Below are positions 1-64,000 of a stretch of DNA of 64,000 nt, piece after piece. How positions within the stretch are numbered: position 1 is the stretch's first letter; every line of letters begins with the position of its first letter. Under the pieces are notes generated by a model. That model searched no databases. It saw only the letters and a program-made list of their open reading frames with translations, and was not told the origin of the DNA. A program made the position numbers and the translations under genes. Source of the stretch: Methylophilales bacterium MBRSF5 (lineage in GTDB: Bacteria; Pseudomonadota; Gammaproteobacteria; Burkholderiales; Methylophilaceae); contig CP011001.1 of the NCBI GenBank assembly GCA_001044335.1, positions 1 through 64,000 on the forward strand, in the 5' to 3' direction.

Positions 1-86
1 TAATACTGATTCACAATCTTTGTATGTGTATGAGGAGCTTCCAATCGATGAACATAAACTGACTTTGGGACTGAGAAAGGGAAATC
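1..86 (+). repeat. partial copy of the znuD-like receptor gene (25814-25899)
   Basis: Bases 1-77 are identical to 25814-25890. One mismatch at 78 and eight more matching bases (79-86) follow, then the sequences diverge. In the receptor the segment encodes part of the barrel; here that frame stops at 98-100. The helicase frame that follows is different, so no fusion protein forms. The exact 77-nt match starting at the first base equals a common assembly k-mer length, so a contig-end artefact is as likely as a real duplication. Confidence 0.9.
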
Positions 87-123
87 TCCAGATAATCTAG
101 TTAAATTAACAACGCAATATCGA

Positions 124-1572
124 ATGCGTGAACCCATATGTAAGTTAATAAATGAAAGGTTTTATGATGGTACGTTAGAGACCGCTAAAACGATTGAGAC
201 GGAATATACAAAAAATAAAAAAAATGTTCCAAAATTTTTTACTAATCCATTAATGGTTATCGATACGAGTAAACAATATCCATTTTCAAACATAAAGCCT
301 CGTACTTACTCTAAATATAATATTTTGCATGGCATTGTTATTAGAAATCTTCTATATCATCTCCAAAATAATGGTTATACAGATAATCCTCACGAATTAG
401 GTGTAATTGCTCCTTTTGCTGCTCAGGCAGATTTAATTGCTAAGTTAATTGATGAGAGGGGTGTCACTAATGTTGAGTGTGGAACTGTACATCGTTTTCA
501 AGGAAATGAAAAAGATATTATTTTTTATGACTTAGTTGAAAGTTATGGAAATTTATATACGAGCAAAAATATTAATGATGCCAAGCTAATTAATGTTGCA
601 TTGAGTCGTTCTAAATATCACTTGGTGTTCATTGCCAATTTAGATTATTTAAACCAGAGACTAACTGCAAATTCTCCTATGAGAAGTGTCATAAGTGAGG
701 TCATTAAAAAAGGTAAAGTTATTGATGCCAAAGAAGTGATTAATTTAGGACCAGCATCTTATGATGTTGAATTAGAAGATGTGAAATCTGAAAATATAGA
801 TTTCGATAAAAATGGTTCGAAGTTTTTTGACCAAAAAACTTTTGATAAAGCAGTATTTGAGGATGTTAGAGCAGCAAAAAAATCAGTTGTTATTTTCTCA
901 GGGTTTAGCACACCTAATCGAATCGCAATCTGGAGTGATTTATTTAGGCAAAAAATATCTGAAGGCATAAAAATAAGATGTGTTACGCGCTCACCAAGAA
1001 ATCAAGGAAATATTGATGAAGGATTGGCTAACGAAGCTATTAATGCTCTTACTAAAATTGGAGTAGTAGTTGACCTTCGGCATGAAATTCATGAAAAAGC
1101 AGTATTTATTGATGAAAATATATTTTGGTATGGTTCTCTAAATCCTCTCTCACATACAGGTAAAACAGAAGAATCAATGCTGAGAGTTCCAAGTAAACAA
1201 TTATGTCTTCTAAAAGCTAGATATGAAATTTATAAGCGTGGTTATAAAAATGAGGATTCACCATTTTCAATAATTACCGAAAAAGAAAATCCAGATTGCC
1301 CAAAATGTAAAAGTCTTATTACATTCCATCATCGAGGTAAATTTGGTCCCTACTACCACTGTGAAAGTTGTCAATGGAAAGAGAGTGTGGATAAATTTAA
1401 TCGAAATAATCTGAGGTCAAATGAGATTGATGAAATTTCTGAAAACAAACCTGTTGAAAAAGAAACTAAATGTAACGTTTGTAATAAACCAATGAAATTA
1501 AAAAAAGGAAGATTTGGTTATTTTTATGGATGTACAGGTTATCCGCAATGTAAAAATACTGAAAAAGCATAA
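124..1572 (+). CDS. SF1 (Upf1-like) helicase C-terminal part with PLD nuclease domain and zinc ribbons, 5'-truncated
   Basis: The reading frame is open from 58, and the ATG at 124 is the Met of a QYRM helicase motif, so this is not the true start: the Walker A/B half is missing. Visible are helicase motif V (GTVHRFQG, residues 120-127), motif VI (LSRSK, 160-164), a single phospholipase-D-type motif (H323-x-K325, D330, then GSLN), and C-terminal Cys4 zinc ribbons from C392 (CPKC, CESC, CNVC, YPQC). COG1112-type helicase fused to a PLD nuclease is the architecture of the anti-phage system Mokosh type II. The match is by architecture only. It lies 4 nt before the HNH-HIT gene, probably in one operon. 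Confidence 0.75.
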   Translation: MREPICKLINERFYDGTLETAKTIETEYTKNKKNVPKFFTNPLMVIDTSKQYPFSNIKPRTYSKYNILHGIVIRNLLYHLQNNGYTDNPHELGVIAPFAAQADLIAKLIDERGVTNVECGTVHRFQGNEKDIIFYDLVESYGNLYTSKNINDAKLINVALSRSKYHLVFIANLDYLNQRLTANSPMRSVISEVIKKGKVIDAKEVINLGPASYDVELEDVKSENIDFDKNGSKFFDQKTFDKAVFEDVRAAKKSVVIFSGFSTPNRIAIWSDLFRQKISEGIKIRCVTRSPRNQGNIDEGLANEAINALTKIGVVVDLRHEIHEKAVFIDENIFWYGSLNPLSHTGKTEESMLRVPSKQLCLLKARYEIYKRGYKNEDSPFSIITEKENPDCPKCKSLITFHHRGKFGPYYHCESCQWKESVDKFNRNNLRSNEIDEISENKPVEKETKCNVCNKPMKLKKGRFGYFYGCTGYPQCKNTEKA

Positions 1573-1576
1573 TGTT

Positions 1577-2563
1577 ATGAACTTCCAACAGCTTAAAGAT
1601 TTTATTGTAAATAAAATGCGAATGTCGCATATTTACCAACCTGTCATGCTGATTGAAATTCTCAAAAAAGGTGGATATGCCTCCGCAGAACAAATTGCTA
1701 AAGCCATCCTCAATCATGACCCAACTCAAGTAGATTATTACAAAGAAGTTGTCAGAAATATGGTGGGTAAAGTACTGACTTCAAATAGAGGCATCACTGA
1801 AAAAAAAGGCGATACCTATTCACTTATTAATTATGAAAAATTAACTAAAACTCAAACTAAAGAACTTATTTCTTTATGCCAAGAAAAAATAAAAGAATAC
1901 GATAATAAAAGAGAAGGTTCTCAATGGGAACATCGCAAAAGAGGCAGAAAACTTATTTCTGGTTCAACAAGATATAAAGTCATTCAAAGAGCCAAAGGTC
2001 GATGTGAGGCTTGTGGAATTTCCATTAAAGAAAAGAGCATTGAGGTTGACCATATTCATCCAAAAAGTCTGGGTGGTAAAGATGACCTTTCTAACTATCA
2101 AGCTCTCTGTTATACCTGTAATTCGCAAAAGAATAATAAAGATGATACGGACTATCGTTATTTAGATGCTGAATATGAGCATCGTGAAGCTGATTGTTTG
2201 TTCTGTAAAAAACAAAAGCAAAAAGGCATTAAAAATGAGAATACATTAGCTTATTTGATACGAGACGGATTTGAAGTTACCAAACATCACTCTTTAATCA
2301 TTCCAAAAAGACATTGCAAAGACTACTTTGAATTAACCCAAGCTGAAATTAATTCGATTAATAATCTTATCCATATTGAAAAAGAGAAGTTACAGAAACT
2401 TGATAAATCAATAACTGGGTTTAATATTGGAGTTAACTGTGGGGAAGATGCGGGACAGACTATTTTCCATTGCCATGTTCACTTAATACCAAGAAGAAAG
2501 GGCGACGATAAATCACCACGAGGTGGGGTAAGAAAAGTAATTGATGGAAAAGGTAATTATTAA
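1577..2563 (+). CDS. winged-helix / HNH nuclease / HIT-domain fusion protein
   Basis: Three parts are visible in 328 residues. Residues 1-90 resemble a winged helix. About 125-185 form an HNH domain with CEACG, EVDHIHP and CYTCN, giving the zinc-binding cysteines and the catalytic DH. About 205-310 form a HIT domain ending in HCHVHLIPRR, the histidine triad of nucleotide hydrolases and transferases. The start at 1577 is chosen because it follows the helicase stop by 4 nt; a longer frame to 1514 would overlap it. The combination suggests a nuclease coupled to nucleotide chemistry, and the helicase-PLD neighbour suggests defence. The domains are clear; the function is inferred. Confidence 0.75.
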   Translation: MNFQQLKDFIVNKMRMSHIYQPVMLIEILKKGGYASAEQIAKAILNHDPTQVDYYKEVVRNMVGKVLTSNRGITEKKGDTYSLINYEKLTKTQTKELISLCQEKIKEYDNKREGSQWEHRKRGRKLISGSTRYKVIQRAKGRCEACGISIKEKSIEVDHIHPKSLGGKDDLSNYQALCYTCNSQKNNKDDTDYRYLDAEYEHREADCLFCKKQKQKGIKNENTLAYLIRDGFEVTKHHSLIIPKRHCKDYFELTQAEINSINNLIHIEKEKLQKLDKSITGFNIGVNCGEDAGQTIFHCHVHLIPRRKGDDKSPRGGVRKVIDGKGNY

Positions 2564-2860
2564 ATGAAAAAACTATTACTAGTATTTCTGTTTGTATGTT
2601 CTGCAAATGCTAATGATGGTATTCCTGATAGGTTTGATAATGACTTTGATAATGACGGCATTATGAATCAGTTTGACTATGATGCAGATAACGATGGGAT
2701 TATGAATCAATTCGATTACGATGCTGACAATGATGGAATCATGAACCAGTTTGATTACGATTCAGATAACGATGGAATAATGAATCAGTTTGACAATGAC
2801 AGAGATAATGACGGCATCATGAACCAATTCGATAATGACCACGATAATGTCGTATGGTAA
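2564..2860 (+). CDS. secreted protein of six calcium-binding (thrombospondin type 3-like) repeats
   Basis: The ATG directly follows the stop of the HNH-HIT gene. A signal peptide (residues 1-16, cleavage near ANA) precedes six 13-residue units of the form NDGIMNQFDYDAD, with the Asp/Asn spacing typical of calcium-binding TSP3 repeats. The chain ends in NVVW just after the last unit, where the seventh would begin, which could reflect a frameshift. The protein is almost entirely repeat and probably sits in the periplasm or outside the cell. Its role is unknown. Confidence 0.7.
   Translation: MKKLLLVFLFVCSANANDGIPDRFDNDFDNDGIMNQFDYDADNDGIMNQFDYDADNDGIMNQFDYDSDNDGIMNQFDNDRDNDGIMNQFDNDHDNVVW
2612..2845 (+). 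repeat. tandem array of six 39-bp coding repeats
   Basis: Six in-frame 39-bp units encode the NDGIMNQFD repeats. The first unit is the most diverged (NDGIPDRFD); units 2-4 are nearly identical in protein but differ at synonymous sites, so the array is not a very recent slippage product. Confidence 0.9.
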
Positions 2861-2864
2861 GAAT

Positions 2865-3239
2865 ATGAAAAAACTATTACTAATATTTCTTTTACTTCCC
2901 ACATTTGCTTTTAGTGAAACATGGCGATGTGTTGATGACAGAACATTAGAAGAATTTCATTTTGAAAGAAAAGGAGGTGGTTTTGATTGGTTGAGTCCTA
3001 ATCGTGAAACTCTTCCATATGGAATTATCAAAGAAACGAACAAATATATTCTTATAAGAAAAGAATTTACTAATAAAGAATATGCCTCTATTACAACACT
3101 TATCCTTAATAAGAATTCACAAAGTTTTAGTCTCGTAATATTTGGTGCAGACTATGATGGGGATGGAATGACTGATGACCGCCCAGTATCATCTTCAGGT
3201 AGTTGCGATGTATATGAAGGTAAAAAAGTCACACCTTAA
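2865..3239 (+). CDS. small secreted protein of unknown function
   Basis: The ATG at 2865 is chosen because it begins a signal peptide (MKKLLLIFLLLPTFAFSE). The mature part is about 107 residues with two cysteines (WRCVDD near the start, GSCDVY near the end) that could form a disulfide, and an Asp-rich DYDGDGMTDD stretch resembling one calcium-binding loop. The first ~20 nt of the gene match those of the preceding repeat-protein gene, so the signal sequences are probably duplicated. The stop overlaps the first ~80-bp repeat. I recognise no family. Confidence 0.6.
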   Translation: MKKLLLIFLLLPTFAFSETWRCVDDRTLEEFHFERKGGGFDWLSPNRETLPYGIIKETNKYILIRKEFTNKEYASITTLILNKNSQSFSLVIFGADYDGDGMTDDRPVSSSGSCDVYEGKKVTP

Positions 3240-3318
3240 AACAACCTTGAATCTACATCTCTACTAATCCAATCTTCCGTCTGTTGTTTCATACCTTCCC
3301 AATCTTTTACTTCTTTTT
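3238..3318 (-). repeat. ~80-bp repeat, copy A (gene 3' end)
   Basis: On the minus strand this encodes KDWEGMKQQTEDWISRDVD followed by SRLF and a stop. It is about 90% identical to copy C (7374-7457) and similar to copy B (4270-4350). Differences are mostly synonymous or conservative, so the shared unit evolved as coding sequence. The frame is open upstream for about 40 codons, but that part differs between copies. Confidence 0.8.
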
Positions 3319-3355
3319 GACACCATAGAATTTTGTGATGATACAAATCTTGATT

Positions 3356-3634
3356 TTAATCTAGGAAGTTATAACCAACTGTTTTCATCTTTGAATTAAT
3401 CTGGGATAGGTTTTCTGATTCATCAGTTATTTTCTGTAAATTTATTGCTTCAATACCAGTTTCACTGACAGCAATTTGATATGTGACATTGTCCCCCGCT
3501 TGCAAATGAGCATTCAATGATGAGGGATTTCTGTACTCTGAGTAATGAAAGAATATTTCTTCATTATCATAATTTGCTTGAACCACTCCATTCCCTTTAT
3601 CAACATTGAAAAATTTGATGACCCCACTTGGCAT
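3356..3634 (-). CDS. cold-shock-domain protein
   Basis: The 92-residue product starts with MPSGVIKFFN and has degenerate nucleic-acid-binding motifs: KGNGVVQ in place of RNP1 KGFGFI, and EEIFFHYSE in place of RNP2. These predict a five-stranded OB fold that binds single-stranded RNA or DNA. The ATG at 3634 is preferred over one at 3661 because GGAG sits 7 nt before it and the domain begins right after it. A ~20-residue tail follows the domain. It lies between repeat copies A and B with another minus-strand gene. Confidence 0.7.
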   Translation of the reverse strand: MPSGVIKFFNVDKGNGVVQANYDNEEIFFHYSEYRNPSSLNAHLQAGDNVTYQIAVSETGIEAINLQKITDESENLSQINSKMKTVGYNFLD

Positions 3635-3766
3635 GCTTGAACTCCATATAATAATACCCATGAAATTCTAAGTGTAAATTATGAAAATCTCATGACAGTT
3701 AATATCATTTTGACAATGATTTAATATGTCATTTGATTGTCATAAAATTTAGATAAATTAGTATTG

Positions 3767-3783
3767 TGCCAGGTCATCTGGCA
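3767..3783. other. short perfect inverted repeat
   Basis: TGCCAG and CTGGCA flank a 5-base centre, 19 bp from the terminator hairpin at 3802. It could be an operator or a weak hairpin; there is no U-tract. Confidence 0.4.
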
Positions 3784-3801
3784 TTTCATGCTTTACTCTC
3801 A

Positions 3802-3823
3802 AAAACCGGGTTCGCCCGGTTTT
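3802..3823. terminator. Rho-independent terminator, probably bidirectional
   Basis: The stem AAAACCGGG/CCCGGTTTT closes on a TTCG tetraloop with A/T runs on both sides. It lies immediately downstream of the minus-strand 69-residue gene, whose stop is at 3825, and serves that gene. Confidence 0.8.
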
Positions 3824-3824
3824 C

Positions 3825-4031
3825 TTATTTATAGTGCTTTTCTAACACTTCTAGATGGTCTTCATATTTTGCAATCATTTCGATTTCTTTTTCCATTGCC
3901 TCTAACACATCTGAATGTTCCCCAATTCCTGCAGGATTTTCTAAATACACTTCAATATTTGCCTTATGTTTTGCAATATGTCCTTCGGCATGTGCTCGAA
4001 TGGCAGTTAATAATTTACCTCGAATACTCAT
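3825..4031 (-). CDS. small helical protein, possibly of phage origin
   Basis: This 68-residue charged, helical protein has a His-rich N-terminal part (AHAEGHIAKHKANIEVYL) and an acidic C-terminal helix. The ATG at 4031 is used, with GGAGAG upstream; an in-frame GTG precedes it. It resembles, from memory, small uncharacterised proteins of marine T4-like phages with a KHK-VEVYL-NP-GIGEH pattern. That link needs a search. A terminator follows directly at 3802-3823. Confidence 0.5.
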   Translation of the reverse strand: MSIRGKLLTAIRAHAEGHIAKHKANIEVYLENPAGIGEHSDVLEAMEKEIEMIAKYEDHLEVLEKHYK

Positions 4032-4216
4032 CACATCTCTCCAATTAAGTTATAGGGATTTCTTATTATCAGTATTTAAAAATTCTTTGCAGAATTGCTA
4101 ATTAGAATGAGAATGATTTTTGTTTATGAAAAACTAAATATTTGTCATAAATCTTTAATATATAGAAGATACTATATGTATGGTTTTTTACTTCATAAAG
4201 AAATGCTACTCCTTTG

Positions 4217-4241
4217 AACCCTGCTTCGGCAGGGTTTTTTT
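4217..4241 (+). terminator. Rho-independent terminator, copy 1
   Basis: AACCCTGC-TTCG-GCAGGGTT is followed by a T-run and then TATGTC. The same hairpin and trailing bases recur at 5070-5093. No + strand gene ends just before it, so it may be a remnant of a lost gene or part of a duplicated module end. Confidence 0.75.
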
Positions 4242-4269
4242 ATGTCGATAAATATCCATGTTGTGTATC

Positions 4270-4350
4270 AAAACAACCTCGAGTCTATATCTTTACTAAC
4301 CCAGTCTTCCGTCTGTTGTTTCATAACCACCCAATCTTTGACATCTTTTA
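4270..4350 (-). repeat. ~80-bp repeat, copy B (gene 3' end)
   Basis: On the minus strand it encodes KDWVVMKQQTEDWVSKDID, then SRLF and a TGA stop; the other copies use TAA. Here the frame happens to have an ATG at 4360, giving a possible 30-residue peptide (4268-4360). That may be accidental, since copies A and C have no in-frame ATG at that point. Confidence 0.75.
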
Positions 4351-4504
4351 ATATCTTCATAAATAGCAATATGACAAAAAAATGACAATACTCGGGATAG
4401 TGTCATTTGTTTCTAATTATAGTGAACTAACTTATACAGATTTACCTCTTACGCACGTCTTTATTTATTAATGGACACTTTTTCAATTAAATATAAGGGA
4501 ATTT

Positions 4505-4972
4505 ATGAAACACACATTTTCATCAATCATCATCGGTTTAATTATGTCAATTACATCTTTTACAGCTTTCGCTGCTAAAGATATTGTCGACACTGCAGTT
4601 GAAGCAGGAAATTTTTCAACGTTAGCAAAAGCTCTTCAAGCTGCGGAATTAGTTGATACATTGAAAGGTGACGGACCATTTACTGTATTCGCACCTACAG
4701 ATGACGCATTCGCAAAAATTCCACAAGCTGACCTTGAGGCTTTATTAGCAGACAAAGATAAATTAACTGCTGTTCTAACCTACCATGTCGTAGCTGGCAA
4801 AGTCATGTCAAAAGATGTGAAAGAAGGTGATGTTCCTACTGTGAACGGCAAAAATATTAAAATTACGACTGCTGATGGAGTTGTAGTAAATACATCAAAA
4901 GTAGAAGCAGTAGATATTGAAGCTTCAAATGGTGTAATTCATGTCATTGATTCAGTATTAATGCCAGAGTAA
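4505..4972 (+). CDS. secreted fasciclin (FAS1) domain protein
   Basis: A signal peptide (about residues 1-23, ending FAAK) precedes one complete FAS1 domain. Its hallmarks are [17 protein letters not shown] (H1 region), [10 protein letters not shown] (YH motif) and [14 protein letters not shown] at the C-terminus. FAS1 domains mediate adhesion or protein interaction. The usual single-domain bacterial protein is about 150-160 residues, so this is full length. An AAGGGA ribosome-binding site lies before the ATG. It is the first plus-strand gene of the module between repeat copies B and C. Confidence 0.9.
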
Positions 4973-4987
4973 TTAAAAGGGATAAAT

Positions 4988-5050
4988 ATGAATATTAACT
5001 ACTTATTAATACTATTATTTGTGTCTTTAGCATCCTGTTCGACTTATTAG
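4988..5050 (+). CDS. 20-residue lipoprotein-signal peptide
   Basis: MNINYLLILLFVSLASCSTY ends in a perfect lipobox (LASC) and leaves a mature lipopeptide of only CSTY. An AAGGGAT ribosome-binding site precedes the ATG, 15 nt after the fasciclin stop. It may be a genuine minimal lipoprotein, like entericidin or a lysis peptide, or a gene cut short. A terminator follows 20 nt later, so the coding unit ends cleanly. Confidence 0.45.
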   Translation: MNINYLLILLFVSLASCSTY

Positions 5051-5069
5051 AAAATAGCAAAAATTAATC

Positions 5070-5093
5070 AACCCTGCTTCGGCAGGGTTTTTT
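5070..5093 (+). terminator. Rho-independent terminator, copy 2
   Basis: AACCCTGC-TTCG-GCAGGGTT plus T-run, nearly identical including flanks to 4217-4241. It ends the fasciclin/mini-lipoprotein unit. Confidence 0.85.
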
Positions 5094-5238
5094 ATGTCTA
5101 TAAAAATTCATATATATAGGTCATTGTGTTAGAGGATAAGGAGTGACTACAGAATATATTTGTTTAAAAATGAACTATTGATATACCAATAATCATAACC
5201 TTGTATTCCACTTAACTATATTGTGAAGGGTCGAATAA

Positions 5239-5469
5239 ATGAAAGAGGGCATCGTCAATTTTAAACATTTAGATAACGCTAAATCAACTTATTTAAAGCA
5301 CTTACTTTATGCTACAAAATTCAATTGTATAAGCTTACTTATTTTTATAACTGGATTAATACATAGTTTTTTACCTTTTTTATTTGCCTATACTCCATAT
5401 AAACTAGCAAAGTATATTGTTACCGAAACGGAAAAACATCTTGGAAGACCTGAAGAAGAAATTAAGTGA
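5239..5469 (+). CDS. DUF6356 family protein
   Basis: This 76-residue product has the DUF6356 pattern: an N-terminal HLDNAKSTYLKHLLYATKF, one hydrophobic segment (about residues 32-52) containing LIHSFLPFLF, and a short charged tail. It is probably a small membrane protein of unknown function. Its last 53 nt overlap, in another frame, the beginning of the AMP-binding gene, so the two are probably translationally linked. Confidence 0.7.
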   Translation: MKEGIVNFKHLDNAKSTYLKHLLYATKFNCISLLIFITGLIHSFLPFLFAYTPYKLAKYIVTETEKHLGRPEEEIK

Positions 5470-6163
5470 AGGTGTTTATATACAATCTAGTGGAACAACT
5501 GGCGAATCAAAAACTATTTTCCGAACACCTGAAAATTTAAGACACTGCAATAAATCTGCAATAGACTCACAAAAAATTACAAAAAATTCACGAATTTATA
5601 CTGTATGTAAAATGGGACATGCAGGAGGTATGTTAGCTCAAACTCTGCCAGCTTTGAGTATTGGAGCTGATGTTGTAATTGAAGATTTTAATATTAAAAG
5701 ATTTATTAAAGAGTTTTATAAATATACCCATACTCATCTGACTCCACGACAGGCAAAAATTATTATGAGTCATAGAGATTTTAATGAAATAGACTTCTCT
5801 AAATTTTGGATAACTTGTGGGAGTGATTGTGTTGATTGGGAAACAATAAGAGCATTTGTTAATAGGGGTGCAACTTTTATGGTTAATTGGGGAATGAGTG
5901 AGATTGGACCATGTGCGATTAATATCGTTTTTTCAAAAGACAGCTCTATAGATGATTGTATTTCTTTAGCACCAAATAATTTATCCATAATGGGTGAAAA
6001 TTTTTATTGTGACTATCAAATATCTGATTCAAATGAATTAATTGTTAAGGGAGATATTTGTATTTACGATGATTGGTTTGCTACTGGAGATTTAGTTGTG
6101 AAAAAAAATAAAATATCTTCACATCATGCAAAACCTATTATGTATTTTTTAGGTAGAAAATAA
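5417..6163 (+). CDS. very short AMP-binding (ANL superfamily) protein
   Basis: The core adenylation motifs are present: A3 SSGTTGESKTI, A5-like WGMSEIGP, A7 ATGDLV, and the beginning of the A8 hinge (FLGRK), where the protein ends. A typical ANL enzyme has about 500 residues. This one has at most 248: it starts right at A3 and lacks the C-terminal lid with the A10 catalytic lysine. The start is uncertain; only TTG codons (5417, 5441) are available and no good ribosome-binding site is seen. It may be a remnant or a minimal adenylate-binding protein. It sits between DUF6356 and an alcohol dehydrogenase. Confidence 0.7.
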   Translation: MLPKRKNILEDLKKKLSEGVYIQSSGTTGESKTIFRTPENLRHCNKSAIDSQKITKNSRIYTVCKMGHAGGMLAQTLPALSIGADVVIEDFNIKRFIKEFYKYTHTHLTPRQAKIIMSHRDFNEIDFSKFWITCGSDCVDWETIRAFVNRGATFMVNWGMSEIGPCAINIVFSKDSSIDDCISLAPNNLSIMGENFYCDYQISDSNELIVKGDICIYDDWFATGDLVVKKNKISSHHAKPIMYFLGRK

Positions 6164-6288
6164 GTTCATATAGATAATTAACCACTACTGACTATTAACT
6201 GCAAACATTTATTTGGGGTATTTATATTTTAGGAGCAGGGCGATAAAGCAGTGTTTACAGAATATTTAATAAGGTTAATAATCAAGTA

Positions 6289-7293
6289 ATGAAAAATAAA
6301 ACTTACGCAAAAATTGAAAATAAAGATAAGCTCGAATTACTTATCACAGAGCTTCCAAATATAGACGATAACGAAGTTTCAATCAAAGTCATCAACTGTG
6401 GAATATGTCATAGCGACATAAGTGCAATAGATAATGCTTGGAATCTTTCTAAATACCCCCTTGTAGCTGGTCATGAAATAATAGGCGAAGTGGTTCAAAT
6501 AGGAAAAAATGTCAAAAATCATAAAGTTGGAGACATAGTTGGGCTGGGCTGGCACTCTGGATATTGTCATGATTGTGAATATTGTAAAAATGATGATTTC
6601 AATTTCTGCGTAAAAACAAAAAAGACTATTTATAGCCAAACGGGTGGTTTTGCTGAATTTGTAAATGCTGATTCAACAGCTGTAATCCCTATACCGAAAG
6701 GAATGGATTTAGATAAAATTGGACCATTATTATGTGGAGGAATAACTGTTTTTACTCCAATCATCGAATTCAATATAAAAAAAAATGACAAGGTTGGAGT
6801 AATTGGAATTGGAGGCTTGGGACATTTAGCAATTAAATTCCTCAAAGCAGTTGGTTGCGATGTAACAGCTTTTTCTTCATCTCCCGAAAAGAAAAATGAA
6901 ATATTATCAATGGGAGCAAATGAAGTTATTCAATCTAATAATGATGAAACTTTAAAAAAATATAATGATAGATTTGATTTCATCATATCTACTGTAAATC
7001 ATAAACTTAATTGGAATCAATATCTCGGGTGTCTAAAGCCTAGAGGGAGACTTCATATGGTTGGAGCAACATTGGATACTTTAGATGTAAGTGTTTTCAA
7101 TCTCATGAAAGGGCGTAAATCAATTTCAGGGTCACCAGTTGGGAGTCCTAAAAATATTATCAAAATGCTTGAGTTTGTAAATAAACATAATACTTATCCA
7201 GATGTTGAAATTTTCAGTTTTGATTCTATAAATGAAGCAATTTCAAAATTGAGAAAAAATGAGATTAGATTTAGGGCAGTTGTTAAATGGTAG
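6289..7293 (+). CDS. zinc-dependent alcohol dehydrogenase (MDR family)
   Basis: The 334-residue medium-chain dehydrogenase begins with the catalytic-zinc signature CGICHSDIS and GHEIIGEV, then four structural-zinc cysteines (CHDCEYCKNDDFNFC). The Rossmann motif is GIGGLGHLAI. Overall it is closest to the cinnamyl-alcohol/YahK type aldehyde reductases using NADP(H). It is full length. It would reduce an aldehyde or oxidise an alcohol; with the adjacent AMP-binding protein, acid activation followed by reduction can be imagined, but that is inference. Confidence 0.85.
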   Translation: MKNKTYAKIENKDKLELLITELPNIDDNEVSIKVINCGICHSDISAIDNAWNLSKYPLVAGHEIIGEVVQIGKNVKNHKVGDIVGLGWHSGYCHDCEYCKNDDFNFCVKTKKTIYSQTGGFAEFVNADSTAVIPIPKGMDLDKIGPLLCGGITVFTPIIEFNIKKNDKVGVIGIGGLGHLAIKFLKAVGCDVTAFSSSPEKKNEILSMGANEVIQSNNDETLKKYNDRFDFIISTVNHKLNWNQYLGCLKPRGRLHMVGATLDTLDVSVFNLMKGRKSISGSPVGSPKNIIKMLEFVNKHNTYPDVEIFSFDSINEAISKLRKNEIRFRAVVKW

Positions 7294-7367
7294 CATTAGA
7301 TGAAGCATATTTAAGAAGTTGTTACGATAACCATTTAATAGTTGATTTTGGAATTAAGTTGCCATAA
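7287..7367 (+). other. 26-codon frame overlapping the dehydrogenase stop, possible gene remnant
   Basis: An ATG inside the dehydrogenase's last codons opens a frame encoding MVALDEAYLRSCYDNHLIVD and six more residues, ending 7 nt before repeat copy C. The overlap is typical of a coupled operon gene. The product looks like the start of a longer protein cut off at the module border. Confidence 0.35.
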
Positions 7368-7373
7368 ATAATT

Positions 7374-7457
7374 AAAACAACCTTAAGTCTACATCTCTAC
7401 TAATCCAGTCTTCCGTCTGTTGCTTCATACCTACCCAGTCTTTTACTGCTTTTTTTA
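7374..7457 (-). repeat. ~80-bp repeat, copy C (gene 3' end)
   Basis: The minus strand reads KDWVGMKQQTEDWISRDVD, then LRLF and a TAA stop. The reading frame continues upstream about 16 more codons (ending in YYFSELKKAV) with no resemblance to copy A or B, so the shared part is only the last ~25 codons. Confidence 0.8.
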
Positions 7458-7512
7458 ACTCCGAAAAATAGTATTTTATTATCAACTTGGATATACTTAT
7501 TCAGTCCTGATG

Positions 7513-7535
7513 TTGTCCTTATGAAAAAAGGACAA
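7513..7535. other. putative integrase arm-type sites near the tRNA-His scar
   Basis: TTGTCCTT and AAGGACAA form an inverted pair with a 7-bp centre. It starts 42 bp inside the tRNA-His fragment. AAGGACA heptamers also flank both ends of the tRNA-Phe element (17770-17798 and 21399-21416). It could alternatively act as a hairpin. Confidence 0.5.
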
Positions 7536-7576
7536 TAATGTTTTTAACCGAAAAAGAACCGTTATTTTGGGCGTAA

Positions 7577-7638
7577 GTTGGCTAGGAACAGGATTGTGAT
7601 TCCTGTTGTCGTGGGTTCGAACCCCATCAGCCACCCCA
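7577..7638 (+). pseudogene. 3' fragment of tRNA-His (GTG), integration scar
   Basis: The fragment runs from GTTGG of the D loop through a perfect anticodon arm (CAGGA-TTGTGAT-TCCTG), T arm (GTGGG-TTCGAAC-CCCAT) and 3' acceptor strand with encoded CCA. The 5' acceptor strand and 5' half of the D arm are absent. The length, 62 nt from GTTGG to CCA, equals the att repeat of the tRNA-Phe element exactly. It is therefore read as the distal att site of an island and not as a working tRNA gene. Confidence 0.8.
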
Positions 7639-7664
7639 AATTCTAGTTTATAATCGAATCAATA

Positions 7665-7886
7665 ATGAAGATATCAATCTTAATTCTATTTTTTATGATC
7701 AGCAGTTGTAAAACTATTAGTCATATATCAAAAAATAAAATTGATTTTGAAAGATATGCAGATACAGGAAATAGTTCTTCATTTGAAGTTCTGGAAAATC
7801 TTGAAAGTTATAGACCAGCAACTTGTTCAGATATGTCTAGAAATCCATTTATGACTAACAGGTATGAATTTAAAATAAATGAATGA
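7665..7886 (+). CDS. small predicted lipoprotein
   Basis: The 73-residue product has a lipoprotein signal (MKISILILFFMISSC, Cys15) and a short polar mature part ending in NPFMTNRYEFKINE. The gene overlaps moeB by 8 nt, so the two are probably co-transcribed. It is the first chromosomal gene right of the tRNA-His scar. I recognise no family. Confidence 0.55.
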   Translation: MKISILILFFMISSCKTISHISKNKIDFERYADTGNSSSFEVLENLESYRPATCSDMSRNPFMTNRYEFKINE

Positions 7887-8643
7887 CCAGAATTTAGAAA
7901 GATATGGAAGACATATCCTACTCCCGGAAATTGACTTCGAAGGCCAACAAAAGCTTTTAGACAGTCATGTCTTAGTGGTTGGGTTAGGTGGTCTCGGATC
8001 GCCAGCATCTATTTATCTCGCCTCGTCTGGTATTGGTGAGTTAACCTTATGTGACTTTGATGATGTCGAATTATCAAATTTGCAAAGACAAATAGTGCAT
8101 ACAGAAGATAATCTAAAAATTAATAAAGCATATTCTGCTAAAGGTTTTATTTCATCAATAAATTCAAATATCAGTATTAATGTTGTTGATAAAAAATTAA
8201 GTGAAAATGAATTTGATATTTATGTAAATAAATATACAGTGGATGCAATACTGGATTGCTCAGATAATTTTCAAACCAGATATAGTGTAAATAAAGTAGC
8301 CTTTAAAAATAAAATTCCTCTTATCTCTGGTTCAGCCATTCGATTCGAGGGTCAGCTCGCTATTTTTGATTTTAGGGATAACAGTTCAGCTTGCTATGAA
8401 TGTTTGTTTCCTGACAATGGCGAAGAAAATGAATTGAGATGCGCAGATCATGGGATACTTGCACCAGTGGTTGGTATTATTGGGGTAATGCAATCTCTAG
8501 AGACAATTAAAGTGCTATTGAATCTCAGTCCTATTAAAAATAAGTTAAAGATCTTTGATGGGAAAAGCAATGAATGGAAAACAATCGCATTTAAAAAAGA
8601 TAAAGAATGTGCAATCTGTTCATGTTCATCCGATCAATTCTAA
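7879..8643 (+). CDS. moeB: MoeB/ThiF-type adenylyltransferase
   Basis: This E1-like enzyme adenylates the C-terminal glycine of a ubiquitin-like sulfur carrier (MoaD or ThiS). The N-terminus RYGRHILLPEIDFEGQQKL is family-typical. The nucleotide-binding loop is GLGGLGSPAS, and DFDDVELSNLQRQ follows. Zinc is held by two Cys pairs (CYEC and CAIC), and the RCADHGILAPVVG segment carries the cysteine near the active site. At 254 residues it lacks the rhodanese domain of longer MoeB/MOCS3 forms. Which carrier it serves cannot be told from context; moaC lies far away at 59865. Confidence 0.85.
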   Translation: MNDQNLERYGRHILLPEIDFEGQQKLLDSHVLVVGLGGLGSPASIYLASSGIGELTLCDFDDVELSNLQRQIVHTEDNLKINKAYSAKGFISSINSNISINVVDKKLSENEFDIYVNKYTVDAILDCSDNFQTRYSVNKVAFKNKIPLISGSAIRFEGQLAIFDFRDNSSACYECLFPDNGEENELRCADHGILAPVVGIIGVMQSLETIKVLLNLSPIKNKLKIFDGKSNEWKTIAFKKDKECAICSCSSDQF

Positions 8644-8669
8644 AAGCATCATGATAAAATAACTCCCTT

Positions 8670-11477
8670 ATGCAAGAATTAGAAAAATCCTTTAATCCAT
8701 CTTCTATAGAGTCTAAGTGGTACGCCTTCTGGGAGCATCAGGGTTATTATCAATGTGGATTAGATGAAGAAAAAAAAGATAATTTTTCAATTTTATTACC
8801 ACCTCCGAATGTAACCGGGACCCTACACATGGGGCATGGCTTTAATCAAACTTTAATGGATAGTTTGACTAGGTATCATCGCATGAGAGGATCTAATACC
8901 TTGTGGCAGCCAGGCACAGATCATGCAGGCATAGCAACACAAATAGTTGTTGAAAGACAATTGGATCAACAAAATATCTCAAGACTTGACTTAGGACGTG
9001 AAAAGTTTATTGAGAAAGTCTGGGAATGGAAAGAGGAGTCCGGGGGTAAAATAACTCAACAAATGAGGAGGCTTGGCACCTCGCCTGACTGGAGCCGTGA
9101 AAGATTTACCATGGACGAAGGTTTGTCAAAAAGCGTCAATCAGGTTTTTGTAAAATTATTTAATGATGGCCTCATCTACCGAGGCAAGCGTTTAGTTAAC
9201 TGGGATGTAAAGTTACAAACCGCTGTATCTGATCTTGAAGTAATTCAAGAAGAAGAAAATGGTCATTTATGGCATATCGATTATCCCCTTGCTAATAATC
9301 AAGAAGAAAAATTAACCGTTGCAACAACAAGGCCAGAAACAATGCTTGGTGATGTAGCCGTGATGGTTCACCCAGACGACGATCGCTATAAAAAACTCAT
9401 TGGCTCAAATGTTATCCTCCCCCTGATCGGCAGAGAGATCCCAATTATTGCTGATGAGTATGTTGATATGGAGTTTGGGACAGGAGTCGTAAAAGTGACT
9501 CCAGCACATGACTTCAATGACTATGAAGTGGGTAAAAGACATTCTTTAGACATGATTAATATAATGAGCCTTGATGGGTTCATTAATGAAAATGGTGGTG
9601 AATTTAAAGGTCTGGAAAGATTTGAAGCGCGAAAAAAAATTGTCGAAAGTCTCAAAGAGCAAGGCTATCTAAATAAGGTAGAAGATTACCGTCTAAAAAT
9701 TCCAAGAGGAGATAGAACTAACGTCGTTATAGAACCACTCCTCACGGACCAATGGTTTGTGGCGATGAGTAAAAAAGTACACCAAAGTCCAAGCATTGCT
9801 GAGGAGGCTTTGAATGTTGTAAAAAATGGTGAGGTGAAGTTTTACCCTGATAATTGGAAGAACACCTACAACCAGTGGTTAGAAAATATTCAAGACTGGT
9901 GTATCTCCCGACAGCTCTGGTGGGGCCATCAAATACCTGCGTGGTATGGACCCAATGATGAAATCATTGTCGCTCATGACAAAGAAGAAGCACAAAAGAT
10001 TGCTACTGAAAAAGGCATTGATCCAAAAAATTTACAGCAAGATAATGATGTCCTTGATACATGGTTTTCATCTGCCTTGTGGCCATTTTCGACATTAGAT
10101 TGGACCCCTGAATATCCAAGCGTTTCAAATCCTGTGATTGACAAATATTTGCCTTCATCTGTTCTGGTAACAGGGTTTGACATTATTTTCTTCTGGGTAG
10201 CGCGAATGGTCATGCTAACGAAATACGTTACTGGAAAAATTCCTTTCAAACATGTATACGTGCATGGGCTGATTCGGGATTCAGAGGGCCAAAAGATGAG
10301 TAAGTCGAAAGGTAATGTTCTTGATCCTATTGATTTAATTGATGGAATTGATCTAGACAAATTGGTTGATAAAAGGACCTATGGATTAATGAATCCAAAA
10401 CAGAAAGAATCAATCGCTAAACGTACTAAAAAAGAATTTCCAGATGGAATATTAGCTTATGGAACGGATGCACTAAGATTCACTTTTGCCAGCTTAGCGT
10501 CTCCAGGCCGAGATATAAAATTTGATTTGAATCGTTGTGAGGGTTATCGAAATTTTTGTAACAAGATTTGGAATGCCTCTCGGTTTGTTTTAATGAACTG
10601 TCCAGATGATGATAATGGTTTTGAGCAATGCACAGACGGATTCATGAATTTCTCTCAAGCAGATCGATGGATTACGTCAATTTTTCAAAATACATTAAAA
10701 AATATTGAGTCTAATTTTGATAATTATCGTTTTGATTTAGCGGCTCAGGAGATGTACCAATTCATCTGGGATGAATATTGTGATTGGTACCTTGAAGTAG
10801 CTAAGGTGCAATTAAATAATTCTAATTCTGAAGCAACGATTCGAGGGACCAAAAGAACGCTGCTAGGGTTACTAGAAAATATTCTTAAAATGGTCCACCC
10901 TATGATGCCATTTATTTCAGAAGAAATTTGGCAGATTATTTCTCAGAAAACGGGTACGCATTCTGAAACCATTATGTTGCAAAGTTATCCTTTATCCAGG
11001 GAGAAAAAAATTGATAAGGATGCAGAAGCATGGATGCAGACTTTAAAAAATATGGTGGAAGAGTGCAGAAAATTAAGAGGTGAGATGAATATTTCTCCTG
11101 CAGAAAAAGTGCCACTTCTCATTATTGGCAATGCAGAAGCTATCCAGTCATATCAAGATTATCTAGTTCAGCTTGCTAAACTAGAATCCATATCTGTTGT
11201 TGATAGTTTTGAAAAAATTGATGCCCCAGTTTCAATCGTCGGTGAATATAAATTGATGCTTAAAGTCGAAATTGATGTTGCCGAGGAAAAGCAAAGATTG
11301 CAAAAAGAAATAGATAAGTTAATGATAGAGTTGAAAAAAGCTGATGGTAAATTAGCAAATCAATCGTTTATAAAAAAGGCACCGAAGAGTGTGATCACTC
11401 AAGAAAAAGAGAGACAAAAAAAATTCTCGGAAGATTTGCAAAAATTTAAAGAACAACTATCTAGATTAGATAGCTAG
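8670..11477 (+). CDS. valS: valyl-tRNA synthetase
   Basis: The 935-residue class I synthetase has the HIGH-type motif in [13 protein letters not shown], the KMSKS motif in [10 protein letters not shown], an editing domain between them ([22 protein letters not shown]), the anticodon-binding domain, and the C-terminal coiled-coil arm (from about residue 865, [13 protein letters not shown]) specific to ValRS. Length is normal. Its last 4 nt overlap the convergent TusA-like gene. Confidence 0.98.
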
Positions 11478-11710
11478 CCCTTCAATATCCTAATGATGAA
11501 GGTTTCATTTTCACTTCGATCATCAATAAACTCATGATCAGTATATTCACAAAAAGCCTTTAGATCTTTAACCGCATTTTTATCTGTAGCAATAATTTTT
11601 AAAATCTGACCTTTTTTTATATTGCTTAAAGCTTTTTTTGTAGAAAGAAGAGGCATTGGGCATTTCTGCCCAATGGCATTTAACTCTACTTCGTTGCGAT
11701 TTTCACTCAT
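11474..11710 (-). CDS. tusA: TusA-family sulfurtransferase
   Basis: The 78-residue protein has the TusA/SirA signature [20 protein letters not shown] with the persulfide-carrying Cys in CPMPL. The family relays sulfur to tRNA modification or molybdenum cofactor enzymes. Its ATG overlaps the bacterioferritin stop (4 nt), so the two form an operon. Whether it is the true TusA or a paralogue is not determinable here. Confidence 0.8.
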
Positions 11711-12153
11711 TTATTGAATGGTTCCATATCGCCAGGATTTCTTAACATTTTGTCAACTTCACCTAAATGCAATTCTTCATTGTAAATCATTTCTCTGGCA
11801 TATTCCTCTAACATCACCGAATGGCCTTCAACCAGTTTCAGTAACTCTTTATATGAGTTCAAAGCTGACATCTCATGGTCTAAAGATTCTCTCAAGATGT
11901 CACCGATATCATGGTTCTCAGTTTCTAGTAAAGGCCCAATTGCAAGAGATGGGTGTCCGCCAAGATTGGTAATTACCTCCCCAGCTTTATTTGCATGGTC
12001 CAGAGATTCAGTGGCTTGATCTCTGAGCCATGAAATGATTGGAATTCGGCTATATCCGTAAACCATTAGGCTGTAATGAGTATAGCGAACCACACCTGCC
12101 AGTTCTAATTCTAAGATTTTGTTAAGTGCATCAATTATTTTTTTGTTATCCAT
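11707..12153 (-). CDS. bfr: bacterioferritin-like ferritin
   Basis: The 148-residue four-helix protein carries ferroxidase-type residues (ELELAGVVRYTHYSL with Glu and His; ESLDHANKAG; DHEMSALNSYKELL; YNEELHLGEVDKML with ExxH). Length and pattern match bacterioferritin. Likely role: iron storage and oxidative protection. The family's heme-binding Met52 is not evident, so heme binding is doubtful. It is the first gene of a two-gene operon with the TusA-like gene. Confidence 0.8.
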   Translation of the reverse strand: MDNKKIIDALNKILELELAGVVRYTHYSLMVYGYSRIPIISWLRDQATESLDHANKAGEVITNLGGHPSLAIGPLLETENHDIGDILRESLDHEMSALNSYKELLKLVEGHSVMLEEYAREMIYNEELHLGEVDKMLRNPGDMEPFNK

Positions 12154-12230
12154 GATAAATCCCTAAGGTTAAATTTAAGATGATTTAAACATAAAAATTA
12201 AAGGGTTGCAGAAACAAGAATGATTGTTAT

Positions 12231-12623
12231 TTAGATTCTTATTAGAAAACTAACAATATTAAGAATAGCCATTGCGATCATGGTCCAAAAGGTAAACTTC
12301 ATTCCATGAACCCGCTGTTTTAGATCCATGGTTTTTTTTAAAAATGATTTTGCATGGACAATCCTGCCATAGGTAAAACAAATGCCAGCTATAAATATAA
12401 GTGAGAAGTGAATTTTATTTAATTCCATACATGCCATCATGATTAACCCAAGTGGCACATACTGACTAAAATTGGAGTGGGCTGCAATGGCCTGCTCAAG
12501 CTCTTTATTTTTTGCAAATCCTATCGTAATTTTATGTTTACGTCGTATTTGGATGACATTTTTAGCTAAGTAGAAGTATAGAAAAAAGAGTATCGAACTA
12601 AATAAGGCAGTCACAGGGATCAT
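12231..12623 (-). CDS. MAPEG family membrane protein
   Basis: The 130-residue protein has four predicted membrane helices and the MAPEG signature in RVHGMKFTFWTMIAMAILN and AAHSNFSQYVPLGLIMMA. Bacterial relatives are often annotated as glutathione S-transferase-like. The substrate is unknown. It lies alone between the bacterioferritin operon and the ROK kinase. Confidence 0.8.
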   Translation of the reverse strand: MIPVTALFSSILFFLYFYLAKNVIQIRRKHKITIGFAKNKELEQAIAAHSNFSQYVPLGLIMMACMELNKIHFSLIFIAGICFTYGRIVHAKSFLKKTMDLKQRVHGMKFTFWTMIAMAILNIVSFLIRI

Positions 12624-12672
12624 GTTAAGTCTCTAAAAGATAATGAGTTAATTATATTCAAATAAGGTTTTA

Positions 12673-13551
12673 TTACAACAGAGCTGCCCCATAAACACCA
12701 GCAGAGTCTCCAAGCTTATTCATTATAATTGGTGTTTTGAGAGATTCAGAAAAAACATACTTTTGTGTTTCCTTAAAACCGTCGTTATAAAGACTTGCCA
12801 AGTTTGATAACCCACCGCCTAAGACAATAATATCTGGGTCAATGCTATTAATAATATTGGCAACAGATCTTCCAAAATTATTTAAAAACTCATCAAAAAT
12901 TTTTATTTCAATACCATTTTTATTTCTCTTGTTAAGAAACTCTTTAGCAGAATAATTAATTCCATATTTTTTTAATTGAGTTTCTATTCCGCCACCTGAT
13001 ATGTAGGTTTCTACACATCCTCTTTTACCGCAATAGCATTCATTACCATAAGGATATAAGACGGAGTGGCCCCATTCACCTGAAATTAAATTTGGACCCA
13101 AGCGTAATTGATTATTAAACACAAAACCACCACCACAACCTGTTCCCATAATAATTCCAAATACCAGCTCATAGTCTTTGCCAGCCCCAAGAGTTGCTTC
13201 CGCTAGAGCGAAACAATTTGCATCATTTTCGATTTTGACAGAGTGATTAAGTCTTTCTTCAATCATTGCTTGTAAGGAAGTGCCATTTAGGCATGTGGTA
13301 TTCGAATTTCTTAGCAGCTTTGTGTCAGGCGCAACGGAACCAGGAGTACAAATACCGACTTTAAAGTCATTTGATGCAACCACACTCAATGCTTGAGAAT
13401 AAATTTTTGATATTTGGTTGATGATATGGTCCGGACCTTTTTCGGCCTCAGTTGGGATTCGCTCTCTAAATATAGCTAGTTGATCCTTAAGAACAATCGT
13501 TTCAATTTTTGTACCACCAAGGTCAATGCCAATATTAAATTTAGGAGTCAT
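12673..13551 (-). CDS. ROK family sugar kinase
   Basis: The ATP-binding motif IGIDLGGTKIE opens the 292-residue protein. Further hallmarks are the catalytic Asp in ENDANCFALAE, the GTGCGGG loop, the ROK signature around SGEWGHSVLYP, and the zinc site C-x-CGKRGCVE. The protein resembles glucokinase, fructokinase and N-acetylglucosamine kinase of the ROK family; the sugar cannot be read from sequence. It is transcribed singly, divergent from the small membrane gene at 13608. Confidence 0.88.
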   Translation of the reverse strand: MTPKFNIGIDLGGTKIETIVLKDQLAIFRERIPTEAEKGPDHIINQISKIYSQALSVVASNDFKVGICTPGSVAPDTKLLRNSNTTCLNGTSLQAMIEERLNHSVKIENDANCFALAEATLGAGKDYELVFGIIMGTGCGGGFVFNNQLRLGPNLISGEWGHSVLYPYGNECYCGKRGCVETYISGGGIETQLKKYGINYSAKEFLNKRNKNGIEIKIFDEFLNNFGRSVANIINSIDPDIIVLGGGLSNLASLYNDGFKETQKYVFSESLKTPIIMNKLGDSAGVYGAALL

Positions 13552-13607
13552 TGAGGAAAATATATTTTTAAATTAAAGTTTGGTCAAGTTTTTGATAATA
13601 TTGTTTT

Positions 13608-13790
13608 ATGGATTATGTATACCAATTAATAGCTTTAATCTTTTTTTTCTTTATTTTCAAACATTCATGGGATGGTTACAAAGAATTTAAAGTCGCCAAT
13701 GATGTGAGAAAATCTGAAATTAAAAGAATGTGGCTTCTCTTTTTAGTAATCTCATTTATTTTTGTCTACATTCTTTTAAGCGATAGTTAA
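13608..13790 (+). CDS. small two-helix membrane protein, unknown
   Basis: The 60-residue product has hydrophobic segments at about 5-20 and 42-58 around a charged loop (KEFKVANDVRKSEIKR). No family is recognised. It is first in a plus-strand run of small membrane genes that precedes the MoxR operon. Confidence 0.5.
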   Translation: MDYVYQLIALIFFFFIFKHSWDGYKEFKVANDVRKSEIKRMWLLFLVISFIFVYILLSDS

Positions 13791-13834
13791 AATCATTTTT
13801 AAGCTCATCTATATAAAAACAAAGGATCACAATT

Positions 13835-14041
13835 ATGATTAAGTGGATTAGTACAGTTTTGGTTCTAACAGGTATTCTCTTAACTAATTTAAATTTATAC
13901 CCATTAAATATTTATTTTCATGGTTTAGGAGTTATTGGTTGGACAATAGCCGGACTTTTATTTAAGGACAAGGCTATTCTTGTCAATTTTGGACTACAAA
14001 TCCCACTATTTTTATTTGGTTTTTTAAAGACAATTATTTAA
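13835..14041 (+). CDS. small membrane protein, DUF6552-like
   Basis: The 68-residue, mostly hydrophobic product has the pattern KWISTVLVLTGILLTNLN..YPLN..GLGVIGWTIAGLLFKDKA, which recalls small DUF6552 proteins. An AAAGGATC ribosome-binding site precedes the ATG. Function is unknown. Confidence 0.5.
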   Translation: MIKWISTVLVLTGILLTNLNLYPLNIYFHGLGVIGWTIAGLLFKDKAILVNFGLQIPLFLFGFLKTII

Positions 14042-14086
14042 CTTTAACTTGAATGAATTATTTAAATATATTCAAATCAGTAAACT

Positions 14087-14932
14087 ATGAAAAAAATTCA
14101 TATACCAAAGGCACAAGACAAAGAACTTGCACTATCTTGCTTAGTTGCGAATGAGCATTTATTAATTGAGGATATTCCTGGAACTGGGAAAACACAGTTA
14201 GCTAAAGATTTATCAAAATTCTCTAAACTACCAACTAACAGAATACAGTGTACTAATGATCTTATGCCTGCCGATGTTCTTGGTTACTACCGCTTGACGA
14301 CTGGGAATAAATTAAAATTTATAGAGGGACCAGTCTTTACAAACATCCTACTAATCGATGAATTAAATCGTGCGCCGTCCAGAACACAGTCAGCCTTATT
14401 AGAGGCCATGGAAGAGCTTCAAGTTACAATTGAGGGAAAGACATATAAGTTACCTGATCCTTTTTTTGTGATTGCAACACAAAATCCGAGGGAGCAGATA
14501 GGGATATTTGATTTACCAGAGTCCCAATTAGACCGTTTCAGTATTTGTATCAATATGGACCATAAAAGTAAAGAAGACTACCTTGACATAATGAATCAAA
14601 CAAAATTAACTAGCCAACAGTTCAAAAAAAATATATTAACTATCAAGAAGAAAATGAAGGGTATTCATTTTGAGGATAGCTTAAAAAATTATTTACTGAA
14701 CATTTTTGAAAATATTGAAAATATTATCAACAAAAATCTAGCAATTAGGCCAAGACTTCAGATACGGAGATTAGCCGAGGCTATGGCCTCAATAGACAAC
14801 AGAGATTTTGTAATTCCAGAGGATATTTTAATTTTTTTAGTCCCATCCCTTAGACATCGCCTCTCAACTAATAATTATGAGGAAATTCATGAGATTGTTA
14901 TCAAGGCGCTAGAGGGGGTTAAGACTCCTTAA
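14087..14932 (+). CDS. MoxR family AAA+ ATPase
   Basis: The 281-residue MoxR ATPase shows Walker A (EDIPGTGKTQLAKDL), Walker B and following motif (LLIDELNRAPSRTQSALLEAMEE), sensor 1 (FVIATQNP) and the C-terminal helical lid. MoxR proteins act as chaperones and are usually encoded with DUF58 and transglutaminase genes, as here: DUF58 starts 2 nt after the stop. It was named for methanol oxidation genes, but this operon type is widespread. Confidence 0.92.
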   Translation: MKKIHIPKAQDKELALSCLVANEHLLIEDIPGTGKTQLAKDLSKFSKLPTNRIQCTNDLMPADVLGYYRLTTGNKLKFIEGPVFTNILLIDELNRAPSRTQSALLEAMEELQVTIEGKTYKLPDPFFVIATQNPREQIGIFDLPESQLDRFSICINMDHKSKEDYLDIMNQTKLTSQQFKKNILTIKKKMKGIHFEDSLKNYLLNIFENIENIINKNLAIRPRLQIRRLAEAMASIDNRDFVIPEDILIFLVPSLRHRLSTNNYEEIHEIVIKALEGVKTP

Positions 14933-14934
14933 AT

Positions 14935-15834
14935 ATGCTAAATAATTATGCAGATCATCTGTCAAAAAAATTCAACATAAGAAAATATAAGTTGAATAGT
15001 GTTAAATCCATTAGACAGATTTATGCCCTACCAACTCGATTTGGCATCTATCTTGGATTTGCTTTAATTGGCGGGGTAGCACTATCAAGTAGATTAGAAA
15101 ATAATTTTTTATTGCTCATGCTGTTGTTTCAGATGGCAGTATTCTTTTTATCAATTATTTGGTCAGCAAATAATTTAAAGGGAATAACTTTAAAGATTAA
15201 AGACGATTTCATTTTCATACCTAGTGTCCACCATCATATTCCTATAGGAATTATCAATACAGATCAAAAATTTAATATCTTAATAAATAAGCAAGAAATA
15301 AAAAAAAGGGAAATAGAATTATACGTCTACGATAATCATTTTAAAAAAAGAGGCAAAGCAGAAGTTTCAGCGATAAAAATTGAATCATTTTTCCCTTTCA
15401 GTATTGTTAGATGTTGGCTTTGGCTATGGCCTGGGAGTATATATGTAGCCCCAAGACCATACCCAATAAAAACAATAAGCGACATTGAAAAATTCTTGAA
15501 ATTACATGCTAAAAAAAATAATGATGATAGTTATGACCACTATAGAAAATATTTAGATCAGGATTTACCATCAATGGTGGACTGGAAAAGATATGCCTCA
15601 AAAAAAATAAAGGTAACCAAGGCCTCAGATAATAAGAAAATAGAACAAAAAATTAAAATTGATGGAGATGGGTTAATAAGAAAACAAAAAGAGCATATGC
15701 TAAGTGTCATCTGTGGCGTCCTTCTGTTCTGTCAGTCAAAGAAAATTGATTGGCAGCTTTCTTTAAGAAAAAAAACTTTTTCGTCAGTGAAAAAAGATTT
15801 TAATGCTGCGATTAAATCACTCTCAGTTGCTTAA
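14935..15834 (+). CDS. DUF58 domain protein
   Basis: The 299-residue protein has two N-terminal membrane segments (about residues 34-75) and the DUF58 signature DLPSMVDWKRYASKKIKVTK (about residues 213-232). DUF58 proteins are partners of MoxR ATPases; some carry a vWA-like fold. It overlaps the next gene by 32 nt, supporting a three-gene operon. Confidence 0.88.
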   Translation: MLNNYADHLSKKFNIRKYKLNSVKSIRQIYALPTRFGIYLGFALIGGVALSSRLENNFLLLMLLFQMAVFFLSIIWSANNLKGITLKIKDDFIFIPSVHHHIPIGIINTDQKFNILINKQEIKKREIELYVYDNHFKKRGKAEVSAIKIESFFPFSIVRCWLWLWPGSIYVAPRPYPIKTISDIEKFLKLHAKKNNDDSYDHYRKYLDQDLPSMVDWKRYASKKIKVTKASDNKKIEQKIKIDGDGLIRKQKEHMLSVICGVLLFCQSKKIDWQLSLRKKTFSSVKKDFNAAIKSLSVA

Positions 15835-17662
15835 GAAAAATAGGTTACTCTTATTTTTTCTTCCAGTTTTATTGATTTACTCGTCAATACTACCGCTGTA
15901 TGCAATTTTAAGTTTTTTTCTATGCTGGTTAATGACAAAAACATTAACTAGAAAACAAATTATTTTTAGATTATCTTACCTAATAACAGTAATCAGTAAT
16001 CTATATGCTTACCAGAACATCTTTGCTGCTGAATTTTGGATCATCTTACTATTACTAATAATCCCCTTGGCAATTCGTTATGATAAAGAAAAATACAATA
16101 GCCTATCTTTATCAATTGTAAGCTTTATTACTGCCTCAATATTTATTTTTAAACCTAGTTTTTTTACAACAATCTTTATATTTATTTGGATAAATTTTTT
16201 TCTGGCAATCTACATAAATTATAAGTTTAATTATCAACTCAATATGAATGCAGTAAATTGGAGTAGGTTAATTAAATTCTTAACGTCAACCATATTCATA
16301 GTCACCATCATCTTTTTAATTATTCCCAGATTTCAGGTGACATTAATAAGTAATAAAAATCAGAAAAATGATATCGGACTGGAAGATACATTAAACCTTC
16401 AAAATGATAGTTTTATAAGTACTGAAAAAAATGAGATATATAAGATAAAAATAGATGGCTCATTAAAAAAAATACCCTACTGGAAAGTATTTGTTTTATC
16501 TAATTATGATAATTTTGAATGGAGTAAAAATCAGGAATCTTTAGAATATATTCCAAAGTCAATAAACTTTGATGAAAATTATTCATATAAAATTATTAAG
16601 AATAAAAACATTTCTCAAAAGAACCTTCCTGTTCTAGGAAACTACCCAATTAAATCAGGGGTGCACAAAAATAAAATTACAGTTGATGGTGAATTAATAC
16701 TAGATAAAAAATTGATCAATCAGTATACAGAGGTAGTAATTCAATCCTCTGAGAGTATTGAGGTGGAGAGAACAATAAATTATTCTCATGAAAAAAAATC
16801 TAAACTGACTCAGTGGGCTATAGATGAATATCAAAAAATTAATGATGAAAGAGATTTTGTAGATTTTATAAATAATTACTTCAAGAAAAATTTCAAATAT
16901 AAGATTAATGATTTAGGCCTTAATAAAAATAATCCCATTGATAGTTTCTTTTTTGATAAAAAGAATGGGAGCTGTACCCACTTTGCATCAACAATGGCAC
17001 ACATCTTGAGAGCAAATGATATTCCTGCAAATGTTGTTATAGGATACGTGGGCGGGGAGTGGAATAATTTTGGAAAGTTTATGACTGTATTTTCAGACAA
17101 TGCACATGCATGGGTTGAAGCAAAAATTAATAATCAATGGGTTTATGTTGATCCAACTTCTTATGTTGATAGCACAGGTCTTAATCATGTTGAGTTTAAT
17201 TTTTTTGATCAAAATCTGAATAAAAGCTTATTAGAAAATATTAGCGACTACATAAGTTTTTTAGACATTACTATTTCAAAAAAAATTATGAATTATGGAT
17301 ACTCGAAGAAAAATTCATCACAATTCATAGATTATATTGAGATTTTGCTTTTCATATCTGTACCAGGTTTTTTTATTCTTTTGATTATCTATATTTATAG
17401 AAATATCAAAGAATTTGAGCTTCATCCGCTTAATAGATTAGAAAAAAATTACAGGCAGATCTTGATAAAGCAGGGCCATAAAATAAATCCACAGAATAGT
17501 TTACATGTTATGGAGTTTTCCAAAAATACTTCACATGAGACCAAGCAAAAGATACGGTTAATAAATAGAAAGATACTCGAACTTAAATATGGACTTAATA
17601 AAAATTATAGTGAAATTAAAGCAGTAACTAGTTTGATTAAAAGTGAATTGCGGGATAAATAG
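15803..17662 (+). CDS. membrane transglutaminase-like protein (TgpA type)
   Basis: The 619-residue protein has an N-terminal bundle of about six membrane helices, then a periplasmic transglutaminase core with the Cys-His-Asp triad (NGSCTHFASTMAH; DNAHAWVEAK; WVYVDPTSY), then one more helix near residue 510-530 and a C-terminal cytoplasmic tail. This matches TgpA of the MoxR/DUF58 operon, which acts in the periplasm. Its stop is 2 nt before the left att site of the tRNA-Phe element, so the element borders but does not interrupt it. Confidence 0.9.
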   Translation: MLRLNHSQLLKKNRLLLFFLPVLLIYSSILPLYAILSFFLCWLMTKTLTRKQIIFRLSYLITVISNLYAYQNIFAAEFWIILLLLIIPLAIRYDKEKYNSLSLSIVSFITASIFIFKPSFFTTIFIFIWINFFLAIYINYKFNYQLNMNAVNWSRLIKFLTSTIFIVTIIFLIIPRFQVTLISNKNQKNDIGLEDTLNLQNDSFISTEKNEIYKIKIDGSLKKIPYWKVFVLSNYDNFEWSKNQESLEYIPKSINFDENYSYKIIKNKNISQKNLPVLGNYPIKSGVHKNKITVDGELILDKKLINQYTEVVIQSSESIEVERTINYSHEKKSKLTQWAIDEYQKINDERDFVDFINNYFKKNFKYKINDLGLNKNNPIDSFFFDKKNGSCTHFASTMAHILRANDIPANVVIGYVGGEWNNFGKFMTVFSDNAHAWVEAKINNQWVYVDPTSYVDSTGLNHVEFNFFDQNLNKSLLENISDYISFLDITISKKIMNYGYSKKNSSQFIDYIEILLFISVPGFFILLIIYIYRNIKEFELHPLNRLEKNYRQILIKQGHKINPQNSLHVMEFSKNTSHETKQKIRLINRKILELKYGLNKNYSEIKAVTSLIKSELRDK

Positions 17663-17663
17663 A

Positions 17664-17725
17664 TGGTGGCCAGAGACAGAATCGAACTGTCGACACGAGG
17701 ATTTTCAGTCCACTGCTCTACCAAC
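17664..17725 (-). repeat. attL: tRNA-Phe 3' fragment
   Basis: 62 bases identical to 21441-21502, covering the 3' CCA through GTTGG of the D loop in minus orientation. Beyond 17725 the sequence diverges and the 5' acceptor half is missing, so this is not a functional tRNA. Its other end is 2 nt from the transglutaminase stop. Confidence 0.95.
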
Positions 17726-17768
17726 AAACCCCTTTATTTATAGGTCTTTCACTGTCAGTTAATCACAT

Positions 17769-17799
17769 TTGTCCTTCAAAAAAGACAGATAAAGGACAG
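17769..17799. other. putative integrase arm-type sites, left end
   Basis: TGTCCTT (17770-17776), a degenerate AAGACAG (17782-17788) and AAGGACA (17792-17798) lie about 45-73 bp inside attL. The same heptamer recurs at the right end and near the tRNA-His scar, suggesting integrase binding. Confidence 0.55.
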
Positions 17800-17836
17800 G
17801 ATATATCATTCGTAAAAAAATTCCAATGGGTCAAAA

Positions 17837-17864
17837 TTGATGAAAGTTTGATGAGGTGTATAAT
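17837..17864 (+). promoter_or_regulatory. sigma70-type promoter for the cargo operon
   Basis: TTGATG, a 16-bp spacer and a perfect TATAAT sit 28 bp before the TTG start of the barrel gene. The cargo therefore appears to have its own promoter and not to depend on read-through from the host operon. Confidence 0.65.
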
Positions 17865-17891
17865 TGTATGCCCGAAATTTGAATTATTGAT

Positions 17892-18896
17892 TTGAAAAAA
17901 TTTTTACTAGTTATTTCTGTTCTTTTTTTAACTTTTAGTGCTATTGCTATTGATGAGCTTCATTTAAAAAATAATGACAATTTTTTTACAGATGATGGTT
18001 ATGAATCTGACAATAGAACCGCTAATAAAAATCAATCGTCATCAAAATATTTTAATCTTGGCAAATCATTATTAGCAGGTAATACAGACTCACTTAAAAG
18101 TACCGCCATTAATGCTTTAACTGCAGAGGGTATTGGTGTATCAAAGTCATTTCTTGAGAAGTATTTCCCAACAGTTGAAATCAGTGCGAATTTTGGCGAC
18201 CCATCAAAACCAACTGCAGGTATTTTAGTTGTTGCACCATTGAGTGATATTAATGATGTTAAAAATACCTTTTTTACACAATTAAGTTCTTTTTATACTG
18301 ACAATAGAACAACGGTTAATATTGGATTCGGTTATCGTAGGCTGGAATTTGATAATAAATTACTTTTAGGAGCTAATGTTTTTTATGACCATGAATTTCC
18401 TTATGACCATCAACGAACTTCCGTTGGTTTAGAAGCTAGAACAACTGTAGGTGAGGTTAATTTTAATCAATATTGGGGTATATCAGGCTGGAAAGATGGC
18501 AGAAATGGTCTTGAAGAAAGAGCACTGGGGGGAACTGACATTGAGGTTGGTATTCCTTTACCTTATATGAACTGGGCTAAATTTTATGCTCGCTCGTTTG
18601 TCTGGAATGCAGTCGATGGAGTAAATGATATAAAAGGTAATGATATTTCTCTGCAGGCAAGAATGAAAGGGTTCATTATTGAGGCTGGACATAGAACATA
18701 TAACACTTTATCTGATGAGGATTTTATTAGAGTTTCCTACAATTTAAATGCAGATAAATCTGATGAGGATTTTCAATGGTTTAGTGAAACAGCATATAAG
18801 TTAGCTTCAATGGAAAAACATAGGTTCGATAAAGTCAGAAGAGAGAATCTTATTGTTAAACAAAGAAGAGGGGCTTTAAGAGTCATTACCCGATGA
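17892..18896 (+). CDS. inverse autotransporter beta-barrel protein without passenger
   Basis: A TTG start opens a signal peptide (about residues 1-19, ending FSAIAID). Residues ~75-300 form the intimin/invasin-type beta-domain: EISANFGDPSKP, NIGFGYRRLEFDNKLLLGANVFYDHEF, SVGLEARTTVGEVNFNQYWGIS. The post-barrel linker (FDKVRRENLIVKQRR) that normally leads into Ig-like passenger domains is present, but the protein stops about 12 residues later. So an outer-membrane barrel is made with nothing to export in cis. The stop overlaps the next ATG (ATGA), implying coupled translation and a possible partner. The barrel assignment is confident; the partnership is inferred. Confidence 0.85.
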   Translation: MKKFLLVISVLFLTFSAIAIDELHLKNNDNFFTDDGYESDNRTANKNQSSSKYFNLGKSLLAGNTDSLKSTAINALTAEGIGVSKSFLEKYFPTVEISANFGDPSKPTAGILVVAPLSDINDVKNTFFTQLSSFYTDNRTTVNIGFGYRRLEFDNKLLLGANVFYDHEFPYDHQRTSVGLEARTTVGEVNFNQYWGISGWKDGRNGLEERALGGTDIEVGIPLPYMNWAKFYARSFVWNAVDGVNDIKGNDISLQARMKGFIIEAGHRTYNTLSDEDFIRVSYNLNADKSDEDFQWFSETAYKLASMEKHRFDKVRRENLIVKQRRGALRVITR

Positions 18897-19975
18897 AAAA
18901 TATTGTCTTTTTCTTAATTCTATTTTTTACATCTAGTCTGTTAAATGCAGCCCCAACCTCACTGGAGCCTTTCTGTTCTTCCAGTCAGTTAGGTTGGAGT
19001 AAAGACAGTTGTATCTCACCTTGTTCAGAATTAACCGTTGATGGCTCATATGGTTCTAATTCACTTGGGGATGGTTCGGTAGGATTTTGTTATGGGCAAG
19101 CTACTGTATATAAATTTACTATTAAAAAAATCCAATTAGGAGTGTATGCAAATACAGCAGAAAAATGCACCATATATGAAGGTAACTTATTAGTTGATTC
19201 TGGAACATCATCGCCAGGCACTATTATTTCTGGAGGCTCACCTGATTTTTCAACATGTAAAGATGGCATCACCTACGATACGGTGTATATCACAACCAGC
19301 AGAATCATTGATTATGCAGCAAATACCAATTATCCAGATGGATCTGGTTCTGTTGCTAGAACGACATCGTATTGTTCAAGTGCGACTTTAAATGATTCAT
19401 CACCTGGAAGCATGCCTTGGTTAGATGTGATGTCGGGAGGTAATTACAGCGATGCCTCAAAATGTCATGTGAGGGAGAGTGTTACATGGAATACTCATTA
19501 TCAAAAAGCAGCCTCATCTCCAACAACCACTGATTTTTCAAGTTCTTCAAATGTGACAAAAGAATGGGACGACTGGAAAAGTATCTACTTAAATTCATTG
19601 AGTGATTTCTCAAATCCAGCTTCAGCTCAAATTGATAGTGAGGGTTACTATAGAGAATATGATTCAGATTCTAGTGGCTTTTCAAATGATCTTTCTGCAT
19701 ATGTTGCTGATTACCAAGCTGATACTATTGTTCAAAAATTAACAACTGATAGTGGGGTGGTTGATATTTTTGGAGGCTATCCATTTGACTCTGAATCACC
19801 TCATGAAATTGCTATAAGTATTTATGCACAAAATAGAAATGAAACTGGAAAAGAATATGGAGCCAGATTTTATTTTTTAAGAAACGGCACAACAGCTGAA
19901 TTTATTGGGACTAATCCTTCCAATTCAGGCCTATATTTATCAATTATCCAACTTAACCAAAAAGCACCCTTTTAA
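18893..19975 (+). CDS. secreted cysteine-rich protein, possible partner of the barrel
   Basis: The 360-residue protein has a signal peptide (about 1-20, ending LLNAAP). The mature part holds about nine cysteines, mostly in the first 190 residues, with many Ser/Thr/Gly, and has no membrane segment or known domain that I recognise. The C-terminal ~80 residues look beta-rich (GVVDIFGGYPFD; GARFYFLRNGTTAEFIG). It overlaps the barrel gene by 4 nt. A separately encoded surface or exported partner of the passenger-less barrel is the natural hypothesis. An effector or adhesin role is possible; nothing proves one. Confidence 0.65.
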   Translation: MKNIVFFLILFFTSSLLNAAPTSLEPFCSSSQLGWSKDSCISPCSELTVDGSYGSNSLGDGSVGFCYGQATVYKFTIKKIQLGVYANTAEKCTIYEGNLLVDSGTSSPGTIISGGSPDFSTCKDGITYDTVYITTSRIIDYAANTNYPDGSGSVARTTSYCSSATLNDSSPGSMPWLDVMSGGNYSDASKCHVRESVTWNTHYQKAASSPTTTDFSSSSNVTKEWDDWKSIYLNSLSDFSNPASAQIDSEGYYREYDSDSSGFSNDLSAYVADYQADTIVQKLTTDSGVVDIFGGYPFDSESPHEIAISIYAQNRNETGKEYGARFYFLRNGTTAEFIGTNPSNSGLYLSIIQLNQKAPF

Positions 19976-20415
19976 TTAGTTGTTAAATCATAAAGTTTTT
20001 CGGGATTATAAAAAGAGAAATTAAATAAATAATCGATTAAAAACTATTTAAACACTGTCAATTTGTTACTTCTCTATAGACATATAAATTGATTATTTTT
20101 AAATATAACTAGAAAATTAACCAAGCACTTTCATTTCTATTCCAATATTTTCAATATTAGATCTAGCAGCTTTGAGTCATCATACTTTGATAAAATCATT
20201 TTTCGCTCCATGCTTTGAGGCACCGCTCAAAATGATTATTTAACTGTTTTTAAAGCTGTTTATTTAATTGCTAAATAAAATTTGATTTTATCATATTTTT
20301 GCTACTAGATACAGGGATAAAAAAGTGCATAGCATTAAATTAGTAATAAAATCAATAAGTTATACTAGAATTATTTTTAGTCAGTCATCCTAAATCAGTC
20401 AAGCTAGATTGCTTT
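19976..20415. other. 440-bp non-coding stretch in the element, with a two-step inverted repeat
   Basis: No convincing gene is seen on either strand. At 20194-20237 an outer arm AATCAT/ATGATT encloses an inner perfect TTTGAG-GCACCG-CTCAAA hairpin (20214-20231). This could be a small RNA, an excisionase or protein-binding site, or the shared 3' end of the convergent cargo and integrase units. Confidence 0.45.
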
Positions 20416-21384
20416 TTACCTCATCATTTTGCCTAATAAATGAGTGGTTTGGATGTGGGTATAACGCTTTAACACCTGCATACTTTGATGACCAGAAATG
20501 GTGGCGACTTCCATTGGATTGAGTCCTTTTTCAAAGAATCGTGAGACGGCTTCATGGCGTAAGGTATGGAAAGAAGCGTTAGGTATACCTGCTCGCTTAC
20601 ATGCCCTATAGAAGGCTACAGAGACCGCATGAGAGGTGATATTGAATAGCCTTTCTCCCTGCAGACGGGTTTGGTGTTGTAAGATTTTTGCTACCTTGTT
20701 AGTCATCGGAATATAGCGGTCATGATAGTTTTTTGTATTGCGTACAGTAATCATGCGTTTCTTAAAATCACAATCATTCACTCTTAATTTAACAATCTCA
20801 CTCACTCTCATAGCTGTATCAAGTGCTATATGAATCAGTAAAGGAAGAAGTGAGGATTGACTATGCTGACAGATGCGATGAATGTCATCATCACTTAATC
20901 GTGTGTCTCTTGATTGCGGTAGTCGAGGTCGTCTAATCTTAAGCACAGGATTATTTAAGTTATCAAAACCCCATTCGGTTCTTGCAATAGTAAATAAGTG
21001 GGAAAGTATCGCCAAATATAATCGAATGGTGTTGGGGGATTTAAGTTCTTTAATCAGCTGGTCTCGAAACGAACTAATGTGTTGCGATTTAATGGTTCTC
21101 ATCTTTAGAGATACGATGGGGTGAAGCAGAATTTTATTGATGCGATAGTTATCAGGTTGAGGATGTTTTTTAGTCGGTAAAATCTCTTTTTGGTAACGCT
21201 GCAATAAAGTCTTTAAAGCGATGTCTTGGTTCGCCACTTCAATGCCTAAATCAATTTCACGCTCTTGTTGTCGTGCCCAAACTTTAGCATCTTCTTTGTA
21301 GACAAAAGTTTTAGAAATGGGTGGATTATTGCGTCGTTGAATACGCACTTGCCATTTGTTGTTTCTTTTGCGATAAGTAGCCAT
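20416..21384 (-). CDS. tyrosine recombinase, integrase of the tRNA-Phe element
   Basis: The 322-residue integrase has an N-terminal arm-binding region (MATYRKRNNKWQVRIQRRNN), a SAM-like core-binding domain (about 60-160), and a catalytic domain with Arg (TAMRVSEIVKLR), HxxR (HTLRHEAVSRF), His (SGHQSMQVL) and the nucleophile Tyr (KRYTHI). The ATG at 21384 is used; a longer frame to 21501 runs through the tRNA and is not credible. It sits 57 bp from the tRNA 3' end, the normal place for a tRNA-targeting integrase. It is complete and looks active. Confidence 0.93.
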   Translation of the reverse strand: MATYRKRNNKWQVRIQRRNNPPISKTFVYKEDAKVWARQQEREIDLGIEVANQDIALKTLLQRYQKEILPTKKHPQPDNYRINKILLHPIVSLKMRTIKSQHISSFRDQLIKELKSPNTIRLYLAILSHLFTIARTEWGFDNLNNPVLKIRRPRLPQSRDTRLSDDDIHRICQHSQSSLLPLLIHIALDTAMRVSEIVKLRVNDCDFKKRMITVRNTKNYHDRYIPMTNKVAKILQHQTRLQGERLFNITSHAVSVAFYRACKRAGIPNASFHTLRHEAVSRFFEKGLNPMEVATISGHQSMQVLKRYTHIQTTHLLGKMMR

Positions 21385-21398
21385 CAAACTCTCCAAAA

Positions 21399-21416
21399 AA
21401 GGACAGCTGAAGGACA
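21399..21416. other. putative integrase arm-type sites, right end
   Basis: Two direct AAGGACA heptamers (21399-21405 and 21410-21416) are spaced 11 bp apart, one helical turn, between the integrase start and the tRNA 3' end. They match the sites at the left end. Confidence 0.6.
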
Positions 21417-21440
21417 AAAGTAAAGGGGTGTTCAAAAGAG

Positions 21441-21517
21441 TGGTGGCCAGAGACAGAATCGAACTGTCGACACGAGGATTTTCAGTCCACTGCTCTACCA
21501 ACTGAGCTATCTGGCCA
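21441..21517 (-). tRNA. tRNA-Phe (GAA)
   Basis: The complete cloverleaf reads on the minus strand from TGGCCAG to an encoded CCA. The anticodon stem-loop GGACTGAAAATCC gives anticodon GAA. The D loop (AGTTGGTAGA) and T arm (GTTCGATTC) are normal. The element's right att repeat covers 21441-21502, so the gene was kept intact by the integrated copy of its 3' end. Confidence 0.97.
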
Positions 21518-21558
21518 AATTTGAACGTGAAATTATATCAAATAATGATAATGAAAGG

Positions 21559-22116
21559 CTAACTTCTTTGTATGAATTTTACGAAATAGTTTCTTAGATT
21601 AAGTTGATATAAAGTATAGACAATCGATCCGTATAATAGGTTGGGTATCAAATAAGCAGGGAAATAATTCCAACCATGCTGTATGGATGTGAAGAATGAA
21701 GGACTCCCAAACCTATCGGAGAACATGTAGTAAGTATTTGTTGAGATAATGAAAGCCAGGGTTGTGCTGACAAAAACTAACACAAAAAATATGTTGAATT
21801 TAATATCGTAATTTTTAATTATCTTACCAGTGAAGAACATCACAAGGTACGTTGGAATCAGACCCCAATATCCATCCGTTAAACAAAATGCTAAGCTGTT
21901 ATCAAAAAAACCAGAACCAAAATCAATAACTGCAGCAAGAATAAAAAATACACAAAAAAGTAAGATAGAAGGTATCAATAGACCTAAACATAGAAAAATA
22001 ATTAGACTAGCATCAGGAATTGAAAACTCAGTTAAAAAATGACTCCCTCTTGTAAAAAACATCATAAAAACCAATGAGCTCATTATTAATACGTTATTTT
22101 TGTTAAACATTTGCAT
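21559..22116 (-). CDS. btuM: BtuM-type cobalamin transporter (solitary ECF S-component-like)
   Basis: The 185-residue protein has about six membrane helices. A conserved-looking segment SLAFCLTDGYWGLIPTY puts a Cys near residue 78; BtuM proteins use a Cys around residue 80 to decyanate cobalamin. The start overlaps the btuB stop (TAATG), so translation is coupled, and the pair sits behind a cobalamin riboswitch. BtuM works without an ECF energising module, and no btuCDF is seen in the window. The assignment rests on context, size and this motif. Confidence 0.7.
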   Translation of the reverse strand: MQMFNKNNVLIMSSLVFMMFFTRGSHFLTEFSIPDASLIIFLCLGLLIPSILLFCVFFILAAVIDFGSGFFDNSLAFCLTDGYWGLIPTYLVMFFTGKIIKNYDIKFNIFFVLVFVSTTLAFIISTNTYYMFSDRFGSPSFFTSIQHGWNYFPAYLIPNLLYGSIVYTLYQLNLRNYFVKFIQRS

Positions 22117-24095
22117 TATATTTCTACTTCCATTCCAATAAACCATGTTCTTCTAAAATTATACGGATAAATTGCACCATATGTATCACTTGTTGTTGTT
22201 CTTACACCATTTTTTTGATTGAAAATATTATTTACCGATGCAAACACGCTAATCGTTGAAAACTTGTCAAATTTACCAAGATTATATTTAATAAAGGCAT
22301 TTGTTGATTCATAGGAGGGAGACATCATATTTGCATTATTATCGAAGTCATCAAAAATAAAACTTCTGTCTCTCCAGACATGATTTAAAGATGCTGTTAG
22401 ATTTTCATGTTGATAATTAATACCAAAGTTTATTGAATTCTTCGGAACACCGGGAAGAAGTTTTCCGCTTGGAAAAGTTGATGAATCTGTATCATTCAAT
22501 ATTTTTGCGATTGTGTATGCATAATTAAATTTAACATCAAAGTTTTCATTGAGCTTTCGCATTAAGAATATTTCATAGCCATATTTATTTGTTCGATCAA
22601 TATTTTCATTGATAAATGTTGATGGGTTATAAACTATTTCATTATCAAGGTCCGCATAAAAGGTATTAACTTTTAACTTTTGTTTTTGATCAATGTAGTT
22701 AATACCCAATGTTATGGTTCTGCTTTGCATTGGTTTTATATTTGGGTTGAGTGTGTCGTAAGCGGCTGTACCAAAATTGTATGGGAGAAGCCTATCAATA
22801 TCTTGCGACTGCATACTTTTTGAAAAATTTGTAAACAAGTTAATTTTTTTATTCAATAAGTAATTCAATCCTAGTTCAAACATGGATAGCTGCTCAGAGT
22901 TCTCAGAATTAATACTTGTGTTGTTAAATTGATTTTTAACTCTTTCTTTTCTTGCTCCATAGGTGACAGAAATTTTTTCTTTCTCATCCAATTTATGTTT
23001 AGCCTGAATGTAGATGGCTTCATTTTGCTTATTAACTTGATTTACTAATGTTTCAGAATTTTGAAATGCGTTGAGTTCTCTCTCGCTCACCGAAACACCT
23101 GAAGTGATATGCAAGCTGTTTAATGAATAATCAAACTCCAAAGCATTTACGAGTGCGCTAGTTTTTCTCAAATTAGTTGAATAATCTCTTGAGTCATATT
23201 TTTTTCGCTGTCCCTGGTGATAAATTTTGACTGAAAAATTATTCGAAAAGTGCGTCACATAATCTAATCCCCAGATATCATCGTTGTAATCGAACTCGTT
23301 ATATTGTCCACCACTCATTGAAGGATCTCTATTAAACTGAAGTCTGGTCAGAGCTGCTGGGAATAGAGAATTAGATTCGGTGTTGGAGTATTTAAAATTC
23401 AGTTGAGAAAAATTATCTGGCTGATAACTCATCTTTATCGTTTGGTTACTTGACTTACTCTTGTCTTTGTTACCCCTAGAATCTTTTTGGCTGAAACCAT
23501 CGTTGCTCTCATAACTTGATGACAATGAAATAGAAAAGTTATCAATCGTTTTTCCTGTGGTAAAAGAGTGATTCTTCTGACCAAAATTTCCATACGCAGA
23601 TGAGATCCGTGTTTTGTCATGATTTTTGGTGTAAATATTTATTGATCCAGCATTGGAGCCATCTCCATGAACAACTGATCCGCTGCCTTTTAAAATTTCT
23701 ATACGATCGATATCCTTAGTATTTATAGTCCCTAAAAAACCTGGTGCCATATCAATATTATTGATTCGATAACCATCTACATTGACAACAATATTTTGAA
23801 ACCCATTTTCAAGTCCATATCCTCTCATATCAATCGATGGGGCAGCCTTGTTGCCTGAGTAAGATGATACGTTGAGTGAGGACTTATTAGATAAAAAATC
23901 AAAAAGATTATTTGTTCCAGAGTTTATTATTTCTTGGTGATCATAGACCTCAACATGATGAGCAGAGTTACTTTCTGAGGTATAAAATTTATTCGAGTAA
24001 ACAATCACTTCATCCGTGTTAAGCTCCTCTGAATAAATCAGTGAGGAGTAAAGGCTGAAGCAAATAACAAAGATAAAAATTATAAAGTGGTACAA
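22116..24095 (-). CDS. btuB: TonB-dependent outer-membrane cobalamin receptor (BtuB-like)
   Basis: A signal peptide (ending around IYSEE) precedes a TonB-box-like DEVIVYSNKF, the plug domain (SIDMRGYGLENGFQNIVVNVDGYRI; DRIEILKGSGSVVHGDGSNAGSINI) and a 22-strand barrel ending in FRRTWFIGMEVEI with a typical C-terminal aromatic strand. The TTG at 24095 is preferred because GGGAGG lies just upstream; a TTG at 24113 is possible. The cobalamin riboswitch upstream points to B12 as substrate. Confidence 0.88.
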   Translation of the reverse strand: MYHFIIFIFVICFSLYSSLIYSEELNTDEVIVYSNKFYTSESNSAHHVEVYDHQEIINSGTNNLFDFLSNKSSLNVSSYSGNKAAPSIDMRGYGLENGFQNIVVNVDGYRINNIDMAPGFLGTINTKDIDRIEILKGSGSVVHGDGSNAGSINIYTKNHDKTRISSAYGNFGQKNHSFTTGKTIDNFSISLSSSYESNDGFSQKDSRGNKDKSKSSNQTIKMSYQPDNFSQLNFKYSNTESNSLFPAALTRLQFNRDPSMSGGQYNEFDYNDDIWGLDYVTHFSNNFSVKIYHQGQRKKYDSRDYSTNLRKTSALVNALEFDYSLNSLHITSGVSVSERELNAFQNSETLVNQVNKQNEAIYIQAKHKLDEKEKISVTYGARKERVKNQFNNTSINSENSEQLSMFELGLNYLLNKKINLFTNFSKSMQSQDIDRLLPYNFGTAAYDTLNPNIKPMQSRTITLGINYIDQKQKLKVNTFYADLDNEIVYNPSTFINENIDRTNKYGYEIFLMRKLNENFDVKFNYAYTIAKILNDTDSSTFPSGKLLPGVPKNSINFGINYQHENLTASLNHVWRDRSFIFDDFDNNANMMSPSYESTNAFIKYNLGKFDKFSTISVFASVNNIFNQKNGVRTTTSDTYGAIYPYNFRRTWFIGMEVEI

Positions 24096-24169
24096 AAGCC
24101 CTCCCAGACTCAAATCATGATGATTAAGCGTCGATAGGAAGCTTAATACTCACCCGTATAAAAAAGATT

Positions 24170-24314
24170 GGCCGGTATCCGGACTCAAGAGACAAAATAT
24201 AACGTCTTCCCAAGAAAATCTCAGTGACTCGTTGTTATATCCACACTCTTTTACCGTTGCGGGGGCAGTATTGGATTTTCACCAATTTCCCGATTATGCC
24301 TATGTTAAGGCCAC
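24170..24314 (-). promoter_or_regulatory. cobalamin riboswitch
   Basis: On the minus strand the leader carries the B12-box core (GGTGAAAATCCAATACTGCC, then CCGCAACGGTAA), the GAGTCACTG and GGGAAGACG segments, and the closing GAGTCCGGATACCGGCC. It would shut off btuB-btuM when adenosylcobalamin is plentiful. Confidence 0.93.
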
Positions 24315-24356
24315 CATCAAACTTGACTATATCATAGGAAAGACTACAATTTCCGT

Positions 24357-24677
24357 ATGGTTTTAAGAAAAATTACAATTTTCGCATTAATTATCCTTGC
24401 ATTTATGCAATGGACATCCGTGCAGCACGACATGGATCATATTCATGAAGCTTTTTATGTCGCTCATTGTGAAGATGAATCTAAAGAAGACAGCAAGGAA
24501 TTTAATCATTGTGAAAATTGTAATATTTTTAATCAGCTTGCCTATGTGATTTCAAATGATGATCACACTTTATTTAATAAACAATTAAATTCAACATTAA
24601 ATGATAGCTACAGAATATTTGCCTTTACGCATTTCTATAGCATCAATTCCGTTAGGGGCCCACCACAAATCTCTTAA
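24357..24677 (+). CDS. small metal-associated periplasmic protein (DUF2946-like)
   Basis: The 106-residue protein has an N-terminal membrane or signal segment (FALIILAFMQW), a His/Asp/Cys-rich middle (HDMDHIHEAF, HCEDE, HCENCNIF) and the RGPP near the C-terminus typical of DUF2946-type proteins. It lies 33 nt before a ZnuD-like receptor, which supports a metal, probably zinc, uptake link. Confidence 0.6.
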   Translation: MVLRKITIFALIILAFMQWTSVQHDMDHIHEAFYVAHCEDESKEDSKEFNHCENCNIFNQLAYVISNDDHTLFNKQLNSTLNDSYRIFAFTHFYSINSVRGPPQIS

Positions 24678-24710
24678 ATAAATTATTACAATTTTTTTAG
24701 GAGAACATAA

Positions 24711-26801
24711 ATGCAATACAAAAATATACTTTTGAGCATGTCTGCTCTTTTGATATTCCAGACATTCGCTCATGCAGAAGAACAAATAGATTTACCAGTA
24801 ACACCTGTTACAGCTAACCCTTTAGGAGTTAGCTCAGATGAATTCGTCATTCCATTCTCAGTTCTTAACGGTAGAGAATTAGATGTCCAGAGGGGAAATA
24901 ACCTTGCTGAAACGCTAGAAAATACCCCGGGGGTTTCTTTTTCAAACTGGGGTCCCATGGTTGGAAGACCAATCATTCGTGGTATGGACGGTGATCGAAT
25001 CCGCATCATGAGAAATGGTATTAATTCTCTTGACGTGTCATCGTTTAGTACTGATCACGCTGTCCCTATTGACCCTTTGGTGATTGAACAAATTGATGTG
25101 ATTCGAGGGCCTGCAACCGTTCTATATGGTGGAGGAACGATTGGCGGTGTGATAAATGCAATAGACCATCGAATCCCAAGACAAAAAATTTCTGGCGCAA
25201 CTGGTCGAGCAGTAACCCGATTTGGAGGAGCAAACAGTGAACGCAGCTCCGCAGTGGTAGGGGATATTGGTATTGGAAATTTGGTTATCCATCTGGATGC
25301 ATACACCCGAAAAACAGGGAATCTTAGCTTGCCAGGTTACTCAGTATCCAGCAGATTAGATCGATCTGATTCTGAGGTAAATCGAAATTCATATGGCAGA
25401 AAAGGCCAACTAAGAAACTCAGGCTCCGACTCTGATGGAGGTGCTTTAGGAGCATCGTACTTCTTTGAAAAAGGATATGTCGGGATGTCTTACGCGAAGC
25501 ATGATAGTGAAATTGGTAACCCACTCACAACCACTGGTTTTTTTGATCAGGAAACTAACCGTTGGGACCTACATTCTGAGTTCCATGACCTGGATGGTTT
25601 CTTTAACCACTTTAAGTTTAAGATGGCGCACAGTGATTATAAACACGATGAGCATCATGAGCCGGGTGAAATTGAGGCAACATTTGAAAATCGTGGCCTA
25701 GATGGGACTGTCGAGTTAGGCCATCATGCCATCGCCGGAATGAGTGGTGTGGTGGGTTTACACTTTGAAAACTCAACCTTCAAGCAACCCAATGGAGTTC
25801 TGTTACCAACTGCTAATACTGATTCACAATCTTTGTATGTGTATGAGGAGCTTCCAATCGATGAACATAAACTGACTTTGGGACTGAGAAGGGGAAATCA
25901 CGATGTAAAACGAAATGCTTTTACAGGTGATGGAGGATGTAGCACAACTTACACAGACCTAGTTGATTGTGCAGGATCAGGAGGAACCGAGGACGATCAA
26001 GCATTCGGTGAAACCGAGAAAACATTTCAGACCAACAATGCGGCTCTAGGTGGTATTTATAAAATTAACCAAAACTGGTCTGTGAATTCTAATGTGGCAC
26101 ATTCTGAAAGAGCACCAGCATTTTTCGAGTTATTTCCTTATGGCGCCCACCATGCGACTGAGCAAGTCCACAAGGGAAATGAAAATCTTAATACTGAATT
26201 ATCAAATACAATAGACTTTAAAGTTAATTGGAAAAATAATGGGCACTATTTCAGTGTTGGTCCTTACTACACGAAATTTAATCGCTTTATAGGATTATTT
26301 AATACAGGGAATGAACTCTATCACCTTCATGAGGGCGAGGATGAGGCTGAAGCAATGAGTGTATTTCAGTACCGTACGGTTGGAGCAACATTTAAAGGCT
26401 TAGAGTTTGATGGAAACTATCAAATTAATGACCAGTTTAATTTTTCCTACAAGGGCGACTATGTTCGCGCTGAACAGGACAACGGAGATGATCTACCAAG
26501 AATTTCTCCACTTCGACTGGGTGCAGGTGTCTCTTACGAAAAAAATCGATGGTATGCAAGGATGGATGTTCTAAGAGCATTTGCCCAAGATAATATTGCT
26601 GCACATGAATTAAAAACTGACGGTTACACAAATCTAACTGCTTATGCAGCATATCAATTTCCAATTGAATATAACCTTCAGTTTTTCGTGAAAGGTCATA
26701 ACTTACTTGATAAAGAGATACGTGATCATGCATCCTTTATGAAGGATAAATTTTTGAGGCCAGGCCGATCATTATTATTTGGTCTGCGTGGTGATTTTTA
26801 A
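24711..26801 (+). CDS. znuD: TonB-dependent zinc receptor (ZnuD-like)
   Basis: A signal peptide (ending AHAEE) precedes a plug domain (GRPIIRGMDGDRIRIMRNGI; IDVIRGPATVLYGGGTIGG) and barrel. The His-rich loop HDEHHEPGE and the SFSTDHAVPIDP stretch are typical of the ZnuD/zinc-responsive TonB receptor group. An AGGAG site precedes the ATG. Bases 25814-25899 recur at the window's left end. It overlaps the convergent dgkA gene by 4 nt. Confidence 0.82.
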   Translation: MQYKNILLSMSALLIFQTFAHAEEQIDLPVTPVTANPLGVSSDEFVIPFSVLNGRELDVQRGNNLAETLENTPGVSFSNWGPMVGRPIIRGMDGDRIRIMRNGINSLDVSSFSTDHAVPIDPLVIEQIDVIRGPATVLYGGGTIGGVINAIDHRIPRQKISGATGRAVTRFGGANSERSSAVVGDIGIGNLVIHLDAYTRKTGNLSLPGYSVSSRLDRSDSEVNRNSYGRKGQLRNSGSDSDGGALGASYFFEKGYVGMSYAKHDSEIGNPLTTTGFFDQETNRWDLHSEFHDLDGFFNHFKFKMAHSDYKHDEHHEPGEIEATFENRGLDGTVELGHHAIAGMSGVVGLHFENSTFKQPNGVLLPTANTDSQSLYVYEELPIDEHKLTLGLRRGNHDVKRNAFTGDGGCSTTYTDLVDCAGSGGTEDDQAFGETEKTFQTNNAALGGIYKINQNWSVNSNVAHSERAPAFFELFPYGAHHATEQVHKGNENLNTELSNTIDFKVNWKNNGHYFSVGPYYTKFNRFIGLFNTGNELYHLHEGEDEAEAMSVFQYRTVGATFKGLEFDGNYQINDQFNFSYKGDYVRAEQDNGDDLPRISPLRLGAGVSYEKNRWYARMDVLRAFAQDNIAAHELKTDGYTNLTAYAAYQFPIEYNLQFFVKGHNLLDKEIRDHASFMKDKFLRPGRSLLFGLRGDF

Positions 26802-27166
26802 TAAAACAGAACAATTAACCAAACCGCAGAGAGATTGACAAGGCTAAGAAAAACAGCGGCACTGCCGATATCTTTAGCCCTCTTTGCGAGTTTGTGTTTT
26901 TCTAAACTAATCCGATCTACAGTCGCCTCGATTGCAGAGTTTAATAGCTCAACAATAGGAACAAGCAAAGTAGAAAAAATCAGTAACACCAGTTCAATGG
27001 CGTTGGTTGATAAATAAATGGCAAGGGGAACTAGAATCAGAGTCATTAGCACTTCTTGTCTGAAGGCATCCTCTTTCTTGAAAGCAACTTTAAATCCAGC
27101 AAATGAGTAACCTATGGCATTGATGAGTCTTTTTATGCCTGTTTTTCCTTTAAAAGGACTTTCCAT
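26798..27166 (-). CDS. dgkA: diacylglycerol kinase
   Basis: The 122-residue prokaryotic DGK has three membrane helices and the active-site signature [14 protein letters not shown], plus [14 protein letters not shown]. It phosphorylates diacylglycerol released during membrane-derived glycan synthesis. Length is normal. Confidence 0.95.
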
Positions 27167-27220
27167 GTTATCCCTCCCTTGATAAAATTTGCACTCATTA
27201 TAAATGAATGTGAGAAAAAA

Positions 27221-27493
27221 ATGGCAAGACTTGTAAACTGCGTAAAGCTAGGCAAAGAAGCTGAAGGATTAGACTTCCCTCCATACCCGGGTGAATTAGG
27301 AAAAAAGATTTTTGAAAATGTCTCTAAAGAGGCCTGGGCTGAATGGTTAAAACATCAAACCATGCTGGTGAATGAAAACCGTCTAAGCTTGATTGATCCA
27401 GAGGCAAGAAAGTATTTAACCCAACAGACTGAAAATTATTTTTTTGGTTCTGGCGCAGACCAGGCTGAGGGTTACGTCCCACCAAAAGAGTAA
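27221..27493 (+). CDS. yggX: Fe(2+)-trafficking protein YggX
   Basis: The 90-residue protein has the family's start [20 protein letters not shown], the central [17 protein letters not shown] and the end [15 protein letters not shown]. It protects iron-sulfur clusters from oxidation. An in-frame ATG at 27179 exists, but the family always begins at MARxVxC. Confidence 0.96.
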
Positions 27494-27515
27494 AGTCTTA
27501 GTTACCTAAGACTTT
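27492..27515. terminator. bidirectional terminator between yggX and phoU
   Basis: AAAGTCTTAG and CTAAGACTTT form a perfect 10-bp stem with a TTAC loop, between two convergent genes and overlapping the phoU stop. Confidence 0.8.
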
Positions 27516-28207
27516 AACTCTTTCCTGATTTCTTTTGGCGAGGAGTGTCTAACATCCGCACCTTTTACACAATAAACCACATGTTCAGTAATGTTTTCAG
27601 AATGATCACCAATCCTCTCAAGAGCTTTTGCAACATAAATAACTTCCAAAGCTGTTGAAATTTTTCTTGGATCTTCAAGCATAAATGTTAATTGGTGCCT
27701 CATGCATAGCTGATATTTTTCATCAACGGTTTCATCTCTTTTTATTAACGCGAGAACAGCTTCAGGATCCATCCGTGCAAATGAATCTAATGCGTCATGA
27801 AGCATCTTTGAAATAAGTTTTGAAATTGTTTTAATATCAGTTAATGATGGTTTGGCCATCCGATCATCTTCAAAAATTCTCTTTGCAGCACGAGCAATCT
27901 TTGTTGCTTCATCACCAATTCGTTCAAGATCGGTAGTTATTTTCTGAACACAAAGAACAAAACGAAGATCAGATGACACTGGAGTTCTTTTAACTAAAAC
28001 CAATTCACACGATTCATCAATTTGCATTTGAAGTTGGTTCACCTCTTCATCTCTAGCTATAACCCTATCAATAGTTTTAGAGTCAGCGTCTTTTAGTGTT
28101 GATACAGCATCTTTAATTTGCTCTTCTACAATTCCACCCATCTCCATGACTTGTGCACGGAGATTTTCTAGCTCCTGATCAAATACTGAGTATGAATGAA
28201 ATGCCAT
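27506..28207 (-). CDS. phoU: phosphate-transport regulator PhoU
   Basis: The 233-residue protein consists of two PhoU helical repeats with the metal-binding E/D-rich motifs (LERIGDEATKIARAAKR and LERIGDHSENITEHV). It normally restrains the PhoR-PhoB response through the Pst transporter; no pst genes are adjacent here. Confidence 0.95.
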   Translation of the reverse strand: MAFHSYSVFDQELENLRAQVMEMGGIVEEQIKDAVSTLKDADSKTIDRVIARDEEVNQLQMQIDESCELVLVKRTPVSSDLRFVLCVQKITTDLERIGDEATKIARAAKRIFEDDRMAKPSLTDIKTISKLISKMLHDALDSFARMDPEAVLALIKRDETVDEKYQLCMRHQLTFMLEDPRKISTALEVIYVAKALERIGDHSENITEHVVYCVKGADVRHSSPKEIRKELKS

Positions 28208-28295
28208 TGTATTTCCTTAAATTATTTAAGACAAAATAAATTTTATATTAATATGTCTTAAAAATCAAGATTATTCATCTATTGGTTAATCAAAA

Positions 28296-28955
28296 TTATT
28301 TTTTTATTGTTTTCACACCCTCGGAAGTCGCTAACAGAAGCGTGTTTGCTGGACGTGCCGCAAATAGTCCATTAGTTACCACACCAACAATCTGGTTAAT
28401 TTTTGCTTCCATTGCAATCGGATCTGAGATCACGAGGTTATGCACATCAAGAATGACATTGCCATTGTCGGTTGTAAAATCTCTGAGCACAGGATTACCG
28501 CCAAGCTTGGCTAATTCTCTGGCAACATAGCTTCTTGCCATGGGGAGTACTTCAACTGGCAGAGGAAACTTGCCGAGCACATCGACGTACTTTGATTCAT
28601 CGCAGATGCAGATAAAGTCTTTGGCATTTGCTGCAACAATTTTTTCTCTTGTTAATGCACCACCACCACCTTTTAACATGTGCATGTGCTCAGTAATCTC
28701 ATCCGCACCATCGACATAAATTTCCATACCATCTACACTATTTAAATCGAAAACCTGAATGCCATGGTCTTTTAATCTATTGGCTGTGGCCTCACTGCTG
28801 GCAACTGCGCCATCAATCTTATGTTTCACTTTTGCTAATTCATCAATAAAAAAATTTGCAGTTGATCCTGTGCCTACTCCAATAATTCCAGATTCAACAT
28901 ACTCTACTGCTGCCTTTGCCACCTGTTGCTTTAATTCATCTTGCGTGAACGCCAT
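28296..28955 (-). CDS. rpiA: ribose-5-phosphate isomerase A
   Basis: The 219-residue protein has the substrate loop [12 protein letters not shown], the catalytic region [25 protein letters not shown] (Asp and Glu) and [11 protein letters not shown]. It interconverts ribose-5-P and ribulose-5-P, needed in the pentose phosphate route and in the ribulose monophosphate cycle if this is a methylotroph. Confidence 0.96.
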
Positions 28956-28996
28956 TCTCTTCCCTTCAATGTATCTTAAAGATTATATTAAAAATT

Positions 28997-29025
28997 TTGA
29001 TTACAATGATACACCTCTGTAGAAT
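28997..29025 (+). promoter_or_regulatory. probable sigma70 promoter for ilvA
   Basis: TTGATT, a 17-bp spacer and TAGAAT lie 34 bp before the ilvA ATG, in the gap between divergent rpiA and ilvA. Confidence 0.5.
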
Positions 29026-29058
29026 GAAATTAAAATACTAAAGACATATGACAGTAGT

Positions 29059-30582
29059 ATGAAAATAGATTTAAAACAGCTAAAAAAATCCATAGATCGC
29101 GTCGATAATTACAACGTGGTCAAAAAAACACCTCTTCAAAAGTTAGATCAACTTTCTCAACGATTTGATAATCATATTTTTGTAAAACGAGAAGACCTGC
29201 AGCTAATCCACTCGTTTAAAATTCGTGGTGCCATGAATAGATTTTCCAAGTTAACTAAAAAAAATCTCAGCAACGGAGTCATCGCTGCTTCAGCAGGAAA
29301 CCATGCCCAAGGGGTAGCGTTAAGTGCAAAAAAAATAAAGTGTCGTGCCGTCATTGTCATGCCAGAAATTACACCCCTAATTAAGGTGGAGGCTGTCAAG
29401 AGTCATGGAGCTGAAGTGGTATTGCATGGTGATAATTTTGCTGCTGCCATGGCACACGCCTTCGAATTAGCAGAAGAAGAAAAATTAATATTTTTACATC
29501 CCTACGATGATCTGGATGTCATTGCCGGACAGGGCACCATTGGCAAGGAAATCCTTGATCAATTTAATAAACCGATTCATGCCATATTTTGTTGTGTTGG
29601 TGGCGGTGGTCTAGTGTCTGGTGTCGCGGCTTACATCAAATCAGCCAATCCAAAGATCAAGGTCATTGGAGTCGAAGCTAAAGGTGCTGAGGCAATGACC
29701 AAATCATTAAAAGCGAACAAAAGAGTTAACTTAAAACAAGTAGCCTTGTTTGCAGAGGGCGCTGCTGTTAAGCAAGTGGGGGAACATAACTTTGTATTAT
29801 GTAAACAGCTTGTTGATGAGATGATTGTTGTAGACAACGATGCAATCTGTGCGGCAATAAAAGATATGTTTGAAGATAGTAGGACTGTTCTTGAGCCAGC
29901 TGGAGCACTAGCTTTAGCAGGGATGAAACAATACATAGAAAAAAATAAACTATCAAATGAGAATATGATTGGTATCGCGTCTGGGGCGAATATGAATTTT
30001 GATCGACTTCGTTTTGTCTCTGAGCGAGCAGAGATTGGTGAGCAGAGGGAGGCGATCATTGCAGTGACAATCCCAGAAAAACCAGGCGCGTTTAAAAGTT
30101 TTTGTGAAAAGATTGGAAAAAGAAACATTACAGAGTTTAATTATCGTTACTCCAGTAAGAAACATGCTCAAATTTTTACTGGCATCAGTATCAGCGACCC
30201 CTCTGAAGTAAAATCAATCATTAATTCTTTGGGTGCCGCTGGATTAGAAGCCATTGACTTGACTGCTAATGAAATGGCGAAATTACATTTGAGGCATTTG
30301 GTGGGTGGACGTGCACCGCAGGCAAAAAATGAATTAATTTACCGTTTTGAGTTTCCTGAACAGCCTGGCGCCTTGATGAATTTTTTAGGTCACCTGAATA
30401 AGGGCTGGAACATTAGTTTATTTCATTACCGTAATCACGGAGCGGATACAGCTAGAGTCCTAGTGGGTATCCAAGTACCTGCTAGACAAAAACAAACTTT
30501 TAAAAAGTTTTTGAGTCAATTAGGTTATCCTTATTGGGATGAAACAGAAAACCCTGGGTATAGCCTTTTCTTGGGCAATTAA
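29059..30582 (+). CDS. ilvA: biosynthetic threonine dehydratase
   Basis: The 507-residue PLP enzyme has the Schiff-base lysine in HSFKIRGAMNRF, the phosphate-binding GGGGLVSGVA loop and SAGNHAQGVAL. Two C-terminal ACT-like regulatory domains (about residues 325-410 and 420-505) identify the biosynthetic, isoleucine-inhibited form, the first step of isoleucine synthesis. Confidence 0.96.
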   Translation: MKIDLKQLKKSIDRVDNYNVVKKTPLQKLDQLSQRFDNHIFVKREDLQLIHSFKIRGAMNRFSKLTKKNLSNGVIAASAGNHAQGVALSAKKIKCRAVIVMPEITPLIKVEAVKSHGAEVVLHGDNFAAAMAHAFELAEEEKLIFLHPYDDLDVIAGQGTIGKEILDQFNKPIHAIFCCVGGGGLVSGVAAYIKSANPKIKVIGVEAKGAEAMTKSLKANKRVNLKQVALFAEGAAVKQVGEHNFVLCKQLVDEMIVVDNDAICAAIKDMFEDSRTVLEPAGALALAGMKQYIEKNKLSNENMIGIASGANMNFDRLRFVSERAEIGEQREAIIAVTIPEKPGAFKSFCEKIGKRNITEFNYRYSSKKHAQIFTGISISDPSEVKSIINSLGAAGLEAIDLTANEMAKLHLRHLVGGRAPQAKNELIYRFEFPEQPGALMNFLGHLNKGWNISLFHYRNHGADTARVLVGIQVPARQKQTFKKFLSQLGYPYWDETENPGYSLFLGN

Positions 30583-30668
30583 TATATAGGAATATATCCT
30601 ATTGAAATTTTTAATAATTTCACTAAGAATAATTTAAAAAGTAGTTTTAAATAAAGTTAGGAGATTGA

Positions 30669-31715
30669 ATGAAGTATTTAGCAGCTTTTTTATTTGTAGC
30701 CTTAGTTTCATGTGGTACACCTGAAACACCAAAGGCATATGTCACTTCTCAAAAAGGAGGCATATCCGTCATTGATATTGAATCCAAACAGGTGATTAAT
30801 GATATTGATATTCAATCTTCAGGTCCTAGAGGTATAGGCATATCTCAAGATGGAAAGTATCTGATTACAGCAAATAAAGGCGATGCCAATCTAAGTATCA
30901 TCGACCGAGCAAGTGGCACGCTTATTTCTCATGTTGAGGTTGGTAAAAATCCTGAATTCATTCGAGTGTTTGGGGATTTAGTATTTGTTTCTACTGAGCC
31001 AGCCTCATCCGGCAAACCACCAGCACAAAATGATCATGCAGCGAAAGATGATGACGATGATGATGACGATAAGACGCCAGCGCAGATTGCTGTGGTGGAT
31101 ATTAAGAGTGGAAAAAAGCTGAGAGAGATTGAGGGTGGGCCAGAGACTGAGGGAATTGAATTCAATAAGGATGGCACACAGATCATCGTCACGAATGAGG
31201 CTGATAATACGGTGACTATTCATGACCTCCAATCAGGAGAGTTACTGAAAACTGTTGATGTGAAACCATATGGCGACAGACCGAGAGGGATCAAGATGTC
31301 ACCGAAAGGTAATATTTTTGTGTCAACCCTTGAGCACGGCGATAACTTTGTTGTTTTAGACCAAGAATATAATCATATGCAAACTGTGAGTACAGGCAAG
31401 AACCCTTACGGTGTAGCGTTTGACGCTACCGGCGATCGATTGTTTGTTGCTTCAAGTAAATCTAAGCTTCTCGAAGTGTTTGAAACAGAAGGATTTACGA
31501 AGCTCAAGGATATTCCTCTTGAGGGTAAAAGGTGCTGGCACTTTACGTTTACACCAAATAATGATGAACTTCTATTGGCCTGTGGTAGATCTGATGAACT
31601 CATCGTCGTTGATACGAATAGCCTTGAGGTCACCGGTTCAATTCCAGTATCTGGTATGCCATGGGGTGTCGTGACTTACCCAAAATCAATTGGAAGTCTT
31701 GACGACGTCAGATAG
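30669..31715 (+). CDS. YVTN beta-propeller lipoprotein, PQQ-catabolism-associated type
   Basis: A lipoprotein signal (LVSC, Cys16) leads into a seven-bladed propeller with repeats such as GISVIDIESKQV, NLSIIDRASGTL and ELIVVDTNSLEV. This fits the family found with PQQ-dependent alcohol oxidation genes. A run of eight Asp near residues 128-135 interrupts one blade and may bind metal. An AGGAG site precedes the ATG. The last 8 nt overlap the convergent EVE gene. Confidence 0.75.
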   Translation: MKYLAAFLFVALVSCGTPETPKAYVTSQKGGISVIDIESKQVINDIDIQSSGPRGIGISQDGKYLITANKGDANLSIIDRASGTLISHVEVGKNPEFIRVFGDLVFVSTEPASSGKPPAQNDHAAKDDDDDDDDKTPAQIAVVDIKSGKKLREIEGGPETEGIEFNKDGTQIIVTNEADNTVTIHDLQSGELLKTVDVKPYGDRPRGIKMSPKGNIFVSTLEHGDNFVVLDQEYNHMQTVSTGKNPYGVAFDATGDRLFVASSKSKLLEVFETEGFTKLKDIPLEGKRCWHFTFTPNNDELLLACGRSDELIVVDTNSLEVTGSIPVSGMPWGVVTYPKSIGSLDDVR

Positions 31716-32163
31716 TATTAATTTGATTGATGTAGTTCCACTCATCTTCTGTTAAAGGAGTAATGGATAAACGGTTTCCCCTTTGCAGAATTTTCAACGT
31801 TTCTAATTGTTGATGCTGCCTCAATTCATTTAAGCTGACCAGTGGAATTTTTTTTACAAACGCAACATCCACATTGACCCACCTTGGATTATTAGGGTCT
31901 GATTTAGGGTCATGGTATTTGTGGCCTTCAATAAACTGCAATTTATCAGGATAGGCTAATTTGGATACCTTCATGATGCCAACAATGCCTGGCTCTTTAC
32001 AGTTCGAGTGATAGAAAAAGGCCAGGTCTCCGATTTGCATATCATCTCGCATGAAGTTTCTTGCTTGATAATTTCTTATGCCATACCAATCTATACTGCC
32101 GTCTCGTTCAAGATCGTCAATTGAGTAATCCGAAGGTTCTGATTTCATGAGCCAATATTTCAT
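31708..32163 (-). CDS. EVE domain protein
   Basis: The 151-residue single EVE domain begins MKYWLMKSEPSDYSIDDL and contains DWYGIRNYQARNFMRDDM and FYHSNCKEPGIVGI. EVE domains bind modified bases in RNA or DNA. The protein is full length. Confidence 0.9.
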   Translation of the reverse strand: MKYWLMKSEPSDYSIDDLERDGSIDWYGIRNYQARNFMRDDMQIGDLAFFYHSNCKEPGIVGIMKVSKLAYPDKLQFIEGHKYHDPKSDPNNPRWVNVDVAFVKKIPLVSLNELRQHQQLETLKILQRGNRLSITPLTEDEWNYINQINTI

Positions 32164-32201
32164 TTATACTTATCCTAATTAATCTAATAGTAATTTTAAC
32201 G

Positions 32202-32564
32202 ATGATACAAAAGAATGTAAAAGGCACCAATCTGCAGGTATGTAGCCTAAATCCAAAAACTGGTTTTTTAAGAAATGGTATATGTGAACAGTGTGACTCT
32301 GATCAGGGAAATCATACGGTCTGCGCAGAGGTAAGTGACGAATTTTTAATCTTCTCAAAAGCTCTAGGGAATGACTTATCTACGCCGCGCCCAGAATTTC
32401 AATTCGCTGGTTTAAAGCCTGGAGACCGTTGGTGTTTATGTGCAAGCCGATGGCTTGAGGCTGCAGAAGCCGGTATGGCTCCCCCAGTAATATTAGAAGC
32501 CACAAATGAAAAATGTCTTGAATTAATTGATATTGCTGATTTGGAGTATCATAGCCTACGATAA
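32202..32564 (+). CDS. DUF2237 family protein
   Basis: The 120-residue protein has the family pattern NLQVCSLNPKTGFLRNGIC, HTVCAEVSDEFLIFSKALGND, and GLKPGDRWCLCASRWLEA. Conserved cysteines suggest metal binding, but function is unknown. Confidence 0.9.
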   Translation: MIQKNVKGTNLQVCSLNPKTGFLRNGICEQCDSDQGNHTVCAEVSDEFLIFSKALGNDLSTPRPEFQFAGLKPGDRWCLCASRWLEAAEAGMAPPVILEATNEKCLELIDIADLEYHSLR

Positions 32565-32759
32565 GTTTGCTTTACTGTTGCCTAGACTAGCATCTAGAAC
32601 CAAAGGTTCAGGTGGTAAAAGTCTATGATGCTTTAGGTTTGTTAACAAGAGCCCTTAAGAGGTTACCCAATTGTAACAATCTCACCACACCAGATGAACT
32701 TCAACCGATGCTAATGACTAGTTCAAAGAATATATAGCCTAAGCAACAGTAAAGCAAAC
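32565..32759 (-). ncRNA. ssrS: 6S RNA
   Basis: The ends are complementary over at least 17 nt (GTTTGCTTTACTGTTGC against GCAACAGTAAAGCAAAC), with an internally bulged long stem as expected of 6S RNA, about 190 nt long. It lies just downstream of zapA on the same strand, the conserved proteobacterial position. 6S RNA binds the sigma70 holoenzyme in stationary phase. Confidence 0.85.
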
Positions 32760-32763
32760 TTTA

Positions 32764-33051
32764 TTAATGATTACTTAAAGCTTGGTCCAAAATTTTATCA
32801 AAATTGTTCAATTTTTCTTGGACTAATTTTAATTGTGTTAGATTTTCTGGATTGTTTTTAGTTGATTCGTGAATGATATTTAAGGACGCCATCAGCAAAA
32901 GTCTATCAAATCCTGTCACTCCTGATTCTTTGAGTTGATCTATTTTTTGATTAAGATAGCTTGCTGACTGAACAAGCGCTTCCTCTTCACTATCGGGGCA
33001 GTTAATTTGGAAGTCACGACCTAATATATTTATCTCAACAATTTTGCTCAC
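32764..33051 (-). CDS. zapA: cell division protein ZapA
   Basis: The 95-residue protein has an N-terminal ZapA domain (EINILGRDFQINCPDSEEE; LNQKIDQLK; LLLMASLNI) followed by a coiled coil. It bundles FtsZ at the division site. It overlaps the ZapB-like gene by 4 nt and precedes the 6S RNA. Confidence 0.93.
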   Translation of the reverse strand: MSKIVEINILGRDFQINCPDSEEEALVQSASYLNQKIDQLKESGVTGFDRLLLMASLNIIHESTKNNPENLTQLKLVQEKLNNFDKILDQALSNH

Positions 33052-33251
33052 AATAACTCCTCGGTAGGTATTTGTCCAAGAAGATTTTCTAATTTTTGTG
33101 AGGCCTCATAAATCTTTAAATTTAAACTTTTAATGGTTTCATCTTGATTATGAATTTTATCTTTCAGAACCTTATTTTCTTCTTGTAAATCATTTAAAAG
33201 ATTTACGATAGTCTTAAGCTTCTGTTCGATGATATCTAGGTCTTGTTTCAT
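33048..33251 (-). CDS. small coiled-coil protein, ZapB-like
   Basis: The 67-residue, almost entirely coiled-coil product (LKTIVNLLNDLQEENKVLKD; heptad Leu pattern) matches the short proteins that precede zapA in betaproteobacteria. A role in the Z-ring is likely by position. Confidence 0.75.
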   Translation of the reverse strand: MKQDLDIIEQKLKTIVNLLNDLQEENKVLKDKIHNQDETIKSLNLKIYEASQKLENLLGQIPTEELL

Positions 33252-33288
33252 GTTTTTTACTATAAGTGATTATTGATAATCGATCAAT

Positions 33289-34170
33289 CTATCTTTTTTT
33301 GGATCTGGGATGGGCTTGATCATAAATTTTAGATAGATGCTGAAAATCTAGATGGGTATATATTTGTGTGGTAGAAATATTCGAATGCCCTAAAAGTTCT
33401 TGAACCGCTCTTAAGTCTTGACTCGATTGTAAAACATGGCTGGCAAAACTATGACGTAAAAGGTGGGGATGAATATTCTCTGGGATATTATTTTTTTGGG
33501 CCCAAAACTTAAGCCGGTATTGAATTGCACGTGCAGTTAATTTCCTCCCTTGTTGATTAAGGAACAAAAATTCAGCATCCACAAGTTTGTTTAATTTATT
33601 CCTTTGCAGAATCCATAAATCCAATGCCTCAATAGCTTTCCTGCCTAAGGGAACAATTCTAAATTTATTTCCTTTACCTAATACCTTCAAAGTTTGTTCG
33701 TTTGTATCAATATCGCTAAGATGAATATTAACTAGCTCAGACAATCTCAAACCTGATGAGTAAAAAAATTCAAGAATCGCTCGATCTCTTGTATCAATAA
33801 AATTAGTTTGAGGAATGTTAATCAGATTAAATACTTGGTCAATGGACAGCGTTTGGGGCAGTTTCTTCTGTGATTTTGGAGCTTTTATTCCTGATGTTGG
33901 ATCATATTTCATTAGTTGTGATTTATTTAAAAATAAAAAACAACTCCTCCAGGAAGATAAAATTCGAGATAAAGATTTTCCACTTAATCCAGATGCATGA
34001 AGCTTAGATAGTGATAATCGAATATCCTCAGAATTAAATTCTGTTAGTTTTTTGTCATTGATTAGTATCAGTCGATTGATATCATTATGATAATTTTTTA
34101 TCGTGAGCTCACTTAATCTTTTTTCAAACTTAATATAGTTTAAAAACTGATCCAGTAATTCATTGCTCAT
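33289..34170 (-). CDS. xerC: site-specific recombinase XerC
   Basis: The 293-residue tyrosine recombinase has Arg (SSGLRLSELVNIHL), HxxR (HPHLLRHSFASH), His (LLGHSNISTTQ) and Tyr (IYTHL). The dapF-xerC order is the chromosomal arrangement, so this is the dimer-resolution enzyme and not a mobile integrase. It overlaps dapF by 4 nt. Confidence 0.94.
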   Translation of the reverse strand: MSNELLDQFLNYIKFEKRLSELTIKNYHNDINRLILINDKKLTEFNSEDIRLSLSKLHASGLSGKSLSRILSSWRSCFLFLNKSQLMKYDPTSGIKAPKSQKKLPQTLSIDQVFNLINIPQTNFIDTRDRAILEFFYSSGLRLSELVNIHLSDIDTNEQTLKVLGKGNKFRIVPLGRKAIEALDLWILQRNKLNKLVDAEFLFLNQQGRKLTARAIQYRLKFWAQKNNIPENIHPHLLRHSFASHVLQSSQDLRAVQELLGHSNISTTQIYTHLDFQHLSKIYDQAHPRSKKR

Positions 34171-34982
34171 AGATCAATTATGCCCTCAAAGACCATCGAT
34201 GCATCTCCTTTTAAGAGAATATGGTTGTCAGCACAAGCTTGGGTATATATTGAGCCGCCTGGCATGTTCACTTTAACTAAAGAGTTTTCAACTTTTTTAA
34301 GATGAATTGCAGCAATGGAGGCAGCGCAAGCACCGGAGCCGCATCCAAGAGTTAAGCCTGAGCCACGTTCATACACAACTAATTTTATTTCGTTACTGTT
34401 GATAATTTCGCAGAAACCGATATTTACACTATGAGGAAAAAGAGGGGATCCTTGAACACTCTTTCCAGTTCGAACTACATCAACATCTTTGAGACTATCA
34501 ACAAAAAATACGATGTGGGGGTTCCCTAAATCAATATATGTTCCTTGAATTGTTTCGGTTTTTTTGTCTGAAAATATATCAAAAAATATTGATGATTCAT
34601 TTTTCATACCAATAGAAAATGTTCCCATATCAACTGAAATGAGTTCATCGTCTTTCGTTAAGGAAATCGACCCATTAAGAGTTTGAGCTGTTATTGGATT
34701 TTTTGAGGATATCTTATGATGTTGGATGTATTCATAAAAACAACGAGCCCCATTTCCACAATGCTCTACTTCTGATCCATCTGCATTAAAGATACGGTAT
34801 CTAAAATCAAATGTTGGGTTATCACTTTTTTCAATTATTAATAGTTGGTCAAAACCAATACCAAAATGACGATCTGCTAACTTAGCTATTTGAGTTTGCC
34901 TGAGATTGTAGGCTTGATCGATTTGATTAATGACAATGAAATCATTTCCTATCGCCTGCATTTTAGTAAATGGTATCTTCAT
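34167..34982 (-). CDS. dapF: diaminopimelate epimerase
   Basis: The 271-residue enzyme has both catalytic cysteines (EHCGNGARC and LGCGSGACAA). It makes meso-DAP for lysine and peptidoglycan. It overlaps xerC downstream and the acyltransferase upstream by 4 nt each. Confidence 0.97.
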   Translation of the reverse strand: MKIPFTKMQAIGNDFIVINQIDQAYNLRQTQIAKLADRHFGIGFDQLLIIEKSDNPTFDFRYRIFNADGSEVEHCGNGARCFYEYIQHHKISSKNPITAQTLNGSISLTKDDELISVDMGTFSIGMKNESSIFFDIFSDKKTETIQGTYIDLGNPHIVFFVDSLKDVDVVRTGKSVQGSPLFPHSVNIGFCEIINSNEIKLVVYERGSGLTLGCGSGACAASIAAIHLKKVENSLVKVNMPGGSIYTQACADNHILLKGDASMVFEGIIDL

Positions 34983-35806
34983 GACTTGGGTAGCTTATAT
35001 CTTCTGTAATTCCATAAATATTGTTCAGGAGAAGTTTTTACAATTGTTTCAATATACTCATCAATTTTTTTTGCCGTGACAGAACCCTTAAATTCAAATA
35101 ACTCAATTTCAAAACCTGATCCTATTTTGAGCCGTCTCCCGATTGCAAAAATTATTGGAGCATTAGTAAGTGTATGTAATTTTTGTACCAATGTCATGGT
35201 GTAAACTTTTTGATTAAAAAAAATAGACCATTCGCCATGACCCTCTGGAGGGACTTGGTCCGGAAGTATACCAACCGCTTCACCATTTTTAAGTGCTTTA
35301 AGTATCTGTTTCATGCCCCCTAATTCAATATTCACGGGAGTGACGTGATTTTTATTTCTACCTTGGTATATCAGCTGATTAATCCATTTTCTGCTGGTTG
35401 GCTTATACATCACTTTAATAGGTGAAAAAAGCCCATAGTATTGAGCTGTGATCTCAAAGGAACCAATATGTGGCGTTAAAAAAATAATACCTTTATTCTT
35501 GGATTTTAGTTTTTCAATAAGACCCCAATTTTTTGTTCTCACCACCAATCTTTTGATTCGTGTGTTAGACGCAAACCAGATGCTAAATGACTCCATTAGA
35601 GCCATACCAATATGCATTGCATTCGAGATAATTAAATTTTTTGTAGCAATTTCCCCTGAGACAATATGACTTTGGTTGATGTGCTTTACAGTCCGTTCAC
35701 GAAATTTAGCATCTAATAAATACATCAGGAGACCTAGGAAGCAACCGAGGAGATGAATAGCAATCAAAGGGAGAGAGAAAAAGACTTTTAAAACAATATT
35801 CATCAA
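34979..35806 (-). CDS. LpxL/HtrB-type lipid A acyltransferase
   Basis: The 275-residue protein has one N-terminal membrane helix and the H-x4-E catalytic motif in TPHIGSFEI, followed by MYKPTSRKWINQLIYQGRN and LPDQVPPEGHGEW, typical of LpxL/LpxM. It adds a secondary acyl chain to lipid A or its precursor. Chain specificity cannot be read. Confidence 0.88.
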   Translation of the reverse strand: MMNIVLKVFFSLPLIAIHLLGCFLGLLMYLLDAKFRERTVKHINQSHIVSGEIATKNLIISNAMHIGMALMESFSIWFASNTRIKRLVVRTKNWGLIEKLKSKNKGIIFLTPHIGSFEITAQYYGLFSPIKVMYKPTSRKWINQLIYQGRNKNHVTPVNIELGGMKQILKALKNGEAVGILPDQVPPEGHGEWSIFFNQKVYTMTLVQKLHTLTNAPIIFAIGRRLKIGSGFEIELFEFKGSVTAKKIDEYIETIVKTSPEQYLWNYRRYKLPKS

Positions 35807-35874
35807 TATTCAATAATAACGTTAATTCTGTTATTCTAGCGCGAATATTTAAAAATTTAGATTGATTACAAAGT

Positions 35875-37017
35875 ATGAATGATTATTTTTTTACCTCTGA
35901 ATCAGTTTCAGAGGGTCATCCTGATAAGGTTGCTGATCAAATTTCAGATGCCATTTTAGATGCTATTTTAGAACAAGATCCTATGGGGCGTGTGGCTGCC
36001 GAGACTTTGACAAACACTGGACTAGTGTTGTTAGCTGGTGAGGTTACCACCAAGGCGCACGTTGATTATATTAAGGTTGCTAGGGAGGTCATTAAAGATA
36101 TTGGATATGATCATCCTGAAAAAGGAATTGACTATAACGGCTGCTCTGTATTGGTTGCCTATGATGAACAGTCACCGGATATTGCCCAAGGGGTAGATCA
36201 AGCAAATGACGATCCCTTGGATCAAGGAGCTGGAGATCAGGGGTTAATGTTCGGGTATGCCTGTGATGAAACGGCTTCTTTGATGCCACTGCCAATTTGG
36301 TTATCTCATCAACTAGTCAAAAAACAGTCAGAGTTGAGAAAGTCTGGAAAGTTATCGTGGTTAAGGCCAGATGCAAAATCGCAGGTGACCTTAAAATATC
36401 AGAACAATACCCCCGTGGCGATAGATACAATTGTGTTGTCAACACAACACGATCCTGATATCTCTCAAAAAGACATTCACGAAGCGGTCATTGAAGAGAT
36501 TATCAAGCCAACACTGCCTGGTGATATTGATACAACTGCTACTAAATTTTTAATCAACCCAACAGGAAAATTTGTCATTGGTGGTCCTCAAGGCGATTGC
36601 GGTCTGACAGGTAGAAAGATTATTGTGGATACCTATGGGGGAGCAGCTCCCCATGGTGGCGGGGCCTTCTCAGGCAAAGATCCGTCAAAAGTTGACCGAT
36701 CTGCTGCTTATGCCGCACGATATGTTGCAAAAAATATCGTAGCCAATGGTCTCGCATCCAGATGTTTAGTCCAGTTATCCTATGCGATTGGGGTCGCACA
36801 ACCCACTTCGATAATGGTCGATACCTTTGGAACAGGAAAGGTTTCTAATGAGGAGATGGTTGCAATCATAAGAGAAAATTTTGATTTAAGACCTAAAGGG
36901 ATTGTTCAGATGTTAGACCTGTTAAGACCGATTTATAGAAAAACTGCAGCCTACGGTCATTTTGGCCGTGATGAAGACTCTTTTTCTTGGGAAAAAACGG
37001 ACAAAAAATTAACATAA
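35875..37017 (+). CDS. metK: S-adenosylmethionine synthetase
   Basis: The 380-residue enzyme has [29 protein letters not shown] and [20 protein letters not shown]. It makes SAM from methionine and ATP. It begins the metK-ahcY-metF methyl-cycle cluster. Confidence 0.98.
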
Positions 37018-37060
37018 ACCACAACTTAACTTTTTAAATAACTTCAAGTATAATTTTCTA

Positions 37061-37125
37061 TCGTCGAGGAACGCTGCGAGATTCTTTCCCAGGCTCGACA
37101 ATCTAAACTGCGTTCACCTAACCTT
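37061..37125 (+). promoter_or_regulatory. SAH riboswitch
   Basis: The conserved core CGAGGAACGCTGC, CCCAGGCTCGA and ACTGCGTTCACC matches the S-adenosylhomocysteine riboswitch. TATAAT at 37049-37054 would start transcription just at its 5' end. A GGCTTC/GAAGCC hairpin follows and may be the expression platform. SAH binding turns on ahcY-metF. Confidence 0.85.
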
Positions 37126-37193
37126 GCCAGTCAAGGCTTCAGGTGAAGAAGCCAACTGGTCACTTATTAATTTTAAATTTAAAGGATAAATTT

Positions 37194-38612
37194 ATGAATA
37201 ACGTGACAGAATCTAACATCCATTTGGATCATGATGTTGCAGATATTAATCTTGCTGAATTTGGTCGCAAGGAAATATCAATTGCTGAAAAAGAAATGCC
37301 AGGTCTTATGGCCATTCGTGAAGAATACAAAACATCCCAGCCTCTAAAGGGTGCTTTAATCACCGGCTCATTACACATGACGATTCAAACCGCAGTTTTA
37401 ATTGAAACATTAGAGGCGCTAGGAGCAAGAGTTCGATGGGCTTCCTGCAATATTTATTCAACTCAAGACCATGCTGCTGCAGCCATTGCAAAAAATGGCA
37501 CCCCCGTGTTTGCTTTCAAAGGGGAAAGTCTAGACGACTATTGGGACTTCACACATCGAATTTTTGAATGGCCAAATGGTGAATATTCAAACATGATCCT
37601 GGATGATGGTGGAGATGCGACTTTATTACTGCATTTAGGAGTGAAGGCAGAAAAAGATCAATCTGTTCTAGACAATCCACATAGTGAAGAAGAAACAGCA
37701 CTATTTAAAGCAATCGAAAATAAGCTTGCTGAACATCCAACTTGGTACAGTGACAGAATTAAGCATATTAAGGGAGTTACTGAAGAAACGACTACAGGCG
37801 TTCATAGACTTTATCAAATGCATAAGGATGGAGAACTTGCTTTTCCAGCAATCAATGTGAATGACGCCGTGACTAAATCTAAATTTGATAATTTATATGG
37901 TTGTCGTGAATCTTTGGTGGATGCTATTAAAAGGGCAACCGACGTCATGATCGCTGGTAAAATTGCGGTTGTTGCAGGTTATGGCGATGTTGGTAAAGGT
38001 TCTGCACAAGCACTAAGAGCTTTATCGGCTCAGGTCTGGGTAACTGAAGTTGACCCAATTTGTGCATTGCAGGCAGCAATGGAAGGTTATAGAGTCGTGA
38101 CAATGGACTATGCAGCTGAGCATGCTGATATTTTTGTGACCGCGACTGGAAATTATAATGTGATCAATCATGACCATATGTCACGTATGAAAGACGAGGC
38201 AATTGTTTGCAATATTGGCCACTTTGACAATGAGATTGATGTTGCTAGCTTAGAGCAATACACTTGGGAAGAAATTAAGCCTCAAGTGGACCATGTTATT
38301 TTCCCTGATGGTAAAAAAATAATTTTACTAGCTAAAGGAAGATTGGTTAATTTAGGTTGCGCAACAGGACATCCTAGTTATGTGATGAGTTCTTCTTTTG
38401 CCAATCAGACAATTGCGCAAATTGAGTTATTTAAAAATACTCAAGATTATCCAGTTAATGTATATACGCTACCCAAGCATTTAGACGAGAAAGTTGCTGT
38501 GTTGCAATTAAAAACTCTTAATGTTCAGCTGAGCAAGTTAACTGAAGAGCAGGCTAAATATATTGGAGTTAATGTAGATGGTCCTTTCAAACCAGACCAT
38601 TACAGGTACTAA
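37194..38612 (+). CDS. ahcY: S-adenosylhomocysteine hydrolase
   Basis: The 472-residue enzyme has the NAD-binding [13 protein letters not shown] and the catalytic region [10 protein letters not shown]. The ATG at 37194 has AAAGGA upstream; a longer frame from 37143 would begin inside the riboswitch leader. It hydrolyses SAH to homocysteine and adenosine. metF follows immediately. Confidence 0.98.
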
Positions 38613-39443
38613 ATGAAAGCGAGCTCATTTAGCTTTGAATTTTTTCCTCCTCGAACGCAAGAGGGGGAGGAAAAATTAAAGAGAACATTAAAGAACTTGT
38701 CAGTATTTAATCCTGAGTTTTTTTCTGTTACATTTGGCGCTGGTGGCTCGACTAAAGATAAGACAATTGGCGTTGTTCAATCCATCAAAGATGATGGTTA
38801 CAATGCAGTCCCTCATATCTCGTGCATTACCTCAACAAAAGATGAAGTGATGGATCTCATTACAAGTTACAAAAATAAAGGCATCAATCGTTTGGTAGCC
38901 TTACGAGGAGATAACCCATCGGGCATTGCCGGGTATGGAGATTTCCATCACGCCAGTGATTTAGTTGAATTTATTAGAACGAATACTGGCGACTATTTTC
39001 ATCTGGACGTTGCAGCCTACCCTGAATTTCATCCCGAATCAGAAAGTTCTATTGATGATCTCAAAAACTTTAAGACTAAGGTTGATGCAGGTGCTAATTC
39101 AGCGATTACTCAATTCTTTTTTAACGTGGACTCGTACTTTAAGTTCATTGAAGAGTGTGAACGGTTAAATATTAGTATTCCTATAGTTCCTGGAATTATG
39201 CCTATTTACAATATCAAACAACTCTCAAGATTTGCTCAAACTTGTGGGGCTGAAATTCCTAGATGGCTTAAATATAAATTAGAATCCTACGGGGATGATA
39301 TTGAGTCGCTGCGTGAATTTGGTATCGATTTCATTTCTGAATTATGTGAGACCCTTCAACAGTTTGGGGTAGAGTCATTTCATTTCTATACACTCAATGA
39401 GTGCGGTATTGTTTCAAAAGTCTTGAAAAATATTTCTGATTAA
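38613..39443 (+). CDS. metF: methylenetetrahydrofolate reductase
   Basis: The 276-residue flavoprotein has FSFEFFPPRTQEG, VTFGAGGSTKD, HISCITSTKDE and LRGDNPSG. It supplies methyl-THF for homocysteine remethylation. It starts at the base after the ahcY stop, so both share the riboswitch. It ends at the exact base where convergent smg ends. Confidence 0.97.
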   Translation: MKASSFSFEFFPPRTQEGEEKLKRTLKNLSVFNPEFFSVTFGAGGSTKDKTIGVVQSIKDDGYNAVPHISCITSTKDEVMDLITSYKNKGINRLVALRGDNPSGIAGYGDFHHASDLVEFIRTNTGDYFHLDVAAYPEFHPESESSIDDLKNFKTKVDAGANSAITQFFFNVDSYFKFIEECERLNISIPIVPGIMPIYNIKQLSRFAQTCGAEIPRWLKYKLESYGDDIESLREFGIDFISELCETLQQFGVESFHFYTLNECGIVSKVLKNISD

Positions 39444-39908
39444 CTAGTGTACTGCACCATTTTTTGGATTGAATAGCGCGTCCTCAACAAACAAGTATTC
39501 GTTTTCCCGGCCAAAATGCCATAAAGTCATCATGACGATCCATTTTAATTCATCTAGGTTAACATCCGCTTGATCAACAGCCATTGCTCGATCAATAATG
39601 ATCTCTCTTTCTGCAGGCGATAGGATGGTTGCCTTTTCAAGGAAGATAAGGAATCCAATGCCTTCATTATTAATTTTTTCATACTCTCTCTTGGAGTAAA
39701 TTCTTGATTTCAGACCTGATTCATTAATCTTCTTATCATTAATTTTTTCTGATAAAACTTTTAATGTGGCAAACCAATCTATAGCAAATTCAATCTCCTT
39801 ATACTCAAATCCAGCCTCTTCTAATTCAGTGGTCATCTTTGATAAATCAGAAACATTATGTTGGGATGAAAGGTAATTTTCAAATACGTAGACTAATAAA
39901 TCAAACAT
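39444..39908 (-). CDS. smg: Smg family protein (DUF494)
   Basis: The 154-residue protein begins MFDLLVYVFENYL and has the DUF494 pattern (LEEAGFEYKEIEFAIDWF; ILSPAEREIIIDRAM). It is usually next to def-fmt, as here, though divergent. Function is unknown. Confidence 0.92.
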   Translation of the reverse strand: MFDLLVYVFENYLSSQHNVSDLSKMTTELEEAGFEYKEIEFAIDWFATLKVLSEKINDKKINESGLKSRIYSKREYEKINNEGIGFLIFLEKATILSPAEREIIIDRAMAVDQADVNLDELKWIVMMTLWHFGRENEYLFVEDALFNPKNGAVH

Positions 39909-40058
39909 ATCTTTCTCCTAAATAAAATTTATTTGAATTGAAGAGTGAAAAAAAGTGAGTCTCTAAAAGAGTATAATATTGAAAATAAAACTTATAAGAT
40001 ATAAAACTATTCACTAACTTTTAATTTACAGTATTAAGAATAAAATGCAAGTAAAAAT

Positions 40059-40559
40059 ATGGCTTTATTAAAAATCTTAAAATACCCTGATCCAAGGCTT
40101 CATAAAATTGCTGAGATTGTAGAAGTTTTTGACGAATCAACAGAGAAGCTAGTCCAAGATATGGCTGAAACCATGTATGAGTCAAAAGGGATTGGCTTAG
40201 CAGCGACGCAGGTTGATGTTCATCAAAGAATTATTGTGATTGATATAAGTGATGACAAAAAAGATTTATTAGTATTAATTAATCCCAAGTTAATAAAATT
40301 TGATGGGCAGCAAGAATATGATGAAGGTTGTTTATCAGTTCCAGGTTTTTTTGAGACGGTTAAACGCTATGAAAATATCACAATTAGTTATCAAGACCTG
40401 AAAGGGAATATACAAAAACTTGAAGCTGATGGCTTGTTGTCAGTATGTATACAACACGAGATGGACCATCTTGTTGGTAAAGTCTTTGTCGAATATTTAT
40501 CTCAATTAAAGCAGCAAAGAATAAAGAAAAAAATAAGTAAATTAAGAAGAGCTGGTTAA
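40059..40559 (+). CDS. def: peptide deformylase
   Basis: The 166-residue metalloenzyme has all three motifs: GIGLAATQV, EGCLSVPG and QHEMDHLVG. It removes the formyl group from nascent proteins. Its stop overlaps the fmt ATG by 1 nt. Confidence 0.98.
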   Translation: MALLKILKYPDPRLHKIAEIVEVFDESTEKLVQDMAETMYESKGIGLAATQVDVHQRIIVIDISDDKKDLLVLINPKLIKFDGQQEYDEGCLSVPGFFETVKRYENITISYQDLKGNIQKLEADGLLSVCIQHEMDHLVGKVFVEYLSQLKQQRIKKKISKLRRAG

Positions 40560-41494
40560 TGTTAAAAATAGTATACGCAGGTACTCCAGAATTCGCACTT
40601 CCATGCTTAAAAAAAATAAATGATTCAGATATGGAAATCATTGCTGTATTGACTCAACCTGACAGGCCAGCAGGGAGGGGGATGAAAATAAAAGAGAGCC
40701 CCATCAAAAAATATGCAAAAGATAATCAATTATTGTATTTCCAACCAGAAAAGATTGATGAGGAATTTACCAAGTCTATTAAAGAGTTAAGACCGGATGT
40801 ATTGATTGTTGCGGCTTATGGAATTATTTTGCCTAAGCACTTTATTGATATATTTCCAAAGAAAGCCTTTAACATTCATGCTTCTATTCTCCCAAAATGG
40901 AGGGGAGCAGCACCAATCCAAAGGGCAATAATGTATGGAGATAACCAGATTGGTGTAACCATTATGGAGGTCGTTGAAAAACTTGATGCCGGAAATATAT
41001 TCTTAATAAAAAGTTTTGATAGAGATCCCAATAAAACATCGGGAGATTATTTTGAAATACTTTCAAATGATGGTGCTGATTTAATGATGCAGCATCTCAA
41101 CAATATTCAATTGGGCTTGAGAATAGAATCAATAGTTCAAGTCGAAGAAGCAGTGACTTATGCTAAAAAAATAAGCAAAAGTGAAGCTTATTTGAACTTA
41201 GAAAATAAGGCAGAAAATATTGTAAATACAGTCATGGCCCTAAATCCGTTTCCAGTATCAAGAATTTCTTTCAGGCAGAAAGAGGTAAAAATTTTTCATG
41301 CTGAGTTAACCAATATTTCATCAGTTGAAAATCAGCCAGGCAGTATTAATTTATCAGATGATTTATTAGTTGCTACAAGTGATTTTTATATCAAAATAAA
41401 CTCTATTCAGATCAGCGGGGGGCACACGTTAACTGGTAAGGATTTTATTAAAAATTATCAATTAAAACCAGCTGAAAATTTCTCTAATGTATAA
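40559..41494 (+). CDS. fmt: methionyl-tRNA formyltransferase
   Basis: The 311-residue protein has the folate-binding/catalytic motif FNIHASILPKWRGAAPIQRA. It formylates initiator tRNA. It overlaps rsmB by 8 nt, in the usual def-fmt-rsmB order. Confidence 0.98.
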   Translation: MLKIVYAGTPEFALPCLKKINDSDMEIIAVLTQPDRPAGRGMKIKESPIKKYAKDNQLLYFQPEKIDEEFTKSIKELRPDVLIVAAYGIILPKHFIDIFPKKAFNIHASILPKWRGAAPIQRAIMYGDNQIGVTIMEVVEKLDAGNIFLIKSFDRDPNKTSGDYFEILSNDGADLMMQHLNNIQLGLRIESIVQVEEAVTYAKKISKSEAYLNLENKAENIVNTVMALNPFPVSRISFRQKEVKIFHAELTNISSVENQPGSINLSDDLLVATSDFYIKINSIQISGGHTLTGKDFIKNYQLKPAENFSNV

Positions 41495-42725
41495 GGATTT
41501 AGTCCAAGCAGCAAAAATATTATCTGAGTTAATCGGTGGTAGAAAAATTGACACTTTATTTGATCGTTTTTTAAAAGAAGAAAATAACAAAAATTTTATC
41601 AAAGATATTGTTTACGGCAGTATTAGAGATTTCTATCTTAACGATTATATTTTAAAAAAATTTGTGAAAAGAGATATCAATGATCATTTAATTAAGTACC
41701 TGCTGATGAATACAATATATCAAATTACCCATCAGTCAAAAGCTGAGTTTACAGTTGTTAATGAAGCCGTTAAAGCTGCAAAAAAAATAAATAATAATTT
41801 TTATAATTTGGTAAATGCTGTCCTTAGAAATTTTTTAAGAGAAAAAGATAAACTTATTACTCCAGATGAAATGGATATAAGGTATTCATATCCGCAATGG
41901 TGGGTTAGCGATCTTATGAAAGAGTACCCCAATGACTATGAAGCTATCTTAGCAATTGGAAATACTAGAGCAACAACAGTTATTAGGATTAATCAAAGAC
42001 AAATCTCTGTCAATGACTATATAGATCTTTTGGAACAAGCGAATATTGATTATGAATTAACTCTGGAAGACAAATACATTCAAATAAGCAATGTAAAAGA
42101 TATAACCATGCTGCCCGGTTATGAGAAAGGTTATTTTTATGTCCAAGATCCAGCTGCACAATTAGCGTGTGATTTTATTGATATACAAAACGGTATGAAT
42201 ATTTTAGATTTATGCTCTGCGCCTGGTGGAAAAGCCACCCATATTCTTGAGAGGTTTGATGTTAACCTTGACTGCTATGATATATCAAAGGAAAGAATTA
42301 ATCTTATCCGAAGTAATATGAAAAGATTGCAATTAAAATCTAATATTATCGACAAAATAGACATCAATAAACGATATGATCGGATATTGATTGATGCTCC
42401 ATGCTCAGGGTCGGGTGTAGTCAGAAGAAATGTTGATATAAAGTTAATGCGTAAACAACAAGATATTGAAAAATTTAGCAATCAACAACTTCAGTTGCTT
42501 GAAGAGGGCTGGAAAATTTTAAAAAGTGGCGGAAAATTACTTTATGTAACTTGTTCTATTTTTAAACATGAGAATGAAAATGTTGTAATGAAATTTCTAT
42601 CAAAAAATAAGGATGCTGCAAGTCAAGATCTTAAAATCCCAATTGGTTTTAAATATCAAAATACACAACTCATTCCCAATCAATTTCATGATGGTTTATA
42701 TTTTAAAGTCTTTAGTAAAAATTAG
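41487..42725 (+). CDS. rsmB: 16S rRNA m5C967 methyltransferase
   Basis: The 412-residue protein has an N-terminal NusB-like domain, the SAM site LDLCSAPGGKATHILE, and the catalytic Cys in IDAPCSGSGVVRR with VTCSIFKHENE. It is the third gene of the def operon. Confidence 0.96.
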   Translation: MYKDLVQAAKILSELIGGRKIDTLFDRFLKEENNKNFIKDIVYGSIRDFYLNDYILKKFVKRDINDHLIKYLLMNTIYQITHQSKAEFTVVNEAVKAAKKINNNFYNLVNAVLRNFLREKDKLITPDEMDIRYSYPQWWVSDLMKEYPNDYEAILAIGNTRATTVIRINQRQISVNDYIDLLEQANIDYELTLEDKYIQISNVKDITMLPGYEKGYFYVQDPAAQLACDFIDIQNGMNILDLCSAPGGKATHILERFDVNLDCYDISKERINLIRSNMKRLQLKSNIIDKIDINKRYDRILIDAPCSGSGVVRRNVDIKLMRKQQDIEKFSNQQLQLLEEGWKILKSGGKLLYVTCSIFKHENENVVMKFLSKNKDAASQDLKIPIGFKYQNTQLIPNQFHDGLYFKVFSKN

Positions 42726-43209
42726 TCTGGCTTGGTTAGTTTTTTCAAATATATCTTATGCAGATATTATTGTTGATGAACAAAATATAGATTCGACCAA
42801 AATTAAATATTTTTTAGACTACGAGCTAGATAATGATTTAAAAAAAATTATAGATAAAGGTATATCTATTCAGATTTTAGAAACAATTATTGTAAAAAGA
42901 AAAAATAAATATTTCTTTGATAATGTTGTATTCAAAAGAACTAAAAAATTTAAAATTGAATACCATCCTTTGATTAAAAAATTCTACTTTTTTGAGGAGA
43001 ATGAAAAATTTTCATTTGCAGAACTTAACAAATTAGTTAGTTATATCAATAAGCCATGGTATTTAACTTTAGAAAATACCAAGGATTCAAGAAATAAAGA
43101 AATCACAATAACCTGGGAGGTTGATCAAAAAAATCTACCAAAAAGTTTACAATTAAGTTTAAAAAAACCTAAATGGACGATAATAAAAAGTTTAAGACAT
43201 AATTTATGA
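42691..43209 (+). CDS. DUF4390 domain secreted protein
   Basis: The ATG at 42691 (or 42688) begins a signal peptide (LVKISLAWLVFSNISYAD). The mature part, about 150 residues, has the DUF4390 pattern, which in betaproteobacteria always sits between rsmB and ntrY. It overlaps rsmB by 35 nt and ntrY by 4 nt. Function is unknown. Confidence 0.8.
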   Translation: MVYILKSLVKISLAWLVFSNISYADIIVDEQNIDSTKIKYFLDYELDNDLKKIIDKGISIQILETIIVKRKNKYFFDNVVFKRTKKFKIEYHPLIKKFYFFEENEKFSFAELNKLVSYINKPWYLTLENTKDSRNKEITITWEVDQKNLPKSLQLSLKKPKWTIIKSLRHNL

Positions 43210-45296
43210 GATACCTGCTTACTTCAGCATTAGTAATAAGTTTATCGCTATTAGTGATTTTAATAAGATCGCTGTCAAATTCTGACTTTATCTCCAGCGA
43301 AACTTTTCAGTTACTTTTAAAAATAAATTTAGCATTTGTGGTAATGCTATTTATATTTATTGCATTACAAGTATATCGATTATTTAATGAGGTTAAAAAA
43401 GAAGTCACTGGTAGTAGACTGACATTAAGGTTGGTCATTTCCTACAGCATCATGATTATAGTTCCACTGATGGTTCTTTATTTTGTTTCTGTAAACTTTT
43501 TAACTAAATCAATAGAGTCTTGGTTTAATGTTAGAGTTGAGTCGGCATTAGAAAGTGGATTAAATATTGGTCAAAAGACGCTAGACATCTTAAGAAAAGA
43601 TGTTGAGCTGAAGTCAAGAAGTATCAGTTATTCATTATCGAATTCTAAAATTAATGAATTTAGCCCAGTACTTTCTGATCTCACTGAAAAATTTGATATT
43701 TATGATGCGATGATAATCGATGAAGAAAATAGAATTTTGGCTATTTCATCAAGAGATAATATCGACATTGATTCAGTGTTACCTAATGAACAAGACTTGA
43801 TTCTTGCAAATACTGGCTTCCACGGAAAGATAGATATCACTCAAGAAAATATTATTTTTTTAAAAACATTCCAGCCTTATATTTCAATTGATGACAAAAT
43901 ACAGAAGAAATTTTATTTAATCATTACACAAAAAATTCCTGAAAGTATTTCACAGGCTGCGTTATCTGTTGAGTCTGTCTTTGAGGATTATCAGGCCTTA
44001 ACTTTTAGTAGGAACTCATTAAAGGTAATTTATCAGATCACATTAAGTATCATTCTTTTCTTGGCAATCCTTCTTTCAATATCATTAGCTCTTTATTTCA
44101 GTAGAAGATTTACAATGCCTTTGTCAATTTTGTCTGAAGCAACACAGAGTATCGCAAAAGGTAATTTTAAGAAAAAAATACCGGATCAGGGAAAAGATGA
44201 GCTGGGAATGTTAGTGAGGTCATTTAATATAATGACAACTAAGCTTGACAGTGCTAATAAGACACTTGAACTAAATAGGCAAAGAATTGAGTCATCAAGA
44301 AACTTCTTAGAGAGCATTATTAACAATATGTCATCCGGGATCATTGTTATAGATCGAAAAAGTAATATAAGGTTGACAAATAAGTTAGCTTCAAAACTTC
44401 TTGGATTTAATTTAGAGTTGCTAATCGGTCAAAGGTTTAGCCAAATTTTAGAACATGGGAGTCAATTTGAAGAAATAGTAACATTGATAAATAAAAGCAA
44501 AGATAGCTATAAAGAAAAAGCACTTACGTTGAAATTTAAAAGAAGAATTTTATCGATTCAGTTAACAGAACAGGGCACTGGAAAAAATAAAAATAAAATT
44601 ATACTAATTGATGATATCTCTGAAATTACTGCTGCACAAAGAAATGAAGCCTGGTCTGAAGTAGCGAGACGGCTCGCACATGAAATAAAAAATCCATTAA
44701 CCCCCATTCAGTTATCTGCGGAAAGAATCGATCATAAATTCTCAAAACAATTAGAAAAAAAAGATCAAACAATCCTGAGCGACATTACGAAAACCATCGT
44801 TAATCAGGTGGATGCGATCAAAAAAATGGTAAATGAATTTACTGAATATTCTAGATCGCCAGAATTAACAAAATCAGAAATAAATTTGGTTGATTTATTG
44901 AATGAGCTTGTGAATTTGTTTCAAAAAGAAGATCTCAAAATAAAGATATCATCCAGGTCAAAAAAAATTAATTTTTCTTGTGATGAAATAAAAATTAGAC
45001 AAGTTTTTGTAAACCTTATCAACAACGCATACGAAGCAAAGAAAGAAGATAATTCATGTGAAATTGAGATAATACTAAAAAAAACAAAAAATGCAGTCAT
45101 TCTTAATTTCATTGATAATGGTATCGGTGTCAGTGATGAAATAAATATTTTCGAGCCTTATGTGACGACCAAAAAAACCGGTACCGGATTAGGTCTGGCT
45201 GTTGTGAAAAAAATTATTGATGAGCATGATGGATCTATCACTATTAAAAATAATAAATCATCAGGGGCAAATGTAGAAATACACTTTAGATATTAA
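43206..45296 (+). CDS. ntrY: NtrY-type sensor histidine kinase
   Basis: The 696-residue kinase has two to three N-terminal membrane helices with a further one near residues 280-300, then HAMP (about 300-355), PAS (about 370-460), the phosphoacceptor His in ARRLAHEIKNPLTPIQL, and the ATPase (NLINNAYEAK; GTGLGLAVVKKIIDEH). It pairs with NtrX directly downstream. NtrYX senses nitrogen, redox or envelope state. Confidence 0.93.
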   Translation: MRYLLTSALVISLSLLVILIRSLSNSDFISSETFQLLLKINLAFVVMLFIFIALQVYRLFNEVKKEVTGSRLTLRLVISYSIMIIVPLMVLYFVSVNFLTKSIESWFNVRVESALESGLNIGQKTLDILRKDVELKSRSISYSLSNSKINEFSPVLSDLTEKFDIYDAMIIDEENRILAISSRDNIDIDSVLPNEQDLILANTGFHGKIDITQENIIFLKTFQPYISIDDKIQKKFYLIITQKIPESISQAALSVESVFEDYQALTFSRNSLKVIYQITLSIILFLAILLSISLALYFSRRFTMPLSILSEATQSIAKGNFKKKIPDQGKDELGMLVRSFNIMTTKLDSANKTLELNRQRIESSRNFLESIINNMSSGIIVIDRKSNIRLTNKLASKLLGFNLELLIGQRFSQILEHGSQFEEIVTLINKSKDSYKEKALTLKFKRRILSIQLTEQGTGKNKNKIILIDDISEITAAQRNEAWSEVARRLAHEIKNPLTPIQLSAERIDHKFSKQLEKKDQTILSDITKTIVNQVDAIKKMVNEFTEYSRSPELTKSEINLVDLLNELVNLFQKEDLKIKISSRSKKINFSCDEIKIRQVFVNLINNAYEAKKEDNSCEIEIILKKTKNAVILNFIDNGIGVSDEINIFEPYVTTKKTGTGLGLAVVKKIIDEHDGSITIKNNKSSGANVEIHFRY

Positions 45297-45298
45297 TT

Positions 45299-46543
45299 AT
45301 GGCAAATAAATCAACAATTCTTATCATTGATGATGAAAAAGATATCCGAGAGTCCTTATCAGAAATATTACTTGATGAAGGTTATGAAACATATTTGGCG
45401 GCAGATGCAAATGAAGCAAGAAAATTAATAAAGCAAGAAAATAATGTAGATATTATTTTATTAGATATCTGGATGCCTGACTGCGATGGAATTACTTTGC
45501 TCAAAGAGCTAAAGGCCAGTCAAAAATTAAAACAACCCATTATTATGATGTCAGGTCATGGAACAATAGATACAGCGATTGAGGCGACCAAAAATGGTGC
45601 CTTTGATTTTATTGAAAAGCCAATTTCGCTGCACAAAGTTTTGAAAGTTTTGAATGATGCAATTAATGAGTCATTAGATTTCAATACCTTATCCATTGAG
45701 TTTCTAAAAAATAACAAAGATAAAGAGTTGTTGGATGTATATAAAAAGCTAAACGAAAAGGAAAATCACCAATTTTTTAAAACTAATTGTAAGGATGCCC
45801 TTTATTCCTTTTTATCTTCAAATAAAGATCAAGTATTTAAGATTGATCAATCATCAATAAAAAAAATTGATAACTGCGAATCTTTTTTAGAGGAAAAGAA
45901 AAATTCTTTAATAATTTTTGAAAATTTTTCTGATTACAATGAGAATGCCGTGTCGATATTCAAGATCATTGAATCCAAGACAAAAAAATATAACGTAAAA
46001 ATAGCCATTAATAGTGATGTTGATTTAACGGAAGAATATAAACAAAAAATTAATTTCTCAGATTTTTCTATTATTGACTTCAAAGTGTTTGGCCAGCATG
46101 ATGATGATAAGCTAATCAAATCAGCTAGAGAAATTCTTACTTATCATTTAAATTTTGTTTCTAATAAAATATATAAAGAGTTTGATATTACTTTTTTAAA
46201 TAAAATTAGATCGGATAAAAATTGTTATGACATTTTATATCTTGATCAGATAATTAGAAATTGTCTAAAATTTGCTCATGGAGAAATTATTGATGAGGAA
46301 GACTATCTCAATGCTATTAAATTAAGCCCAGTTAATTTTCATGAGCTTTCAACGCAAAATAATCCTATTGAACATCTTTATGGCATGGAGCTTAAAAGTG
46401 CAAGAGAAGAGTTTGATAAACTTTATTTGAAACATCATTTGGATAACAACGTCAGCATGAAAGACTTATCAATGGTTTCTGGTGTTGAAAGAACCCATCT
46501 TTATAGAAAACTAAAACAACTAGGACTTAAAAACTCAAAGTAA
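45299..46543 (+). CDS. ntrX: NtrX-type response regulator with degenerate AAA+ domain
   Basis: The receiver domain (residues 1-120) is normal, with phospho-Asp in LLDIWMPDCDG and KP in FIEKPISL. The C-terminus is a Fis-type HTH (SMVSGVERTHLYRKLKQLGL). Between them, residues ~140-370 should be a sigma54-activating AAA+ domain, but no Walker A (GxxGxGKE), no GAFTGA loop and no Walker B Asp-Glu is visible. It therefore probably cannot activate sigma54 and may act as a plain DNA-binding regulator. It overlaps convergent xth by 17 nt. Confidence 0.9.
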   Translation: MANKSTILIIDDEKDIRESLSEILLDEGYETYLAADANEARKLIKQENNVDIILLDIWMPDCDGITLLKELKASQKLKQPIIMMSGHGTIDTAIEATKNGAFDFIEKPISLHKVLKVLNDAINESLDFNTLSIEFLKNNKDKELLDVYKKLNEKENHQFFKTNCKDALYSFLSSNKDQVFKIDQSSIKKIDNCESFLEEKKNSLIIFENFSDYNENAVSIFKIIESKTKKYNVKIAINSDVDLTEEYKQKINFSDFSIIDFKVFGQHDDDKLIKSAREILTYHLNFVSNKIYKEFDITFLNKIRSDKNCYDILYLDQIIRNCLKFAHGEIIDEEDYLNAIKLSPVNFHELSTQNNPIEHLYGMELKSAREEFDKLYLKHHLDNNVSMKDLSMVSGVERTHLYRKLKQLGLKNSK

Positions 46544-47297
46544 GCATTATTGGTGCGTGGTCTGAAGGCCTCTCTAATTTTCTATAATCAGTCAGGACAT
46601 TGAAGTCTTTTAAAAAATTGATTAAATCCTTTGAAGCAAGTATGTGGTCAATTCTTAATCCGAGGTTTCTTCTAAAGGCTGCCATCCTATAGTCCCACCA
46701 AGTAAATCCTGGTTCGTTTTTGTTTAGATGGCGATGAGTGTCAGTGAAATTGCATTCAATGATTTCTTTAAATAAATTTCTTTCAATATCGCTGGTAAGA
46801 ACAGTCCCAACCCATTTTTCAGGATCATGACAGTCAATGTCATCTGGGGCAATATTAAAATCGCCCATCAATAATGAATTAGAATTTTTTGTTTTAATGA
46901 ATTTTAAAAGAGCATTAACCCAAGTTTGTTTATAAATAAATTTATCGCTGTCTAATGATTGGCCGTTTGGAAAATATCCATTCATTATTAGAATTTTTCT
47001 ATCATCAAACTTTACTTCAGCAGAAACAAACCTTTTTTGCTCATCTTGAAAATTAGGAATATTTAACAAAACATTTTCATATGGGAGTTTAGTTATTATG
47101 GCGACCCCATTGAATGTTTTTTGTCCAGTGAAGATGGATTGATAACCAAGGTTATTAAAAGATTCATTTGGAAAATTTTCATCTTGAGACTTTGTTTCTT
47201 GTAAAGAAATAACATCAGGGTTATGTTTATTAATTATATCTACAAGTTGGTCATGTCTAATCTTCAAAGAATTGACATTCCATGAAATAATTTTCAT
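46527..47297 (-). CDS. xth: exodeoxyribonuclease III
   Basis: The 256-residue AP endonuclease starts MKIISWNVNSLKIR and has LQETKSQDENFP, LMGDFNIAPDDID, and the C-terminal RIDHILAS and PSDHAPIMLTL. It repairs abasic sites. It overlaps prlC by 4 nt. Confidence 0.96.
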   Translation of the reverse strand: MKIISWNVNSLKIRHDQLVDIINKHNPDVISLQETKSQDENFPNESFNNLGYQSIFTGQKTFNGVAIITKLPYENVLLNIPNFQDEQKRFVSAEVKFDDRKILIMNGYFPNGQSLDSDKFIYKQTWVNALLKFIKTKNSNSLLMGDFNIAPDDIDCHDPEKWVGTVLTSDIERNLFKEIIECNFTDTHRHLNKNEPGFTWWDYRMAAFRRNLGLRIDHILASKDLINFLKDFNVLTDYRKLERPSDHAPIMLTLSF

Positions 47298-49315
47298 GCA
47301 GCAAGTCCATTATGTCTTAATAAAGCATCTATGGAGGGTTCTCTACCTTTAAATTTAATAAATGACTCTTTTGCAGGCCTTGAACCACCAACACTTAAAA
47401 TTTCCCTTCTAAATCTGGAACCAACATCTTTGCTTAATACCCCATTATTTTCAAATTCTTCGAAGACATCCGCTGATAATACTTCTGCCCATTTGTAACT
47501 ATAGTATCCAGCAGCATACCCACCTGCAAAAATATGGCTAAAACTATGAGGAAAGCGATTCCAGTGAGGAGGGCGAACAACTGCAACTTCGTCTCGAACA
47601 GATTCAAGGGTGCTTATAACATCTAAATTATCTGGATTACTTTCCATGTGAATTAAGATATCAAATAATGCAAATTCGATTTGACGTAGGGACTGCATTC
47701 CTGATTGAAAGTTTTTACTTGCTATAAGTTTGTTAAATAATTCTTTTGGCATAGATTCTTTGGTATGAATATGTTGAGTCATATTTTTAATCACATTCCA
47801 ATCCCAACAAAAGTTCTCCATAAATTGGCTAGGTAATTCAACGGCATCCCATTCAACTCCCTTAATTCCAGAAACATTAAACTCAGAAATTTCGGTCAAA
47901 AGATGATGAAGCCCATGACCACATTCATGGAATAGTGTAATCACTTCATCATGTGTGAATAACGCTGGATTATTTCCTATGGGGGATGAAAAATTACATG
48001 TGAGATAGGCAACTGGATAATCAATATTTACGTTAAATTTAGATTTTGAAATACATTCATCCATCCATGCACCGCCACGTTTATTTTTACGTGCATAAAG
48101 ATCAAGATAAAAAGAACCAATAATTTTGTTGTTTTGTAATAGCTCAAAATATTTCACATCTTTGTGCCAAATAGGGGCTTTAGATTCGACAATATCTATA
48201 TCATATAAATTTTTAATTACGTTAAACAAACCTTCAATAACTTTATTCTCAGGAAAGAATTGTTTTATCTCTTGGTCATTAATATTGTATTTATCTTGTT
48301 TAATTGTTTCAGAATAAAATGCAACATCCCAGGCTTCAAGATCTTCAACCCCATCTTTTTTTGCAGCTTCTTTTAGTTCCTCAAAATCTTTTAAACCATA
48401 TGGTTTCGCTTTGTTGGATAAGTCTCTTAAAAAAGAACAAACTTCATCTGGACCGCTAGCCATTTTTCTATCAATACTTAATTCGGCATAATTATTAAAC
48501 CCCAACAATTTTGCTATGCTTGCACGATGGCTAAGAATATCTTTGATGATGGTTGTATTATCAAATTTTTTATCAGAAAACTCTGATGCCTTTTTGGCAT
48601 AGGCTTCATACATTTCTTTTCTTAGGTTTCTGTTTTTGGCATATTGAAGAACAGGAACATAACACGGAAAATGAAGAGTGAATGTATAACCTTTTTGATC
48701 ATTTTCTTTTGCTAAGGACTTTGCAGATTCAAGAATATCTTCAGGTATGCCTTCTAGCAAAATGTCATCAGTAATATTTAAAGTATAGTTGTTGGTTTCG
48801 TCTAAAACATTCTCTTCAAATTTTGATGCTAATTTTGCTAGTTTAGACTGTAATTCTTTAAACACAGTTTTTTTATCTTCATCTAGACCTACCCCTCCAA
48901 GTTTAAAGTCTTTAATTTCATCAGTAATAATTTTTTGTTGTATTGCATCCAAAGATTCAAAAATGGTAGATTTTTTTAATTCTTTGTATAAATTAAATAT
49001 TTTTGTATTTTGCGATAAGTTTGAGTAATAGTCTGTGATAAGCTCACGACATTTATTATATTCACCTCGGTATAGGTCAGAATTCATCACTGAATTAAGA
49101 TGACCAATTTGTGACCAAGCATTACTAAGTTTGTAATCAAGCAGGCTTAACTCATCTACAAATTTATAGTCAATTTTAGAAATATCATAGTTTTCTATCT
49201 CTTTTATTTTAGTTTTATTTTCATTGATGATTGCTGTAATTGCTGGATAGATGTGTTCCGCTTTAATTTGGTCAAAAATGGGTAAGTCTATTTGTTCTAA
49301 AATAGGATTGTTCAT
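47294..49315 (-). CDS. prlC: oligopeptidase A (M3 family)
   Basis: The 673-residue thimet-type metallopeptidase has the zinc motif LFHECGHGLHHLL and the third ligand region SQFMENFCWDW. It degrades peptides from proteolysis and signal peptides. It is full length and cytoplasmic. Confidence 0.95.
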   Translation of the reverse strand: MNNPILEQIDLPIFDQIKAEHIYPAITAIINENKTKIKEIENYDISKIDYKFVDELSLLDYKLSNAWSQIGHLNSVMNSDLYRGEYNKCRELITDYYSNLSQNTKIFNLYKELKKSTIFESLDAIQQKIITDEIKDFKLGGVGLDEDKKTVFKELQSKLAKLASKFEENVLDETNNYTLNITDDILLEGIPEDILESAKSLAKENDQKGYTFTLHFPCYVPVLQYAKNRNLRKEMYEAYAKKASEFSDKKFDNTTIIKDILSHRASIAKLLGFNNYAELSIDRKMASGPDEVCSFLRDLSNKAKPYGLKDFEELKEAAKKDGVEDLEAWDVAFYSETIKQDKYNINDQEIKQFFPENKVIEGLFNVIKNLYDIDIVESKAPIWHKDVKYFELLQNNKIIGSFYLDLYARKNKRGGAWMDECISKSKFNVNIDYPVAYLTCNFSSPIGNNPALFTHDEVITLFHECGHGLHHLLTEISEFNVSGIKGVEWDAVELPSQFMENFCWDWNVIKNMTQHIHTKESMPKELFNKLIASKNFQSGMQSLRQIEFALFDILIHMESNPDNLDVISTLESVRDEVAVVRPPHWNRFPHSFSHIFAGGYAAGYYSYKWAEVLSADVFEEFENNGVLSKDVGSRFRREILSVGGSRPAKESFIKFKGREPSIDALLRHNGLAA

Positions 49316-49319
49316 ATTA

Positions 49320-51032
49320 TTAATTATTAAGATTATTGATTAAATTTTCAATTTCAATTTTATCGTGAGTATTCAGAATTTTCTTGGCTTTCGATTTTAA
49401 TTTTGAAAACTCAGATTCTAAGATTACTTTTTTTACTTTTAGAAGGCTTGACGGATGCATTGAGAAATTTGTTAAGCCAATCCCAATAAGTAATTTAGTT
49501 AATTTTGGATCTCCTGCCATCTCACCACATAGAGACACTTCGATACCTGCTTTAGTTCCGGCATCAATTACTCCTTTTATCAATTTAAGAAGTGCAGGAT
49601 GAGATGAATCGTATAAATGTGATACGGCATCATCTGTTCTATCAACAGCTAAAGTATATTGAATTAAATCATTTGTACCAATTGAAAGAAAGTCTAATTG
49701 AGAAGCAAAGCTTTCCGCATCAATGGCTGCCGCCGGTACTTCAATCATTCCTCCAATTAGCGTTTTAGAATTAAATTTTTTTCTTTCCGAAGTAAGTATA
49801 TCTTTTGCTCGCTCAATTAAGAGTTTTACTTGCCTGAGTTCGTTATTAGAGCTGAGCATGGGTATTAATATTCTAATGTTGCCATAATGTGAGGCTCTAA
49901 GTAATGCTTTCATCTGTGTGATGAACACATCAGGCTCTGCTAAACAAAATCTTATAGCTCTAAGACCAAGTGCAGGATTTTGATTTGTATTAGGCATGTG
50001 CTCAATAACTTTATCACCCCCTGAATCAAGTGTTCTAATAGTTATTATCTTATTAGGTAACGCTTTTGTTAAGTTTCTATAAATTGTGAATTGCTCATTT
50101 TCATCGAGCATACGATGTTTATCCATAAAAATAAATTCAGTTCTAAATAATCCAACACCCTTTGTATTATTTTCCATTACAGGTTCAGTGTTATTAGTAT
50201 CTTCAATATTTACATATAAATTTACAGACACCTTATCAATGGTTTTTGACGTGAGTTTTTGTAGACTAAGTAATTTTTTACTTTCTAATTCATATAAGTT
50301 TTGTTTTAACTTGTATTCATTTATGACTTCATCGGTTGGATTAATAATAACGCAGCCATGGTCTCCATCAACAATCAAATTATCACCGTTTGATATCAAG
50401 TTTTTAGCATTTTGTGTTCCAACCACTGAGGGTATGTTAATACTTTTAGCTAGAATAGCTGTATGAGATGTGGTTCCTCCAATATCTGTAACAAACGCAA
50501 TATTATTGCTATTTTTAAATTTAAGAGCATCTGCAGGAGAAATATCATGTGCAACAATAATTCTATTTTTATCACTAGATAATTGTTTAGATTCATGACC
50601 AATTAAATATTTAATCAATGTTTCACAGACTTGATAAATATCATTTTTTCTTTCACGAATGTAACTATTTTCAATTGAATTAAATTTATTAATTATTTCT
50701 TCCATTTGAACTTTTAATGACCACTCAGCATTTTGCTTGGATTTTTTTATGAGTTCTAATGGATTTTTTGAAATTTTTGGGTCATTAATTATGGCTAATT
50801 GCACATCGATGAATGACCCATATTCACCCATTTTATTTTTTTTCAGTTCTTTTTTTAAACTTAATAGCTCACTTTTCAGTTGTTTAATAGCTTGGTTAAA
50901 ACGTTTAATTTCATTTGTAATATTTTTTTGAGTAATAGTGTAAGGTTCGACTTCATTTAATGCGTGTGCTAAGATATAGGCTTTACCAATTGCCACACCT
51001 GAACTGACAGGTATTCCAGAGACAATTAACAA
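49320..51032 (-). CDS. ptsI: PTS enzyme I
   Basis: The 570-residue phosphotransferase has the phospho-His in GGTTSHTAILAKS, the PEP-binding region GVGLFRTEFIFM, and the C-terminal catalytic Cys in VSLCGEMAGD. It phosphorylates HPr from PEP. It starts one base after ptsH. Confidence 0.97.
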   Translation of the reverse strand: MLIVSGIPVSSGVAIGKAYILAHALNEVEPYTITQKNITNEIKRFNQAIKQLKSELLSLKKELKKNKMGEYGSFIDVQLAIINDPKISKNPLELIKKSKQNAEWSLKVQMEEIINKFNSIENSYIRERKNDIYQVCETLIKYLIGHESKQLSSDKNRIIVAHDISPADALKFKNSNNIAFVTDIGGTTSHTAILAKSINIPSVVGTQNAKNLISNGDNLIVDGDHGCVIINPTDEVINEYKLKQNLYELESKKLLSLQKLTSKTIDKVSVNLYVNIEDTNNTEPVMENNTKGVGLFRTEFIFMDKHRMLDENEQFTIYRNLTKALPNKIITIRTLDSGGDKVIEHMPNTNQNPALGLRAIRFCLAEPDVFITQMKALLRASHYGNIRILIPMLSSNNELRQVKLLIERAKDILTSERKKFNSKTLIGGMIEVPAAAIDAESFASQLDFLSIGTNDLIQYTLAVDRTDDAVSHLYDSSHPALLKLIKGVIDAGTKAGIEVSLCGEMAGDPKLTKLLIGIGLTNFSMHPSSLLKVKKVILESEFSKLKSKAKKILNTHDKIEIENLINNLNN

Positions 51033-51302
51033 TTACTTCCCCTCACCAAATAAATTATTAATTAACTTTTCTATAGACTCTAATGCTTTTTTCTCATCGA
51101 CGCCACTTATTCTGATGGTAAAAGAATCATGAATTCCAATTGATAGCAGAAGAATGTCCATCATATTTTTACAATCAATAATTTGATCATTAAAGATAAT
51201 TTCAATCTTCGATTTAAACTTAGCAGCTTCAGTTGATAATTTATTTGAAGCTCTTGCGTGAAGGCCTAGTTCATTCTTGATAGTAAGATTTTTTTTAATC
51301 AT
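51033..51302 (-). CDS. ptsH: HPr phosphocarrier lacking Ser46
   Basis: The 89-residue HPr has the phospho-His15 in GLHARAS. At position 46, where HPr kinase targets a Ser (usual motif K-S-I-M), it has Asn (CKNMMDILLL). The gene for HPr kinase, hprK, is absent from the cluster where betaproteobacteria normally have it. The regulatory Ser phosphorylation is thus gone on both sides. Overlaps the EIIA gene by 4 nt. Confidence 0.93.
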   Translation of the reverse strand: MIKKNLTIKNELGLHARASNKLSTEAAKFKSKIEIIFNDQIIDCKNMMDILLLSIGIHDSFTIRISGVDEKKALESIEKLINNLFGEGK

Positions 51303-51679
51303 AAAAAATTAATGATGGATTTGTTTCCACATTTAATAATTTCATCCACCATGGTTTGTATGTCATTTGTTTTAAATGTAACGGCTTTCATTAACATTGG
51401 CAAATTCAACCCTGATATGGCATAAATATTTTCTTGCGACGTATGTTTTTTGACGATATTGCTAGAAGAGGCACCATATAAGTCTGTAAGAATAATTATC
51501 TCGCAATCTTTATTTTTATTTACATATGCATCAAGCTCTTTTTTTGATACATCAATATCTGAAGAATTTAATGAAATAATATCAATTAAGTTGTTATATT
51601 TTTTTTGTAAATTCTTCTCAACACACTCAACAAGTGATTGACCAAGATTGCCATGAGTAATTAATAAAAATCTAAACAT
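51299..51679 (-). CDS. PTS EIIA, mannose family (regulatory)
   Basis: The 126-residue domain has the active-site His9 in LLITHGNLGQSL and ILTDLYGASSSNI. No EIIB or EIIC gene is nearby, so it probably serves regulation, as in other betaproteobacterial PTS clusters. It overlaps rapZ by 8 nt. Confidence 0.88.
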   Translation of the reverse strand: MFRFLLITHGNLGQSLVECVEKNLQKKYNNLIDIISLNSSDIDVSKKELDAYVNKNKDCEIIILTDLYGASSSNIVKKHTSQENIYAISGLNLPMLMKAVTFKTNDIQTMVDEIIKCGNKSIINFL

Positions 51680-52514
51680 CTAATTCTCGATGAAAAGTGG
51701 ATACATGCAGATCATTATTATTACTTTTAATAATATTTGCAATTTCCTCTGTTACAAAGACTGATCTATGCCTTCCTCCTGTGCATCCAAATCCAATTGC
51801 AAGATATTTTCTTCCTTGGAGCGCATATTTTCTTATTCGTGGTCTCAAAAAAGATGAGATATCTTGAATGATTTCTTTGGTTTCTTCGAATTCTAGTAAG
51901 TATTTTTTAAGAGACAAATCTAATCCTGTAAGATTTTTAAGATCATCTTTATAAAACGGGTTTGGTAATTCTCTAACATCAAAAATAAAATCAATATCTA
52001 ATGGAATTGCTTTTTTATAAGCAAAAGATGAAAGGTGAATATGAAAACTTAATTTTGAATCAATAAGATCATTTATTTTTACATTAAGTGAAGTTAAGTT
52101 TAGATTGCTGGTATCAATATGAATATAATCGTCCTCTAGCATGCTTAAAATTTCTTGATCTTTAACTATGGCTTCTCGTAAGCTTGTCTTATTTTTACTA
52201 AGTGGATGCTTTCTTCTGGATTCATTAAATCGTTTGATAATTTGTTCAATACTTGCTGTTAAAAAAATTAACTTAAATGAAACTTTTAAATGTTTTAATT
52301 CTTCTAAAATTAATGGAAGCATTTCAATATTAAGAGATCGGCTATCAATACTTATTGCAACTGATTTGATTTGGTTATTACCTAGATCTTGAATTGCATT
52401 GGGTAAAAGTTTGGCAGGCAGGTTATCAATACAATAATAGTTATTATCTTCAAAAGTTCTTAGTGCATTCGTTTTGCCTGCACCAGACAATCCTGTAATG
52501 ATATATAAATTCAA
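51672..52514 (-). CDS. rapZ: RNase adapter RapZ
   Basis: The 280-residue protein has an N-terminal P-loop (GLSGAGKTNALRTFED) and a C-terminal domain with GCTGGRHRSVFV. RapZ delivers small RNAs to RNase E and controls glucosamine-6-P synthase in enterobacteria. Normal length. Confidence 0.95.
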   Translation of the reverse strand: MNLYIITGLSGAGKTNALRTFEDNNYYCIDNLPAKLLPNAIQDLGNNQIKSVAISIDSRSLNIEMLPLILEELKHLKVSFKLIFLTASIEQIIKRFNESRRKHPLSKNKTSLREAIVKDQEILSMLEDDYIHIDTSNLNLTSLNVKINDLIDSKLSFHIHLSSFAYKKAIPLDIDFIFDVRELPNPFYKDDLKNLTGLDLSLKKYLLEFEETKEIIQDISSFLRPRIRKYALQGRKYLAIGFGCTGGRHRSVFVTEEIANIIKSNNNDLHVSTFHRELDV

Positions 52515-52517
52515 AAA

Positions 52518-52841
52518 TTATTGGTTGTGTTTTCTAACAACCCCCTCAGACTGGTGGTGATCTTTTGCCTTTTCTTTAATTTTAATAACTTGTCTATCTA
52601 TTTTGTGAATCAAATCATCTATAACTTTGTACATGTCTGATCCAGATGCGTCGCTGAAGATTTCGTTATGCATCAGATGTAATTTACATTCAGCAATGTG
52701 ATGATGATTCTCTGTTTTTAAAATAAACTTAACATCAGTTATATTTTCAAAATGTCTTGTTATTTTATTAAATTTTTCATGAATTAGTGATTCAAGAGCT
52801 TCAGTTATTTCAATGTTTTGGCCTGTGATTGTGATATCCAT
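52518..52841 (-). CDS. hpf: ribosome hibernation promoting factor (short form)
   Basis: The 107-residue protein begins MDITITGQNIEITEAL and has HHIAECKLHL and DMYKVIDDLIHKIDRQVIK, the short HPF/YfiA type. It inactivates ribosomes at rest. Directly downstream of rpoN, as usual; ptsN, which normally follows, is missing. Confidence 0.95.
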   Translation of the reverse strand: MDITITGQNIEITEALESLIHEKFNKITRHFENITDVKFILKTENHHHIAECKLHLMHNEIFSDASGSDMYKVIDDLIHKIDRQVIKIKEKAKDHHQSEGVVRKHNQ

Positions 52842-52845
52842 TTAT

Positions 52846-54114
52846 TTAAGTACCTTTCTTTCGTTTTGAAGCAGATAATATCTCCAGCTGTTCGCGATAT
52901 TTGGCAACTGTTCTTCTACTGATTGTAATATTTTCTTTGCCAAGTGTTAAGAGAATTTGAGAATCAGACAATGGTTTGGCTTTATCTTCATGTCTAATAA
53001 TAGCCTTAATTTTATCTAATATGGCTTTGTTTGAAGTGTTGTTTACCTCATTTACGAAAAAATATTTTAATTCAAAAATACCATGAGGCGTCTCAATGAA
53101 TTTATTATTTACAATTCTACTAACCGTTGATTCATGAATCTCTAGTTCTTTCGCAATTGTTTTAATATTCAAAGAAGACTTTAAAATATTTTTATTTAAA
53201 AACTCTTTATGGTGAGAGAAGATACAATTAACAACCCTGATAATATTAATTTTTCTATAATTTAAATTCTTTATGAACCACTTTGCTTGATTGTATAAGT
53301 CTTTATCATCAACCTCATCTTTTTTTAAATTAAATAATTTAAGAGAGTCATAATTATTCTTTAGTGAAATATCAAATTTACTCCCATTATTTTTTATGAT
53401 TATATCTGGGGTGATAAATTGAGATGTATCTGATGAGAGATAGGCAAGCCCAGGTTTTGGATTTAGGGACACTATAAACTCATTGCATTTAATAATGTGA
53501 TCGGGTGGAAGGTTTATATTTTTCGCAATTTTTTTGAAATTTTTATTTGCTAAGTCTGCTAAATGATTTTCAATAATTTTTTTTGAGTCTAATGCAACTT
53601 GATTTCGAATAAATTGATCAAGTTGAAAGATCAAACATTCTTTTAAGTTTCTGGCACCAATACCTGGAGATGAAATAGTATTTAACTTCAAAATAAGATT
53701 CTTAATTTTTTTATTAGCTGTATCAGAATCAAGGGCTAATTCTGTAATGAAGAAATCATAATCTTCTTTCAAATATCCATTATCATCAATATAATCAATA
53801 ATTAACCGTGCTAATACTTCATCCTCATAATCAAGCCCTAAATCAAATAAATTATTTAATAAATAATCCTTAAGGCTAAATCCATAAATATTATTTTCTG
53901 AAATATTTTCTTCATTATTTTCAATAACGCTAGCGGAATAATTAAGATTAAATTTTTCTGAATCATCTAGCTGTAAGTAAGGGTTCTTGGATAAAAAGTC
54001 ATTAATTAATAATTCAATTTCAATTTCATTAGATTTCAGTAAATTAACTGATTGTTCAATATTTGGTGATAATTTAAGTGAATTTTTGAGTCTTAAATGA
54101 GCGCTTAATGCCAT
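52846..54114 (-). CDS. rpoN: RNA polymerase sigma-54 factor
   Basis: The 422-residue factor has region I (LRLKNSLKLSPNIEQSVNLL), the core-binding domain, the HTH (KELEIHESTVSRIVNNK) and the RpoN box (SRRTVAKYREQL). It is shorter than the usual ~480 residues, mainly in the acidic region II. NtrX, the one candidate activator in the window, lacks a working AAA+ domain. Confidence 0.96.
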   Translation of the reverse strand: MALSAHLRLKNSLKLSPNIEQSVNLLKSNEIEIELLINDFLSKNPYLQLDDSEKFNLNYSASVIENNEENISENNIYGFSLKDYLLNNLFDLGLDYEDEVLARLIIDYIDDNGYLKEDYDFFITELALDSDTANKKIKNLILKLNTISSPGIGARNLKECLIFQLDQFIRNQVALDSKKIIENHLADLANKNFKKIAKNINLPPDHIIKCNEFIVSLNPKPGLAYLSSDTSQFITPDIIIKNNGSKFDISLKNNYDSLKLFNLKKDEVDDKDLYNQAKWFIKNLNYRKINIIRVVNCIFSHHKEFLNKNILKSSLNIKTIAKELEIHESTVSRIVNNKFIETPHGIFELKYFFVNEVNNTSNKAILDKIKAIIRHEDKAKPLSDSQILLTLGKENITISRRTVAKYREQLEILSASKRKKGT

Positions 54115-54116
54115 AT

Positions 54117-54839
54117 TTAAAGAGAAAAATCTTGGCCTAAATAAATATTTTTTACATTTTCATTTTCTACAATTTCATTGGGTGTGCCAGAAGTAAAAAT
54201 TTTTCCTTGATTGACAATGTAAGCTCTATTACATATGCCAAGTGTTTCGCGGACACTGTGGTCAGTGATGAGAATCCCAATGCCTCTAGAGGATAAAAAT
54301 TTAATGATTTTTTGTATGTCTAAGACTGCAATTGGGTCAATTCCAGCAAATGGTTCATCAAGCAGAATGAATTTTGGGTTTGTTGCAAGGCACCTGGCAA
54401 TTTCAACCCTTCTTCTCTCTCCACCTGACAGGGAAATAGCAGAATTTTTTCTTATATGTTCAATTCCAAGTTCTGTGAGTAGTAGATTTAGCTTTGTTTT
54501 AATATCATCTTTATTTAATTTTCTTAACTCCAAAATGGAGATGATATTTTCTTCAACATTCATTTTTCTGAAAATGGATGGTTCTTGAGGAAGGTAGGCA
54601 AGACCTAGTTGAGAGCGAACATGAATGGGTTTTTTTGTAATATCAGTATTATCAACTAATATTGATCCATGTTCAGGTTGAATTAGACCCACAATCATAT
54701 AGAAGGATGTGGTCTTTCCTGCGCCATTAGGACCTAATAAACCAATAATTTCCCCACTAGATATTTCTAGAGAAATATCTTTAACAACATCTTTATTTTT
54801 ATAGCTTTTCTTTATGTTTTGTATTCTTAAAGTCGTCAT
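54117..54839 (-). CDS. lptB: LPS export ABC transporter ATPase LptB
   Basis: The 240-residue ATPase has Walker A (GPNGAGKTT), signature [15 protein letters not shown], Walker B ([12 protein letters not shown]) and the switch His (ITDHSVRE). It powers LPS extraction with LptFG. Confidence 0.97.
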
Positions 54840-54840
54840 T

Positions 54841-55350
54841 TTATTTCTTATCAGGACGAATAATAGCTCGTGTTCTTCCCTTTTTTAATTCTTCACCATC
54901 TTTTGTTTTAGTATTTCCTGACATCGCCTGCGCAAACTCAGAACTTGCATCGTACATTATGTAGTCACCGATGACTAAATCATTTCCTTTTTTTACACGT
55001 GCCTTGCTATACAAATGTATCTTATCCATATTGCCATCATACTCGATCCTTAAAGCTTGCCCTTCTATATAATCATCACTTCCTTCCATTTTTTGTTTGA
55101 AGGTTGTTGGTTTTCCTTCTGAGGTAGAGTGTTGAAAACCTTGCTTGTCTTCTCTGATAATCAACTTATCACCACGAATAATTAATGTCCCTTGCTGCAA
55201 AATGACATCTCCAGAATAGGTGCTAATATTTTTTGAGTCATCAATTAACAATTCATCTGAATCAATAATGATTGGCTGATCTTTGTCAGCTTTTTCAGCA
55301 AAAGAGAAGAAAGATATAAATAATATTATGTAAATAAATTTATTTGTCAT
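54841..55350 (-). CDS. lptA: LPS transport periplasmic protein LptA
   Basis: A signal peptide ([10 protein letters not shown]) precedes a beta-jellyroll OstA domain ([37 protein letters not shown]). It forms the LPS bridge across the periplasm. It overlaps lptC by 11 nt. Confidence 0.92.
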
Positions 55351-55906
55351 AATGTACTCTCACAGAATCATATATTTTTATGATTCCTGTTTTTTTATTA
55401 TAGTTAAAACCTACTCCGTCAATTTCTATATTGGGCTCCTGAATAATTTTAATTTTTTGATCAGAGGATAAAATTTCTTTATCAGGCACGATTGTGATTT
55501 CATTAGATAATAATTTCATTACTTTTTTTGATTTGGTTTCATGCCTTATCATCTGTGCATCATCAAGCATTTTTATTTTTTCACCATTATCATAAATAAC
55601 GCCTTTGTTACTTATTAAATCTAAAACTTTTTTCTTTTCTTCAAATTTTTTAAATACGGGTTTCTTTAAAATAGATTCATCACTGTAAGAAAAATAATTC
55701 ATCTGTATAGCTTCTAGAGAAAAATTTAAGTTTCCAAGATCATCTGTTTGTTTGGAAATAAAATTTTTTAAAAAATAATCTGGATTATTAGTTAATTTTT
55801 TTTCTTCAATATTCAATTCTTTTTTTACTTCATTATTTAGCCAGAATGAAATAATTGAAATTATCACAAGAAAAACCATTGAAAAGAAAATTGAATATTT
55901 ACTCAT
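55340..55906 (-). CDS. lptC: LPS export protein LptC
   Basis: One N-terminal membrane helix (IFFSMVFLVIISIISFWL) anchors a periplasmic jellyroll of about 160 residues (NLNFSLEAIQMNYFSYSD; GVGFNYNKKTGIIKIYD). It passes LPS from LptBFG to LptA. Family and position are clear. Confidence 0.9.
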   Translation of the reverse strand: MSKYSIFFSMVFLVIISIISFWLNNEVKKELNIEEKKLTNNPDYFLKNFISKQTDDLGNLNFSLEAIQMNYFSYSDESILKKPVFKKFEEKKKVLDLISNKGVIYDNGEKIKMLDDAQMIRHETKSKKVMKLLSNEITIVPDKEILSSDQKIKIIQEPNIEIDGVGFNYNKKTGIIKIYDSVRVHYDK

Positions 55907-55909
55907 TAA

Positions 55910-56890
55910 TTAAATGACTTTATTTATCAATAAATCCTGGAAATTAATCACACCTACAAGATCATCTTTGTTATCAACGACTACTAAACTGGATATTTTA
56001 TTTTTTTCCATTAATTCTGCCGCAGATGTTGCTAAATTATGTTCATTAATAAAAAAAGGATTTGTACTCATCCACTTTGAAATTTCATCTGAGATAGATG
56101 CCTCTTTCAAAATGGATCTTCTCAGATCTCCATCAGTAAAGATACCTAAATATTTTAATTTATCAGCCACAATGGCATAACCCACTTTTTTTTCTGTAAT
56201 TAATTTAATTGTTTGTTTTAGACTATCGCTCGGATTAACTACAGGCACTTCACTAATGCTCCTCATCACCTCTTTAACTTTTATAAATTTATTTTTTCCT
56301 AAAGCACCACCAGGATGAGATTTTAAAAAATCTTCAGCTGTGAAACCTTTTAATTGGAATAAGGAAATAGCAATTGCATCTCCTATGGCTAACATTAGCG
56401 CTGAACTTGCAGTGGGAGCTAAACCTAAGGGGCATGCCTCGGTCGATACCTTTGAGGAAATATGATGATCAGCATATTTAGCAATCTCAGATTTTTCATT
56501 GCTAGTGATAGCAACTATTGACGCCCCAATTCTTTTTATACTTGGAATTAGGTTATAGATTTCATTGCTTTCACCAGAGTTTGACAGAAAGATAACAATA
56601 TCATTATGAGTTATCATCCCGAGGTCGCCATGACTAGCTTCACCAGGGTGCATAAAAAAAGCCGGTGATCCAGTGCTGGATAAAGTTGAGGCAATTTTGC
56701 CAGCAATATGACCAGACTTACCCATTCCGCTTAAGATGATTCGCCCACTACATTCACTAAGTTTAATAATAATGTCGGCAAAATTTTCATCAATAAATTT
56801 TTGAGCAATATTAATTTCTATAGATTCAATATCAAGGACTTTTTTGGCAGAACCTATTATTGATTTTTTGATATCATTCATAAATAACAT
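55910..56890 (-). CDS. kdsD: arabinose-5-phosphate isomerase
   Basis: The 326-residue protein has a SIS domain (RIILSGMGKSGHIAGKIA; HPGEASHGDLGMI) and two CBS domains (about residues 205-325). It makes arabinose-5-P for Kdo. An ATG at 56881 is an alternative start. kdsC, which usually follows kdsD, is absent: lptC starts 3 nt downstream. Confidence 0.95.
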   Translation of the reverse strand: MLFMNDIKKSIIGSAKKVLDIESIEINIAQKFIDENFADIIIKLSECSGRIILSGMGKSGHIAGKIASTLSSTGSPAFFMHPGEASHGDLGMITHNDIVIFLSNSGESNEIYNLIPSIKRIGASIVAITSNEKSEIAKYADHHISSKVSTEACPLGLAPTASSALMLAIGDAIAISLFQLKGFTAEDFLKSHPGGALGKNKFIKVKEVMRSISEVPVVNPSDSLKQTIKLITEKKVGYAIVADKLKYLGIFTDGDLRRSILKEASISDEISKWMSTNPFFINEHNLATSAAELMEKNKISSLVVVDNKDDLVGVINFQDLLINKVI

Positions 56891-56923
56891 TATAGTTAAT
56901 TAAATCTAAAAAATAATTAAATT

Positions 56924-58894
56924 ATGGTCTCATCACTTGAATTAATCATATTGCTTTTGGCTTGCTCGGTTGGCTTGGTTGCAATTCTAAGAAATTTTAA
57001 AATGCCCCCCATGATTGCTTATTTTGTTGTTGGTTTAATTTTGGGACCAAGTGTGGCAGGAGTGATTGTCGATTCAGCAGCCAACCATCATTTAGTTGAG
57101 TTTGGAATTGTTTTTCTGATGTTCACTATTGGACTTGAATTTAGTTTGCCCACATTAAACTCGATGAGGCAAATTCTTTTTGGAATTGGGCTTTCTCAAG
57201 TAGCAATTACATTATTATTTACAGTGATCATTGGGTCAATATTTGGATTATCATTGTCCGAGGGTTTTATTATTGGCTCAGCCATCACGATGTCTTCTAC
57301 AGCTATTGTTTCAAAAATATTAATGGAACGATTAGATCTTAATACCAGACACGGTAAACTATCAGTTGGGATCTTATTATTCCAAGATTTGGCTGTTATT
57401 CTAGTTCTTGTTCTGATTCCATCACTTTCAAATCCTGATGCTAATTTTTTTAATGCATTTTCATTAGTTATCGTAAAGACAGCAGTGTTATTTTCAATTA
57501 TTTTTAAAGTTGGAAAGCCGGTTATGAATTATTGGTTTGGTATAATTGCTCGGCAAAAATCAAGCGAATTGTTTGTCTTAAATGTTCTCCTTGTAACCCT
57601 TTCGTTTTCTTACTTAACACATTTATCAGGTTTATCTTATGCTCTTGGAGCTTTTTTGGCTGGGATGTTGATTTCAGAAACTCACTTTCGATTTCAGGTT
57701 GAGTCAGATATAGCTCCATTTAGAGATATTCTGCTGGGCCTATTTTTTATTACTGTTGGGATGATGTTGAACTTAGCAATCTTGATTCAATATTTATTTC
57801 CAATTATTGGTTTATTAATTTTTTTAATAGTATTTAAATCTGTGTTAATTACATTTTTGATAAAGATTTTTAAATATGAACTTGGTGTGGGTATTAGAGC
57901 TGGAGTAATACTTGCTCACGCCGGGGAATTTAGTTTTGTTATCCTTGCACTTGCTAAACAACAGGATATGCTAAATGATATTTTATTGCAGATTATTTTA
58001 TCTGTTAGCATTCTATCGATGCTTTTAGCCCCATTTATTATTCAAATAAATGGCAAGATTGCCAGATTTTTATCAAAGTCTTACATAAAAAATGATCAAA
58101 AAAATATAGACAATTTAGAACAAATAGCCGAAAAATTTAATGACCATGTAATTTTGTGCGGTTTCGGCAGAAGTGGTCAATACATTGCTAGATTCCTTAA
58201 AGAAGAAAATATCAAATACATTGCAATTGATATTGATTCTAACAGGGTCAGTGATGCGACAATTGCGGGTGAAAATGTTGTTTATGGAGATTCTAGTAGA
58301 TATGATGTTTTAAAAGCAGCTGGTATTGAAAGGGCGAAGGGGTTGATGGTTACATACTCTGATGACCGTGCTTCCCAAAAACTTCTTACAGCTGTAAGGG
58401 AGCATAATAAGAATATTCCAATCATTGCTAGAACATTAGATGAAACATCTATTGATAAAATAAGGATGGCTGGTGCGGATGAGGTTGTTCCTGAAGTTCT
58501 TGAGGGAAGTTTGATGCTGGCATCTCATGCGCTTGTCATGTTTGATGTACCATTATGGCGAGTTATTAAAAAAATTAGAGAGTTTCGGGAATCAAAATAT
58601 AAAATTTTTAAGGGATATTTTAAGGGATCTACCGATTTCTCAGAGGACTTAACTAGTCAACAACAACTTTATTCTGTTGAGATATCTAAAAATAGCCACA
58701 TAAAAGGCTTAATGCTTAAAGATATCCCTTTCGAGGTTTATGGGGTTCAGGTTCATCATTTAAGAAGACCAAATATGCTTGAAGATATACAACCAAGAGA
58801 TGACATCACATTAGATCGAGGAGATGTCATTGTGCTGCTAGGCTATGTTGAAGAAATCAAATTATTTGAAGTTTTCGCTCAAAATGGCCACTAA
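56924..58894 (+). CDS. Kef-type cation:proton antiporter (CPA2)
   Basis: The 656-residue protein has about 12-13 membrane helices (from SVGLVAILRNFKMPPMIAYF), then a TrkA-N/RCK domain (VILCGFGRSGQYIARFLKEE, about residue 405) and a TrkA-C domain (about 570-650). It exports K+ or Na+ against protons under nucleotide control. It overlaps the ThiO-like gene by 11 nt. Confidence 0.93.
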   Translation: MVSSLELIILLLACSVGLVAILRNFKMPPMIAYFVVGLILGPSVAGVIVDSAANHHLVEFGIVFLMFTIGLEFSLPTLNSMRQILFGIGLSQVAITLLFTVIIGSIFGLSLSEGFIIGSAITMSSTAIVSKILMERLDLNTRHGKLSVGILLFQDLAVILVLVLIPSLSNPDANFFNAFSLVIVKTAVLFSIIFKVGKPVMNYWFGIIARQKSSELFVLNVLLVTLSFSYLTHLSGLSYALGAFLAGMLISETHFRFQVESDIAPFRDILLGLFFITVGMMLNLAILIQYLFPIIGLLIFLIVFKSVLITFLIKIFKYELGVGIRAGVILAHAGEFSFVILALAKQQDMLNDILLQIILSVSILSMLLAPFIIQINGKIARFLSKSYIKNDQKNIDNLEQIAEKFNDHVILCGFGRSGQYIARFLKEENIKYIAIDIDSNRVSDATIAGENVVYGDSSRYDVLKAAGIERAKGLMVTYSDDRASQKLLTAVREHNKNIPIIARTLDETSIDKIRMAGADEVVPEVLEGSLMLASHALVMFDVPLWRVIKKIREFRESKYKIFKGYFKGSTDFSEDLTSQQQLYSVEISKNSHIKGLMLKDIPFEVYGVQVHHLRRPNMLEDIQPRDDITLDRGDVIVLLGYVEEIKLFEVFAQNGH

Positions 58895-59873
58895 TTTTAA
58901 AATTAATATTATTGGCGGTGGTGTCATCGGCTGTATTCAGGCAATTGAGTTAAAAAAATTAGGTCATGATGTTGCAATTTATGAAAAAAATACCATTGGT
59001 TCTGGATCATCTATGTGCGGAGCCGGTATTTTATTTCCCCTTCTTCCCAATAATTATTCAACTGAGGTGTTTGACCTAATTAATAAATCAAAAAAGTATT
59101 ATTCAGAATTAAGTGAAATACTTAATTCACAATTTGATATTGATATTGAATACCTAAGATCAGGGATGACCGTTATCCTTGATGACTTAAGAGACATTGA
59201 ATTGTGGTTAAGAGAGAATAAATTATCATTTTCAACAGAAAAATTTAGATCATTTAATGCAATTACGATAGATGATGTGTATCAGATCAATCCAAAAAAG
59301 CTAATCCAAGGCCTGCAAAAATACCTAGATTATCTAGGTGTTGAGATTCTAGAAAATAATTTTATTAGCACTGACTTGAAGAATAATTTTTTTGATATTA
59401 ATGGAAGAAAAATTTCAGGTGACAAGTTTATTTTAGCCTCGGGTGCATGGACTCAGGAATTAGATAATGATTTGCGAGATAAAATTTTCCCAGTCAGAGG
59501 TCAATTGATTGAATATAAAAAAACTAATTATATCCAACTGGAACATATTTTATACAAAGATGGTTTTTACCTTCTGCAAAGAAAGAATGGGACATTAATT
59601 GCAGGAAGTACATTAGAAAATGTGGGTTTTGATGATAATTTAACCGATCAAGATTTAAGGTTTCTTAAGAAAAATGCGGAGAAAATTATTCCGGAATTAA
59701 GTGAACTTGAAGTTATAAATCATTGGTGTGGATTTAGGCCTGGTTCAAAGGATAACATTCCCACCATTGTTCAGGATAAAAAAATAAAGGAAAAATTTTA
59801 TAACGTAGGTCATTATAGATACGGAATTTCAATGGCTCCAGCATCAGTAAGTAAACTAATTAGTTTATTTTGA
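58884..59873 (+). CDS. FAD-dependent oxidoreductase, ThiO (glycine oxidase)-like
   Basis: The 329-residue protein has the Rossmann motif INIIGGGVIGCIQAIELKKL and the DAO-family end (HWCGFRPGSKDNIPTI; GHYRYGISMAPASV). It resembles ThiO, which makes iminoglycine for thiamine. No thi genes are adjacent, so substrate is not certain. The ATG at 58884 is chosen for the FAD motif distance. Confidence 0.82.
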   Translation: MATNFKINIIGGGVIGCIQAIELKKLGHDVAIYEKNTIGSGSSMCGAGILFPLLPNNYSTEVFDLINKSKKYYSELSEILNSQFDIDIEYLRSGMTVILDDLRDIELWLRENKLSFSTEKFRSFNAITIDDVYQINPKKLIQGLQKYLDYLGVEILENNFISTDLKNNFFDINGRKISGDKFILASGAWTQELDNDLRDKIFPVRGQLIEYKKTNYIQLEHILYKDGFYLLQRKNGTLIAGSTLENVGFDDNLTDQDLRFLKKNAEKIIPELSELEVINHWCGFRPGSKDNIPTIVQDKKIKEKFYNVGHYRYGISMAPASVSKLISLF

Positions 59874-60341
59874 TGATGTTTCCCAGTCACTAGATTTGCC
59901 ACCAGTTTTTTTTAATAACTTAATATCGGTTATTTGCATATCTTTAGAAACACCTTTACACATGTCATAAATCGTAAGTAAAGATGCATTCACTGCTACT
60001 AAGGCCTCCATCTCCACACCAGTTTTATGAGAAGTTTTGACATTGGCTAACACTTCAATTATTAAATTTCTTTCATGGAGGTCAAAATTGATATCAATAT
60101 AATCTAAGGGAATTTGATGACATAAGGGAATAATAGCCTCAGTCATTTTTGCAGAATTTATGCCCGCTATTTTAGCTACAGTAAATACATTCCCCTTTTT
60201 TATTGAATCTTTTTTGATGGCTTCTAAGATTTCTGGTGTGATGTGAATCACTCCAGATGCCAAAGCAGTGCGCGTTGTTGTCTTTTTATCAGAAATATCA
60301 ACCATAGTTGCATTTCCATTTTTATCTAAATGAGTTAGCAT
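59865..60341 (-). CDS. moaC: cyclic pyranopterin monophosphate synthase MoaC
   Basis: The 158-residue protein has IPLCHQIPLDYIDI, KTGVEMEALVAV and the active-site Lys in DMQITDIKLLKKTGGKS. It acts in molybdenum cofactor synthesis. It overlaps the convergent oxidoreductase gene by 9 nt. Confidence 0.97.
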   Translation of the reverse strand: MLTHLDKNGNATMVDISDKKTTTRTALASGVIHITPEILEAIKKDSIKKGNVFTVAKIAGINSAKMTEAIIPLCHQIPLDYIDINFDLHERNLIIEVLANVKTSHKTGVEMEALVAVNASLLTIYDMCKGVSKDMQITDIKLLKKTGGKSSDWETSSK

Positions 60342-60367
60342 TTAGTAAGCTCCTTATAGGGTTTCAA

Positions 60368-61795
60368 ATGAATTCACCCAAAAATTTTTTTATAATTTTT
60401 CTAATATTTAGTCACCTATCGTGGGCAAATAACTTGCCTGATCTGGGAGAGTTTAGCGATCAATTTATATCCCCATATCAAGAAAAAATGATAGCTAGGG
60501 AGATATTATATCAAGTTCATTCTAGTCCAGAGGTAGTTCAGGATGAGGAAATAAATGATTATCTAAATTATCTTGGGGATAAATTAGTTTCAAATAGCGA
60601 TGCTCCGCAAAGAGACTTTACTTTTTTTGTATTAAAAGATGACGCTATAAATGCTTTTGCAATGCTGGGAGGCTTAATAGGAGTTCATACGGGTCTATTT
60701 ATTAGTGCAGATAACGAGTCTGAGATAGCAAGCGTCCTTGGGCATGAAATTGCTCATGTGACTCAAAAGCATTTGCAAAGAGTTATTGCTAAACAAGATA
60801 GGGATAAATATAAGAGTATCTTTTTACTTGCATTAGGTCTGTTAGCTGCAAGATCAAATCCTCAGGCAGCTGCAGGTGCGATGATGGCATCACAAGCAAT
60901 GAATGTACAAAATTTTTTAGATTATACGAGGGAGCATGAACAAGAAGCGGATCGTATTGGCATCGATATCTTGTATAAGTCTGGATATAACGTTGGTTCG
61001 GCTATAGATTTTTTCAATACCCTTCAAAAGGGAAGCAGATATTCTTCTTCTGCTCCATCGTACTTGAGAACGCATCCAATCACCTCTGATCGTATTTCGG
61101 ATATCAGCGATCGTTTAAAAGATTATCCCTACAGATATACCAACAACAGTAACTACTTTCATTTTATTCGTGGAAAAGTTCGCGCTTTATACTCAAATGA
61201 TAACAATATAAAAACTTTTGAGAAAAATATTAAAAATAAAACTTATGTTAACTTGGAAGGAGAGCAATATGCTCTGGCTCTTGCTTACCTAAAAGATAAA
61301 AAAATTAATGATGCAGAGAAAATATATTCCAATTTACAAAAAGAAAAAAACCCCCTCATTGATAATTTACATATTGATATTTTATTGCAAAAAAAGGAGT
61401 TTGCAGAGGCCAAGAAAGAGCTTGAAAAGCTTTTAATAAAACACCCTTTCTACAGAGCATTTGTTTATCGTTTGGCTGAAGTAAACCTATCCTTGGGTAA
61501 TTATTCTGAGGTGAAAGAAATGATAGAGCAATATATCTTTAAATACAGGTCTGATCCGAATCTGTATAAGCTATTGGCAAAAGCTTTCAAAGGCTTAAAT
61601 AAAAATATTGAATACCATGAAAATATGGGTGAATACTTTTATTACCAATACAATTTAAAGGATGCTATTGTCCAATTTGGTATTGCAAAGAATATACGAA
61701 GTAATGATTTTTACGCTAAGTCTCGGGTCGAGTCGAGATTAAAACAACTCCAAGCAGAACAACTAATGTTAGAAGAGGGAAGAAAAAATAGATAA
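60368..61795 (+). CDS. bepA: periplasmic M48 metalloprotease with TPRs (BepA-like)
   Basis: A signal peptide (FLIFSHLSWANN) precedes an M48 domain with HEIAHVTQKH and the downstream Glu in REHEQEADRIG, then TPR repeats (about residues 290-470). BepA checks and degrades misassembled LptD and other barrels. The ATG at 60368 gives the signal peptide. Confidence 0.9.
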   Translation: MNSPKNFFIIFLIFSHLSWANNLPDLGEFSDQFISPYQEKMIAREILYQVHSSPEVVQDEEINDYLNYLGDKLVSNSDAPQRDFTFFVLKDDAINAFAMLGGLIGVHTGLFISADNESEIASVLGHEIAHVTQKHLQRVIAKQDRDKYKSIFLLALGLLAARSNPQAAAGAMMASQAMNVQNFLDYTREHEQEADRIGIDILYKSGYNVGSAIDFFNTLQKGSRYSSSAPSYLRTHPITSDRISDISDRLKDYPYRYTNNSNYFHFIRGKVRALYSNDNNIKTFEKNIKNKTYVNLEGEQYALALAYLKDKKINDAEKIYSNLQKEKNPLIDNLHIDILLQKKEFAEAKKELEKLLIKHPFYRAFVYRLAEVNLSLGNYSEVKEMIEQYIFKYRSDPNLYKLLAKAFKGLNKNIEYHENMGEYFYYQYNLKDAIVQFGIAKNIRSNDFYAKSRVESRLKQLQAEQLMLEEGRKNR

Positions 61796-61902
61796 TTTTT
61801 AATAAGTTTTTCTTATCAAAAATATAATAATTATTAATTATACATATCTAATATTATTATCTAAAATACGAATTCAATTCATTTTTATTTAGGAGAATTT
61901 GT

Positions 61903-62469
61903 ATGTCTTCATTAATCAATACACAAGTAAAACCATTTAAAGCTCAAGCTTTTCACAATGGTAAATTTGTAGAAGTAACAGAAGAAACATTAAAAGGGAA
62001 ATGGAACGTTTTCGTTTTCTATCCAGCTGATTTTACATTTGTTTGCCCAACTGAGCTTGGTGATGTGGCTGATCACTACGAAGAGCTTCAGAAGATGGGT
62101 GTTGAAGTGTACAGCGTATCAACAGATACTCACTTTACTCACAAAGCATGGCATGATGCTTCAGAAACCATCAAAAAAATTACCTACCCAATGCTAGGTG
62201 ACCCAACAGGTGCAATTTCAAGAAACTTTGACGTGATGATCGAAGAAGAAGGCCTTGCGTTAAGAGGAACTTTTATTATCGATCCTGATGGCGTTATCAA
62301 AACAGCTGAAGTGAATGATCTTGGTATCGGTCGATCAGCAGCAGACCTTGTTAGAAAAGTACAAGCTGCACAACATATTGCTGCAAATCCTGGACAAGTA
62401 TGCCCAGCATCTTGGAAACCAGGCGCTGAAACACTTGAACCATCTCTTGACCTTGTAGGTAAGATTTAA
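61903..62469 (+). CDS. ahpC: alkyl hydroperoxide reductase AhpC
   Basis: The 188-residue typical 2-Cys peroxiredoxin has the peroxidatic Cys in [12 protein letters not shown] and the resolving Cys in [16 protein letters not shown] precedes the ATG. ahpF follows, after a hairpin. Confidence 0.98.
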
Positions 62470-62477
62470 TTTAATTT

Positions 62478-62506
62478 GGGACTTAGTCTAAACTGAGTCC
62501 CTTTTT
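62478..62506 (+). terminator. hairpin between ahpC and ahpF
   Basis: GGGACTtAGT and ACTgAGTCCC form a stem followed by five T. It probably terminates part of the transcripts, leaving more ahpC than ahpF mRNA. Confidence 0.75.
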
Positions 62507-62525
62507 CAATTTTTAGAGGAAAATT

Positions 62526-64000
62526 ATGGCTTTAGATCAAAATATTAAAAATCAATTATCAACTTACATGGCTAAGATTGAAAATCCCATTGAGATTGTA
62601 TATTTTGAAAATCAAAGCGAAAAGTCTACTGAAATGGTCAATCTATTGACAGAAGTAGATACGATGTCCCCAAAGATTTCGATCAAAAAGGGAGAAGACT
62701 CAACTCATAGAAGTCCCTCGTTCCAAGTTGATCAGCCTGATTATGTAACCGGAATCGTTTTCGCTGGCGTACCTATGGGCCATGAATTTACATCATTCAT
62801 CCTAGCTATTTTGCAGGTAGGAGGATACCCTTTAAAAATTGAAAAAGACTTAATTGAGCAAATTAAATCAATAAGTGGCTCATATAAATTCGAGACTTAT
62901 ATTTCTTTGAGTTGTCATAACTGCCCTGACGTTGTTCAGGCACTAAACGTGATGTCCCTTCTTAATCCAAATATCACCCACACGATGATTGATGGCGATG
63001 TCTACCAAGACGAAGTCAAAAATAAAAAAATCATGTCTGTGCCGACCATTTTTGTAAACAATGAAGAGTTTTATCAAGGTCGAATGGAGCTAGAAGAGAT
63101 TGTTGCCAAAATTGATTCTCGAAGTGATTCTATTGAATCAGAAAAATTAAACAAGAAAGAAGATTTTGATGTACTGATTGTCGGTGGCGGCCCAGCTGGA
63201 GCTTCTTCAGCTGTTTATTCTGCAAGGAAGGGCATAAAAACAGGTATTGTAGCTGAGCGATTTGGTGGACAAGTCATGGATACGCTAGGTATAGAAAATT
63301 TTATTTCAATCAAGGCAACAGAGGGCCCTAAGCTTGTAAAGGCGCTTGAGGAGCATGTGCTCGATTATGAGGTTGATGTTATGAATCACCAGCGAGCGAA
63401 GAAAATTTATATCCCAAAAAATAAAGAGGAAAAGTTTCACCTAGAGCTAGAAAATGGGGCTAAATTGAAATCCAAGACATTAATCTTATCTACTGGTGCA
63501 AGATGGAGAGAGCTTGGAGTTCCCGGAGAAACAGAATTTAAAGGAAAAGGGGTAGCTTACTGCCCTCACTGTGATGGCCCTTTATTTAAGGGTAAGCATG
63601 TTGCGGTTATAGGTGGTGGAAATTCAGGCGTTGAAGCAGCCATTGATTTAGCTGGAATTGTTGGGCACGTCACCTTATTTGAATTTATGCCTGCTTTAAA
63701 AGCTGATCAGGTACTACAAGATCGATTATATTCATTGAAAAATGTTGATGTGATCTTAAATGCCCAGACCAAAGAAATCCTAGGTGACACAAAAGTCACA
63801 GCAATTAAATACTTGGATAGAGGCTCACAAGAAGAGCGAGAGCTTGCCCTTGAAGGCGTATTTATTCAAATTGGCTTGATCCCAAATACGGATTGGTTAA
63901 AGGATGACATTAAATTAAGCCAGTATGGAGAAATAGAGGTCAACGATCATGGTGAAACTTCTGTTCCAGGAATTTTTGCTGCGGGCGATGTGACGACCGT
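62526..64000 (+). CDS. ahpF: alkyl hydroperoxide reductase subunit F, cut by the window end
   Basis: About 491 of ~520 residues lie in the window. Visible are the N-terminal disulfide domain ([11 protein letters not shown]), FAD site ([18 protein letters not shown]), NADH site ([12 protein letters not shown]) and the redox pair in AYCPHCDGP. It reduces AhpC with NADH. No stop is reached by 64000. Confidence 0.97.

Follow-up and report, generated by a model that had tools for sequence, protein, structure and literature searches.

The genome of Methylophilales bacterium MBRSF5 is one contig of 1,352,814 bases, and the window that we analysed is its first 64 kb. It contains a complete element at a tRNA-Phe gene (the Phe element) and the right part of an island at tRNA-His (the His island). 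The Phe element (17664-21502) is about 3.8 kb long and has exact ends: a 62-nt repeat, running from the GTTGG of the D loop of tRNA-Phe to the CCA, is present in identical copies at 17664-17725 and 21441-21502. The second copy is part of an intact tRNA-Phe(GAA) gene (21441-21516, minus strand, identified by ARAGORN) and is either supplied by the element or shared with it. The first copy, also on the minus strand, is the distal att site, a displaced 3' piece of tRNA-Phe (positions 15-76), and outside it the host sequence is that of the empty site in a close relative, G015. Between the two copies are an integrase of 322 amino acids (20416-21384, minus strand), an inverse autotransporter beta-barrel protein of 334 amino acids (17892-18896, plus strand; Pfam IAT_beta PF11924, E = 8e-32), and an orphan protein of 360 amino acids that looks secreted (18893-19975, plus strand) and has no match in Pfam or PADLOC.

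The Phe integrase matches PF00589, and in our alignment it conserves the catalytic residues R193, K218, H273, R276, H299, and Y308, that is, the R-K-H-R-H set and the tyrosine of the complex tyrosine integrases. Its AlphaFold2 model (pLDDT 90) matches the fold of lambda Int and has predicted N-terminal strands at residues 2-7, 10-15, and 23-27, the putative arm-binding strands, followed by core-binding helices at 75-86 and 117-136. Arm-like repeats lie at the ends of the element. By its sequence and predicted fold, the protein is one of the arm-binding-domain (complex) tyrosine integrases and a putative recombinase.

Only the right part of the His island (1-7588) lies at the start of the window; the rest (tRNA-His, integrase, and doubled arm site) is at the contig's other end. 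The contig's last 77 nt (L007:18739-18815) are the same as window positions 72-148, and a large helicase ORF that runs to the contig end shares its reading frame, through this join, with the ORF at 124-1572. We therefore regard the chromosome as circular and place the contig origin within the His island, whose length would be about 13.4 kb. Presumably, the helicase ORF is joined across the contig ends. Window positions 1-71 have no counterpart at the contig end (from comparison of the contig ends) and are probably an untrimmed assembly end. The first-pass annotation had advised a search to the left of position 1 for an intact tRNA-His with an integrase beside it, and across the origin we found both: the tRNA at C1:1346828-1346903 (contig search) and, directly beyond it, an integrase at C1:1346993-1347961 that is 76% identical to the Phe integrase. 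This identity bears out the view that related integrases made both islands, whose ends have heptamers in common (see below).

In the cargo of the His island, the helicase plus PLD gene (L007:16688-18814 and, in frame across the origin, 124-1572 on the plus strand) starts at the contig end, has the C-terminal part of its protein in the window, and resembles MkoA/MkoC of the Mokosh defence. A T5orf172 (GIY-YIG-like) protein (L007:14616-15545) matches the candidate defence family PDC-S57, and window positions 1514-2563 encode an HNH plus HIT fusion protein. No primase, Bro-network, or packaging-interference genes were recognised in the Phe island or in the scanned portion of the His cargo ORFs.

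Ends and empty sites of the two islands

A 3' piece of tRNA-His is present at 7577-7638, as the first-pass annotation had it, but there is no 62-nt tRNA repeat from the D loop at this end. The real block of identity with the intact-tRNA end is the 90 nt at 7589-7678 (plus strand), as determined from the identity and from comparison with the empty site. It begins at position 27 of the tRNA, where the anticodon stem starts, and extends 40 nt beyond the CCA; its tRNA portion matches C1:1346854-1346903. To its left, GTTGGCTAGGAA (7577-7588, plus strand) is an element-side stretch that resembles a D arm but has 7 nt different from tRNA-His. An att block shared from the D loop onward is thus true of the Phe element, where the annotated repeat was exact, and false for the His island. 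The equal 62-nt lengths had been read as a shared att geometry, but they are not evidence for one because both tRNAs are 76 nt long with GTTGG at position 15. Past the 40 nt of host sequence beyond the CCA, the His element side has a few bases closer to the G015 allele than the host's own; the 40 nt may be host DNA that was picked up by an earlier element.

Each island has an intact tRNA at one end and a 3' fragment at the other, and the proposed search for empty sites succeeded, as both the tRNA-His and the tRNA-Phe sites are empty in G015. In that genome, the two genes that come after the His island directly follow tRNA-His (the ThiF-like protein is 98% identical), and the gene adjoining the Phe island (93%) directly precedes tRNA-Phe. 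The His site is also empty in other members of the genus. The neighbour of the Phe site (transglutaminase-like) turned up in no more than two other members of the genus, and the Phe site was compared with G015 alone. Elements in relatives had also been anticipated: related elements do occur there, but no tRNA-His element was seen in other members of the genus. Among viral contigs, there were only 3 close relatives of the integrase, at 33-36%.

The heptamers noted inside the distal att sites form inverted pairs: TGTCCTT (7514) and AAGGACA (7528) in the His island (7514-7534), and TGTCCTT (17770) and AAGGACA (17792) in the Phe element (17770-17798). The two noted on the integrase side of the Phe element are a proximal doubled site of two TGTCCTT, 11 bp apart, at 21399 and 21410 (21399-21416, minus strand), and another copy is at the far end of the His island (L007:12973). 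Heptamer density had been suggested as a test, and its outcome was mixed. Over the whole window the heptamer is at chance (10 seen, 8.4 expected), so we dropped its overall frequency as evidence and count the clustering alone. The clustering is strong: of 12 copies over 82.8 kb, 7 sit within four zones, each about 60 bp long, at the island ends (Poisson, about 3e-17, for zones that were picked post hoc).

The integrase family and a candidate recognition code

A genome scan and genome searches gave us a set of 119 related integrases and then 55 further ones. Just upstream of 93 integrases of the first set, there is an identified tRNA or 3' fragment (at least 90% identity); in the second set, 45 have a complete tRNA. 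The target labels are based on this adjacency of integrase and tRNA. Family members adjoin tRNAs of 17 kinds, selenocysteine included, and single genomes have up to ten family matches. There are few att repeats within the first loci, and probably many elements are longer than the flanks that we examined. The doubled arm site appears to be a family trait: in 66 of 92 tRNA-integrase intervals, an exact 7-mer occurs twice, precisely 11 bp apart (0.4 in shuffles). The letters of the repeat vary among members, but it is usually TTG followed by four variable bases and mostly A.

The family also has a second layout (G092, G046, G096, and G041; L157-L164, L167-L168), in which the displaced fragment is the one that adjoins the integrase, and the intact tRNA lies on the opposite strand at the element's other end. 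One viral contig (L151, IMGVR_UViG_2751186020_000007) carries two family integrases in tandem. Another genome of the same genus has a tRNA-Arg island (G018:C1:1264800-1304799; L153, L154) with three copies of an arm of about 70 bp plus a 31-bp tRNA core. These repeats bound modules of 2.8 and 6.5 kb, one of them with an RND efflux system, and are possibly the result of stacked or cassette-like insertions.

The Phe and His integrases are a mosaic. At the nucleotide level they are 57% identical over codons 1-119, 88% over codons 120-310, and 33% beyond, and there is a jump in synonymous differences too (Fisher p = 8e-7). As both genes are in one genome, about 27 kb apart, and as the high identity of codons 120-310 includes synonymous sites, the mosaic could reflect gene conversion between the two copies, unrelated to the choice of target. 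We consider this possible but somewhat doubtful, since the combination of a similar catalytic part with a different core-binding part recurs between different genomes that have different targets. Gene conversion could still apply to the Phe/His pair, for which, taken alone, it cannot be told apart from module exchange.

Across the family, the core-binding domain tracks the tRNA target. For the 93 members with a target label, the member most similar in core-binding windows has the same target in 28-37% of cases (chance, 4%), as compared to 1-12% for catalytic windows. Target information is not detectable in the catalytic domain, and at this level of agreement the core-binding domain is far from a full predictor of the target. 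In the training set of 71 members, covariation links residue 121 to the pair 31:39 and residue 122 to 30:40. Predictions were written down before they were tested on 44 new members, which are at most 82% identical to the training members. In these held-out members, residue 121 gave the correct base 31 in 34 of 43 cases (majority baseline 26/44; Fisher p = 2.4e-5), and residue 122 gave the correct base 30 in 36 of 43 (baseline 33/44; Fisher p = 1.5e-5). When all 322 columns were ranked in the held-out members, 121 was first for base 31 and 122 was first for bases 30, 39, and 40. The pairing of residue 77 with base 28 was weak (18/33 correct, majority baseline 17/44). Residue 81 as a reader of base 29 was strong in training but failed in the held-out members (24/38, p = 0.51), and we rejected it.

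At the other end of the protein, the variable bases of the doubled arm repeat (11 bp) covary with residues 5, 12, and 14. When 24 held-out members were examined, R14 was first for two of the arm bases and R5 was first for one, so residues 5 and 14, like 121 and 122, hold in held-out members. In the AlphaFold2 model, helices 75-86 and 117-136 hold the core columns, and the arm columns fall on the N-terminal strands or next to them. Both integrases, Phe and His, carry R5, Q12, and R14 as well as N118, R121, and L122, which fits with their shared heptamers and with the GGA/TCC inner stem that the tRNA-Phe and tRNA-His targets share.

Common ancestry inflates covariation, and our controls for it are the catalytic domain and a comparison of close pairs, not a tree-based model. 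Some same-target integrases are indeed close relatives, as they would be if the link between core-binding domain and target were due to shared ancestry rather than recognition. This explanation seems unlikely to us: in the same sequences, no association with target is seen for the catalytic columns; the held-out members, despite their limited identity to the training members, obey the rules for 121 and 122; and residue 121 changes with base 31 in catalytically close pairs (it differs in 95% when base 31 differs and in 36% otherwise, a contrast larger than that of any other column). In such pairs, linker residues 155-158 outrank 122 for base 30.

Comparison of the sequences of about 160 relatives suggests that separate and swappable parts of the integrase read the anticodon stem and the end repeats. 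On balance we favour a two-part code, in which residues 118-125 would specify inner pairs of the anticodon stem and residues 5, 12, and 14 would specify the variable arm bases. Exchange or mutation of a module, along with a new tRNA piece, would allow moves between most tRNA genes. We found no published natural code of this kind in the open-access literature that we searched, which is weak evidence of novelty.

Site of strand exchange

Three subsites of integration are recognised within tRNA genes: the anticodon loop, the T loop, and the junction of T and acceptor stems (PMC4383910). In this family, fourteen adjoining fragments of good identity begin at tRNA position 25-33, and such starts in the anticodon region are also seen in att pairs (G092, G096, G041, G077, and others). 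Together with the His block and the covariation with the stem, these starts imply that strand exchange most likely occurs in the anticodon loop; the family is thus placed in the anticodon-loop class by comparison. The Phe block, which starts at position 15, is unlike the family, and the repeated core of G018 (tRNA positions 12-42) is a second outlier; both contain the anticodon stem-loop. In the displaced His piece, positions 20-26 differ from the same genome's intact tRNA-His (CTAGGAA against TAGAGTC). Because the empty site in relatives has an ordinary D arm, this odd stretch most likely arrived with the His element, with the exchange to its right.

The first-pass annotation had instead proposed that, whichever tRNA is the target, these integrases recombine at its D loop (GTTGG), and although the Phe block and the His piece do both begin with GTTGG and the G018 core starts at position 12, we rejected this as very improbable because the His D arm lies outside the 90 identical nt that follow the odd stretch, the relatives' empty sites have a normal D arm, the family fragments begin further into the tRNA, and the covariation is with the anticodon stem and not the D arm.

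We think it quite likely that both islands are integrative elements of sister tyrosine integrases, from one widespread family whose modular enzyme inserts at the anticodon loop of tRNA genes. The 7-bp anticodon loop would be the overlap for strand exchange, and the flanking anticodon stem would be the pair of core sites. The displaced 3' piece of the tRNA would stay at the far end, and the element would supply a new 3' end, so that the tRNA remains intact. The doubled arm repeat of 11 bp near the integrase (TGTCCTT in these islands) would be read by the three-stranded N-terminal sheet, and the inner pairs of the anticodon stem by the core-binding domain; the catalytic domain would contribute no detectable target information. 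We also infer that the contacts are physical ones, that the elements are mobile at present, and that homology of the loop distinguishes the Phe from the His target.

In the study of genomic islands, a basic question is how tRNA-targeting integrases pick a tRNA and switch to another. The family offers more than 100 natural pairs of integrase and target in one fold, with held-out statistical support for residue-base pairing. If the contacts are real, then part of the target stem could be predicted from the sequence of the integrase, and retargeting could be tested by single substitutions. Two-module recognition would also explain how islands move from one tRNA gene to another.

Comparison with known systems

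The islands resemble the class A anticodon-loop islands of Islander (PMC4383910): in both cases, the integrase lies by the intact tRNA, the far end has a 3' fragment that was displaced, exchange is assigned to the anticodon loop, and relatives have an empty site. There is no difference in principle, but here the Phe block reaches the D loop and the His end has 40 nt of host sequence beyond the CCA. The helper-embedded satellites (HE-PICIs) are likewise small elements that bear an integrase and have a doubled arm motif with copies 11 bp apart, and a case has been reported of a very similar integrase that moved to tRNA-Phe (PMC10111431). In contrast to the HE-PICIs, no satellite or phage genes were recognised in the Phe cargo, and no helper phage is known.

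The integrases of lambda and HK022 have the same arm-binding, core-binding, and catalytic domains and are the best fold matches, at about 22% identity. Unlike the targets of this family, the attB of lambda is not a tRNA gene. A known lambda/HK022 specificity residue, N99 (PMC10863862), aligns to column 77 of this family. The strongest code columns here (118, 121, and 122) align near lambda 139-142, outside the residues named in that study. The two islands are ordinary in kind and were rightly seen as sisters, and the candidate code is the part of interest.

Follow-up and report, generated by a model that had tools for sequence, protein, structure and literature searches.

Loss of hprK and replacement of HPr Ser46 in the rpoN-linked phosphotransferase gene cluster of an OM43-clade bacterium

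RESULTS

Genes at the ptsH locus

The window analyzed here is a stretch of 64,000 nt from Methylophilales bacterium MBRSF5. The source genome, a single contig of 1,352,814 bases (1.35 Mb, 99.99% complete), belongs to the OM43 clade of the Methylophilaceae and is close to KB13; KB13, LSUCC0717 and LSUCC0665 are the named relatives nearest to it. The host is a tiny marine methanol-eating bacterium. From open reading frames and Pfam matches, the order of transcription on the minus strand is lptA, lptB, rpoN, hpf, rapZ, a manX-type EIIA gene, ptsH, ptsI and prlC. The genes from rpoN through hpf, rapZ, manX and ptsH to ptsI were assigned by Pfam with scores well over the cut-off, and prlC was assigned from its position and its identity across relatives. 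The features of the cluster are as follows.

49320..51032, minus strand: ptsI, enzyme I (EI), 570 aa, without a GAF domain, active-site GGTTSHTAIL intact (Pfam)
51033..51302, minus strand: ptsH, HPr, 89 aa, with His15, Asn46 (AAT) and Asp49 instead of Gly49 (PF00381, 76.6 bits)
51165..51167, minus strand: codon 46 of ptsH, AAT (Asn), AGT or AGC in Ser-bearing relatives (position counted from the start of the ORF at 51302)
51299..51679, minus strand: manX-like gene for a mannose-family EIIA, 126 aa, with the active-site His within ITHG (PF03610, 52.5 bits)
51672..52514, minus strand: rapZ, 280 aa, directly after hpf, at the place of hprK in relatives
52515..52517, no strand: hpf-rapZ junction, 3 bp, the site of hprK in other Methylophilaceae, no remnant
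52518..52841, minus strand: hpf, ribosome hibernation promoting factor (Pfam)
52846..54114, minus strand: rpoN, sigma-54, all three domains (Pfam)

The HPr score compares with a cut-off of 23 bits, and His15 lies inside GLHAR. EI matched three PEP-utilizer domains only. The whole window genome encodes one HPr and one EI.

Distribution of hprK and ptsN

Comparisons were made with a family set of 187 Methylophilaceae genomes from 24 genera, in which g1 denotes the genus of the window genome (31 genomes). The initial annotation of this DNA held that hprK, the gene for the HPr kinase, had gone from the cluster, and hpf and rapZ are indeed adjacent with 3 bases between them. An hprK elsewhere in the genome would speak against the loss; a search of the whole window genome with PF07475 gave no match, with control genomes positive. 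A tblastn search of the window and of related loci, with both the short and the full-length HprK as queries, turned up no meaningful remnant, and the positive controls matched. An assembly gap was rejected as the reason for the absence since complete single-contig genomes and all 31 g1 members agree and the junction is intact.

Of the 187 genomes in the family set, 147 carry hprK, and these come from 22 of the 24 genera; the two genera without it are g1 (none of 31 genomes) and g6 (none of six). A tree of nine neighboring proteins places g6 outside the clade of g15 and g1 with full support. Since genus g15 has hprK in place, the gene was lost separately in g1 and g6. The g15 gene itself is shortened to 193-194 aa, retaining only the C-terminal domain with the P-loop and signature motif. 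A C-terminal-domain-only HprK is the alpha-proteobacterial form (PMC2405797), and the truncated HprK of Brucella phosphorylates NPr (PMC2937029). The 193-aa g15 protein resembles this form in lacking the N-terminal domain, but its gene lies in a beta-type cluster and is intermediate between a full-length hprK and none. The g15 loci viewed (L094-L105) carry the short HprK in a beta-proteobacterial-type cluster with motifs mostly intact; at L096 Gly replaces the signature Glu.

We also searched for ptsN. PF00359 gave no match in the window genome, with control genomes positive, in keeping with the absence that had been noted initially. That the cluster had lost ptsN together with hprK, as was also claimed, does not hold: 181 of the 187 family genomes, the majority of which carry hprK, lack PF00359. 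The six genomes with a match carry it in ORFs of 474-862 aa, and five of these ORFs exceed 830 aa, a size that fits multi-domain sugar PTS proteins. The clusters of hprK-bearing genera read rpoN-hpf-hprK-rapZ-manX-ptsH-ptsI, without ptsN. Because hprK-bearing relatives nearly all lack PF00359, ptsN must have gone long before hprK.

Residues 46 and 49 of HPr

Position 46 of the window HPr is exactly Asn, as initially described, and its codon is AAT. In order to follow this residue through the family, residues 46 and 49 were counted by motif. All 136 HPr proteins from hprK-bearing genomes have Ser46 and Gly49 and read KSIMG(V/I)MML. The same reading was found in all three HPr proteins of g6, which lacks hprK. 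Among the 20 HPr proteins of g1, 16 read KN(M/I)MDIL(L/M)L (Asn46/Asp49), three read KSIMEVLML (Ser46/Glu49) and one reads KSIMDILML (Ser46/Asp49); the four Ser46-bearing genomes are draft assemblies. The codon for Ser at position 46 is AGT or AGC and that for Asn is AAT or AAC throughout, one transition apart.

Evolution at the two positions was judged by counting changes on the tree and by an AU test. Acidic residue 49 requires one change, and this position turned acidic once, at the base of g1. Residue 46 requires three changes under parsimony. The 16 genomes with Asn46 do not form a clade: constraining the group, which was defined by the trait and not taken from the tree, to be monophyletic costs 231 log-likelihood units (p-AU 3e-52). 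Three Ser-to-Asn changes are equally parsimonious with one such change followed by two reversions. We prefer three independent changes because G-to-A is the expected direction in AT-rich genomes and because the outgroup and sister lineages have Ser; mutation bias thus favors three changes without proving them. Residue 46 apparently changed from Ser to Asn in three separate lineages.

The implication between kinase and target runs one way. Asn46 was seen only where hprK is absent (0 of 136 with hprK), so the expectation that loss of Ser46 would track loss of hprK across the family is borne out in this direction. It fails in the other, as Ser46 persists without hprK in 4 of 20 g1 and 3 of 3 g6 proteins. 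The same counts, along with the scatter of Asn46 over the tree, contradict the proposal that kinase and target were eliminated together. E. coli HPr also retains Ser46 although this organism has no HprK. From g6 and E. coli it follows that losing the kinase allows residue 46 to change and does not force it to. The window protein lacks both marks of an HprK-regulated HPr, Ser46 being absent from the protein and hprK from the window genome and from 31 of 31 g1 genomes. The literature that we found on OM43 and Methylophilaceae makes no mention of hprK, HPr or Ser46.

We also searched 399 genomes from the order with a DNA pattern for an Asn46 HPr; the corresponding pattern that leaves residue 46 free detects 159 of the 161 HPr proteins in the family. 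Matches were obtained in both g1 genomes sampled and in ten genomes from two genera of one other family (L148-L157). In these ten the HPr domain lies within ORFs of 705-791 aa (DAKNMISLLQLG type), which by their layout appear to be FruB-like proteins. Such FruB-type multi-domain PTS proteins share Asn46, in the context (D)(A/G)KN(M/L)I, but theirs is a paralogous domain inside a long ORF and not a ptsH gene. Asn is therefore tolerated at position 46 of HPr domains. Among ptsH genes of the 399-genome sample, a standalone Asn46 HPr is private to g1.

State and type of the remaining relay

What is left of the system was described initially as EI, HPr and EIIA(Man) only, and neither a PF00359 EIIA nor a mannose-type EIIB was found. 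The active-site histidines of HPr, EI and EIIA-Man are kept in the window genome and in nearly all g1 genomes examined. In the KB13 clade, HPr has a dN/dS of 0-0.04, EI one of 0.03-0.06 and EIIA-Man one of 0.05-0.19, compared with 0.01-0.04 for lptB; the HPr values are as low as those of lptB and hpf. Since HPr is under strong purifying selection, the EI-HPr-EIIA(Man) phosphate relay is probably working.

The set does not match a mannose-class permease: the EIIA-Man domain is present (PF03610, 52.5 bits), and the mannose/sorbose-family EIIB (PF03830) was found in none of the 187 family genomes. Nor does it match PTS-Ntr (ptsP-ptsO-ptsN), as there is no EIIA-Ntr (PF00359) and EI has no GAF domain. 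Salcher et al. (PMC6794327) report that no OM43 or Methylopumilus strain has the cellobiose PTS known from a relative. Because of this and the lack of an EIIB in a search that covered the mannose family, the three proteins most likely form a regulatory relay. Incomplete regulatory PTSs with HprK occur in alpha- and beta-proteobacteria and Xanthomonadales, including Brucella (PMC2937029) and Xanthomonas (PMC6916182), and share EI, HPr or NPr, and EIIA-Man without EIIB or EIIC. In Xanthomonas and the beta-proteobacteria their genes lie in the rpoN neighborhood, as here. In Brucella, EIIA-Man binds SucA (PMC2937029). The window system differs from these in having neither HprK nor EIIA-Ntr and in the replacement of Ser46 by Asn; it also differs from Brucella in its EI, the Brucella enzyme having a GAF domain.

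Further losses among relatives

Within g1, rapZ is kept by a KB13-like clade of eight genomes, the window genome included. It was not found in the remaining g1 genomes, in which hpf is followed directly by manX. In four genomes (G011, G009, G030 and G021; loci L142-L145) manX-ptsH-ptsI has been cleanly removed and hpf adjoins prlC. No EI or HPr was found anywhere in these four genomes, of which G011 is a single contig and 96% complete. The module was thus lost stepwise and not by joint deletion: ptsN was gone well before the kinase, the target residue changed repeatedly after the kinase had been lost, and some lineages finally shed the whole relay.

DISCUSSION

The feature described initially is real and correctly placed, with hprK gone and Ser46 replaced, while its main claim, a co-elimination that included ptsN, is not upheld. 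We believe that the observations as a whole are probably best explained by removal of the kinase from a regulatory PTS, followed by repeated replacement of Ser46 with Asn that preserves a helix N-cap, and by stepwise erosion. The starting point would be a permease-less, purely regulatory PTS in which phosphate passes from PEP to EI, HPr and EIIA-Man. Its ATP-dependent brake, phosphorylation of HPr Ser46 by HprK, would have been removed in the g1 ancestor during genome streamlining. In the presence of HprK, residue 46 would have to be Ser for phosphorylation and would also cap the helix; in its absence the Ser46 hydroxyl would have no regulatory task and only the cap would be required.

Ser46 precedes helix B in established HPr structures. 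The predicted structure of the present HPr starts the helix at residue 47, in a low-confidence model (pLDDT 55) built from four near-identical sequences, which is too poor to support an argument. Residue 46 is taken to cap this helix, and that role at the start of helix B is probably still required. A single G-to-A transition (AGY to AAY), which AT-rich drift favors, would lead to Asn46, a good N-cap that cannot be phosphorylated; this apparently happened three times. The change of Gly49 to Asp or Glu, one helical turn on, may complete a motif, N/S-x-x-D/E, that resembles a capping box, or could instead place a permanent negative charge near the surface that faces EI and the EIIAs. The relay through His15 would now be governed only by the supply of PEP and pyruvate, and some lineages would have eroded further, losing rapZ and then the whole manX-ptsH-ptsI set. 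Release from HprK was at best permissive for the change at residue 46. A bolder extension, in which loss of the kinase led to a rebuilding of HPr, is unlikely: acidic residue 49 on the g1 stem and the repeated change of Ser46 to Asn would have remodeled the kinase-facing surface and hard-wired one state of the relay before some lineages discarded it.

Other explanations account for part of these data. HPr residues 46-52 contribute to the surface that EI and the EIIAs contact. Acidic residue 49, fixed on the branch on which hprK was lost, might thus partially mimic phospho-Ser46 and act as a weak permanent brake, with Asn46 as later fine-tuning; Gly49 is invariant in the 136 HPr proteins of hprK-bearing genomes and acidic in 20 of 20 from g1, through one change on the stem. 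We nevertheless consider this quite unlikely, as residues 46 and 49 are one turn apart and a capping box accounts equally well for Asp or Glu. If the relay were simply on its way out, the substitutions would be meaningless, which would suit small AT-rich genomes prone to drift and the several sister genomes without manX-ptsH-ptsI. The selection on HPr in the KB13 clade, the intact active-site histidines and a replacement that is always Asn and is kept throughout each clade make such neutral decay improbable.

A single episode in which hprK, ptsN and Ser46 were all lost agrees with the window genome, where all three are missing. Given the near absence of PF00359 from the family, the Ser46 of four hprK-less g1 members and of g6, and the several origins of Asn46, it is highly improbable. 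Finally, an unrelated Ser/Thr kinase could have taken over and phosphorylate HPr elsewhere, for example at Ser60, in which case the brake would not be lost. The window HPr has Ser60, and in Xanthomonas either Ser46 or Ser60 can be phosphorylated by HprK (PMC6916182), but the close relatives G004, G007 and G023 have Thr at position 60, and we give this reading hardly any credence.

Gamma-proteobacteria lost hprK and manX, hprK likewise from an rpoN-associated cluster (Comas et al. 2008, PMC2405797). Here, by comparison with gamma-proteobacteria, manX is kept and the loss is so recent that its steps are still visible. Residue 46 of HPr changes afterwards, whereas E. coli keeps Ser46. One bacterial family shows every stage: full kinase, shortened kinase, target without kinase, target repeatedly replaced, RapZ lost and relay deleted. 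It is a natural step-by-step record of the dismantling of a signaling module, and it raises a testable general question, the fate of a conserved phosphorylation site once its sole known kinase is gone. In Methylophilaceae an absent Ser46 is a good sign of an absent hprK, while its presence is hardly informative about the kinase.

Other observations around the cluster

The rpoN gene is missing from its usual site between lptB and hpf in G002 (L114) and G003 (L121), and sigma-54 may therefore be dispensable in g1. An NtrX-like response regulator of 414 aa is encoded at 45299-46543 of the window (plus strand). It has a clear receiver domain and a weak C-terminal helix-turn-helix, and in its middle no sigma-54 AAA+ activator domain was recognized above cut-off; the intact rpoN lies 6 kb away. 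The g1 genomes viewed have a similar ORF at the same place. At the kdsD-lptC junction (55906-55910 of the window), kdsC is missing in the window and at every g1 locus viewed; it sits between kdsD and lptC in g15, g6 and g16.
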